Shown here one piece after another: positions 1-45,247 of a stretch of DNA of 45,247 nucleotides (its first letter is position 1; the number at the start of each line of letters is the position of its first letter). Made by a program: the position numbers and the translations under genes. Source of the stretch: a virus; the IMG/VR virus record IMGVR_UViG_3300035698_002741, positions 1-45,247 of that record. One strand, written 5' to 3'. The notes beneath the pieces are model-generated. The model searched no databases and was not told the origin of the DNA. It saw only the letters and a list, made by a program, of their open reading frames with translations.

Positions 1-7606: not shown

Positions 7607-8141
7607 GAATGATAAAATAAATAAAGGTTGGTTCAAAAAAGGACAACTAAAAGGAATTAAAAGACCACCGCGTTCTTTAGAATGGAGTAAAAAGATAAGT
7701 GAAAGTAAAAAGGGTAAGAGAGCCTCTGATGAAACTAAAAGAAAAATGAGTATTCAAAGAATGGGAAATATATATAGACTTGGTAAAAAAGATTCTGAAG
7801 AAACAAGATTAAAGAAAAGCTTAGCAAGACAAGGAAAAAACAACCCAAATTGGAAAGGCGGAATTACTCCAGTAGGTGTTAAAATAAGACAGTCTTTAGA
7901 GTATAAAACATGGCATAATTTAGTATTTGAAAGAGATGATTTTACATGTAGAAAATGTTTAGAAAGAGGTGGAGAGATAAATGCTCACCACATACTAAAC
8001 TTTTCAGATAATGAAGAACTTAGATTTGATATAAATAATGGTATAACTTTTTGTAAAGAATGTCATAGAGAATTTCATGAGATATATGGGTTTATGAATA
8101 ATACCAGAGAACAAATAGAAGAATATTTAATAAATGAATAA
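7599..8141 (+). CDS. Free-standing HNH homing endonuclease with NUMOD3 repeats
   Basis: The N-terminal half has DNA-recognition motifs of the NUMOD3 type (WSKKISESKKGKRASDETKR and RLGKKDSEETRLKKSLA, then NNPNWKGG). The C-terminal half is an HNH nuclease: FTCRKC, INAHHILNF with the HH pair, NNGITFCKECHREFH. These modular enzymes cut intron-less or intron-containing sites and spread themselves by repair. The ATG at 7599 overlaps the tail gene's stop by 8 bases, and its own stop overlaps the next ATG by one base. It therefore sits as an exact insertion between two virion genes without breaking either. The lysine-rich, low-complexity codon use differs from its neighbours, consistent with recent arrival. 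Confidence 0.88.
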   Translation: MNKNDKINKGWFKKGQLKGIKRPPRSLEWSKKISESKKGKRASDETKRKMSIQRMGNIYRLGKKDSEETRLKKSLARQGKNNPNWKGGITPVGVKIRQSLEYKTWHNLVFERDDFTCRKCLERGGEINAHHILNFSDNEELRFDINNGITFCKECHREFHEIYGFMNNTREQIEEYLINE

Positions 8142-8920
8142 TGACAGAAGATATAAAACAATTTAAACAAGAAATGCTACCTGAAGCTACACCAGATGAA
8201 CTTCCAATCAAGAAATCTAGTGATGGTGCTGTCTTAACTGTAGGAGCTTTTAAATCTCCTAATTTTTCAGCAGGTAGGGATGGGTGGAGTATTAAATCAG
8301 AAGGAGATGCTGAATTTGATGATATTAAAGCTAGGGGTAATATGGAAAGAAATGATTTTCATTGGACTACATTTTTTGAATCATTAGATGGTTATAATGT
8401 TGCTGGTGGTGGAGTTACACTAGATGGTACAGGGATTACAATGGTAACTGCTGGAACAGGTATTGATGCTTCATATATTATAAAATCACCAACTTATAAT
8501 TTTAATTCACTTAGTTGGAATAAGGATAGAAAGATAAGAACACGCATTAAGTTTGATGATAATACAGACCAAACAATAGACCTTGTATCTGGTGTAGCTG
8601 GTGCAGATAGTCATATTGGATTTAAAGTTATAGATGCTACATTATATGGAACTGTAGGAACTTCAGTTGGTGGCGGTTCAGAAACAACACTTAGTTTAGG
8701 TGCAATATCAACAGTAGTTAGTATGGCACTAGAAATTAACTATAAAGCAGGTAGTGGTGTAACATTTGTAGTTGATGGTGTGGATTTAGGAACAATAACT
8801 GAAGATTTACCAACTGGTGATACTTACGCAAATAGAATGATGTATTTTGAGATAACAGAATCAGCAGCAGCAGTTAAGACAATGTATTTTTCATTCTATG
8901 ATTTCTGGCAAGGAGTATAA
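8141..8920 (+). CDS. Tail appendage protein, lectin-like beta sandwich
   Basis: Residues 35-67 contain a pattern common at the start of phage tail-tip and fibre proteins: FKSPNFSAGRDGWSIKSEGD, then AEFDDIKARG. The rest is a Gly/Thr-rich beta sandwich. It has the spacing of a concanavalin or LamG-like fold (KIRTRIKFDD, SHIGFKVIDATLYGTV, SMALEINYKAGSGVTFVVDG, MMYFEITESAAAVKTMYFSF). Such domains bind sugars or cap fibres. It most likely attaches to the short tail and contacts the host surface. The start shares one base with the homing-endonuclease stop. No catalytic residues are seen. Confidence 0.65.
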   Translation: MTEDIKQFKQEMLPEATPDELPIKKSSDGAVLTVGAFKSPNFSAGRDGWSIKSEGDAEFDDIKARGNMERNDFHWTTFFESLDGYNVAGGGVTLDGTGITMVTAGTGIDASYIIKSPTYNFNSLSWNKDRKIRTRIKFDDNTDQTIDLVSGVAGADSHIGFKVIDATLYGTVGTSVGGGSETTLSLGAISTVVSMALEINYKAGSGVTFVVDGVDLGTITEDLPTGDTYANRMMYFEITESAAAVKTMYFSFYDFWQGV

Positions 8921-8922
8921 AT

Positions 8923-8942
8923 AATATTAATATAAATATATG
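8923..8942 (+). promoter_or_regulatory. AT-rich translation leader, copy 1
   Basis: A 20-base sequence, AATATTAATATAAATATATG, ends in the start codon region of the gene at 8940. The same 20 bases occur at 9667-9686 before the next gene. There is no Shine-Dalgarno box. The exact repetition suggests a functional leader: an unpaired AU-rich ribosome landing site. Confidence 0.5.
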
Positions 8943-9659
8943 AGTTTAATAACAAAAGAAAATGTTTTTACAGAGGTTCTAGTTAGAAATAATAGAACCA
9001 CAACAGATGGCTTCATAACACAAGCTATGCTTTCAGATTGGTACATAGATGCTAATCTATGGGCTGGTTCAGTTTATAAATGGCCATTTACAGAAGGTAG
9101 GGTTTCAACTACCTTTGCTTCAGGTGGTGGAACAGATAGTGATGAATATAATTTTGAAGGCTATAAAGCTGATTCATTCAGGATAGTAACAGTTGGTGGT
9201 GAAAGACTAACTAAACTTAAATTTGCAGATTATCTTATAATGAAAGAAGAAAGTCCAGATTCTACAGATAAAGTATTCTCTGACTTTAATAGAACTATGT
9301 TTATTAATCAGAACGCAGGATTATCTGGTAATACAGTATGCTATGGACAAGTACAAGAAGCTATAGATGCAACAGATGAAGACCATGAATCAGTATTCAC
9401 TAACTGGGATAGAGAAGGTAATGAAGCTATAGTAAGTAAGATGTCTAGTTATTTAAAGCGTAGAGAACATCAACTAGATGAAGCGCAAGCCTTTGATTTA
9501 GAGGCACAAACTTCTTTAGATAAGATATGGAAGAAGATACAAGATGAACAATACGCTTATCAAACTTCACCAGATAGAGAAGGTATATTTAGTTATTTTC
9601 CAGTAGTTGATGAAAGTAACTCTGGTGCTGGTAGAAGATATAATGAAGACCAATTCTAA
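8940..9659 (+). CDS. Head-to-tail adaptor-like protein
   Basis: A 239-residue, mostly helical protein. The first 60 residues (ENVFTEVLVRNNRTTTDGFI, then TQAMLSDWYIDANLWAG) resemble small connector or adaptor proteins that bind the portal. The C-terminal half is a long helix region with MSSYLKRREHQLDEAQAFDL. Size and position between tail appendage and ejection-protein genes fit a connector component. No sequence motif proves it. Translation appears to rely on the AT-rich leader described separately. Confidence 0.45.
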   Translation: MSLITKENVFTEVLVRNNRTTTDGFITQAMLSDWYIDANLWAGSVYKWPFTEGRVSTTFASGGGTDSDEYNFEGYKADSFRIVTVGGERLTKLKFADYLIMKEESPDSTDKVFSDFNRTMFINQNAGLSGNTVCYGQVQEAIDATDEDHESVFTNWDREGNEAIVSKMSSYLKRREHQLDEAQAFDLEAQTSLDKIWKKIQDEQYAYQTSPDREGIFSYFPVVDESNSGAGRRYNEDQF

Positions 9660-9666
9660 CTTATAA

Positions 9667-9686
9667 AATATTAATATAAATATATG
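9667..9686 (+). promoter_or_regulatory. AT-rich translation leader, copy 2
   Basis: Identical over 20 bases to the leader at 8923-8942 and placed the same way across the ATG at 9684. It separates the adaptor-like gene from the first ejection-type gene. Confidence 0.5.
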
Positions 9687-11063
9687 CCAGAGACAAGAAT
9701 AAAAAACGGAGTAAGAGAAGTTTTTGATGAACTTAATAAAAAGTTTGTTCCTTCTTCTAATCAAGAGAATCTAACAGCTGATCCTGTAAACCCAACTGGT
9801 AAAAAGTTTCCTGTTAGTGAATTGTTAAATGAAACAACTCCACTAACAGAAGAACAAAAGAAACAAGCATCATTAGATGCTGATACAGCTTTAGCTAATA
9901 AAGCTAAACCAGTTAAACCAATTACAGAAACACCAGTAGAAGAATCTCCTTTAGCACCAGAAAGAATGGATGAAAATGGTCCTATTGATTTAAATTCTTT
10001 AGAACCAAGTACAGATGGTAATGTTATAGCTGCTAGAGAAAGAATAAGACAAGACCAAGCTGCTGGGTTAGTAACTCCACAAGAAGTATTAGATTTTGCA
10101 GAATTAGAAGAACCAGAAGAAACAGAAGAAACAACTGTAAAAGGAGAAGATGCTTTAGAAGAAGAAGTAGAATTAACTCCAGAACAAGAATTAAATATAG
10201 CTGCTCAAAGAGAAATAAATGGTATTGCTAGTCAAACTGATATTGATAATCTTGACTATGCAGAACAACACTTAGGTTATGAAAGGCCAGGTGAGGGTGA
10301 AATGGGGGTAGATCCAGCAACTAGAACAGCAGTAGATAATGTAGAGGGAGCTATTGGCTCAGTACCAGATTCATCACAAAGTCCAACTAAGACTTATGCA
10401 GATACATATCAACAAATATATACAGATTTAGGTTTAACTGATGTAAAGACACAAATATCTGAAAGTACTAATGCAATTAGTGATATGGAAGATAAGAAGG
10501 ATGAAGAGATAAGAGATATTAATGATAATCCCTGGCTAACAGAAGGTGTGCGTTTAAGAAGTATAAAGAAGGTAGAAGAGAAGTATCAAGATAAATTAGG
10601 TAATCTATATAGTAAACTTAATTTAGAGCAAAGTATGTTTAATAGTGGAGTAGAACAAGCACAGTTCATAGCTAGTCAAGCATTAAGTCTTAACCAATGG
10701 CAACAGGAATTTGACTTTAAGACTAAAGAATCATTAGCCAAACAAGCACAAGATGCAGCTGACGCTCTATTTAGTTCAACACAGTTTAGGTCAGTTGGTG
10801 GTGGAATATATGATTTAAAGAATAAAAAGTGGATTGTAAACCCAACGCCAAAGGGTGGCGGTGGAGGTGGAGAAAATGATGATGATGATTTCACACCAGA
10901 AGAAACAGCTTTTGAGAAAGATTTAAATGCTGAGGTAAAGAAGTTACAAAGAGGTGGTTCTTGGGCTGATTCATGGAACTTCTTACATAACAGATACCCA
11001 GAAGCTACAAATGAACAATTAGATTTAATGTTAGATAAAGCTAAATATTTTAGCCAAGCATAA
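9684..11063 (+). CDS. Internal virion (ejection-type) protein A
   Basis: A 459-residue acidic protein. Residues 1-230 are disordered and rich in Glu, Pro and Thr. Residues 250-360 are a long coiled coil (ISESTNAISDMEDKKDEEIR, then RLRSIKKVEEKYQDKL, then FDFKTKESLAKQAQDAADAL). A six-glycine linker then an acidic DDDD patch lead to a small C-terminal domain. It overlaps the next gene by one base. With the two following long proteins it forms a trio like the ejection proteins of short-tailed phages (T7 gp14-16, P22 gp7/16/20). These are carried in the head and enter the host with the DNA. The role is inferred from order and composition. Confidence 0.55.
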   Translation: MPETRIKNGVREVFDELNKKFVPSSNQENLTADPVNPTGKKFPVSELLNETTPLTEEQKKQASLDADTALANKAKPVKPITETPVEESPLAPERMDENGPIDLNSLEPSTDGNVIAARERIRQDQAAGLVTPQEVLDFAELEEPEETEETTVKGEDALEEEVELTPEQELNIAAQREINGIASQTDIDNLDYAEQHLGYERPGEGEMGVDPATRTAVDNVEGAIGSVPDSSQSPTKTYADTYQQIYTDLGLTDVKTQISESTNAISDMEDKKDEEIRDINDNPWLTEGVRLRSIKKVEEKYQDKLGNLYSKLNLEQSMFNSGVEQAQFIASQALSLNQWQQEFDFKTKESLAKQAQDAADALFSSTQFRSVGGGIYDLKNKKWIVNPTPKGGGGGGENDDDDFTPEETAFEKDLNAEVKKLQRGGSWADSWNFLHNRYPEATNEQLDLMLDKAKYFSQA

Positions 11064-13489
11064 TGCCAATAGATTTTAATAAATTTTTACCAGATACTGA
11101 TACCTCTAGTAGTAGTGGGGGTATTGATTTTGATAAATTTATACCAGAGGAAAGGAAGACGCCAACTCCTCCATCATCAGAAGCTAAATTTCAAGAGAGT
11201 AACTTTCAAAGTTTGCTTAGTTTAGGTTTAAGTGAAGAAGATGCTAGAAAGGCAGCCAATCAACCAGTTGGAATATCTCCTATTAAAACAAGAAACATAG
11301 AGGGTGGTGGTCAATTTAAGTCTGATTTCTTTGAGGGTTTTCAAACGGAGAGAAGTGGTTTCTCAACAGAAGAATTAGATTTGTTTGCTCAAAGAGATGA
11401 GGTTAAAAGAAGGGATATACTTGGTACTACAATATCAGAGCTTGACCATATAATCCCACTAGGACTAGGTGGAACTAATGATGCTTCTAATTTAAAGACT
11501 GAGAAAGCTAAGAGAAGTGTATTAGATTTTATAAGGCGTACACCTACACAATATTTACCACAGGATAAAAGACAAGCAGGTAATCTGGTTGCTGAATTAG
11601 CTATTATAAAACTGTTTCAAGATGGAGATATTACACAGTTAGAAGGTGTTAAAATGATAAAAGAACTTAAACAAGACCCCGATATTTTAGATAAGTTAGA
11701 AGATATAGCCAAGAAGGTTGATAATGTATATAACATGTACACTGGTATTGTTGGTAAAGGAGTCAATCTATTAGGGCAAGGAGTTGGTTATATAGTTGGT
11801 GGTTCAGCAGAATGGTTGAGATCTAGTGATAAAGAAAAAGCTAGAAAGCAAGCTGAACTAACTTCTAAACTAACAGGAGAGTTCGGTCAAGAAGTAGGTA
11901 AGAACGCAGCAGAACTAGCACCAGTTGCTTTTGTAGCTCCACTTGCTATAGACGCAGCTATTATTTATGCAATAGGACAAGATGTTAGAAAAGCAGCAGC
12001 AGACGCAGGTGTTGAATATGAAACATCACAAAGTGGACTAAGAGCAACTGAAGCTGGTATTAGAGGACTTGCAGCTAAAGGATTAGAGAAGTTTGGTGTA
12101 TCACCAGAAGTATCTCAAGACTTAGTACAAAAGAATCCACTTATAGCTTCGGGTGGTTTATTTATAGAAACATTACTTACAGCCTGGGCATCAAGAGGTA
12201 TGACAACTAGGATGCGTAACCAGTTAGTAAATAAAGGACTTTTAAAGGGTGAACAAGTTGTAATGACAACTCAGCAACTAAAGGATGTTTTAAAGAGTCA
12301 AGGTAAGGATATACCTGCTGATTTACCACAAGGTACTTGGAGATTAACACAAGTATCCCCGTCAGCTAAGGGTAAGTTAGTTGTTCCACTTAAACAGATA
12401 GGTGTTAAATATAAATTTGCAGAGTTTAGACCAGACCCATTATTAGGTACTGCTGAAGTTCAATTAACAAAAACTAATGCTTTGCTTGCAGGAGATACAG
12501 CTATTCAAACTGCTAAACCTATTAACTTTGGTAAGTTTACTCCTACACCTACAATAGTTCCTACAGCAGTAGTAGCACCATTTGTTAAACCACCAGTAAC
12601 TCCAATAAAGACTTCAACAGTCAAACCAGTTGAACCAGTTAAGCCAGTTGAAATACCAAGGGCTATTGAACCATCAGTAGTACAAAGAGTTAATACAGAA
12701 ACTGGTGAGAAGACATTTCAAGTTATACCAGAGGGTCAACTTGAAACATTTAAGAAACTTATAGATGATTCTGTTAAAGGAATAGCAGGTAAGAATATTG
12801 CAGGAATACAAACACACCTTACAGCTAAAACTCCTGAAGCAATGCAACAGGCTGGATTTGAATTTAAGGGTGTAGCTCAAGAACTAGAAATACAAGCACA
12901 AGAAAAGAAGGCTGCTCCTAAGGTAATTAAAGTACCAAGAAGTCAGTTACCAGTAGAACCTCAATTCGGTAAAGGGGAAGCAAAGCCTAGTAAGTTAGCT
13001 TCTAGGTTAAAGGCTAGTTATAAGAAGTTGTCAGATGCTGAGAAAGAATTACTACCAGAGTTTAGGTCTATTAGTAGAGAAAGTCAGATTAGACAGGCCT
13101 CTAAGTTTGTAGAAAAGGATATTGATAGAGCATTAAGAGTTCTTAAAGGACAAGAAGAAGCTCCTAAAGGGCTTTTACATACATCTATAGCTAGAGCATT
13201 ATTTGAACAGGCTAAGTTAAAGAAAGACTTAAATCTTGCTATAGACTTGACTACCTTTAGAGCAACTAGACAAGGACAGGAACTACAAATGCTTGTAGGT
13301 TTAAATAAGGATAACCCAGCTGTTATTCTTAATAGAATTACACAAGCTAGAGTTAAGGCTCTTACTAAGGGTGATAAGGGTAAATTGAAAGTATCCAATA
13401 CAGATAGAGCAAGTTTAAAGAAGTCAATCAAAGAAGCTCAACCAAAGAAAGATGAATGGTTAGATTTTATTAAGGAAATTGAATGTTAA
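11063..13489 (+). CDS. Internal virion protein B with embedded HNH-like domain
   Basis: An 808-residue protein with a modular build. Two copies of a short motif (PIDFNKFLPD at 2-11, GIDFDKFIPE at 20-29) open it. Residues about 104-150 carry a clear HNH-type core, SELDHIIPLGLGGTNDASNL, with the D-H pair at 128-129 and the N-D/N residues at 139-143. Next comes a hydrophobic stretch near 285-310 (APVAFVAPLAIDAAIIYAIG) that could insert in a membrane. A Pro/Val/Lys-rich linker (KPPVTPIKTSTVKPVEPVKP) follows, then a basic helical C-terminus. It fits an ejection protein that crosses the envelope with the DNA and delivers a nuclease. Zinc-binding cysteines are absent, so the domain may be degenerate or of a cysteine-free HNH type. 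Confidence 0.6.
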   Translation: MPIDFNKFLPDTDTSSSSGGIDFDKFIPEERKTPTPPSSEAKFQESNFQSLLSLGLSEEDARKAANQPVGISPIKTRNIEGGGQFKSDFFEGFQTERSGFSTEELDLFAQRDEVKRRDILGTTISELDHIIPLGLGGTNDASNLKTEKAKRSVLDFIRRTPTQYLPQDKRQAGNLVAELAIIKLFQDGDITQLEGVKMIKELKQDPDILDKLEDIAKKVDNVYNMYTGIVGKGVNLLGQGVGYIVGGSAEWLRSSDKEKARKQAELTSKLTGEFGQEVGKNAAELAPVAFVAPLAIDAAIIYAIGQDVRKAAADAGVEYETSQSGLRATEAGIRGLAAKGLEKFGVSPEVSQDLVQKNPLIASGGLFIETLLTAWASRGMTTRMRNQLVNKGLLKGEQVVMTTQQLKDVLKSQGKDIPADLPQGTWRLTQVSPSAKGKLVVPLKQIGVKYKFAEFRPDPLLGTAEVQLTKTNALLAGDTAIQTAKPINFGKFTPTPTIVPTAVVAPFVKPPVTPIKTSTVKPVEPVKPVEIPRAIEPSVVQRVNTETGEKTFQVIPEGQLETFKKLIDDSVKGIAGKNIAGIQTHLTAKTPEAMQQAGFEFKGVAQELEIQAQEKKAAPKVIKVPRSQLPVEPQFGKGEAKPSKLASRLKASYKKLSDAEKELLPEFRSISRESQIRQASKFVEKDIDRALRVLKGQEEAPKGLLHTSIARALFEQAKLKKDLNLAIDLTTFRATRQGQELQMLVGLNKDNPAVILNRITQARVKALTKGDKGKLKVSNTDRASLKKSIKEAQPKKDEWLDFIKEIEC

Positions 13490-13493
13490 TTAT

Positions 13494-15455
13494 ATGGTTA
13501 AATTTTGCTTAACAAAAGAAAAGACAGAAGAATTTAAAAAGTTAATCAAGAACGGAACTCTTGATCCTTTTAAGTTAAATGCTATGACATCAGCTCAAAG
13601 GCGTGCTGCATTTGCTAAATACTTTGGAGACTTTAATGCTAAGCACATTAATGCTTTATTTGAGTCTAAACTATTATTAAAGCATCAGAAAAAGGGAATG
13701 ATTAACTGGGTTAAACAGGTTGGTGGTATTTCAGAGCCAGCCAAGAGAGACTTCTTATCCCGTATTCAAAGAATAGAGAGTATATTAATCCCTGAAGCAG
13801 AGGCTCAGTTCTTAGAGGACTTTGCAGCTCATAGATTTGGTGGCGCTATTACACAAGCTGAAGCTAAGAAAGTATTTGAAATGGCAGAGTTAACTAGGGT
13901 TAAGAAAGCAGCCATTCCAAAAGATTCTCCAGATGGAAGTCCAGAAAAAATAGAATATGGTACAGCTTATGTTTTATTTAAAGATTATGTAGGTGAACTT
14001 AAACTAGAGAAACCAACACTTAAAGAACTATTAAGAGACCCTAAGAAGCTAGCTATAGAACTTGCTGGTTCTATTAAGGGTATGGTAGCTACACTTGATA
14101 ACTCATTCTTTGGCAGACAAGGTATTAAGATTTTTTATAATGAACCACAAATGTGGGCTAATGGATTGATTAGGTCTTTTAGTGATATTGGAAAGGAATT
14201 GCGTGGAATAGATGCAAAGACACCTATTGAAGCAGATGTATATTCAAGAACAAGGGCTTTAGATGGAACTTATAATAGAATGGGCCTTGATGTAGGACTT
14301 GATTTTGAAGAGGCATTTCCTTCTGCACTACCAGAGTTAATACCTGCATTTGGCAGATTGTTTAAAGCATCAGAAACAGCCTTTAGTGGTGGTGCTATGA
14401 GATTAAGAGCTGATTATGGAGATAAGATGATTAACCTTGCAGAAGAACAAGGTGTAAATATATTAGATAAATTAGAGGCAGAATCTATTGGTAACTTGGC
14501 AAATGTTATGACTGGGCGTGGTTCTATAGGAAAATTAGGAGCTATAGGTAAAGAACTTAATGTAATTTTGTTTTCTGTTAGGTTTCTAGCATCTAATTTT
14601 AGTACATTATTTAAAGGTATATGGGGTGCTGGTAAAGTAGTAGTTGGTAAGGTAAACCCAAGAGTTGATCCAAAGTTTGCAGAAAAACAAGCAGCTAAAG
14701 CACTACTTAAAATGGTAGCTGGCATGACAGCAATCTTAGTGGCTTATGAACAAATTACTGGTAGAGAGATAGAAAAAGACCCAAGAGCTACTAACTTTGC
14801 AAGGATTCCTTTTGGTAATAGATATTTTGATATTTCAGGTGGTGTTACATCTGTAATCTCTTTAGCTGTAAGACTTATGCCAACACTACATAATGGTGAA
14901 TGGGGTTGGTGGTATAAATCACCTAACGGAGATTTTAAGAACCTATTTAAACCTGGATTTGGCCAAAGGTCAGTTCTTGATGTATTTGAAGATTACTGGG
15001 AAGGTAAGTTATCTCCTGTAGCAGGAGCTTTAAGAGATATTTGGAGTGGTCAGCACTTTGATGGTTCAAGACCATCCCCTAAATCTATAGCTAAGAGACT
15101 TATAACTCCTATTTCAGTTCAAGAATTAACAGATATGTTAAAAGACCCCAATTCTGAATATATACTTATATCTATGTTGTTAGAAGGACTTGGATTTAGT
15201 ATGTCCACACCATTTAGTACAAACTGGGCAAATAGTGATTCTAAAGAGTTTAAAGCCTTTAGAGAACAAGTGGGATTAGAAAAGTTTACTGAAGCTAATA
15301 TTGAATACAATATGATTGTATCTGATAAAACCAATGCTGTTACAAACACTCAAGCATATAAAGATAAATCAGATGAGAATAAGCGTAAAGCAATTAACAC
15401 CATAAGAAAGGATACTAAGAAGTTTATATTTGATAAGTTTAACTTCACACCCTAG
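13494..15455 (+). CDS. Internal virion protein C (large, membrane-active type)
   Basis: The ATG at 13494 lies five bases after the previous stop and is preferred to an in-frame TTG at 13479. The 653-residue protein is helical. Notable segments are PEAEAQFLEDFAAHRFGGAI, a distinctive GIKIFYNEPQMWANGLIRSF, a hydrophobic helix near residues 410-430 (LLKMVAGMTAILVAYEQ), and a Trp/Gly-rich WGWWYKSPNGDF. Similar helical blocks occur in the polyvalent tail-end proteins that some phages inject. It completes the trio of internal proteins and precedes the lysis genes. The exact activity (pore, transglycosylase or chaperone) cannot be seen. Confidence 0.55.
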   Translation: MVKFCLTKEKTEEFKKLIKNGTLDPFKLNAMTSAQRRAAFAKYFGDFNAKHINALFESKLLLKHQKKGMINWVKQVGGISEPAKRDFLSRIQRIESILIPEAEAQFLEDFAAHRFGGAITQAEAKKVFEMAELTRVKKAAIPKDSPDGSPEKIEYGTAYVLFKDYVGELKLEKPTLKELLRDPKKLAIELAGSIKGMVATLDNSFFGRQGIKIFYNEPQMWANGLIRSFSDIGKELRGIDAKTPIEADVYSRTRALDGTYNRMGLDVGLDFEEAFPSALPELIPAFGRLFKASETAFSGGAMRLRADYGDKMINLAEEQGVNILDKLEAESIGNLANVMTGRGSIGKLGAIGKELNVILFSVRFLASNFSTLFKGIWGAGKVVVGKVNPRVDPKFAEKQAAKALLKMVAGMTAILVAYEQITGREIEKDPRATNFARIPFGNRYFDISGGVTSVISLAVRLMPTLHNGEWGWWYKSPNGDFKNLFKPGFGQRSVLDVFEDYWEGKLSPVAGALRDIWSGQHFDGSRPSPKSIAKRLITPISVQELTDMLKDPNSEYILISMLLEGLGFSMSTPFSTNWANSDSKEFKAFREQVGLEKFTEANIEYNMIVSDKTNAVTNTQAYKDKSDENKRKAINTIRKDTKKFIFDKFNFTP

Positions 15456-15574
15456 TGCAGTTACCCTTTGAACCTGATCCAGATCCTGATGAAGAGTTGC
15501 TAAACTTCTTCCGCATAATACTGATATTCATAGTAGCACCTTTATTATTAGCAATAATTTATGTCAATACTTAA
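15455..15574 (+). CDS. Small membrane protein before the M23 peptidase (39 aa)
   Basis: A GTG start shares one base with the upstream stop, and the end overlaps the peptidase gene by 14 bases. The product has an acidic, proline-rich N-terminus (QLPFEPDPDPDEE) and one hydrophobic helix (IILIFIVAPLLLAIIYV). This is the shape of a pinholin, spanin part or other lysis helper. Strong coupling on both sides supports it as a real gene; its role is inferred. Confidence 0.55.
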   Translation: MQLPFEPDPDPDEELLNFFRIILIFIVAPLLLAIIYVNT

Positions 15575-16346
15575 AGAAAACATACCAATAAAGTTTGAAA
15601 ACCCTATTCATTATAAGATAGGTGATGATTTGAACCCGTATTACAACTGTAATACAGGCTGGGTTAAGATAGGTGTTAGGTATGGTAAGAATAATTGCAA
15701 ATCTTACACACCTGTAAACCAATGGTTTGGTTCAAACTTAGTTCCTTTTTATAAAGAGCTGGGTTGGAAAGGACATAATGGTATAGACCTTCAGGCTAAG
15801 ATTGGAACTAGAGTATTTTCAATGTGTGATGGTATAGTAGATGAGATTTCAGAGTCTTGGGGAGCTATATGGATACTAACTGACACATATACCATAGATG
15901 GCTCAAAAGTGCGTTTTAAGATAGGTTATGGGCATTTATCGGACATAGACGCAGAAATAGGACAAGTAGTTAAGACAGGGGATTTTATTGGTTTAAGTGG
16001 TAATGAGGGAAAGTACACTACAGGACCACATTTACATGTTCAAGTCAATCCTTTTTACCTAAATTCAAGAGGTAGATGGTATAGTGATATTGGAAATGGA
16101 TATGCAGGAGCAATTAATTTTACAATGGAAAATACAAGTATTAAATATAAAATACCAATGAAACATTTAAGAAGAGGAAAGATAGTAGATGCCTTTATAA
16201 AGAAGAATGTTCCCCTAATAGTAAATCAAGAACACTTTGATAAGATATTAGGAGGAGATAAAGGATTAATTAAGAGAGTTAATAAAGATCACTTTGGTTT
16301 TATAATGAACAAAGGTGACAAAGGCAAATTTTATCAACTAATTTAA
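15561..16346 (+). CDS. M23 family peptidoglycan endopeptidase
   Basis: A zinc metallopeptidase of the LytM/M23 family that cuts peptide cross-bridges in peptidoglycan. The zinc ligands are visible: GHNGIDL with H72 and D76, GYGHLSD with the catalytic-side H125, and GPHLHV with H157 and H159. The core spans about residues 65-165. The N-terminal 60 residues have no signal peptide, and the C-terminal 90 residues are basic and may bind cell wall. Either it is released at lysis through a holin, or it is a virion part that opens the wall at entry. It stands between virion genes and a holin-like gene, so both uses are possible. All ligands are intact. Confidence 0.85.
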   Translation: MSILKENIPIKFENPIHYKIGDDLNPYYNCNTGWVKIGVRYGKNNCKSYTPVNQWFGSNLVPFYKELGWKGHNGIDLQAKIGTRVFSMCDGIVDEISESWGAIWILTDTYTIDGSKVRFKIGYGHLSDIDAEIGQVVKTGDFIGLSGNEGKYTTGPHLHVQVNPFYLNSRGRWYSDIGNGYAGAINFTMENTSIKYKIPMKHLRRGKIVDAFIKKNVPLIVNQEHFDKILGGDKGLIKRVNKDHFGFIMNKGDKGKFYQLI

Positions 16347-16350
16347 CAAT

Positions 16351-16512
16351 ATGCCAATAGGAAGAACAAAAGAACAAAAAAAGATGCCCAGATGGACTCC
16401 AAATCCATTTGAAAGAAAAAGAAGGAATGAACACAAAACAATGAAACTAAAAAAAGAAAGAAAAAATATGAGTGCAGCCATTGATAAGGCTAGAGGAAAT
16501 ATATTTAAATAA
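16351..16512 (+). CDS. Small Lys/Arg-rich protein (53 aa)
   Basis: The frame begins four bases after the peptidase stop (MPIGRTKEQKKMPRWTPNPF) and is extremely basic, with KKERKNMSAAIDKARGN near the end. It could bind nucleic acid. No family is recognised. Support is from tight spacing and an AT-rich leader like those of neighbours. Confidence 0.5.
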   Translation: MPIGRTKEQKKMPRWTPNPFERKRRNEHKTMKLKKERKNMSAAIDKARGNIFK

Positions 16513-16518
16513 TTTTGA

Positions 16519-16565
16519 TTAACATAAGTTAAGTATAAATTTTAAAATTAACATAGGTTAAGTAT
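16519..16565 (+). repeat. Tandem palindromic sites (operator-like)
   Basis: TTAACATAAGTTAAGTAT at 16519-16536 is repeated with one change at 16548-16565. Each copy contains the inverted half-sites TTAAC and GTTAA four bases apart. The copies are 29 bases apart, and the second runs into the ATG of the holin-like gene. Two equal palindromes at a start codon suggest a repressor or activator binding region or a translation control site. Confidence 0.55.
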
Positions 16566-16779
16566 GAATTGGATTAAAATGATGTTCCATAAAAAAATGG
16601 AACTATTGGGTAGTTTAAGGTTTTGGATGATAACTTTAGCTTGGGCTGCAGCTTATGTAGCTAAAATAGAAGTAGATGGCTTTCTATGGTCAGAACTATT
16701 ACTTCAAATTAGTTATTGGATTGGAACTGTAGCTGGAGTTGGCACAATAGACAAGATTTCTCAAGCCCTTAAAAAATAA
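16564..16779 (+). CDS. Holin-like membrane protein
   Basis: A 71-residue protein with a basic, amphipathic N-terminus (MNWIKMMFHKKMELLG) and two hydrophobic segments, WMITLAWAAAYVAKI and LLLQISYWIGTVAGVGTI, joined by a short acidic turn. It ends in a basic tail, SQALKK. This is the layout of a small class II holin, which opens the membrane so that a wall hydrolase can escape. It follows the M23 peptidase gene. The start codon is embedded in the tandem palindromes, so its expression may be regulated separately. Holin identity rests on topology and context. Confidence 0.6.
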   Translation: MNWIKMMFHKKMELLGSLRFWMITLAWAAAYVAKIEVDGFLWSELLLQISYWIGTVAGVGTIDKISQALKK

Positions 16780-16783
16780 GCCC

Positions 16784-16812
16784 TTGACAAATAAAAATGT
16801 GCATGGTAAGCT
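16784..16812 (+). promoter_or_regulatory. Sigma70-type promoter with extended -10
   Basis: A perfect -35 TTGACA (16784-16789), a 17-base spacer, and TAAGCT (16807-16812) preceded by TG, giving an extended -10 TGGTAAGCT. The -10 core alone is weak, but the extension and perfect -35 compensate. The predicted RNA start is near 16819, exactly where the first RNA stem begins. Confidence 0.6.
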
Positions 16813-16818
16813 AGTATT

Positions 16819-16908
16819 GCCGTGCATCACCACCCTTAAAAGCCCGTATAGGGCTGTCTGGATAGGTATGGTGGTACCTACGGCACGGATAGCTCTATAT
16901 GGGTTTTT
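16819..16908 (+). ncRNA. Candidate structured RNA of about 90 nt with terminator
   Basis: Two competing folds are visible. Fold A has three nested stems: CCGTGC (16820-16825) with GCACGG (16883-16888), ACCACC with GGTGGT, and a tight AGCCC/GGGCT hairpin with loop GTATA. Fold B pairs 16838-16855 with 16891-16908 over 18 bases without a mismatch (three G-U pairs), ends in TTTTT, and encloses a second hairpin, TAGGTA/TACCTA. Fold B looks like a terminator and fold A like an antiterminator. This could be a small RNA or an attenuating leader of the downstream genes. No known family was recognised. No reading frame explains the stretch. Confidence 0.6.
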
Positions 16909-16920
16909 ATTTATAGTTTG

Positions 16921-17200
16921 TTTATGTGGCGGTTAGCTAACACAACATGATTAAAGAGACAACTTTAATCAAGCTGCCGCATAAGTAAATTATAGTCTAT
17001 TTACAGGTGTCTATTCCTAGATCAGGACTTAAAAGAATGATCTTCTCCAATAGAACCCTTAGACTCGGGCGACATACCAAGCTAAAAATAAGCCAAATTT
17101 TTCCAAATTCAATTAAAGAAACGGGAAGAAGATTAAATGCTTAGCTTGGGTAGAGCTGGAGGTATGGGGGAGGGTATATAGTCTAGTAGTAGTGTACCCT
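16921..17200 (+). ncRNA. Stretch with four or more further RNA stems
   Basis: After the U-tract the non-coding sequence goes on folding. Stem 1 pairs TTTATGTGGC (16921-16930) with GCCGCATAAG (16976-16985) and encloses TGATTAAAG/CTTTAATCA. Stem 2 pairs TCTATT (17010-17015) with AATAGA (17049-17054) and encloses AGATCA/TGATCT. Stem 3 pairs CCAAGCTAA (17077-17085) with TTAGCTTGG (17141-17149). Stem 4 pairs AGGGTA (17171-17176) with TACCCT (17195-17200). So many nested helices in 280 bases without an open frame indicates a structured RNA or a long regulatory leader. It is not matched to a known class here. Confidence 0.5.
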
Positions 17201-17230
17201 AGAGTACCCAGTAGATAATATTAAATAAAT

Positions 17231-17389
17231 ATGGCTAAAACTAAGAATAAGAATTGGAAAAACTCAATATATGGGCAGAAAGTTAGGATTAAAGATAAAG
17301 ACCTATTTTGGCTTAAAGAGAACAAATCCAACGCATCAGCAGCAGAGTTTCTTAGTTATGTAATTAAGTTCTATAAGAAAAACAAATGA
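17231..17389 (+). CDS. Small basic protein, possible ribbon-helix-helix regulator (52 aa)
   Basis: It follows an AT-rich leader (ATATTAAATAAAT) and overlaps the methyltransferase ATG by four bases. The N-terminus is basic (MAKTKNKNWKNSIYGQKVRI). The C-terminal part (FWLKENKSNASAAEFLSYVI, then KFYKKNK) has the strand-helix-helix look of Arc/MetJ-type DNA-binding proteins. It may control the structured region upstream or the methyltransferase-nuclease pair downstream. The fold call is tentative. Confidence 0.5.
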   Translation: MAKTKNKNWKNSIYGQKVRIKDKDLFWLKENKSNASAAEFLSYVIKFYKKNK

Positions 17390-18006
17390 AGATATTAAAT
17401 TTATATGCGGGAATAGGTGGCAACAGAAAACTATGGGGTGATAACCACGAGGTTACTGCTGTTGAAAATAATGAAGATATAGCCAAAATATATCAGGACT
17501 TTTTTCCATATGATAAAATGATTGTTAGCGATGCTCATCAGTATTTACTAGAGCATTACAAAGAATTTGATTTTATATGGAGTAGTCCACCTTGCCCAAC
17601 TCATAGTAGAATAAATACACTCCTTGTTAGTGGGCGTGGTATTCAAGCTAAATTTCCAGATATGAAACTTTATGAAGAAATTATATTATTGAAACATTTC
17701 TGTAAATGTAAGTGGGTTATTGAAAATGTTAAATCTTATTATGAACCACTTATAAAACCTCAGTCTGGAGGAAGACATTATTATTGGACTAATTTTAATA
17801 TTGGTGAAATAGAAAAAGATGTAAAAGTTGTGAACAGTAAGGGTCAAAGCTTACAAAGTAAAATGGAAAATAGAGGGATTATAGTAGAGAATTTTCACAA
17901 CTATAAAGGTGATAAAAGAATAATAATAAACAATTGTGTTGACCCTAAAACTGGTAAATATATATTAGATAGAGCTATAAATCAAGAACAAAGACAATTA
18001 TTATGA
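17386..18006 (+). CDS. DNA (cytosine-5) methyltransferase, compact form
   Basis: The enzyme transfers a methyl group from S-adenosylmethionine to cytosine in DNA. Motif I is LNLYAGIGG (residues 4-12). The catalytic motif IV is SSPPCPTHSR with the nucleophile C70. Motif VI is VIENVK (E113). A late motif, GRHYYWTNF, matches motif VIII. At 206 residues it is much shorter than host enzymes (usually over 300) and has little room for a target-recognition domain. It may therefore have relaxed specificity or need a partner. It shares four bases with the following PD-(D/E)XK nuclease gene. Likely roles are protecting phage DNA from restriction or forming a small modification-restriction pair. Confidence 0.82.
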   Translation: MKILNLYAGIGGNRKLWGDNHEVTAVENNEDIAKIYQDFFPYDKMIVSDAHQYLLEHYKEFDFIWSSPPCPTHSRINTLLVSGRGIQAKFPDMKLYEEIILLKHFCKCKWVIENVKSYYEPLIKPQSGGRHYYWTNFNIGEIEKDVKVVNSKGQSLQSKMENRGIIVENFHNYKGDKRIIINNCVDPKTGKYILDRAINQEQRQLL

Positions 18007-18416
18007 ATATGGAATACGCACAAGATAATAGGACTAGAGAAGAAACTAAAAAGGATTTTGACTTCGGCAAACAACAAGAGAAGGAAGCTATCTTTAAGCT
18101 CCCTTTTTTAATATACCCTGTAAATAGAGATGAATTTGGCGTGATCACCGATTATGCTCCCGATTGGTTTATGTATAAAGATATGTTCTGGTGGCCAACA
18201 GAGTTTAAATCTACAAGACAAGAGGTAAGTGTCTATGACCTTAAACAAAATCAAGTAGATTGGCTAGTTAAACATGGTGGTGCGTTTTTAGTTTCTACTC
18301 CTACTAGATATGCTTTCTTGCCAGCTAACTATGTTCAGAGATGTGATCTAGTAACAGATACCTTTTGTAGTAAGCCTTGTTATAGGGTTAAAGAGTTGGA
18401 TTGGCATTTGTTTTAG
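18003..18416 (+). CDS. PD-(D/E)XK-type nuclease
   Basis: A 137-residue protein showing the catalytic skeleton of the PD-(D/E)XK nuclease fold: E26 in the first helix (FGKQQEKEAI), P53-D54 in APDWFMYKDM, then E67-F-K69 in WWPTEFKSTRQ, followed by a helix (YDLKQNQVDWLVKHGG). These residues bind metal and cut DNA. The size fits small phage enzymes such as junction resolvases, VRR-NUC-like proteins or compact restriction enzymes. The ATG at 18003 overlaps the methyltransferase stop; a second ATG at 18009 is possible. Being translationally coupled to a DNA methyltransferase suggests the two act on the same DNA. Confidence 0.72.
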   Translation: MNMEYAQDNRTREETKKDFDFGKQQEKEAIFKLPFLIYPVNRDEFGVITDYAPDWFMYKDMFWWPTEFKSTRQEVSVYDLKQNQVDWLVKHGGAFLVSTPTRYAFLPANYVQRCDLVTDTFCSKPCYRVKELDWHLF

Positions 18417-18425
18417 TTATCCCCC

Positions 18426-18453
18426 TTGCTATTTCTGTCCTATGTGATATACT
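18426..18453 (+). promoter_or_regulatory. Promoter before the HTH regulator
   Basis: TTGCTA (18426-18431), a 16-base spacer, and TATACT (18448-18453) preceded by TGA, giving an extended -10. It lies in the 67-base gap after the nuclease gene, about 30 bases before the regulator start. It likely begins the operon that runs to about 22.5 kb. Confidence 0.5.
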
Positions 18454-18483
18454 TAGATTGCAATTAAGAAATAAACAACAAAT

Positions 18484-18711
18484 ATGCTAAAAAACCTTAT
18501 AAAACTAAGAAAACAACTGGGGATAACCCAAGAAGAGTTGGCAAAAGAGTCCGACATGCACGCTAGGAACTATAGAAGAATAGAAAATGAAGGTCAAGAA
18601 ATCAAACTGTATGACGCAATAGCTATCTATAAGTACATAGTAGCAGTAGCCGCTCAAAGTGGTGGTGATCTAAGAGATCTAAATTTATTTAATCTGTTTA
18701 ACCAAGAATAA
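18484..18711 (+). CDS. HTH transcriptional regulator, Cro/C1 (XRE) type
   Basis: A 75-residue helix-turn-helix protein: LIKLRKQLGITQEELAKESD (residues 5-24) is the typical first half with the ITQEELA recognition pattern, followed by ARNYRRIENEGQEI. The C-terminal part is short and may mediate dimer contact (AIAIYKYIVAVAAQSG). No peptidase domain is present, so it is Cro-like rather than a self-cleaving repressor. It has its own promoter and heads an operon of small early-type genes. It likely controls early or late expression. Confidence 0.82.
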   Translation: MLKNLIKLRKQLGITQEELAKESDMHARNYRRIENEGQEIKLYDAIAIYKYIVAVAAQSGGDLRDLNLFNLFNQE

Positions 18712-18712
18712 T

Positions 18713-18865
18713 ATGAATTTACAAGAAATCAACCAAATGCACGCTAATCAAATGAGCAAAGTATTTAATTCAATTTTAGACAGTTCAAAGCCTAAAAAAG
18801 AGATTACTAGACAAGATGAAGATGACTTAGCTGATTATGATAACCTACCAGCAGATGAAAAATAA
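18713..18865 (+). CDS. Small acidic hypothetical protein (50 aa)
   Basis: Not recognised. It starts two bases after the regulator stop and begins MNLQEINQMHANQMSKVFNS. The C-terminus is strongly acidic (RQDEDDLADYDNLPADEK) and overlaps the next gene by 11 bases. It may bind a basic partner or mimic DNA, but nothing proves that. Confidence 0.5.
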   Translation: MNLQEINQMHANQMSKVFNSILDSSKPKKEITRQDEDDLADYDNLPADEK

Positions 18866-19103
18866 TATAATAGAAGAATTTGATAAGAAGTTTGTTGATG
18901 ATTTAGATGGTTCTGAAAATAATCAATATATTCATCTTGTTTATAGTGACGCTCCCTTTGGTTATAGACCAGCCGATAAACAAGATATTACGCAATTCAT
19001 CTTAAAAGCCCTTGCTGAACAAAAGAAAGAATTAATTGATAGTTGGGCTGAATATACAGAAGAAGCACTACGGAAACAATTAAAAAAAATAAATAAACTA
19101 TGA
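18855..19103 (+). CDS. Small hypothetical protein with ITQFILKAL motif, copy 1
   Basis: Start at ATG 18855 (MKNNIIEEFDKKFVDD) is preferred to an in-frame ATG at 18837 in the previous gene. The protein (82 aa) has a charged N-terminal EFDKKF motif, a central DITQFILKALAEQKKEL helix and a basic helical tail. It is a paralogue of the protein at 31990-32229. Both share EFDK and ITQFILKAL, and the DNA is identical over 28 bases there (18987-19014). The function is unknown. Two copies in one phage suggest a useful, possibly oligomeric, accessory protein. Confidence 0.6.
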   Translation: MKNNIIEEFDKKFVDDLDGSENNQYIHLVYSDAPFGYRPADKQDITQFILKALAEQKKELIDSWAEYTEEALRKQLKKINKL

Positions 19104-19255
19104 ACGCTAAAGAACAAAAGAAAGAAATATTAAGAATAATAAACAATAACTATATACCATCTATGGTATTTACATTTGATAAAGAGAATTATTATTTAAC
19201 AGCTGATGTTATAGAAAATGCTGATAAAACTAAACAACTTATAAAAGAATTATGA
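19100..19255 (+). CDS. Small hypothetical protein (51 aa)
   Basis: The ATG overlaps the upstream stop (ATGA), and its own stop overlaps the next ATG. The product, beginning MNAKEQKKEILRIINNNYIP, alternates a helical part and a short hydrophobic strand (SMVFTFDKENYYLTADVI). It is unrecognised, but tight coupling on both sides supports it as a gene. Confidence 0.55.
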   Translation: MNAKEQKKEILRIINNNYIPSMVFTFDKENYYLTADVIENADKTKQLIKEL

Positions 19256-19410
19256 CAAAAGAAGAACAAAGATATAAGGTAGTAACTACTCTATCAAATG
19301 GAGAAGTAAGCCATTGTATCCATCCTAATTATGAAAGGGCTAAACAAGCCGCAGAGTCAGAAATTAGAATTTGGCAGAACTTTCAAGCAGTTAAATTAAT
19401 TAAAATATAA
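19252..19410 (+). CDS. Small hypothetical protein (52 aa)
   Basis: The start overlaps the previous stop by four bases. The sequence MTKEEQRYKVVTTLSNGEVS has a beta start, and the second half (PNYERAKQAAESEIRIWQNF) is a helix. The layout of strands then a helix recalls small phage DUF proteins, but no family is named here. Confidence 0.55.
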   Translation: MTKEEQRYKVVTTLSNGEVSHCIHPNYERAKQAAESEIRIWQNFQAVKLIKI

Positions 19411-19414
19411 AATT

Positions 19415-20026
19415 ATGAAAAAGTATTCATTAACAAAGAAAACAAAAGATTATTTTGGAATTACATTATTTCAGATTAAAGCATTAAAAAGTTTTGGCAG
19501 TATTCAAAAAGGTGATTTAGGTGGTTGGATTGCGAAAGAGGATAACCTAAGTCAATTTAATAATGCTTGGGTCTATGGTAATGCTCAGGTCTTTGGTGAT
19601 GCTTGGGTCTCTGGTAACGTTTGGGTCTCTGATAATGCTAAGGTCTATGGTGACGCTCGGGTCTTTGGTGATGCTTGGGTCTTTGGTAATGCTGAGGTCT
19701 ATGGTAATGCTGAGGTCTATGGTGATGCTAAGGTCTGTGGTGATGCTAAGGTCTCTGGTGATGCTGAGGTCTATGGTGATGCTAAGGTCTATGGTAATGC
19801 TCAGGTCTCTGGTAATGCTCAGGTCTTTGGTAAACTAAAATTAGAATTTGGCTGGTGTTTTGCTAGAAAAAGAAAAGATTGGACTGTTACAGAAGTTGAA
19901 AATGAAGAAGAAATACTTTTAATTAAAGATTATAAACTAGTAGAAGAAGATGAAAGAATAACTATTAAAATATCTAAGAAATCACTTGATGCTTTAAAAG
20001 AAAGTGGCATTGAGATAATAGAATAA
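19415..20026 (+). CDS. Left-handed beta-helix protein made of NAxVxGDA repeats
   Basis: Residues about 48-140 are a long run of six-residue steps such as NAWVYG, NAQVFG, DAWVSG and DAKVYG. The repeat pattern is that of the left-handed beta helix (polymer-forming or YdcK-like proteins). The N-terminal 47 residues (MKKYSLTKKTKDYFGITLFQ, then LGGWIAKEDNLS) match the lead-in common in phage and bacterial proteins of this kind. The C-terminus is a mixed domain of about 60 residues. Such proteins may form rigid scaffolds; the catalytic histidine of sugar acyltransferases is not evident. The role here is unknown. Confidence 0.75.
   Translation: MKKYSLTKKTKDYFGITLFQIKALKSFGSIQKGDLGGWIAKEDNLSQFNNAWVYGNAQVFGDAWVSGNVWVSDNAKVYGDARVFGDAWVFGNAEVYGNAEVYGDAKVCGDAKVSGDAEVYGDAKVYGNAQVSGNAQVFGKLKLEFGWCFARKRKDWTVTEVENEEEILLIKDYKLVEEDERITIKISKKSLDALKESGIEIIE
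19561..19832 (+). repeat. 18-base tandem repeats inside the beta-helix gene
   Basis: About fifteen imperfect copies of an 18-base unit like GGTGATGCTGAGGTCTAT encode two hexapeptide steps... per 36 bases. Copies differ at a few positions (cag/gag/aag, tat/ttt/tct). The array can grow or shrink by slippage without breaking the frame. The other frame stays open over the array for the same reason. Confidence 0.8.
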
Positions 20027-20030
20027 AATT

Positions 20031-20423
20031 ATGGCAAAGAAAATCTATCAAGTAGGAGAACCTTGTGAAAGATGTTCTACACCTACAATTCAAGGACCAA
20101 GTGGAGTTTATTGTAAGAAATGTTACATTGAGTGGAAGAATAAACAAGATCAAAGTGGTCAGCAATCAGCTACATTACCTACAAGAGACTTTGAAGCAGA
20201 GAACAGGGGTAAAGTAAGACATGGATTAATATGTGCCTTTATAGAAGGTAAGACAGTTGATGAGATTAAGGCTCAAATGCCTGACTTTAAGCTAATACTT
20301 ATGCCACTAGAGAACTTGGTTATGGGAAGTATCAAAGATGACGCTGCACCAAAGCCAATACCTACACCAGTACCAGTAATACAAGAGGGTGATGAAATAA
20401 ATGTAGAAGATATCCCTTTCTAA
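20031..20423 (+). CDS. Zinc-ribbon protein with SSB-like acidic C-terminal tip
   Basis: Residues 12-31 form a zinc ribbon, CERC then CKKC. The middle part (FEAENRGKVRHGLICAFIEG, then KTVDEIKAQM) is helical. A proline-rich linker (KPIPTPVPVI) leads to the last residues GDEINVEDIPF, the acidic tip ending in Asp-Ile-Pro-Phe that single-stranded DNA-binding proteins use to recruit repair and replication enzymes. The OB fold of a typical SSB is not obvious. It is therefore either a divergent ssDNA-binding protein or a protein that mimics the SSB tip to contact the same partners. It is near the NinG recombination gene, which fits DNA metabolism. Confidence 0.6.
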   Translation: MAKKIYQVGEPCERCSTPTIQGPSGVYCKKCYIEWKNKQDQSGQQSATLPTRDFEAENRGKVRHGLICAFIEGKTVDEIKAQMPDFKLILMPLENLVMGSIKDDAAPKPIPTPVPVIQEGDEINVEDIPF

Positions 20424-20444
20424 ATAAAATAAACAAAAACAAAA

Positions 20445-20897
20445 ATGAAACATTTAACAATAGCAATTATACTAGCAATAGTATTAGTATGTGCAATAAA
20501 TGCACTTTCCTCTGGATATAAATTCTGGTTCTATGAGCCAGACATGACAATAGAATATCCTGATATAATAATTGAATATCACTTAATACCCGTTAAAGCA
20601 GAATATAGATCAGTTACAGCATATAATGCCGGTGATCCAAATCAATGTGATAATAGCCCTTGTATATCAGCTAATGGTGAAAATGTATGTACTGCCATAG
20701 CACTAGGTTATAAACGCTGTGCGGCCAATTTTGTGCCATTTGGCACTATACTGGACATAGAAGGCTATGGTGAATGTCTAGTAGTAGATAGAATGAATAA
20801 AAGATTTCCTAATAGAGTAGATATAGCTATGCCAGCTGATTGGAAATCACAAGCATTAAGCTGGGGAGAAAAGAATTTATTAGTAGTAGTAAAATGA
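20445..20897 (+). CDS. Membrane-anchored 3D-domain (double-psi barrel) protein
   Basis: The first 23 residues form a hydrophobic membrane anchor or signal (MKHLTIAIILAIVLVCAINA). From about residue 57 there is a 3D/RlpA-type barrel: VTAYNAG, a cysteine-bearing loop CDNSPC, PFGTILDIEG, and the characteristic late VVDRMNKRFPNRVDIAMP. Three-Asp barrels of this kind cut peptidoglycan glycan strands as lytic transglycosylases (YorM, MltA-like). The conserved aspartates occur in VVDR and RVDI. It could aid lysis or entry. It overlaps the next gene by four bases. Confidence 0.7.
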   Translation: MKHLTIAIILAIVLVCAINALSSGYKFWFYEPDMTIEYPDIIIEYHLIPVKAEYRSVTAYNAGDPNQCDNSPCISANGENVCTAIALGYKRCAANFVPFGTILDIEGYGECLVVDRMNKRFPNRVDIAMPADWKSQALSWGEKNLLVVVK

Positions 20898-21247
20898 TGG
20901 AAATAGATAATTATAAAATAAAATTAACTGGTACTGCAAATATAGATCAAGAGTTAGATAACTCTAAGACTTATGACCTTACTATCTCAAATGCTGAGGT
21001 TAGAAAGAAGTCTTATGACCCGAATGATGATAATACAGAAAATCTAACCCATACTATTAAGATTTCAGAAATATCAGAGATCAACCTTATTGGCCAGGGG
21101 GAGATAATAAAAGCTAAGAAAAAAGGCTCACAAGCTAAAGTTCTTAGGTTCATCTTAATGAATGAAGCAGATGAGCTTGGTATTGATAGAGAGCTACATT
21201 ACCAAGCTGAGATGAACCGTCTAATTAATGAGGTTAAAAATAGATGA
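20894..21247 (+). CDS. Hypothetical protein beside ninG (117 aa)
   Basis: The ATG at 20894 overlaps the previous stop (ATGA), so the longer frame starting within the upstream gene is not used. Residues 1-70 look like beta strands (YKIKLTGTANIDQELDNSKT, then LTHTIKISEI). Residues 75-117 are a basic helix (KAKKKGSQAKVLRFILMNEA). It may be a small DNA-metabolism protein, since it lies directly before a NinG homologue, but no family is recognised. Confidence 0.6.
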   Translation: MMEIDNYKIKLTGTANIDQELDNSKTYDLTISNAEVRKKSYDPNDDNTENLTHTIKISEISEINLIGQGEIIKAKKKGSQAKVLRFILMNEADELGIDRELHYQAEMNRLINEVKNR

Positions 21248-21648
21248 AAGCTGAAACAGTACCTAACTTAAAAAATAGAGTCTGGAAATGGTTTAGTAGA
21301 TATATCCGTTTAAGAGATGCTACTAATGGTTGGTGTAAGTGTATTACCTGTAATAAAAGAAGACAGTGGAATGACTTAATAGATGCTGGGCATTTTGTAC
21401 CAAAGTCTAGGAGCGGATCAGTATATTTTAATGAAACTAATGTGAACGCTCAATGCAGACAATGTAACTATTTTAAGAGCGTTGGAGCTGAATATAGAGT
21501 AGCTATAGATAAGAAGTATGGTAAAGGAACTGCTGATGAAATGGAGAAACTAGGTCAAACATCACATAAGTTTGAAATACCTGAATTAAAGAAGATGTTA
21601 AAACATTATATAAAAGAAGTACACAAATTAGAAAAGACTAATTTATAA
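21244..21648 (+). CDS. ninG: NinG-like recombination protein (Rap family)
   Basis: Phage lambda NinG (Rap) is a structure-specific nuclease that resolves branched DNA in homologous recombination. The match is clear: an N-terminal CKCITC zinc pair, the block DAGHFVPKSRSG, then the key stretch NVNAQCRQCNYFKS, which has the conserved NxxAQCxxCN pattern. The 134-residue length is near the normal core, without the longer lambda N-terminus. The ATG at 21244 overlaps the previous stop. It closes the DNA-metabolism group and is followed directly by sugar genes. Confidence 0.82.
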   Translation: MKAETVPNLKNRVWKWFSRYIRLRDATNGWCKCITCNKRRQWNDLIDAGHFVPKSRSGSVYFNETNVNAQCRQCNYFKSVGAEYRVAIDKKYGKGTADEMEKLGQTSHKFEIPELKKMLKHYIKEVHKLEKTNL

Positions 21649-21662
21649 AAAGGAGGTGCAAC

Positions 21663-22061
21663 ATGCGCTATCATGAACACCTGAGTAATATCTCTAAGAA
21701 AGCTCAGATTGGAAGAAATTGTACTCTCCATGCGGGAATACATATCCATGACAAAGTGGCTATTGGAGATAACTGCAAGATACAGGCTCTTGTGTTTATG
21801 CCTAATGGTGTAACCATTGAGAATAATGTATTTATAGGCCCTTGTGTCTGTTTTACAAATGACCCAACTCTTGGAGATGACTTTGAACCAGTACCTACTA
21901 TAGTTATGGAAGGAGCTAAGATAGGTGCTAATAGCACTATTATAGCTGGTATAGTTATTGGTAAGAACGCCATAATTGGTTGCGGATCAGTTGTACTGAC
22001 AGATATACCTGATAATCAGGTATGGGCAGGCAATCCAGCAAGGTTCATTAGGAAATTGTAA
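21663..22061 (+). CDS. Hexapeptide-repeat sugar N-acetyltransferase (WbpD/WlbB-like)
   Basis: A 132-residue left-handed beta-helix acyltransferase. Hexapeptide steps include AQIGRN, VAIGDN, VTIENN, AKIGAN, IVIGKN and AIIGCG. The segment VFIGPCVCFTND matches the active-site loop of WbpD/WlbB enzymes, which acetylate the 3-amino group of UDP-3-amino sugars using acetyl-CoA. The C-terminal WAGNPARFIRKL is the usual end of these enzymes. A strong AAAGGAGGTG box fixes the start. With the aminotransferase and dehydratase downstream it suggests synthesis of a diacetamido-type sugar. Confidence 0.82.
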   Translation: MRYHEHLSNISKKAQIGRNCTLHAGIHIHDKVAIGDNCKIQALVFMPNGVTIENNVFIGPCVCFTNDPTLGDDFEPVPTIVMEGAKIGANSTIIAGIVIGKNAIIGCGSVVLTDIPDNQVWAGNPARFIRKL

Positions 22062-22088
22062 AGCCTTTTCTGACAGGTAAAAGAGTTT

Positions 22089-22112
22089 GGTAGTTCTCTA
22101 ACAAAAACTACC
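22089..22112 (+). promoter_or_regulatory. Leader hairpin
   Basis: GGTAGTT (22089-22095) pairs with AACTACC (22106-22112) over 7 bp with a 10-base loop, 22 bases before the ATG at 22135. There is no T-tract, so it is more likely an RNA stability or processing element than a terminator. Confidence 0.4.
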
Positions 22113-22134
22113 ACTAATTAGGAGATTAAATATT

Positions 22135-22284
22135 ATGGAGAAGAAAGAAGAACAAATATGTCCAGATTGTATGGCTCACTATACTGGTTATCATAAATGT
22201 CCACCTTGGATGAAAGCTATTGTGGCAGCTAAAAGAAGAGAAAAAGGTATTACAATAGTTAAAGATACTAACCCACTTAAATAA
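22135..22284 (+). CDS. Small CxxC...HxxC zinc-binding protein (49 aa)
   Basis: AGGAGA lies ahead of the ATG. The protein has CPDCMAHYTGYHKC (residues 9-22), a probable single zinc site, followed by PPWMKAIVAAKRREKG and a basic tail. Small zinc proteins like this may bind nucleic acid or act as anti-host factors. No family is known to me. Confidence 0.6.
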   Translation: MEKKEEQICPDCMAHYTGYHKCPPWMKAIVAAKRREKGITIVKDTNPLK

Positions 22285-22291
22285 TAAGAGT

Positions 22292-22498
22292 ATGGAGAAG
22301 AAATACATATTGATAAAAGATTTGGGAACAGCAAAAGCTGGAGATGTTTATATTAGAGGATTATATGAACACCCTAACAAAGAGATGAATTATAAAGTTA
22401 ATGATTTGTATTGGCGTAAGGGCAGTGCATTAACTGATTGGAATTTCTTTCATAAAAACACCGTTATAGATACACAATATTTTAAGGTAGTTAAATAA
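22292..22498 (+). CDS. Small hypothetical protein (68 aa)
   Basis: Not recognised. MEKKYILIKDLGTAKAGDVY and WRKGSALTDWNFFHKNTVID suggest a small beta protein of the kind that packs as an SH3-like barrel. It is the last gene before the strong promoter at 22520, so it ends the early-type operon. Confidence 0.55.
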   Translation: MEKKYILIKDLGTAKAGDVYIRGLYEHPNKEMNYKVNDLYWRKGSALTDWNFFHKNTVIDTQYFKVVK

Positions 22499-22519
22499 CC
22501 TTAAACAATAATAGAGTGC

Positions 22520-22547
22520 TTGACAAAACTATAAGAAGGTGTATAAT
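22520..22547 (+). promoter_or_regulatory. Strong sigma70-type promoter of the sugar cluster
   Basis: Perfect TTGACA (22520-22525) and perfect TATAAT (22542-22547), 16 bases apart, one of the strongest-looking promoters in the window. The predicted start is near 22554, leaving a leader of only about a dozen bases before the ATG at 22566. It directs the transketolase and following glycan genes. Confidence 0.85.
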
Positions 22548-22565
22548 AGAATTAACATAAACAAA

Positions 22566-23354
22566 ATGGAGGATTATAAACAAAAATCAAAGAAAGCAAG
22601 ATTGAAGGTATTGAGCTTAATTTACAAAGCCCAGACTTCTCACATTGGATGCAATTTCAGTTGTATAGACTTTATGACCGTTCTATTTGATAAGGTTGAT
22701 TTAGATAAAGACAAAGTAATATTAGGTAAAGGATGGAGTGCTGCGGCGCTCTATTATTTTTTGTATAAAAAAAATAGGTTAAGTTTGAAAGAGCTTAATA
22801 CATATTGCAAGGAGGGGAGCAAGTTCATTGGGCTTGCTGAGCCTATCCATAAAGACATACCTTTCGCTGGCGGATCTATAGGCATGGGGTTATCCGCTGG
22901 CGTTGGGTATGCTTTGTCTAAGAAATTAAAGAAAGAGGATGGTAAAGTCTATGTTATAGAGGGTGATGGAGGCATGCAGTCTGGTATTAACTGGGAAGCT
23001 ATTATGTTTGCTGCTCACCATGAGTTAGACAACCTAGTCCTTTTAATAGACAATAACAATCTACAAGCTATGGGTTCTTTTACAGATATAATGGGTAAAG
23101 AAAACTTTGCACAACAGTTAGACGCCTTTGGTTGGCTAACTTGGCAGGGAGATGGGCATGACTTTGACCAGATTAACGCTACTTTGTTAGCAGTTAATTC
23201 TTTTAAGCCTAAGAAAAAGAAAGCTCCTTATTGTCTGATCTATGACACTATTAAGGGAAAAGGGGTTAGTTTTATGGAGAATAATAACCTTTATCACTAT
23301 AAACAGTTAAATGACTTAGAATACTTACAAGCTAAAAAGGAGATAAATGGGTGA
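22566..23354 (+). CDS. Transketolase, N-terminal (thiamine diphosphate-binding) subunit
   Basis: The protein (262 aa) is the N-terminal half of a split transketolase. The cofactor-binding motif is IEGDGGMQSGINWEA (G133-D134-G135) ending near N163-N165 in LLIDNNNLQAMG. SHIGCNFSCID matches the family's early SHxG segment. Split transketolases in glycan clusters are thought to move a two-carbon ketol unit onto a sugar intermediate. The ATG at 22566 is preferred; an in-frame GTG at 22539 falls inside the promoter. It overlaps the C-terminal subunit gene by 8 bases. Confidence 0.88.
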   Translation: MEDYKQKSKKARLKVLSLIYKAQTSHIGCNFSCIDFMTVLFDKVDLDKDKVILGKGWSAAALYYFLYKKNRLSLKELNTYCKEGSKFIGLAEPIHKDIPFAGGSIGMGLSAGVGYALSKKLKKEDGKVYVIEGDGGMQSGINWEAIMFAAHHELDNLVLLIDNNNLQAMGSFTDIMGKENFAQQLDAFGWLTWQGDGHDFDQINATLLAVNSFKPKKKKAPYCLIYDTIKGKGVSFMENNNLYHYKQLNDLEYLQAKKEING

Positions 23355-23844
23355 AATAACACAAACACAAGATACTAGGCGTATCTTCATAGACACTTTA
23401 ATAGAACTTGCTGAGAAGGATGACAAGATACTCTTAATAGTGCCAGATGTTGGCTTTAATTACATAGAGGAGTTTCAAAAGAAGTTTCCTGATAGGTTTA
23501 TAAATACAGGGATAATGGAGGAGTTTACTATGATATTTGCATCTGCCCTAGCTTTAGATGGTTGGAAGCCTTATGTATATTCAATGATTAACTTTGTAGC
23601 ATTTAGACCATTTGAGATGGTTAGAAATGCTATTTACTTTCACAAGGCTAATGTTAAGCTATTAGGAGTTAAAGGTTCTGCTGCTTATAAAATGCTAGGC
23701 TTTAGCCATAACATGCAACATGAGAATGAAGATGTAGATATATTAAATAGTTATATAAATTGTTCTATTCCAAGAGTTGATGAAGTACGGGATATAATAA
23801 TAAGTAGTTATAAAGATGAAGAAGCTCATTATATCCGTTTATGA
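23347..23844 (+). CDS. Transketolase, pyrimidine-binding subunit only
   Basis: The 165-residue partner of the upstream subunit. It has the Transket_pyr features: LIELAEKDDKILLIVPDVGF, FPDRFINTGIMEEFTMIFAS with the cofactor-activating Glu in the MEE segment, and RPFEMVRNAIY. It stops at AHYIRL, precisely where the pyrimidine domain ends. The usual C-terminal domain of about 120 residues is therefore missing. The C domain does not bind the cofactor in known enzymes, so activity is possible. The ATG of the next gene overlaps its stop. Confidence 0.85.
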   Translation: MGEITQTQDTRRIFIDTLIELAEKDDKILLIVPDVGFNYIEEFQKKFPDRFINTGIMEEFTMIFASALALDGWKPYVYSMINFVAFRPFEMVRNAIYFHKANVKLLGVKGSAAYKMLGFSHNMQHENEDVDILNSYINCSIPRVDEVRDIIISSYKDEEAHYIRL

Positions 23845-24671
23845 AGAACAAGAGAATATTAATAACTGGAGGAGCTGGATCAATAGGAAGTGAGCTTGCT
23901 AGACAATTATCACCTAATAATAAGATATTCCTTTTAGATATAAATGAAACTGATGTATATCAAGTAAGAGAACAGATAAGAAATGAAGTACATGACCATT
24001 GGATTTATAGTAGAACTGGTGATGTAAGAAACAAAGAAACATTAAGAGACCTTTTTGAGGACTTTAAGCCACAAGTAGTATTCCATGCCGCAGCTCTTAA
24101 AAATGTAACTCCTGGTGAAGAATATCCACAAGAGACAATAGATACTAATGTTCAGGGTACAGCCAATATGATAGCAGAAGCTAAGAGATGGGAGTGTTTA
24201 GAGAAGTTTGTGTTCATTTCAACTGATAAAGTAGTAAATGCTCATTGTATAATGGGTATGACTAAGAAACTAGCAGAAGGATTAGTTACTAAAGCAGGAC
24301 ATGAGTTTGTAGCAGTAAGATTTGGTAATGTATTAGGTAGTTCTGGTTCAGTTCTTGAGATATGGGAAAGACAAGTAAAGAACGGTGATCCGATTACTAT
24401 TACAGATGAAAAGATGGAACGTTATATGATGACTATACCAGAGGCTTGTGAACTTGTCATAGAAGCTAGTAAGGGTAAAAATGGAGAGATTTATATATTA
24501 GATATGGGTAAGAAGGTAAATATACTAGAACTAGCTATGAAATATCATCCTTATCATCCACAAGAAATTATAGGAATTAGGGATGGTGAAACATTATCAG
24601 AGGAGCTTATGACAGAGGAAGAAGAAAAAAGAGCTATTAAACAAGGAAGATTTTATATATTAAAACCATGA
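23841..24671 (+). CDS. NAD(P)-dependent sugar dehydratase/epimerase, CapD/PseB-like
   Basis: A Rossmann-fold extended SDR. ILITGGAGSIGSELARQL (residues 6-23) is the cofactor site. VVFHAAALKNV and the block FVFISTDKVVNAHCIMGMTK match the Polysacc_synt_2 (CapD, FlaA1, PseB) family, where the usual Tyr of YxxxK is replaced by Met. AVRFGNVLGSSGSV is also typical. These enzymes convert UDP-GlcNAc to 4-keto-6-deoxy or epimerised sugars. At 276 residues it is shorter than PseB, mainly at the C-terminus. It begins the sugar route that the aminotransferase would continue. Confidence 0.85.
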   Translation: MKNKRILITGGAGSIGSELARQLSPNNKIFLLDINETDVYQVREQIRNEVHDHWIYSRTGDVRNKETLRDLFEDFKPQVVFHAAALKNVTPGEEYPQETIDTNVQGTANMIAEAKRWECLEKFVFISTDKVVNAHCIMGMTKKLAEGLVTKAGHEFVAVRFGNVLGSSGSVLEIWERQVKNGDPITITDEKMERYMMTIPEACELVIEASKGKNGEIYILDMGKKVNILELAMKYHPYHPQEIIGIRDGETLSEELMTEEEEKRAIKQGRFYILKP

Positions 24672-25729
24672 AAGTAAAGTATTTAGACTTTGGAAAAGTA
24701 TGGGATAATTACCCAGTAGCAAAAGAGGCTCATAATGCTACTCTTAGTGGTGGAAGAATGATATTACAGAAAGAGTTAGAAGAGTTTGAAGAAAAGTTAG
24801 CTAGATTTGTAGGTACTAAATATGCTGTAGGTGTTAATTCAGGCACAGATGCACTGTTTTTAACCTTAAAAGCTATGGGAATAGGTAAGGGTGATGAGGT
24901 AATCACTGTTTCTAATACCTTTGTAGCTACTATTCAGGTTATAGAACAATGTGGAGCAACACCAATACTTGTAGATGTAGAAGAAAGAACTGGACTTATG
25001 GACTGGTACAGTGTTCAAATAGCCGTTACTAAGAAGACTAAGTTGATAATACCTGTTCAATTAGCAGGAGATGAAACAAATACAGGAATGGTAGAATTTT
25101 GTGGTGTACCAATATTAGAAGATGCTTGTCAAGCAATAGGAGCTACAAGTCCTAATCTTGGTTGTTATTCATTCTATCCAGCTAAGTTATTAGGTGGTAT
25201 AGGTGATGGAGGAGCTGTTGTATGTAATAATAAACATATAAGAGATGAAATAGTTAAATTAAGAAATCACTATTTAATAGGAAAAGTAGATTATGATGAG
25301 AATAATGTTTACAAGTTTGGTTATAATTCTAGGTTGGATAATGCTTATGCAGCTTTTCTTTCAGTTAAATTAGATACACTACCAGTTGATATATTAGAAA
25401 GAAAGAAAGTAGCAGAGAGATATGATATGGCTTTTAGGAACTATCCTATAAGATTGCCTGTTAAGAGAGAAGTATATCAAGATTATATTATAGGAGTTGA
25501 GAAAAGAGATGAACTACATGAATTCTTAAAAGAGAAAGGAATTGAAACTTTAGGTGCAGATCAACATCCACCGCATTTATTTAATGGACTTGGACTAGAC
25601 CACTTCAACTTACCAATAACAGAAAGAATATTTAAAGAATCATTAAGGATACCTTGTAATCAGTTTCTAACTGATAAAGAGGTAGAATATATAATTAGTA
25701 ATATAAAGGAGTTTTATGCAATGCCATAA
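24668..25729 (+). CDS. DegT/DnrJ/EryC1-type sugar aminotransferase
   Basis: A pyridoxal-phosphate enzyme (353 aa) that adds an amino group to a keto-sugar nucleotide. Family marks: LSGGRMILQKELEEFEEKLA at the N-terminus, YAVGVNSGTDALFLTLKAMG for cofactor-binding, EDACQAIGA, and SFYPAKLLGGIGDGGAV, whose Lys holds the cofactor. FGYNSRLDNAYAAFLSVKL is the usual later block. Length is slightly under the family average of about 370. It overlaps the genes on both sides. The product would be an amino sugar ready for acetylation by the enzyme at 21663. Confidence 0.88.
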   Translation: MKVKYLDFGKVWDNYPVAKEAHNATLSGGRMILQKELEEFEEKLARFVGTKYAVGVNSGTDALFLTLKAMGIGKGDEVITVSNTFVATIQVIEQCGATPILVDVEERTGLMDWYSVQIAVTKKTKLIIPVQLAGDETNTGMVEFCGVPILEDACQAIGATSPNLGCYSFYPAKLLGGIGDGGAVVCNNKHIRDEIVKLRNHYLIGKVDYDENNVYKFGYNSRLDNAYAAFLSVKLDTLPVDILERKKVAERYDMAFRNYPIRLPVKREVYQDYIIGVEKRDELHEFLKEKGIETLGADQHPPHLFNGLGLDHFNLPITERIFKESLRIPCNQFLTDKEVEYIISNIKEFYAMP

Positions 25730-26771
25730 ATGTGTAATGGATGATACAGCATCAGAGTTTAGATTAGAAAAATATGGTCAAAATAAAGATGGTTGTAACT
25801 TCTGTAGCAGAGCAAAGGAATCACTAGAAGACATACAAACTGAGAATCTTAATATGCAATCCGTGCTTGAGCAGATTAGGAAAGATGGTAAAGATAAGGA
25901 ATATGATGTCCTTATTGGACTATCAGGTGGACTTGATTCATCTACTACTTTTGATTGGGCTGTTAAAAACGGGCTAAAGATTTTAGCTTTTACTTTAGAT
26001 AATGATTACAACACAGACCAAGCTAACCATAATATAATGGCACTTGTTGATAATAACTGTTATTTTAAGAAGATAGAAGTGGACCATGATACTTATACTA
26101 AGCTACAAGAATCCTTTTTCATGGCAGGAGTTAAGAATTGTGAGATACCAACAGACCATATTCTAATGGCTGTAACTTATATGCTAGCTAAAGAGAATGA
26201 TATTAAATGGATATTATCGGGTGGTAACTCGGTATCAGAGAGTATAATGCCTGCGTCTTGGAGTTATAATGCTAGAGATTTAACCCATATCAAAGATATT
26301 TATAAGAAATTCAATAAAGAAGACTTAGATGGAATACCATTGTGTTCTATTTGGAAGTGGAATGAATACAAACATACTGATGGAATCAAGATATTCTATC
26401 CATTAGACTATATTGATTATAACTTAAAAGCAGCTAAAGAAATGCTTAAAGATAAATATGGTTGGCAAGACTATGGAGATAAGCATGAAGAATCTTTATT
26501 TACTAAGTGGTTTCAGAATGTATATTTATATTATAAGTTTGGTATAGATAAGCGTAAAGCTCACTATTCATCTTTGATAGTAGCTGGTCAAATGACAAGA
26601 GATGAAGCACTAGAAAAATTAAGAAAAGACCCAGTTGCACCAGAGTTTCCTATTAAAGAGTTAAGTGAGAGTGATATTATGAGTTATCATAAACATGCAC
26701 ATGAAGAATATGCTACTGAATCTTGGTATGAAGATATAGCTGAGATGATAAAAGGTAAACATGAAGATTAG
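25716..26771 (+). CDS. N-acetyl sugar amidotransferase (WbpG/PseA-like)
   Basis: The protein (351 aa) has four zinc-type cysteines at residues 3, 6, 27 and 30 (QCHKCVMDD and CNFCSRA) and an ATP pyrophosphatase loop SGGLDSS at 70-76. This architecture defines the family that makes acetamidino sugars in O-antigen, flagellin and legionaminic or pseudaminic acid routes. Other members need a glutaminase subunit (HisH-like) and a HisF-like partner; neither is in the window, so they would have to come from the host or lie outside it. The start overlaps the aminotransferase by 14 bases. Confidence 0.83.
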   Translation: MQCHKCVMDDTASEFRLEKYGQNKDGCNFCSRAKESLEDIQTENLNMQSVLEQIRKDGKDKEYDVLIGLSGGLDSSTTFDWAVKNGLKILAFTLDNDYNTDQANHNIMALVDNNCYFKKIEVDHDTYTKLQESFFMAGVKNCEIPTDHILMAVTYMLAKENDIKWILSGGNSVSESIMPASWSYNARDLTHIKDIYKKFNKEDLDGIPLCSIWKWNEYKHTDGIKIFYPLDYIDYNLKAAKEMLKDKYGWQDYGDKHEESLFTKWFQNVYLYYKFGIDKRKAHYSSLIVAGQMTRDEALEKLRKDPVAPEFPIKELSESDIMSYHKHAHEEYATESWYEDIAEMIKGKHED

Positions 26772-27579
26772 AGTAGCACCAAGTTTGGGCGGTGGCTTTG
26801 AAAGGAGCTTTGATGAGGCTTGGGGTTTAGAAACATATAACTCAGAAACAGATAAAGAAGAGACTTGTGTATTTGCTGGTTGTTATGGTTTACCTGACTT
26901 TATGGCAGTTAGACAGCATAAAGGTAAGAAGTATCTATTTTGGGCAGGATCAGATATTAGACACCTACAAGGTGGGTATTGGATTGATGATAAAGGTTAT
27001 ATAAGATTACCATCTAATGGAATAGCTAAGTATCTTGATACAGCTTGTGAGAACTGGTGTGAAAATGAAGCTGAAAGGAAAGCTCTTGAATGGATGGGAA
27101 TACACGCTAAGGTTTGTCCGTCTTTTTTAGGAGATGTTAATAAGTTTGAAGTTACTTATAAACATAGTAAGAGACCTAAATTATATTCAAGCGTATCAGG
27201 TGATGAGTTTGTAACTTACGGGTGGTATAGAATACTTGAATTGGCTAAGAAATATGATGATGTAGAGTTTCATTTATATGGTAATACAGACCATTTTGAA
27301 GGTGCTGAGAATGTAATAGTACACGGTAGAGTGCCTATTGAGCAGATGAATGAAGAGATAAAAGATATGCAAGGTTGTATAAGACTACTTCCGCTTGAAG
27401 GATTTAGTGAGATAGTAGCCAAAAGTCTTTTAATGGGTCAATATCCTGTATCAGAAATAGCATATCCGTACTGTTTAGCACTAGATGAGATAGGTAAGAT
27501 TGCTCTATTAGAAGAACCAAATACAGGTAGAGACTATTATATTAAAGAATTGAACCAATTTCCATGGGTTATGAAATAA
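26761..27579 (+). CDS. Glycosyltransferase, GT-B (family 4-like)
   Basis: A 272-residue protein. The C-terminal half has the retaining glycosyltransferase pattern: a strand FHLYGN, ENVIVHGRVPIEQMNEEIKD, and the donor-binding EGFSEIVAKSLLMGQYPV with the conserved Glu. The N-terminal half (RVAPSLGGGFERSFDEAWG) would bind the acceptor. It is shorter than most family members (about 350). It likely adds the modified sugar made by the preceding genes to a glycan. It overlaps neighbours on both sides. Confidence 0.72.
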   Translation: MKIRVAPSLGGGFERSFDEAWGLETYNSETDKEETCVFAGCYGLPDFMAVRQHKGKKYLFWAGSDIRHLQGGYWIDDKGYIRLPSNGIAKYLDTACENWCENEAERKALEWMGIHAKVCPSFLGDVNKFEVTYKHSKRPKLYSSVSGDEFVTYGWYRILELAKKYDDVEFHLYGNTDHFEGAENVIVHGRVPIEQMNEEIKDMQGCIRLLPLEGFSEIVAKSLLMGQYPVSEIAYPYCLALDEIGKIALLEEPNTGRDYYIKELNQFPWVMK

Positions 27580-28076
27580 TAGATGAGATGTTTACAGGTG
27601 AGAACCCAAAGAGTGTATTTGAAGTTGGATGTTCTGCTTGTGGACTAATGGAAGACTTTTATAAAAATGGTGTTAAGGTGGGCGGTTTAGATATACAGGG
27701 AGATGATATAAAGATGAAAGGTGAGTTTTTTGTTCAGGATGCCTCTGATAAGTGGCCTCTAAAAGATAATAGTTATGATATAGTTTTCAGCGTAGGAACA
27801 TTGATCTACATAGATAAACCTTTAAAAGCCTTAAAAGAGATGTTAAGGGTAGGTAAGAAAGTAATACTTGCTGAAAGAAATGGGCATGATAACTTTGAAG
27901 AGCATCAGCTTATAAGACAGAAGCTAGATAATGATGATAATGTAATAGGTGAAGAGCTTTTGCCAACAGTATATAGACAATACCTACATGATTATGAAAG
28001 ATTGTTTAAGAAGTTAAAAGTAAAATATTTAATAAGAGAACATGATGGTAAACATATAATAAAAACCTATGATTGA
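27564..28076 (+). CDS. SAM-dependent methyltransferase, copy 1
   Basis: A class I methyltransferase of 170 residues. Motif I is SVFEVGCSACG, followed by GGLDIQGD. Later SYDIVFSVGTLIYIDKPLKA and MLRVGKKVILAERNG are motif IV-VI type. It is a tandem relative of the protein at 28458: both carry GENPKS-FEVGC and SYDIVF-VGTL. In glycan clusters such enzymes methylate hydroxyl groups of sugars, a common cap. The substrate is not determined. No cysteine-rich or helix-turn-helix part is present. Confidence 0.75.
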   Translation: MGYEIIDEMFTGENPKSVFEVGCSACGLMEDFYKNGVKVGGLDIQGDDIKMKGEFFVQDASDKWPLKDNSYDIVFSVGTLIYIDKPLKALKEMLRVGKKVILAERNGHDNFEEHQLIRQKLDNDDNVIGEELLPTVYRQYLHDYERLFKKLKVKYLIREHDGKHIIKTYD

Positions 28077-28461
28077 AGAATATAAGCACATTACAATAAA
28101 AGATAACAAGTTAGAATTTGGTAATGGTTGGGGTGATGGATTAGAAGGACTTATGAATATGCGTCATGAAGATATTATTGGAGCAACCGAAAGTATGCTT
28201 ATTGATGGATATTTAGTTTATATATTGAATGATGATTTTGTTGAACAACAACAGTTATATGTATCTATTGATAAAAGGCAGAAAGGTTATGCCACTAAGT
28301 TGTTTAAGGCTTTTGAGAAAAAAGTAAAGGAAACTAATTGTAAAAAGATAATCATTAAAGTTGTATTTAATGAAGTAGATGTAAATCCGTTTCAAGACTT
28401 TTTAATAAAATTAAAATATAAGGAAGATAAGCAGAATTGTATTTGGTATAAAAACTTATGA
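28069..28461 (+). CDS. GNAT-family acetyltransferase
   Basis: The acetyl-CoA loop is seen as QQLYVSIDKRQKGYATKLFK (residues 64-83), where RQKGYA matches the R/Q-x-x-G-x-G/A pattern, followed by a helix AFEKKVKETNCKK and a strand IIIKVVFNE. The N-terminal half is more divergent. It may acetylate an amino sugar or a small molecule; it lies between two related methyltransferases. It overlaps both by a few bases. The assignment is moderate because only motif A is clear. Confidence 0.65.
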   Translation: MIEEYKHITIKDNKLEFGNGWGDGLEGLMNMRHEDIIGATESMLIDGYLVYILNDDFVEQQQLYVSIDKRQKGYATKLFKAFEKKVKETNCKKIIIKVVFNEVDVNPFQDFLIKLKYKEDKQNCIWYKNL

Positions 28462-28958
28462 AGACAGTATTTAAAGGTGAAAATCCGAAGAGTATATTTG
28501 AAGTAGGCTGTATGAATAGTTGGTTTGCTAAACAATATTCTATTGATAATGATGTAATAGTAGGTGGAATAGATTATGAAAAAGAATACATTGATGGATC
28601 TAAAAAGGAGTTTCCACAATTCAAAGATAACTTTATATTATGGGATATAACTAAGAAGGATTGGCCTGTAAAGAGTAATAGCTATGATATTGTATTTACT
28701 GTTGGAACATTGTTGCTAATACCAAATCCTTATGATGTTATGAAAGAAATGATAAGAATAGCAAAAGATAAGTTAATTATACTAGAATATCAAGATGATA
28801 ATGAGACAGATTATGGTTCACTAGGGAACACAAGCCAACCAAAAGATAAAAATAAGAGAGTATATAGGGATTATAGAAAGGTTTTTGATAAGATGGGGTT
28901 AAAATATAAAAGAATAACTGATTATAGTGGTAAAACATTATTTAAAATACAATTATGA
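28458..28958 (+). CDS. SAM-dependent methyltransferase, copy 2
   Basis: A 166-residue class I methyltransferase, paralogue of 27564-28076. GENPKSIFEVGCMNSWFA is motif I, and SYDIVFTVGTLLLIPNPYDV is the following strand-helix. RVYRDYRKVFDKMGLKYKRI matches the C-terminal part of copy 1 (VYRQYLHDYERLFKKLKVKY). The two have diverged strongly, so duplication is old or the pair was acquired together. They may methylate neighbouring positions of the same glycan. Confidence 0.75.
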   Translation: MKTVFKGENPKSIFEVGCMNSWFAKQYSIDNDVIVGGIDYEKEYIDGSKKEFPQFKDNFILWDITKKDWPVKSNSYDIVFTVGTLLLIPNPYDVMKEMIRIAKDKLIILEYQDDNETDYGSLGNTSQPKDKNKRVYRDYRKVFDKMGLKYKRITDYSGKTLFKIQL

Positions 28959-29896
28959 AAAAGATTAAGCATTATTTTTATGTGCCTTTTGTCGGGCTAG
29001 GAAACTATAATGGATTTAGGGGTAATAGATGGTTTAAGAATAGAATAAATATATTCAAGCAGTTTGTAGTGCCATCATTACAGGTTCAAACCAATCAACA
29101 TTTTACGCTTTGGGTTTCATTTACTGAGAAACAGAAGCATGACATGTTAGTAGATGAGTTGGATTTATTCTTAACAGAAAAGGGAATAAAGCATGTATTT
29201 ACTTATAGTGGTATATGTTTCTATGATGATAAAATACCGCTAGGTGAGGCTAAGATAAGATTGATGGAAAACCTACATAATACAATGGGTGAATTATTTG
29301 AAGATATAGGAGATGTAGATGAGGTTTTAATGACTATTCAACCAAGTGATGATTGTTTCTATGAAGGTGCTGTTGAAGAAATACAGAGGGAGTTAAAAGG
29401 GGAATTAGAAGCAGTGGGGTATAAAAATGGATATATAATGAATTATCTTACTTTGGATATTTCAGATTATGATTGTAATACCAATCCACCATTTTATACT
29501 ATTAAGTTTGATAAAGATATATTTATAGACCCAATGGAGCATTGTGAATATACATCTTTAAAGCGTGCTGTACCTGGTTATGATATTGGAACTCCATTAC
29601 CTAGTCATGAGTGGGTTAAAGATTGTTTAAACTATAAACAAATAGATAAAAGGGGATTTTTAGTAGGAACTCATACAGAGAATATAAGTACATACTATGA
29701 CCATCCATTTAAGGGAGATCAAGTTGATTATAGTATAGGGTTTGATTTTGGGTTAGCTACATGTTTACCACTTAAATTAAAAGTTAGTTGGCGTAAAAAG
29801 ATGTTAGGTAAGCTATCATTTGATACACAAAAGAAGATAAGATACATAACTGGAGAAGTAATTTGGCAAAAAATATATGGGTTTCTTAGGAATTAG
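28955..29896 (+). CDS. Glycosyltransferase, putative rhamnosyltransferase type
   Basis: A 313-residue protein with the opening pattern of the putative rhamnosyltransferase family: HYFYVPFVGL, then a basic stretch, FKQFVVPSLQVQTNQHFTLW and VSFTEKQKHDM. The nucleotide-sugar and metal-binding acidic cluster is probably IQPSDDCFYEGAV near residue 125. The C-terminus is basic and could sit at the membrane. It likely adds a deoxysugar or similar unit to the glycan. It overlaps the next gene by 20 bases. The exact sugar is unknown. Confidence 0.65.
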   Translation: MKKIKHYFYVPFVGLGNYNGFRGNRWFKNRINIFKQFVVPSLQVQTNQHFTLWVSFTEKQKHDMLVDELDLFLTEKGIKHVFTYSGICFYDDKIPLGEAKIRLMENLHNTMGELFEDIGDVDEVLMTIQPSDDCFYEGAVEEIQRELKGELEAVGYKNGYIMNYLTLDISDYDCNTNPPFYTIKFDKDIFIDPMEHCEYTSLKRAVPGYDIGTPLPSHEWVKDCLNYKQIDKRGFLVGTHTENISTYYDHPFKGDQVDYSIGFDFGLATCLPLKLKVSWRKKMLGKLSFDTQKKIRYITGEVIWQKIYGFLRN

Positions 29897-30512
29897 AACA
29901 ACTAAATCACAAAGTAAATACTGGGAAGATAGAACTATTAACTGGGAAGAGAAGTATTTTAGTACATGGGAAGATCCACATAGATACTTTATATCAGCAT
30001 TTTTAAGTAGTTTTAATTGGGGTTCATTGATTGAAGTAGGTGTTGGTGGTGGTGCTAATTTAGCAAATATAGTTAAAATGATACCCAATAGAATGGTTGG
30101 TGGTATAGATATTAACCCAGATGCTATTGAATTTTGTAGTAAGAAGTTCAAAGGTGGTGTTTGGAAAACAAGTTCAGCTGATAATATCATGATGTCAGAC
30201 AAATCTAGTGATGTAATGTTATCAGATATGACTTATATCTATGTAGGACCATTAAAGATAGATAGATACATTAAAGAGCTAAGGCGTGTAACTAGAAACA
30301 ATGTAGTTCTATGTGAACTGTATGAAAAGAATCCGATAAAGAGAATATGGCTATACTTAACAGAAGGTTATTTCTTTCATAACTGGCCTAAACTGTTGAG
30401 AAAACATGGCTTTTATGATATAATGGTAGTACCTTTCCCTAAAGGAGCATGGGAAAATCTACAATCTAAGTATTGTTATTTAATTAAGGCACAAGTGCCA
30501 AGAAGATATTAA
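29877..30512 (+). CDS. SAM-dependent methyltransferase, copy 3 (distinct type)
   Basis: A 211-residue class I methyltransferase. LIEVGVGGGANLANIVKMI is motif I, then GGIDINPDAIEFCSKKF, and DVMLSDMTYIYVGPLKIDRY. RRVTRNNVVLCELYEK is the next strand. The N-terminal 45 residues (KSQSKYWEDRTINWEEKYFS) form an extra helical cap seen in sugar O-methyltransferases. It is not a close copy of the two shorter methyltransferases. With three methylating enzymes in the cluster, the glycan product would be heavily capped. Confidence 0.75.
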   Translation: MGFLGIRTTKSQSKYWEDRTINWEEKYFSTWEDPHRYFISAFLSSFNWGSLIEVGVGGGANLANIVKMIPNRMVGGIDINPDAIEFCSKKFKGGVWKTSSADNIMMSDKSSDVMLSDMTYIYVGPLKIDRYIKELRRVTRNNVVLCELYEKNPIKRIWLYLTEGYFFHNWPKLLRKHGFYDIMVVPFPKGAWENLQSKYCYLIKAQVPRRY

Positions 30513-30516
30513 AATT

Positions 30517-30939
30517 ATGTTTACAAGATTTAAAAAAGAGTACAAATTCTTTAAGAATAAGAAAAAGAGTATTCAGAAGATGATTTGGGATAATGAGTTT
30601 AAGCGTTATAAGATGAAAGAGAATAGAGAAGAGATGCGTCAGGACTATGACAATAAGAAAGCTCATGTTCAAATGTTAATAGATAAGTATAAACTTGAAA
30701 AGAAGAAAGGTAAGTTAAATAAAGATGAATTAGCCCGTATTGATGATGATAAGGTAAGAGCAGAGGCAGATATAGAGATATTAAAGGATTATATGTCAGC
30801 ATCAGATAGAGGTATTTATGGTTGTGAGCCAGGTAAAGACTTTCCTGAAGGCTTTAATGGTCAAGAACAGCTAATAGAAGGTTTACATGAGATAATAGAG
30901 ATGCTTACTGACTATATGAAACAATTATTAAATAAATAA
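30517..30939 (+). CDS. Basic coiled-coil hypothetical protein (140 aa)
   Basis: Not recognised. It begins MFTRFKKEYKFFKNKKKSIQ, continues as a long charged helix (KENREEMRQDYDNKKAHVQM, then LEKKKGKLNKDELARIDDDK), and has a less charged C-terminus. No membrane part. It sits inside the sugar cluster between a methyltransferase and an epimerase, but nothing ties it to glycan chemistry; it may be structural. Confidence 0.6.
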   Translation: MFTRFKKEYKFFKNKKKSIQKMIWDNEFKRYKMKENREEMRQDYDNKKAHVQMLIDKYKLEKKKGKLNKDELARIDDDKVRAEADIEILKDYMSASDRGIYGCEPGKDFPEGFNGQEQLIEGLHEIIEMLTDYMKQLLNK

Positions 30940-30943
30940 ATAT

Positions 30944-31864
30944 ATGACTGAAGATAAAAAAGTAGAAGAACAACCTAAACAAAGACCACCAATAGTCTTA
31001 ATTACTGGACATGCTGGCTTTGTAGGTAGAGAAACAACTAAGTATTTTATAGAACAAGGCTGGGGAGTGCTAGGATATGACCTTATGAGTGGCAATGACT
31101 TCAGGAATATAGAGGACTTTAGAGAGTTCTGTAAGACACATAAACCAGATAGAATATTACATTTAGGTGCAATAGCTAGATTTGCTGAGGCTGATAAAGA
31201 TCCGCAGTTAGCATTTGAGACTAATGCAATAGGTACAAGTAATGTAGCAATGGTAGCTAGAGAGTTTAACATACCTATGGTTTATAGTTCTACTGGGTCA
31301 GTTTACATGCCTATTAAGGGTGAACCACCAATTACAGAGGAGTTTCCTGTTAGTGGTAACTCTAATTATGCTTGTTCTAAGCTATTAGGTGAGTTTTATG
31401 TTCAAAAGTATGCTGGTACATGGATTATACTTAGATATTCACACTTATATGGTAAGGATAAGCGTTATCATGGTTTAATTGGCGGGTTCTTGAATAAGAT
31501 AGAGACATTTATGAAACCAGAACTACATGGTGGGAAACAATCAAATGACTTTATGTATGTAAAGGATGTAGCAAGAGCTAATTTTAAGGCTATAACTTCA
31601 ACTTCTGATAATTGGAGACAGATATATAACATAGGAACAGGTGAAGAATTAACTGCTGAAGCTGCTGGTAAGATAATATGTGATAAAGCGGGTTATAAAG
31701 GAGAGATAGAGATAACAGAACCAAGAGGTGTAGATCCTAAGAGATTTGTATTTGATACATTCAAAGCTAAGAATATGATAGACTTTGATTCAGAGTATAA
31801 TTTTGAAGATGGTTTAGCTGATATGTTTAAACTAATAAAGGAAGAAGATGTCAAAACTAAGTAA
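30944..31864 (+). CDS. NAD-dependent sugar-nucleotide epimerase/dehydratase
   Basis: An extended SDR of 306 residues. The cofactor loop is ITGHAGFVGRE (near residues 20-30), the later helix end LHLGAIARFAEAD, the Thr/Ser of VYSSTGSVY, and the catalytic pair in NYACSKLLGE (Y...K). ILRYSHLYG and QIYNIGTGEE also fit UDP-glucose or GDP-mannose epimerase relatives. The first 16 residues are a charged extension. It is different from the CapD-like enzyme at 23841, which has lost the Tyr. It likely makes a second activated sugar for the glycan. Confidence 0.85.
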   Translation: MTEDKKVEEQPKQRPPIVLITGHAGFVGRETTKYFIEQGWGVLGYDLMSGNDFRNIEDFREFCKTHKPDRILHLGAIARFAEADKDPQLAFETNAIGTSNVAMVAREFNIPMVYSSTGSVYMPIKGEPPITEEFPVSGNSNYACSKLLGEFYVQKYAGTWIILRYSHLYGKDKRYHGLIGGFLNKIETFMKPELHGGKQSNDFMYVKDVARANFKAITSTSDNWRQIYNIGTGEELTAEAAGKIICDKAGYKGEIEITEPRGVDPKRFVFDTFKAKNMIDFDSEYNFEDGLADMFKLIKEEDVKTK

Positions 31865-32003
31865 TAAGCAACAAATAGAAAGAAAGATTAATTTAGAGAG
31901 GTTTTTAGATTATATATCAGAAATGTCTAAAGTATGTAAGGCTTCAAATGCAATGATACCTATTAATAGAGCAAGAAGATTAAAACTATATGGAAAAGAA
32001 TAA
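31848..32003 (+). CDS. Small basic hypothetical protein (51 aa)
   Basis: The ATG lies inside the end of the epimerase gene, and the frame overlaps the next gene by 14 bases. The product (MSKLSNKQQIERKINLERFL, then DYISEMSKVCKASNAMIPIN, then RARRLKLYGKE) is helical and basic. It is unrecognised. The tight overlaps on both sides support it. Confidence 0.5.
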   Translation: MSKLSNKQQIERKINLERFLDYISEMSKVCKASNAMIPINRARRLKLYGKE

Positions 32004-32229
32004 AGATATAATAAAAGAGTTTGATAAAGCGTTTCATGTTGGTAATCATTCTGACATACCAAACTTTGATGCTTATAAACGCATTACGCAATTCATCTTA
32101 AAAGCCCTTGATGACCAATTAAACCAAGCAAGAGAGATTGTCAATGAGTTAGAAAATACAAATGAAGATGTATGGACTGGGCATGAAGTAAAAGAACATA
32201 TACTAAAAGAAATAGATAAACTAAAATAA
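31990..32229 (+). CDS. Small hypothetical protein with ITQFILKAL motif, copy 2
   Basis: A 79-residue paralogue of the protein at 18855-19103. It starts MEKNKDIIKEFDKAFHVGNH and has the RITQFILKALDDQ helix. The encoding DNA matches the other copy exactly over 28 bases (32083-32110), though the flanks differ. The C-terminal half (QAREIVNELENTNEDVWTGH) is acidic, unlike the basic tail of copy 1. It lies just before the terminase genes. The function is unknown. Confidence 0.6.
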   Translation: MEKNKDIIKEFDKAFHVGNHSDIPNFDAYKRITQFILKALDDQLNQAREIVNELENTNEDVWTGHEVKEHILKEIDKLK

Positions 32230-32248
32230 ATGGGGAATAAATGGAATT

Positions 32249-32665
32249 ATGCCTGAAAGAGATGAAAAGAATAGATTTGTAAAAGGACACAGTGGAGGAC
32301 CTGGAAGACCAAAGGGTTCTATTTCTTTGATTGCCATATTAAAAGAGAAACTAGCACTCATTGACCCAGAAACAAATAAGACTGGTGGTCAATTACTAAT
32401 GGAGAAAGTATTGAAAGATGCTTATACAAAGGATGGTCAATCAAGAAAGCTAGTTATGCAATATGCTGAAGGTATGCCTCAACAACAAATAGAAACAACA
32501 CATTTATTACCACAACCATTAATTAAATTAGATGAAGTACACGCAGACAACAGCAACAAAGAAGATAGCAGGGATGCACAAGAGAATAAGAGCCTTACAA
32601 GGGGGAACAGCAGCGTCAAAGACAATCTCGGCGCTGATCTACTTGATAGCAAAAGCACAGACTGA
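32249..32665 (+). CDS. Probable terminase small subunit
   Basis: A 138-residue protein lying directly before the large terminase. Its N-terminus, RFVKGHSGGPGRPKGSISLI, is the short basic GRPKGS-type DNA-binding lead of many small phage terminase proteins. A helix-turn-helix-like region follows (AILKEKLALI, then GGQLLMEKVLKDAYTKDGQS). The last 45 residues overlap, in another frame, the first 134 bases of the large subunit gene, including its ATP-binding loop. Small subunits recognise the packaging site. The role is inferred from position and the basic motif. Confidence 0.65.
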   Translation: MPERDEKNRFVKGHSGGPGRPKGSISLIAILKEKLALIDPETNKTGGQLLMEKVLKDAYTKDGQSRKLVMQYAEGMPQQQIETTHLLPQPLIKLDEVHADNSNKEDSRDAQENKSLTRGNSSVKDNLGADLLDSKSTD

Positions 32666-33722
32666 TACTGAAAAGACATTAACATCAGTAGTATCAGAGT
32701 CATTTCCTCACCTTAAAAGGGGTGCTATAAGGGATTTCTTAAATATAATGGAAGGACATGGCTATTATAGTGAAGGTAGATGGAATAGAACTGATTGTGT
32801 GTACACATTTGAGACTGGTAGTAAGATAGAGTTCTTTAGTGCTGACCAACCTAGTAAGGTTAGAGGCCCTAGAAGAGAGCGTTTATTCATTAATGAGTGT
32901 AATAACATACCTTTTGAGACATTTGAGCAGTTAGAAGTCCGTACTAGGGAGTTTATAATACTTGACTGGAATCCAACACATGAGTTCTGGTTCTATGAAT
33001 ATGTTAAAGATAGACCTGATTGTGAGTATTTAACCCTTACTTACCTAGATAATGAGGCTTTAGACAAGAGTATAGTTAAATCAATAGAATCCCGTAAAGA
33101 TAGGAAACAATGGTGGAAAGTATATGGCCTTGGTCTATTAGGTGAGGTAGAAGGTAAGATATTTAAAGATTGGGAGATAATAGATGAAGTGCCTAGACAC
33201 GCTAGATTAGAGAGATATGGGGTAGATTTCGGCTATTCTAATGATCCTACAGCTATAGTAGCTATATATTATTATCAAGGTGGGTATGTATTAGATGAAA
33301 TATCCTTTAAAACAGGTATGTTAAACTCACATATAGCAGATATAATTGAGGCACAAGAGACTGGAAGCGTATTAGTAGTAGCAGATAGTGCTGAACCTAA
33401 GAGTATAGAGGAGATAAAACAGCATGGAATCAACATAGTAGGGTGTGAAAAGGGCAGAGATTCAGTATCACATGGTATCCAAATGGTACAAGATCAACAA
33501 ATAAGCGTTACTAAGAGGTCTTTAAACCTTATTAAGAGTTATAGAAACTATATGTGGGATACAGACAGAGATGGTAATTTCATCAATGTACCATGTCATG
33601 AGTTCTCAGATATTATGGATGCTACACGCTATGGGGTAGTATCACTGGTTAAGAAGCCTAAGTTTAAGACACCTGAAGCAACTAAACCATTACCTAATTA
33701 TTATGATGAAGTTGGACTATAG
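32532..33722 (+). CDS. terL: Terminase large subunit
   Basis: The DNA-packaging motor and nuclease (396 aa). The Walker A loop is GGTAASKT at residues 24-31 and Walker B is RLFINECNNI near 115-124. The nuclease domain has YGVDFGYSNDPTA near 226-238, VADSAEPKSIEEI, and HEFSDIMDATRYG, which supply the metal-binding acids of an RNase H-like fold. It resembles the PBSX/terminase_3 type. The start at 32532 lies inside the small-subunit gene. All motifs look intact. It cuts unit genomes from concatemers and pumps DNA through the portal at 34758. Confidence 0.92.
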   Translation: MKYTQTTATKKIAGMHKRIRALQGGTAASKTISALIYLIAKAQTDTEKTLTSVVSESFPHLKRGAIRDFLNIMEGHGYYSEGRWNRTDCVYTFETGSKIEFFSADQPSKVRGPRRERLFINECNNIPFETFEQLEVRTREFIILDWNPTHEFWFYEYVKDRPDCEYLTLTYLDNEALDKSIVKSIESRKDRKQWWKVYGLGLLGEVEGKIFKDWEIIDEVPRHARLERYGVDFGYSNDPTAIVAIYYYQGGYVLDEISFKTGMLNSHIADIIEAQETGSVLVVADSAEPKSIEEIKQHGINIVGCEKGRDSVSHGIQMVQDQQISVTKRSLNLIKSYRNYMWDTDRDGNFINVPCHEFSDIMDATRYGVVSLVKKPKFKTPEATKPLPNYYDEVGL

Positions 33723-33873
33723 AAAGTATAATAAACATGTTGCGGCAGTAGCACAGAAGAGAGGATTGCCGTTTTATATGATACCAGTAGTGTTTAGCCA
33801 TATATTTTGGGATGTAAAACCTAAAGATGAAACAATTAATTACAAAAAAGCAGTTAAATATAAACTAAAATGA
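33703..33873 (+). CDS. Small basic hypothetical protein (56 aa)
   Basis: Tandem ATGs at 33703 and 33706 lie inside the last codons of the large terminase gene. The product has a basic N-terminus (MMKLDYRKYNKHVAAVAQKR) and a hydrophobic middle (FYMIPVVFSHIFWDV), which may touch the membrane. It ends in a lysine-rich tail and overlaps the next ATG by four bases. Unrecognised. Confidence 0.5.
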   Translation: MMKLDYRKYNKHVAAVAQKRGLPFYMIPVVFSHIFWDVKPKDETINYKKAVKYKLK

Positions 33874-34037
33874 GCATTTGGTTAAAGACTAGGATAGTTA
33901 TGTTTATATGGGGATTTTCGGTTATATATGTATTTACTGGGGATATAGACCTAACATCTAAGACCTTCTTAGTGCAGGCTTTAGGTAATACACTTATTTT
34001 ATACTTAATGGTAGGAAGACATGAGACTAATAAATGA
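33870..34037 (+). CDS. Small two-helix membrane protein (55 aa)
   Basis: The start overlaps the previous stop. Two hydrophobic segments are seen: RIVMFIWGFSVIYVF and FLVQALGNTLILYLMV, separated by TGDIDLTSKT. The topology resembles a small holin-like or antiholin-like protein. The position between terminase and portal is odd for lysis. Its role may be to change the host membrane; this is inference. Confidence 0.55.
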   Translation: MSIWLKTRIVMFIWGFSVIYVFTGDIDLTSKTFLVQALGNTLILYLMVGRHETNK

Positions 34038-34119
34038 ATTTGTATTTACAGCTATATTATTTACACTAGGTCTATTCTTTTGGGCTTATTGTGTTAAACA
34101 TATAACAATGTTGTTATGA
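34021..34119 (+). CDS. Tiny membrane protein (32 aa)
   Basis: The frame (MRLINEFVFTAILFTLGLFF, then WAYCVKHITMLL) is a single hydrophobic helix. It overlaps the preceding gene by 17 bases and the next ATG by four. Position and continuous overlap support it; the product type is common among phage accessory proteins. Confidence 0.5.
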   Translation: MRLINEFVFTAILFTLGLFFWAYCVKHITMLL

Positions 34120-34349
34120 AGATACCAAAGATAAACAAGGATAAGCTATATAAGGTTGAATGGGTAGATATAGCTCCATTTAACTGGAAACATATAGAAG
34201 ATTGCCCTAAGCCATGCCCAAGCTATTCTATTGGGAATGTATTTGTGCAAGATGATGTTGTCTTAGTTATTAATGGCGGTAATGAAGATAATGAGTTTTG
34301 TGGAGATTCAATACCAATGGGTTGTATAACATTAGTAAAAGAATTATGA
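34116..34349 (+). CDS. Small hypothetical protein (77 aa)
   Basis: Not recognised. It reads like a small beta protein (YKVEWVDIAPFNWKHIEDCP, then GNVFVQDDVVLVINGGNEDN). Four cysteines (two in CPKPC, then EFCGD and GCITL) may bind zinc or form a small cluster. It overlaps both neighbours by four bases. Confidence 0.55.
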   Translation: MKIPKINKDKLYKVEWVDIAPFNWKHIEDCPKPCPSYSIGNVFVQDDVVLVINGGNEDNEFCGDSIPMGCITLVKEL

Positions 34350-34561
34350 ATAAAATAAACATAGAAATAGAAACAAAAGAGAACTATACACAGGTTGAGA
34401 TCAACAAACTGTATGATATATTCAATGCTTTAGTATCTACAGGAGGCTTATTAGGCATGAAAAATGGCTCAACTAGCATACATTTTGATAAGAATGGAGA
34501 CTTTAAAGCAATTAAATTGGACTATTGTCCGTTTATAAAGCGAAATCCCTTGACAGAATAG
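34346..34561 (+). CDS. Small hypothetical protein (71 aa)
   Basis: The ATG at 34346 overlaps the previous stop; the longer frame from 34298 is inside the upstream gene. The protein (NKINIEIETKENYTQVEINK, then LYDIFNALVSTGGLLGMKNG) is a mixed alpha-beta protein with an acidic start. No family is recognised. Its last codons overlap the promoter of the tRNA. Confidence 0.55.
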   Translation: MNKINIEIETKENYTQVEINKLYDIFNALVSTGGLLGMKNGSTSIHFDKNGDFKAIKLDYCPFIKRNPLTE

Positions 34562-34578
34562 ATTATAGGGTATATACT
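34550..34578 (+). promoter_or_regulatory. Promoter of the tRNA gene
   Basis: A perfect TTGACA (34550-34555) and TATACT (34573-34578), 17 bases apart. The predicted start near 34585 gives a short leader before the tRNA. The -35 overlaps the end of the upstream gene, as in compact phage genomes. Confidence 0.75.
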
Positions 34579-34587
34579 ACCTTACAG

Positions 34588-34604
34588 ATACCCCTGGGGG
34601 GTAT
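34588..34604 (+). promoter_or_regulatory. Perfect hairpin in the tRNA leader
   Basis: ATACCCC (34588-34594) and GGGGTAT (34598-34604) pair over 7 bp with loop TGG. Just 7 bases later the tRNA begins. The hairpin may direct 5' trimming of the tRNA precursor or pause RNA polymerase. The 3' arm also resembles the tRNA acceptor's ACGGGGTA, so misfolding is possible. Confidence 0.6.
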
Positions 34605-34611
34605 ATTATAA

Positions 34612-34688
34612 TACGGGGTAGAGCAGTCTGGTAGCTCGGTGGTCTCATAATCCGCAGGTCATGGGTTCAAATCCCATCCCCGTTTCCA
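34612..34688 (+). tRNA. tRNA with anticodon CAU (Met-type or Ile2-type)
   Basis: All arms can be drawn: acceptor TACGGGG with CCCCGTT, D arm GAGC...GCTC, anticodon stem GTGGT with TCCGC around loop CTCATAA (anticodon CAT at 34646-34648), and T arm ATGGG TTCAAAT CCCAT. CCA is encoded at 34686-34688. Two pairs are imperfect: position 1-72 (T-T) and the last anticodon-stem pair (T-T). A mismatch at 1-72 occurs in initiator tRNAs, but the three G-C pairs that mark initiators are absent. It may be an elongator Met tRNA or, after lysidine modification, an isoleucine AUA reader. The AT-rich genome uses many ATA codons, which would favour the latter. Confidence 0.85.
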
Positions 34689-34711
34689 AAACATATTAAC
34701 TCACAACAATG

Positions 34712-34742
34712 AGCAATAAATCTTTATTTATTGTTCTTTTTG
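34712..34742 (+). terminator. Terminator after the tRNA
   Basis: CAATAAAT (34714-34721), a four-base loop CTTT, and ATTTATTG (34726-34733), followed by TTCTTTTT. The stem is perfect but made mostly of A-T pairs, so it may leak into the portal gene that starts 25 bases beyond the stem. Confidence 0.65.
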
Positions 34743-34757
34743 TTTATTTATAAGAAA

Positions 34758-36494
34758 ATGTCATACAACCCAACAAACAATACATGGGAATTATCTGATG
34801 AAATGGTCAGATTAACCAAGGAAAAGAAGTCAGGTGCAGAGATGCAACTGCGTAAACATGATGACTGGAATGATAATTATGAGCTTTACAGGAATAAAGT
34901 ACGCACAAATAGACTTACACAGAGACAGGCGGTTAATATTCCGCTAATGAAAGAGACTGTTAAGACCTTATTAGCCAAGATAGATGATCCACCCACAGTT
35001 GATTGGAAAGAAAATAGAGGTGATGAGATGAAAGAGCTGTATTATCAAGAGATATGGAATCAAGAAGCTATTGATGGAAAGCTAGAACTAGTAGATATGC
35101 TAGATAAGAAGAATGTACTTCTTTATGGTATATCCACTAAGAAACTAAATATATATGATAAAGGAGTAAATACAAGCGTACTTGATGTATTTGATGTACT
35201 TATTGACCCTTTAACTACAGCGGGAGATGTTGAATCTGCCCGTTTTATAATTCATCAGAACATATTAAAGTCAGTTAGAGAGATACTTGCAGATGATAAG
35301 TATGACAATGATGCTAAGGAAGACCTTAAAATATGGGCAGATAGCTCACCTGGGATAACTCAGAGTAATGTAAACATAGAAGAATGGGAGAAAAAGATGG
35401 CTAGATTGAAGGCTATGGGAGTAGATAATGATAAGTTCTCTATATTTGCAGGTGGAGATAGGCTTGTAAACCTAACAGAACACTTTACTACCCGTTGGAA
35501 TGATAAGAGTAAGGAATTTGAGCGTAGAGTAGTAGTTTATGCTGAAGATACTATTAAATTAATGGATGAAACCTTAAATGAGGTACTAGGAGTGGATTTT
35601 TGGCCATTTGTTATATGGTCTGAAGACCCTGAAACTAATGATATATACCCTGATTCAGTAGCAGATCTAGTTAGAACACCTAATAAGGTGCTTAATATCT
35701 GGTATTCACAGCTAGTAGAGAATAGAACCTTAAAGAACTTCCAAATGCACTGGTTCTTACCTATTCAAGGTTATGAACCAACAACTTATACTCCAGGTCC
35801 AGGTGTTATGTTGCCAGCTCCTCCAGGAGATGACATCAATAAAGTCCTTAAACCAGTTGAAATAAGTGGTTTAGATGATACTTTACCAGCAATCAGTGCT
35901 ATTACTAACATAGTAGAGCGTGGAACTGGTGCAACTGCCTTAGATAAAGGACAAAGTGAGAAATCAGCACAAACACTAGGAGAAGTAGAGATATTAGTAG
36001 GTAAATCACAAGAAAGAGCTGTATCTATGGCTAAATACTATAGAATGGCTTGGACAGAGTTAGCTTATAAATGGGATAAACTAATGCACGCTAACTCACC
36101 TAAGTTCTTAATGTTAGCTAAAGAAGGTGCTTCAGGTAAAATATATCAGAAAAAGGTGTTTAAGAATGACTGGATCAGTAAAGATGGCTATAAACCAATA
36201 GTCCGTTCAAGTTCAGAAACAGAGCAAGCAAACATAGATTCTATTAAGAAGTGGAGTTTTGTTAAAGCACAACACCCTAACAATGCTGCTTTACAAGAGA
36301 TAGGGTTAAGTAGAGAGGTAGATATACTAGATGTAACACCTGAAGAACTAAGAAGGATTGAAGAAGGTGAGAAACAAGTACAAGAATCTGTTGAACAACC
36401 ATCAGCAGTGGCAAAACCACAACAAGAAATAAGCCCTGAAGAGACACAACTACAAGGTGATATACAAAACAAATTAGCACAATTAACAACTTAA
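34758..36494 (+). CDS. Portal protein
   Basis: A 578-residue portal forms the ring through which DNA enters and leaves the head. The start is at ATG 34758, not the in-frame TTG at 34731 that lies in the terminator. Portal-like features are a charged N-terminus (LSDEMVRLTKEKKSGAEMQL), a helix-rich wing, SLVDPL-like segment (FDVLIDPLTTAGDVESARFI), VVVYAEDTIKLMDETL, FWPFVIWSEDPETNDIYPDS, and a long helical crown with YYRMAWTELAYKWDKLMHA. The C-terminal 60 residues are Gln/Glu-rich. It directly follows the terminase module and is the expected size. A P22-like portal type is likely. Confidence 0.83.
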   Translation: MSYNPTNNTWELSDEMVRLTKEKKSGAEMQLRKHDDWNDNYELYRNKVRTNRLTQRQAVNIPLMKETVKTLLAKIDDPPTVDWKENRGDEMKELYYQEIWNQEAIDGKLELVDMLDKKNVLLYGISTKKLNIYDKGVNTSVLDVFDVLIDPLTTAGDVESARFIIHQNILKSVREILADDKYDNDAKEDLKIWADSSPGITQSNVNIEEWEKKMARLKAMGVDNDKFSIFAGGDRLVNLTEHFTTRWNDKSKEFERRVVVYAEDTIKLMDETLNEVLGVDFWPFVIWSEDPETNDIYPDSVADLVRTPNKVLNIWYSQLVENRTLKNFQMHWFLPIQGYEPTTYTPGPGVMLPAPPGDDINKVLKPVEISGLDDTLPAISAITNIVERGTGATALDKGQSEKSAQTLGEVEILVGKSQERAVSMAKYYRMAWTELAYKWDKLMHANSPKFLMLAKEGASGKIYQKKVFKNDWISKDGYKPIVRSSSETEQANIDSIKKWSFVKAQHPNNAALQEIGLSREVDILDVTPEELRRIEEGEKQVQESVEQPSAVAKPQQEISPEETQLQGDIQNKLAQLTT

Positions 36495-36503
36495 ATAGAG
36501 AAT

Positions 36504-37799
36504 ATGAGTATTTTTGATGAAGTAAACAACAAATTAGATCAAAAGAAGATGAAAGATAAATTCACTACTTTTGATAGAGACAGAACCACATTACTAAAAG
36601 CATTATCTAATGACTTTAGTAGGTTCATTAAACCCTTAGCAGAGGCAATATCTGATAAGGTGGTTAAAAGTATGTCTTTCAAGATAGCTGCACCAGTGGT
36701 TAATGTACCGCCTGCAAATATCACAGTTAAGGCATCTGAGGTAAATGTACCTAAACCAGAGGTTACAGTTAATATGCCACCAGTTAAGATACCAGAGATA
36801 AGGATGCCTGATATGAATTGGCCAGATGGAGAAATGCCTATTAAAGGCTTTGTTCAGCTTATGGGCGTAGATACAAAGAATCCTCTACCAGTAGAGCTTA
36901 GAACAGCAGATGGTAAGCCTTTAGATATAAGTGGTGGTGGAAATACAGTTATAGGTGGTGGTGGTGGAATAGCCAAACAAGTAAAGATAAACAATACTTC
37001 AAGTAATCCAGTACCAGTAACTATGGCAGCTTCTACATCTTCAAGTGCATCAGCTATTATAGATAGTTCTGGTGTTCAATATAGTGGAGATAATCCCGTT
37101 CCAGTAGTATTTGGTGCAGGAGCAACTACAGCAGTAAATATAGTAGATAGTACAGGTGAGGCTTATTCAGGCTCTAATCCAGTACCAATAGCAGGTGCAG
37201 TAACAGGTACTTTTTATCAAGTAACACAACCAATAAGTGGAACAGTTGATACGGAACTTCCAGCAGCAGCAGCTCTTGCAGATAATATGGCTAATCCAAC
37301 TACACCATTAATAGGTGCTTGTCAGATGGTTTGGGATGGTTCAAATTGGGATAGAATTGGTGGTAGTGGAGCAACTGGAATACATGTAGATATAGCAGGT
37401 AATACAATAGGAATTGCAACAAGTGCTAAACAGTTAGCAGATAATCATGGCGTAATTTCAACTCCAATATCAGTTAGGGGTAGTAGATTAACAGCTTATG
37501 TATCACTTGCTAATGGAACAGAGGCTACATTACTAGCAGCACAAGTAGGATATTTTACAGATTTAATACAAGTAATGGGTGCTAATCAATCAGATGTAGC
37601 TATAACATTAGATATTAGAGATATGACAGCAGGTAGTGTAATAGCTACGCTAGAGATACCAGCAAATGGAACAGCAGGTATATCTGGGGCATCACCAATA
37701 CCTCAAGCCAATCAGGGTAATGCTTGGACAGTAGATATGCCAGATGATTCAGGTGCAGTAGTAGATATAACAGCATTATTCCAAAAAGTAACACCTTAA
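36504..37799 (+). CDS. Virion appendage protein with Pro/Val repeats
   Basis: A 431-residue protein. Residues 1-60 are helical (RDRTTLLKALSNDFSRFIKP). Residues 65-110 are an extended Pro/Val-rich rod (NVPKPEVTVNMPPVKIPEIR, then MPDMNWPDGEMP). The rest is Ser/Thr/Gly-rich beta domains with repeated SNPVPV and DNPVPV segments, each followed by a strand. The rod and the following GFVQLMGV...PLPVELRTADGKP pattern are shared with the protein at 38976-39959. It probably decorates the head or forms part of a tail appendage after the portal. No enzyme motif. Confidence 0.55.
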   Translation: MSIFDEVNNKLDQKKMKDKFTTFDRDRTTLLKALSNDFSRFIKPLAEAISDKVVKSMSFKIAAPVVNVPPANITVKASEVNVPKPEVTVNMPPVKIPEIRMPDMNWPDGEMPIKGFVQLMGVDTKNPLPVELRTADGKPLDISGGGNTVIGGGGGIAKQVKINNTSSNPVPVTMAASTSSSASAIIDSSGVQYSGDNPVPVVFGAGATTAVNIVDSTGEAYSGSNPVPIAGAVTGTFYQVTQPISGTVDTELPAAAALADNMANPTTPLIGACQMVWDGSNWDRIGGSGATGIHVDIAGNTIGIATSAKQLADNHGVISTPISVRGSRLTAYVSLANGTEATLLAAQVGYFTDLIQVMGANQSDVAITLDIRDMTAGSVIATLEIPANGTAGISGASPIPQANQGNAWTVDMPDDSGAVVDITALFQKVTP

Positions 37800-37823
37800 T
37801 TAATAGTAGTTTAAAATAGATTT

Positions 37824-38960
37824 ATGGCAATAGGAGATATAACGTATGGTGAGGATGAAATATTTGAATCAGTATGTCCATATGAATTAAATATAGCAGC
37901 TCTAGATGAGACTCATTTTGCTGTAGTTTACCAAGATACAAGTGGTAAGGTTTGTATTGGAACAGTTAGTGGAACAACTATTACATTTGGTTCAGTTTAT
38001 ACATTTCATGCATTAGGAACTGCATATCCCGATATAACAGTATTAGATTCAACTCATATTGCAATAAGTTTTCAAGGAGACGTTACAAATGGTGGTGTAA
38101 TAATTGGAACAGTATCTAATGATGATGAAATAGCATTTGGTTCAGAAGTTACATTTAATGCAACAGCTCCTAGTTATTGTGCTATTGCGGCAACTGATTC
38201 AACTCATTTTACAATAGCTTATCAGGATGCAGGTGGTGGAGATGGTTATGGACATACTAGGTCAGCAGTAGTTTCAGGTGGTGACACAATAACGCTTGGA
38301 GATGAAGATACGTTTAATGCAGCTACAACAACACAAATAAATATAGATGCATTAGATTCAAGTCACGTAGCTATTTCATATAAAGATGATGGTAATACAA
38401 ATAAAGCAACATCAATAGTGGGTGTATTAGCAAATGATGATGAGATGACATTTGGTAGTGAGGTTGTTTTTGATAATTCTGCACCTTCTCATGTTAAGGT
38501 GGTAGCATTAGATTCTACTCATTTTATAACATCATTTAAAGACTCAGGAGATGGATACCTAAACTCTTGTGCAGCAGTTGTTACTTCTGGTGATACAATA
38601 ACTTATGGTTCACAATATACTATAGATACCGATGATTGTTATTATGGTGCAGCAGTTAAATTAAATTCTACTCAATTTATATCAACATATTGGAGTAATA
38701 CAAGTTCTAGTAGTCTTAGTAAGATTGGTACAATAGCTAGTGATGATGAGATTAGCTTTGGGAGTGATTATGAATTTCTTGCTGGAGCTGCAAAGTATGC
38801 TGCTGTTACTGCACTTTCAACAACAAAAATAGTAGATGCCTATGGAGATGGTAATAATTCAAACTATGGAACAGCTCTTATAGGTGAAGTAGAGGCAGCA
38901 CCAGCTCCTGAAGTAGGTGGCGGATACCCATCAACATTAAGTTTATTAGGAGTTGGTTAA
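37824..38960 (+). CDS. Seven-repeat beta-propeller, probable receptor-binding protein
   Basis: The 378-residue protein is built from seven repeats of about 50 residues. Each has a core like LDSTHFAVVYQD followed later by a DDEITFGSE-type turn: LDETHFAVVYQD, LDSTHIAISFQG, TDSTHFTIAYQD, LDSSHVAISYKD, LDSTHFITSFKD, LNSTQFISTYWS and LSTTKIVDAYGD. Seven blades close a propeller, a fold used for sugar or protein binding. It lies between two virion appendage proteins and before the long fibre, so a host-contact role is likely. Ends with a hydrophobic GGYPSTLSLLGVG, perhaps an anchor to the particle. Confidence 0.7.
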   Translation: MAIGDITYGEDEIFESVCPYELNIAALDETHFAVVYQDTSGKVCIGTVSGTTITFGSVYTFHALGTAYPDITVLDSTHIAISFQGDVTNGGVIIGTVSNDDEIAFGSEVTFNATAPSYCAIAATDSTHFTIAYQDAGGGDGYGHTRSAVVSGGDTITLGDEDTFNAATTTQINIDALDSSHVAISYKDDGNTNKATSIVGVLANDDEMTFGSEVVFDNSAPSHVKVVALDSTHFITSFKDSGDGYLNSCAAVVTSGDTITYGSQYTIDTDDCYYGAAVKLNSTQFISTYWSNTSSSSLSKIGTIASDDEISFGSDYEFLAGAAKYAAVTALSTTKIVDAYGDGNNSNYGTALIGEVEAAPAPEVGGGYPSTLSLLGVG

Positions 38961-38975
38961 ATAATTAAAGGTTAA

Positions 38976-39959
38976 ATGGATATAAATAAATTACAAAAAT
39001 TAGACAAAGACTTAGACAAGGCTATTGATATAGATAGAGAGCAAAAGAAGTCTAAAGAAGATAAGTCTTTCTTGTCGGGTCTTTTAGATACAGCATTTAC
39101 AGCTCTTATAAATGTATTTAAAAAAGAGAACAAAGACACAAGAGATAGTTTGAGTGCTAAATTAGATGCTCAAACATTGTCCTTTGATAAAAGTATAAAA
39201 TCGGTAGCAGATAAGAAAATAGAGGTTAATGTACCTGAAATTAAGATACCAAAGCCAGACCCAATAGAGGTTAAATTGCCTGTTATAAGCGTTCCAAAAA
39301 CAAACATACAGTTTGATACCAAACCACTAGAAAAAGCTGTCAGAGAGGGTGTTTCGGGCATTAAACCACCTATTATAAAGATACCTAAGCCTGAAGTAAC
39401 AGTTAATCTACCAGAAATGGACTTAGTGTGGCCTAAAGAGACCATGCAAGTTGATGGAATGGTCGGAATAAAGGGTGTTGGGTTGGATTCACCCATGCCA
39501 GTCCAACTCAGAGACTCTAAAGGTAAGCCTGTTAAGTTTCAATTTGATGGTGGTGCTAAGATAGGCCATAAATCTGTCAATTTAGAGAATAAAGATGGAG
39601 TTAAGATAAACCCTGCTACAGAAGATAAACAAGATGATATAGTAACTGCTGTAAATAATGTTAGTGGCTTACAAAGAAGTACAGATATGTATGGTGGTGG
39701 TAAAAATGCTGTTGGAAGTGGTGCTGAGGTAGAAGTTACTATTACTGGAACACCAGAATCAATTATTATAAAAGCAGATCCAGCTAATACAGGATATATA
39801 TATGTTGGTAAGACAGGTGTTACAAATGTAGGTGCTAATGCCCTAACATATTTAAATAGTGGAGATGAAATAATACTAGACTATGATGACACAACTAATG
39901 CCATTTATGTAATAGCTTCGGCTGCTGCACAGAATGTGTGGTGGGGGGCATTATTATGA
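38976..39959 (+). CDS. Virion appendage protein, paralogue of 36504
   Basis: A 327-residue protein. Residues 1-75 are a lysine/aspartate-rich helix (MDINKLQKLDKDLDKAIDID). Residues 75-145 are an extended rod of the type KIEVNVPEIKIPKPDPIEVK and IIKIPKPEVTVNLPEMDL, as in 36504. Then comes IKGVGLDSPMPVQLRDSKGK, again shared. The C-terminal 110 residues are a Gly/Thr-rich beta domain (VEVTITGTPESIIIKADPAN). It overlaps the long fibre gene by four bases. It may link the fibre to the tail or head. A non-enzymatic virion role is likely. Confidence 0.55.
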   Translation: MDINKLQKLDKDLDKAIDIDREQKKSKEDKSFLSGLLDTAFTALINVFKKENKDTRDSLSAKLDAQTLSFDKSIKSVADKKIEVNVPEIKIPKPDPIEVKLPVISVPKTNIQFDTKPLEKAVREGVSGIKPPIIKIPKPEVTVNLPEMDLVWPKETMQVDGMVGIKGVGLDSPMPVQLRDSKGKPVKFQFDGGAKIGHKSVNLENKDGVKINPATEDKQDDIVTAVNNVSGLQRSTDMYGGGKNAVGSGAEVEVTITGTPESIIIKADPANTGYIYVGKTGVTNVGANALTYLNSGDEIILDYDDTTNAIYVIASAAAQNVWWGALL

Positions 39960-41815
39960 CAATGAAAACTACAAGATTTACTCCTTGGAAAAAGATAGGT
40001 ACTAATACGGTCCTTAAAAATAGCACTGATAGTGTAGGTATTGGAACAGATAGTCCTGATGGTATTTTACATGTATTAGGTGCAGGTGTAGGTTTAGGAC
40101 ATTTTGAACAAACAAATACAGGAACAGCAAGTGTCAATACCGTAATGAAACTCCACGCTAAAAGTAGTAACAATATAGTTGATGGCTATGGTGCAAGATT
40201 AAGGTTTATGGCAGAGGATAGTGCTAATGTAGAATATACTTTAGGTCATATTGGTGCTATAAGAGATGGTTCAGACACAGAAGGAGCCTTAGTGTTTGAA
40301 GCAGGAACTAACGGGGATGAGATATTCATGAAGTTAGATAATGAGGGTAACTTAGGAATTGGAACAACAAGTCCTGATTATACTTTAGATGTTGCTGGAA
40401 ATATTTTAGCACAAGATGCTTATTGGTTAAGGAGAACTGATGATACTGCTCATCAAATTATGACTATTGATACAAATGATGATTTAATAATTGGTTCTTT
40501 GAATATAGATGAACTTCATTTTAGGGTTGATACTGTAACAAGTGCTATGGTAATTGACCAAGTAGGTAATGTTGGTATTGGAACAATAAGCCCGAGTTCT
40601 TCAGGTGCTGAGCTAACTATAGCGGGAGATGTTTGGACTGGTTGGGGGGTTACCAGTGGTTATTCTTATTCTGATATAGGTGCATCAAGAACTTCAAATA
40701 AAACAATGAGAATGTGGTTTAATAATGAGGAGGATTACGGAGGTTTTCATATTTGGGGGGATTCAGCTGGGAGTAGTTTAGTTATAAAAAAAGGTGGCAA
40801 TATTGGTATTGGAACAACAAGTCCAACAACTAAATTAGAAGTTGATAGTGGGATAGTTGGAGCAACTGATGCTGAAGCAGGTATTATTTCAACAGGTGGA
40901 AGAAATGGAGTTGTTTGGAATTTTATTTCTAAAGGTAGAGATAATACAGGGGGAGATGTTGCAGTAAATGGTGGTGGTGGTATTTTATTCAAAGGTTATG
41001 ATGGTTCTGCCTATCAAAGTATGGGGGGAATAACAGTAAGAGCAGATGGGCAAAGTGTAGCAAGTGGAGATGCTCCATCTTATATGACTTTTCACACTTC
41101 GGCAGATGGAACAGAAGATTTATCTGAAAGAATGAGAATAACTTCTACTGGAAATGTTGGTATTGGAACTACAACGCCAACAGCTTTACTACACATAAAG
41201 GCGGGAACAGCTACGGCTGGAACAGCACCTCTAAAGTTTACAGAGGGGACTATGCTTACAGTAGCAGAAGCCGGAACAATTGAATATTTTAATGGTAAGT
41301 TTTATATAACAAATAAGGCTACTCAAAAAGCAATAGATAGAACTTCTGACGTAGCAGTATCAACTGTAACAGCAACAACTGTGGCAGAAACTACACTATG
41401 GACTGGCTCTATGGCAGCCAATAGTTTGGAAGCTGGAAATATATTTAAGTTCCACTGTGATGGTATAGTTCAAAATGATGGTGCCGCCGCAACTGAACAG
41501 ATAACCCTTAAGGTCTATGTTGGTTCAACTGAAGTTGCTTCACTTACACCAATAACAAAAGCAATCGCAGCCGACTCACATTGGCATATAGACGCTAACG
41601 CAACTCAAAGAACAATAGGTGCTAGTGGAAGTAGGGCGGTTCATATTGATTTAGAAATAGAAACAGATACGGGTATTGTGTCAGAGGAAGTTATTAGTAT
41701 CGCTACGATAGATACGACAGCAAATATGGACGTAACAGTTACAGCTTCGTGGGCTAGTGCTGACGCAGCTAATACAATCTCACTTTATCAAGGCTTTATG
41801 GAATATAAAAACTAA
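39956..41815 (+). CDS. Long tail fibre with VGIGTTSP repeats
   Basis: A 619-residue fibre. Five copies of a motif like NVGIGTTSPTALLHI are spaced along it (VGIGTDSPDGILHV, LGIGTTSPDYTLDV, VGIGTISPSSSGAE, IGIGTTSPTTKLEV, VGIGTTTPTALLHI), each joined to a beta domain. This motif is known from phage and bacterial fibres where it builds trimeric shafts. The C-terminal 200 residues match the truncated fibre at the left edge and end with the same LYQGFMEYKN. The ATG at 39956 overlaps the previous stop. It is the best receptor-binding candidate together with the propeller upstream. Confidence 0.82.
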   Translation: MTMKTTRFTPWKKIGTNTVLKNSTDSVGIGTDSPDGILHVLGAGVGLGHFEQTNTGTASVNTVMKLHAKSSNNIVDGYGARLRFMAEDSANVEYTLGHIGAIRDGSDTEGALVFEAGTNGDEIFMKLDNEGNLGIGTTSPDYTLDVAGNILAQDAYWLRRTDDTAHQIMTIDTNDDLIIGSLNIDELHFRVDTVTSAMVIDQVGNVGIGTISPSSSGAELTIAGDVWTGWGVTSGYSYSDIGASRTSNKTMRMWFNNEEDYGGFHIWGDSAGSSLVIKKGGNIGIGTTSPTTKLEVDSGIVGATDAEAGIISTGGRNGVVWNFISKGRDNTGGDVAVNGGGGILFKGYDGSAYQSMGGITVRADGQSVASGDAPSYMTFHTSADGTEDLSERMRITSTGNVGIGTTTPTALLHIKAGTATAGTAPLKFTEGTMLTVAEAGTIEYFNGKFYITNKATQKAIDRTSDVAVSTVTATTVAETTLWTGSMAANSLEAGNIFKFHCDGIVQNDGAAATEQITLKVYVGSTEVASLTPITKAIAADSHWHIDANATQRTIGASGSRAVHIDLEIETDTGIVSEEVISIATIDTTANMDVTVTASWASADAANTISLYQGFMEYKN

Positions 41816-41816
41816 T

Positions 41817-42215
41817 ATGAAAGAACATAATAAAAAAATAATAGCCGGAGTTGGAATATCTTTAATCGCAGCAACGATAGGCGCTTTCAGTGTAGATCAG
41901 CCAGTAGTTAATCCTTATGTAAAGATAGAACCTAAATGGTGCGAAACAGGCGAGATTCTAACAGTAGACAGGGAGTTGGTATGTTTTACCACTGAAGATT
42001 ATAAAGCCCTTAAGGCTAACCTTTTGGGGCGCATAAACAAAGGTGAGGGGCTAGACTACAACGAAGTTATCATATTTAGGGCAATAGCTGGTAAAGAAGA
42101 AGCGTTGCTTTTGGAAAAGAATAAACTTCAAGAGAAAGATTATCTGTTTAAGGATAGTGGAATTACTAAAGACAATCTAAAAGAAAAGTATTTTAATAAA
42201 ATATTTAATCAATAA
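41817..42215 (+). CDS. Hypothetical membrane-anchored protein (132 aa)
   Basis: The ATG at 41817 lies just after the fibre stop. The N-terminus is basic then hydrophobic (MKEHNKKIIAGVGISLIAAT), a signal anchor. The outer part has two cysteines (CETGEILTVDRELVC), then a charged helical tail (KEEALLLEKNKLQEKDYLFK). The layout, an anchored protein with an extended helix, would suit a spanin or lysis-related protein near the second lysis group. Function not proven. Confidence 0.5.
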   Translation: MKEHNKKIIAGVGISLIAATIGAFSVDQPVVNPYVKIEPKWCETGEILTVDRELVCFTTEDYKALKANLLGRINKGEGLDYNEVIIFRAIAGKEEALLLEKNKLQEKDYLFKDSGITKDNLKEKYFNKIFNQ

Positions 42216-42227
42216 AACATAAACAAG

Positions 42228-42449
42228 ATGACAGCAAACAAAACGAAACAAGTCAAAAATTCATTTGACAAAAAGACAGTTTGGAAGATTGTCAAAGGCG
42301 CATTAATAGCTGGTGGTGGCGCAGCCGCATTAGCTATCTTAAATTATATTGGTGCGTTAGAAATCGGAAACCCAATTTTAACCTCGTTAGTTGCTTGGGC
42401 TGTTCCAGTATTAATTAACTTAGTTAAAGAGTGGATAAAGGGCGAATAG
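42228..42449 (+). CDS. Holin-like membrane protein, second
   Basis: A 73-residue protein with a Lys/Thr-rich N-terminus (MTANKTKQVKNSFDKKTVWK), two hydrophobic segments (GALIAGGGAAALAILNYIGA and PILTSLVAWAVPVLINLV) and a basic tail, KEWIKGE. This is class II holin topology. It begins the second lysis group together with the genes at 42451, 43481 and 43591. It is not a close copy of the holin-like protein at 16564. Confidence 0.6.
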   Translation: MTANKTKQVKNSFDKKTVWKIVKGALIAGGGAAALAILNYIGALEIGNPILTSLVAWAVPVLINLVKEWIKGE

Positions 42450-42450
42450 T

Positions 42451-42720
42451 ATGGAAGCTATTAAAACAAAAACAGTGATTAGTAAAAATACCCCAATAAC
42501 AATAGGGGTGGTTATTCTTATTTTAATGTTATCAGGTCTTTTCTTTGGAACTAAGTCGGTAGCAGATTCAGCTATGATTAAAGCTAATGAGAATAGCAAT
42601 ATACTATTAACAGTTCCAACTAGATATGAGTTTGAAGATGTTAAGGATAGTATATCATCAATAGATGAGAAGCTTGGGAATATTCAAGACACGCTACTAA
42701 AGGCAATACCAAACAAATAA
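42451..42720 (+). CDS. Small membrane protein with coiled-coil tail (89 aa)
   Basis: It starts one base after the holin-like gene. After a short basic lead there is a hydrophobic helix (ITIGVVILILMLSGLFFG). The rest is a soluble helix with FEDVKDSISSIDEKLGNIQD, a likely coiled coil, ending in KAIPNK. It is the mirror arrangement of the XhlA-like protein at 685-891 and may work with the holin as a lysis accessory. The family is not certain. Confidence 0.5.
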   Translation: MEAIKTKTVISKNTPITIGVVILILMLSGLFFGTKSVADSAMIKANENSNILLTVPTRYEFEDVKDSISSIDEKLGNIQDTLLKAIPNK

Positions 42721-42734
42721 ATGTTAGGTGTAAA

Positions 42735-43472
42735 ATGGTGGATAAAATAAAACGATTATATTATGATATAGAAACATCTCCTAACGTTGGTGTATTTTGG
42801 AAGCCGGGTTATAACCTACAAATAAATCCGGGCGATATAATAAAAGAAAGAGCAGTTATTTGTATTTGTTATAAGTGGGCTGGCGGTAGAGTTCAAAGTT
42901 TAGTCTGGGATAAAAACCAGAGTGATGAAAAAATGATAAGAAAGTTTGTTAAAATATTAAGCACAGCTAATGAGCCAGTTGCTCATAACGGCGACCAGTT
43001 TGATATTAAATGGATAAGAGGTAGGGCGTTAAAGTTCGGAATAAGTATGCCACCAGATATTCTTACAATAGACACCTGTAAGTTATCACGGAGTTTATTT
43101 AATCTTAATTCTAATAAGCTAGACTATCTTGCGAAGTATTTGGGGGTTGGTGGTAAAACAGACACCGGCGGACTTAAGCTATGGCTTGATATTATTTTAA
43201 GGAAAGACCCAAAGGCGCTAAGTAAGATGGTTAGATATTGTGAAAATGATGTAGTAATCTTAGAAAAGGTTTATAATAAAATGAAGCCTTACATTAAAGC
43301 AAGAACTAGAGTATCAGCTGATAGAACTAAATGCCCAGAATGTAATGGAAGAATGACAGTATCAAATCATAAGGTTCTAGCTTCTGGTAGTAGACAAATT
43401 CAACTGCGCTGTGTAGATTGTGGAAAATATAATACAATACCAGAGTCAGTCTTTGAAAAATCTAAGCATTAA
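42735..43472 (+). CDS. 3'-5' exonuclease, DnaQ-like, with zinc ribbon
   Basis: The N-terminal 180 residues have the DEDD exonuclease signature: Exo I YYDIETSP (D11, E13), Exo II AHNGDQFDI (near 84-91) and Exo III YCENDVVIL (near 168-176, D at 172). This kind of fold is the proofreading exonuclease of DNA polymerase B-type enzymes or a stand-alone RNase H-like nuclease. The last 50 residues form a zinc ribbon, CPECNGRM then LRCVDCGKY. It is unusual to find it inside a lysis group. It may recycle host DNA or trim phage ends. Confidence 0.78.
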   Translation: MVDKIKRLYYDIETSPNVGVFWKPGYNLQINPGDIIKERAVICICYKWAGGRVQSLVWDKNQSDEKMIRKFVKILSTANEPVAHNGDQFDIKWIRGRALKFGISMPPDILTIDTCKLSRSLFNLNSNKLDYLAKYLGVGGKTDTGGLKLWLDIILRKDPKALSKMVRYCENDVVILEKVYNKMKPYIKARTRVSADRTKCPECNGRMTVSNHKVLASGSRQIQLRCVDCGKYNTIPESVFEKSKH

Positions 43473-43480
43473 AATATTTT

Positions 43481-43621
43481 ATGTCTAAAGATTTGCCAAG
43501 TGCTATAAGAAAAATAATAGGTATGCCAACGGAAGATCAAGAAAGAATATTTAATAAATGGGTTCTAATAATTTTATCAATTTCAATCGTATGTATTACA
43601 TTAATAAACTTAAAAAAATAA
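43481..43621 (+). CDS. Small C-terminally anchored membrane protein (46 aa)
   Basis: It begins MSKDLPSAIRKIIGMPTEDQ and ends in one hydrophobic helix (WVLIILSISIVCITLINL) with a KK tail. The last 31 bases overlap the amidase gene. Such small membrane proteins next to endolysins can be antiholins, spanins or holin helpers. Unrecognised by family. Confidence 0.55.
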   Translation: MSKDLPSAIRKIIGMPTEDQERIFNKWVLIILSISIVCITLINLKK

Positions 43622-44223
43622 TATTACATCATTCTGCTATCAGCACAACTGCTATGGCGCTTCAGTTTAACGCAATCAAAGCTGGACACATTAGAAATGG
43701 CTGGGGCGATATTGGATACCATTATCTTATAGAAAGAAATGGAGTAGTGATGACTGGTAGAAATAGAAAATATCAAGGCGCTCACTGCTATGGTCAGAAC
43801 GGAGATAGTATTGGAATTTGTTTAGCTGGTAACTTTCAATATGAAAAACCAAGTCTAGCACAAATAGAATCCTTAAAAAGATTATTGTCTACACTAAAAA
43901 AAGAAATTGGCGACTTGCCCCTAACCTTTCATAGAAATTATAGGAACACATCTTGCCCTGGAAAAAATATTAATACAAAAATTCTTTTAGGTTATAATAT
44001 TAAAATGGCTGACTATGATTTATTAAAAAGATTTAATGGTAAATATGTTCAAAGAGTATTTTATCACGGCGAAGTTTATAGAATAGATAACTTTAGAGCT
44101 GTCTATTTACAAGCTAGTCCATCAGCTCTTTTTGATAGCTGGTCTAAGGAGTTAAAAGACGATGGAAAGCTTATAGGAATTAGTGAGAAAAATTGGTTAT
44201 TAATTAAGAACGCAGTGATTTAA
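43591..44223 (+). CDS. N-acetylmuramoyl-L-alanine amidase (endolysin)
   Basis: An amidase_2/PGRP-type zinc enzyme of 210 residues, cutting between the glycan and the first alanine of peptidoglycan. The zinc ligands are H13 (in IILHHSA), H114 (FHRNYR) and C122 (TSCPG); GDIGYHYLIERNG supplies the family Tyr/His pair. The length and HR...TSCPG end resemble T7 lysozyme plus a C-terminal extension of about 80 residues, possibly a wall-binding part. The ATG at 43591 is preferred to an in-frame start at 43558. A terminator follows. It works after holin opening, as in most lysis cassettes. Confidence 0.87.
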   Translation: MYYINKLKKIILHHSAISTTAMALQFNAIKAGHIRNGWGDIGYHYLIERNGVVMTGRNRKYQGAHCYGQNGDSIGICLAGNFQYEKPSLAQIESLKRLLSTLKKEIGDLPLTFHRNYRNTSCPGKNINTKILLGYNIKMADYDLLKRFNGKYVQRVFYHGEVYRIDNFRAVYLQASPSALFDSWSKELKDDGKLIGISEKNWLLIKNAVI

Positions 44224-44256
44224 TTACAAAATAATTATCAGAGCGATAAAATAAAT

Positions 44257-44296
44257 AATGGGTATAACTTTTGCGGTTATACCCATTTTCTGCTTT
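44257..44296 (+). terminator. Strong bidirectional terminator
   Basis: AATGGGTATAAC (44257-44268) and GTTATACCCATT (44276-44287) form a perfect 12-bp stem with loop TTTTGCG. A T-rich run follows, TTCTGCTTTTTT. An A-rich side on the left allows it to stop transcription from the right as well. It separates the amidase from the opposing HNH gene. Confidence 0.85.
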
Positions 44297-44319
44297 TTTA
44301 TTAACAGTTTATACCCAGC

Positions 44320-44691
44320 CTATATATTATAAATATGTTTGTTTTTTTCTCTCAATATTTTTATTCTTTTAGCTATAACCATAGGGGGTGTATTGTTTAT
44401 TTTTAGCAACCAATATAGGTATTGTTGTTTAACCCGATCATCGTGATATAGATTGATTAGTGCCATTATTCTATCCTCTATAAAGACAAGCTCCTCTTTA
44501 CTAAAAAGCCCATAATCAAGCAATTTATGGTGGTTAGGACAAAGAGTAACCACATTTAATATCCCGTGTCCGCCACCTAATTTTTGAGGAACTATATGAC
44601 AATCTTCTGTGTATCTAGTATAGCCACAGATTATACACTTAGACATTTTAAGATTTTCTTCATAATCTTTTTTACTCCTATAAATAGACAT
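44320..44691 (-). CDS. HNH endonuclease, minus strand
   Basis: The only clear leftward gene (123 aa). Zinc/HNH residues are C19 and C22 in KCIICGYT, then DCHIVP with H32, GGGHGILNVVTLCPNHHKLL with N46, C51 and H54-H55. The core matches a small HNH fold. The N-terminal 15 residues and C-terminal half are basic, perhaps DNA-binding. A second start at M16 (MSKCIICG) would remove the basic lead. It is placed alone against the flow of all other genes, with terminator to the left and an AT-rich region to the right. It looks like a separate insertion (moron or homing gene). Confidence 0.8.
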   Translation of the reverse strand: MSIYRSKKDYEENLKMSKCIICGYTRYTEDCHIVPQKLGGGHGILNVVTLCPNHHKLLDYGLFSKEELVFIEDRIMALINLYHDDRVKQQYLYWLLKINNTPPMVIAKRIKILREKNKHIYNI

Positions 44692-44910
44692 AGTTTTTAG
44701 TTAATTTATTAAAAGTTATCCCCAATTAAATATTAGCACAGAAATATAAATAAAGCTAGTAGTCGTGCCAAAAAATAACTAAAATGGGGATAAGTTTGTT
44801 ATTATTATAACTATTATAATATATTAATTATTAGATATATTATATTATATATATCTAATAGATATAGATACAGAAAACCCATAGAAATTTGGGCGAAAAA
44901 AATTAAATCG

Positions 44911-44946
44911 ACATAAAGCTCAAAATGGCTCTATGTTGTTTTTTTA
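44911..44946 (+). terminator. Terminator-like hairpin in the gene-free region
   Basis: ACATA-A-AGC (44911-44919) pairs with GCT-C-TATGT (44928-44936), leaving one A/C mismatch and an 8-base loop, followed by TGTTTTTTTATT. The gene-free position suggests that a short RNA is made from this region and stops here. Confidence 0.5.
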
Positions 44947-45171
44947 TTATCAAGCTATATAGTTTTACTACTTTGCTACTCAAAATTAATCTTGGGGGTG
45001 TTTTGTGAGAAATAACCTATACTGGTAGTCGAACTGGGGTGGCATATTATAGCCTTTATATTTAATATTTGGGTGATGATTAACAATTCAACTGGGTATA
45101 ACCTAAAAAAATCTTTATGACAAATTCCAATAAATCAAAAACAAGTGTTGTAAAGCCACTAAAATAGCTTG

Positions 45172-45200
45172 TAGACAGCTTACTGTATTTAGAATATAAT
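45172..45200 (+). promoter_or_regulatory. Promoter reading out of the window
   Basis: TAGACA (45172-45177), a 17-base spacer, and a perfect TATAAT (45195-45200). It is placed about 40 bases before the ATG at 45242, with the AT-rich leader ACAAACAAAAAGTAT. It probably begins the early or replication gene block beyond the edge. Confidence 0.7.
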
Positions 45201-45241
45201 ATAGTCAAGAGGTTAATTAAAACCTCACAAACAAAAAGTAT

Positions 45242-45247
45242 ATGAAA
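45242..45247 (+). CDS. First codons of a gene cut by the right edge
   Basis: ATGAAA is the last six bases. It lies at the normal distance downstream of the 45172 promoter and has the same A-rich leader as other genes in the window, so it likely begins a gene. Nothing more can be said. Confidence 0.4.

Follow-up and report, generated by a model that had tools for sequence, protein, structure and literature searches.

The window analysed here comprises the whole of a virus contig of 45,247 bases; the contig is linear by its classification and has no terminal repeat. The family of uncultured tailed phages to which it belongs gives about a fifth of its genome over to a predicted glycan module (Table 1), which in the window is located, as originally predicted, between ninG on one side and the terminase genes on the other. 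All of the genes named in the original prediction are present on the + strand, and the homology and structure comparisons that it had proposed support their identities, with families confirmed by profile or fold. Assignments were based on Pfam, NCBIfam (TIGR) and PHROG profiles, sequence ranking against the PDB, and AlphaFold models searched with Foldseek; a PHROG family is available for few of the module proteins. A run of overlapping same-strand ORFs extends from 22566 to 30512, and epi comes next.

Table 1. Features of the glycan module and its surroundings in the window.
Feature	Position	Strand	Assignment	Basis or remark
LbH	21663..22061	+	Hexapeptide N-acetyltransferase, WlbB/WbpD- or QdtC-like	Pfam Hexapep
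Small ORF	22292..22498	+	68 aa; probably outside the pathway	No Pfam or PHROG match; not conserved
Promoter	22520..22547	+	Sigma-70-type, TTGACA-16-TATAAT	Perfect 12/12 match
tktN	22566..23354 (listed ORF: GTG 22539)	+	Split transketolase, diphosphate-binding (PP) half	Transketolase_N 1.4e-24
tktP	23347..23844	+	Split transketolase, pyrimidine-binding half	Transket_pyr 3.5e-11
capD	23841..24671	+	Soluble UDP-GlcNAc 4,6-dehydratase-like	Polysacc_synt_2 1e-83
degT	24668..25729	+	PLP sugar aminotransferase	DegT 9.6e-73
wbuX	25716..26771	+	N-acetyl sugar amidotransferase (NASAT/WbpG/PseA family)	TIGR03573 3.6e-56
gtB	26761..27579	+	GT-B fold glycosyltransferase, GT4-like	AlphaFold + Foldseek
mt1	27564..28076	+	SAM methyltransferase	Methyltransf_11
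GNAT	28069..28461	+	GNAT acetyltransferase	Acetyltransf_1 7.4e-5
mt2	28458..28958	+	SAM methyltransferase, mt1 paralogue	Profile; mt1/mt2 match 8e-22
gtA	28955..29896	+	GT-A fold glycosyltransferase	PF11316 4.5e-5 (weak); fold
mt3	29877..30512	+	SAM methyltransferase	Methyltransf_25; Pse_Me-ase weak
g30517	30517..30939	+	Conserved coiled protein of unknown function	Travels with the glycosyltransferases
epi	30944..31864	+	Extended SDR epimerase/dehydratase	Epimerase 8e-39
TerS and TerL	32249..33722	+	Flanking terminase genes	Module abuts packaging genes

The promoter that the original prediction described as perfect is indeed so (chance expectation, about 0.08 such matches per window). However, no counterpart was found in front of tktN in the relatives, and a role in driving the module is therefore suggestive only. 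Since its −10 box overlaps the listed GTG start, tktN probably begins at the ATG at 22566. Shine-Dalgarno sites show no enrichment in the window and little in the relatives.

CapD scores 281 bits against its Pfam profile (cut-off 20) and is closest in the PDB to WlaL/PglF (1e-45). It carries the Met variant of the active site (STDK...MGMTK) and the nucleotide-binding GxxGxxG motif as GGAGSIG. In the corresponding ranking for DegT, the C3-aminotransferases QdtB and WbpE are nearer than PseC, while the best matches of LbH are a WxcM-like protein (1.9e-26), WlbB (3mqg, 2.6e-21) and QdtC (7e-15). WbuX reaches 191 bits against TIGR03573, for which the subfamily cut-off is 203, and its nearest solved relative is an N-acetyl sugar amidotransferase from Legionella (PDB 8wex). 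The SGGxDS PP-loop motif of the NASAT family (PMC10607449) reads SGGLDS in the window; this motif and the tetracysteine zinc motif CXXC...CXXC (C3, C6, C27 and C30) are invariant in 8 phages, with a slightly different spacing before C27 in the window. The closest structure to Epi is a UDP-glucose 4-epimerase (4zrm). Similarities to PseB, PseC and the Pse methylase in the window all fall under the curated NCBIfam cut-offs.

The transketolase is split between two genes, as predicted. The best PDB match of TktN, in which the conserved motifs are present, is itself a split-chain transketolase (6yak), and Glu58, the catalytic residue of TktP, is invariant in the alignment. The ThDP-binding region and the catalytic Glu are thus retained, and each of the two domains, PP and Pyr, has a gene of its own. 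The second half is, however, a Pyr domain only: TktP has 165 residues, and Pfam detects no C-terminal transketolase domain in it. A 336-aa transketolase ORF of G003, the closest relative of the window, was considered as a full-length C-terminal half and rejected, being an HNH endonuclease joined to TktP. Catalytic motifs are intact wherever they were checked.

GtB has no match in Pfam or NCBIfam, and its AlphaFold model (pLDDT 93.3) matches TarM, SenB, SdgB and GtfA in Foldseek with E-values down to 3.5e-9. The GtA model (pLDDT 91.1) matches GT-A enzymes with a best E-value of 3e-7 and TM-scores of only 0.35–0.43. Across 24 sequences its SDD and DDK motifs do not vary, and the protein has a basic C-terminal helix that could be membrane-binding. 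Mt3 is conserved across the lineage described below and was found in nearly all records. In contrast, mt1, GNAT and mt2 occupy their position in the window only, and relatives have there either a glutaminase or gfo, a WbpB-like oxidoreductase (best PDB match, WbpB).

The nearest solved relatives and the two glycosyltransferase folds together lend good support to the making, transferring and capping of an unusual amino sugar, as first proposed. Together, these relatives (PglF/WlaL, QdtB/WbpE, WxcM-like/WlbB/QdtC and the Legionella NASAT) point to a 6-deoxy sugar whose C3 amino group would be acetylated and then amidinated. In the pathway we envisage, with specificities, reaction order and sugar structure all inferred from remote relatives, CapD would produce a UDP-4-keto-6-deoxy-HexNAc, the aminotransferase and LbH would add an amino group, probably to C3, and acetylate it, and WbuX would convert the acetamido to an acetamidino group. 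Our best guess for the split transketolase is that it may attach a two-carbon branch to the keto-sugar intermediate, by analogy with the split transketolases of miharamycin and amipurimycin synthesis, for which C2 addition to keto sugars is proposed but unproven (PMC12247030). In both cases a two-gene transketolase lies beside a keto-sugar-making enzyme and its function is a proposal; the phage Pyr half differs in having no C-terminal domain, and its genes are in phages. The GT-B and GT-A enzymes would then transfer the sugars, and the methyltransferases, joined in the window by GNAT, would cap them, so that a short methylated glycan could be built by soluble cytoplasmic enzymes.

Scanning viral contigs for the capsid brought out a set of uncultured phages, each of about 40 kb, whose capsid, portal and tail genes are homologous. 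The set was enlarged by profile scans for the amidotransferase, the GT-A enzyme and the portal, which were productive, whereas single-sequence scans (wbuX in viral and genome collections; epi) gave almost nothing. Every related record is a fragment of an uncultured phage. Relatives of TerL were dropped as a definition of the lineage, being mostly phages that share TerL alone, and capsid and portal were used instead. The module of the relatives lies at the same spot, between replication-type genes and TerS-TerL-portal, or among packaging genes; in several, epi and/or LbH stand between TerL and portal, within the packaging block, and LbH homologues adjoin TerL or portal in many. Upstream sequence of 7 kb or more is available for 19 portal loci, and 17 of these have gtA. 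It is missing from L265, which is a rearranged fragment, and from L301, in which replication genes directly precede TerL, no module is found upstream of TerL and gtA is absent from the 26-kb record. An independent contig from a near relative, L002, has the order epi-TerS-TerL-portal at 77, 47, 75 and 73% identity. Searches of cultured phages with the portal, gtA and the amidotransferase gave no matches. Matches of tktN and capD in Listeria, Staphylococcus and faecal “phage” are to unannotated contigs and were discounted as phage evidence. The same arrangement in many independent contigs contradicts the scenario that the original prediction had named as a possible refutation, namely a stretch of host chromosome misassembled into the phage. 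From these sequence comparisons, we conclude that the module is a lineage-defining phage pathway, near-universal in a lineage without cultured members.

The core genes across this lineage are tktN, tktP, capD, degT, wbuX, gtB, gtA, mt3, g30517 and LbH. In most relatives, a class I glutaminase (Pfam GATase, closest to CTP synthase) lies beside wbuX; it is absent from the window, L201 and L208, and its absence from G012 is uncertain, since none was called initially but one was flagged at a locus of this record by subsequent profile scanning. The route that the original prediction regarded as so complete is not fully so in the window, where the glutaminase partner of WbuX is missing. Gfo and epi are mutually exclusive: of the 17 records that span the region, gfo alone is present in 8, epi alone in 8, neither in one and both in none (Fisher 4e-4, without phylogenetic correction). 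As the window has epi and G003 has gfo, a switch between near relatives has happened. In relatives, HNH endonucleases related to an ORF at 7587-8141 of the window lie within the module, at several sites, and are a possible mechanism of exchange for the sugar genes. A PF02397 sugar-phosphate transferase, absent from the window and most relatives, is encoded in seven module-carrying virus records (G010, G015, G017, G421, G424, G425 and G428), in several of them directly before tktN. Five of the six such proteins examined have neither an N-terminal membrane helix nor an upstream in-frame extension to supply one; the G015 copy keeps its helix.

Co-divergence with the virion genes was measured as the Spearman Mantel correlation between gene distances and portal distances, for which capsid provides a reference of 0.82. 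The correlations of gtB (0.79), gtA (0.79), g30517 (0.75), wbuX (0.67) and mt3 (0.65) are each significant at 0.001 by permutation, and capD is intermediate (0.45). No correlation is seen for tktN (−0.01), tktP (−0.05) or degT (0.06), and little for LbH (0.17) or TerL (0.16). Since the correlation is not shared by TerL or the sugar-making genes, we read the transfer unit as inherited with the virion genes and the sugar-making unit as exchanged among relatives, although vertical inheritance alone could give the same portal correlation.

Regarding the target of the glycan, we estimate an about even chance that soluble enzymes make a 6-deoxy amino sugar bearing an acetamidino group, perhaps with a carbon branch, and that it is most likely put on a virion protein. 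Modification of this acceptor would take place in the cytoplasm at the stage of late expression, a timing suggested by gene position. The core enzymes have no consistent membrane segments, and no initiating lipid-linked transferase was found in the window or in most relatives. A virion target is favoured by these soluble enzymes, by the position in the packaging block, by the core status of the genes and by the co-divergence with portal and capsid. It is weakened by the PF02397 genes of seven relatives, the basic helix of GtA, the L301 record and the missing glutaminase partner. There is precedent in the mycobacteriophages Che8, Corndog and Myrna, where phage glycosyltransferases glycosylate capsid and tail-tube proteins (PMC12363180), as proposed here; glycosyltransferases are reported there, whereas here a dedicated, predicted sugar-nucleotide pathway is conserved alongside them. 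Of the three targets originally suggested, the virion and the host surface both remain candidates, with the virion favoured, and DNA is disfavoured.

Modification of the host envelope is the main alternative, though a less probable one. The sugar would be placed on a lipid-linked or surface glycan of the host during infection, by means of the host flippase and ligase, and might keep other phages from adsorbing or prevent progeny from attaching again to debris. O-antigen and capsule clusters typically contain enzymes of these classes, and sugar-making genes appear to be exchanged as serotype genes are. The PF02397 family, which normally loads undecaprenyl phosphate, also points to an envelope glycan, particularly where its gene adjoins tktN, but most records have no such initiating transferase and the membrane helix is usually missing where one is found. 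Nucleotide-sugar genes have been interpreted as acting on the envelope in studies of groundwater phages (PMC12911398; PMC10980836). In the module of the window, however, neither a flippase, polymerase or ligase nor a membrane protein like GtrAB was seen. A prophage GtrABC or O-antigen conversion system would call for a membrane flippase (GtrA) and a lipid-linked glycosyltransferase; the module has no membrane-protein partner and the window no PF02397. The genes are, moreover, core genes in a packaging block rather than part of an accessory or lysogeny module.

A bolder form of the virion reading is conceivable, though we consider it unlikely. A carbon-branched acetamidino sugar would coat the phage's own particles; in one sub-lineage, the helix-less phosphosugar transferase would load the first sugar phosphate onto a soluble virion-protein acceptor, not onto undecaprenyl phosphate, and HNH-aided exchange of sugar genes would alter the coat like a serotype.

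Hypermodification of DNA, with the glycan on modified phage bases as a means of evading restriction, is improbable. Glycosylation of phage DNA is known, and the window has a small C5-methyltransferase gene at 17386-18006, but such a gene is present in only 2 of 20 related records, and none of the 20 has a thymidylate-synthase/hydroxymethylase (ThyA-type) homologue in a search whose positive control worked; Tet/JBP was likewise found in 0 of 20, by a search without a working positive control. That the module is host-derived cargo or an artefact with no phage role is very improbable: the nearest known enzymes are bacterial and such genes are commonly labelled auxiliary metabolic genes, but the module is at an identical place in many independent assemblies, its catalytic residues are conserved among phages of widely differing sequence, and in 259 sampled genomes from three candidate host phyla the only gtB genes were on two binned phage contigs (the archaeal sample having no positive control). 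With this distribution, gtB seems to be specific to phages and not a recent acquisition from a host of this kind. The binned phage contigs with portal homologues were assigned to three MAGs whose names disagree (Elusimicrobia, archaeal and groundwater bacterial), and a search of 192 genomes from the phylum of the groundwater bacterial MAG recovered only that same contig.

Sugar genes of environmental phages are usually classed one at a time as auxiliary metabolic genes. The pathway described here, some ten genes long, is near-universal in an uncultured phage lineage, with transfer genes that follow portal and capsid and sugar-making genes that are swapped. The lineage would allow a direct test of a dedicated, switchable glycan in tailed phages, whether carried on particles or imposed on the host envelope. 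Candidate enzymes of interest, all predicted, are the transketolase pair without a C-terminal domain, the amidotransferase paired with a CTP-synthase-like glutaminase and the sugar-phosphate transferases without a membrane helix.

One of the closest known routes is the Wbp B/E/D/G pathway of Pseudomonas aeruginosa for acetamidino sugars, together with WbuX of E. coli for L-FucNAm. The window has homologues of WbpE, WbpD/WlbB and WbpG, and the gfo-type relatives share the WbpB-like oxidoreductase. The phage route differs in beginning with a CapD 4,6-dehydratase, not a 6-dehydrogenase, in adding the split transketolase, in using, where one is present, a CTP-synthase-like glutaminase instead of HisH/HisF, and in being phage-encoded. 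Compared to the Pse/Pgl (pseudaminic acid/bacillosamine) pathways, the phage dehydratase is closest to PglF/WlaL, but the aminotransferase is nearer to C3 enzymes and no NeuB-like synthase was seen. Sugar-nucleotide genes are also found in uncultured groundwater phages of Patescibacteria, where single galE, rml or gmd genes were called auxiliary (PMC12911398), in contrast to the conserved core seen here; contigs related to the window were likewise binned in groundwater MAGs.

The lineage member L301 (G430), an uncultured relative, lacks the sugar module and carries helicase-type genes immediately upstream of TerL. It offers a natural comparison for what the phage needs the module for.

Sugar-phosphate transferases of family PF02397, which normally load undecaprenyl phosphate, are present in the related phage records G010, G015, G017, L209, L242 and L212, and also in G425. 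The N-terminal membrane helix, which is the anchor of this family, is absent in five of the six sequences that we read, though the catalytic DE motif is retained.

A single family of HNH endonucleases, with one member in the window, has inserted at many differing points of the relatives' sugar modules. The endonuclease is fused in frame with the split transketolase Pyr half (tktP) in G003, and adjoins duplicated pieces of wbuX (N-acetyl sugar amidotransferase) or gtA (GT-A fold glycosyltransferase) in L203 and L245. Among 20 related records, just 2 have a member of the C5-cytosine methyltransferase family.

TerL is swapped on its own, apart from portal and capsid (Mantel correlation with portal distances of 0.16). 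The terminase is a poor marker for the lineage, since its close relatives belong mostly to otherwise unrelated phages.

Features of the window and their positions
Feature	Position	Remark
Truncated left-end ORF	42-683	
HNH endonuclease	7587-8141	same family as those inside relatives' sugar modules
C5-cytosine methyltransferase	17386-18006	short, 206 aa; covers first third of Pfam model
TerL	32532-33722	
tRNA, CAT anticodon	34612-34688	between terminase and portal
Fibre-like ORF	39938-41815	
Right end	44224-45247	GC low (28%)

The right end (∼1 kb) holds no plausible plus-strand gene. At the left end, the truncated ORF is similar to the fibre-like ORF in the latter's C-terminal portion; judging from this resemblance, the contig is probably broken within a second fibre gene.
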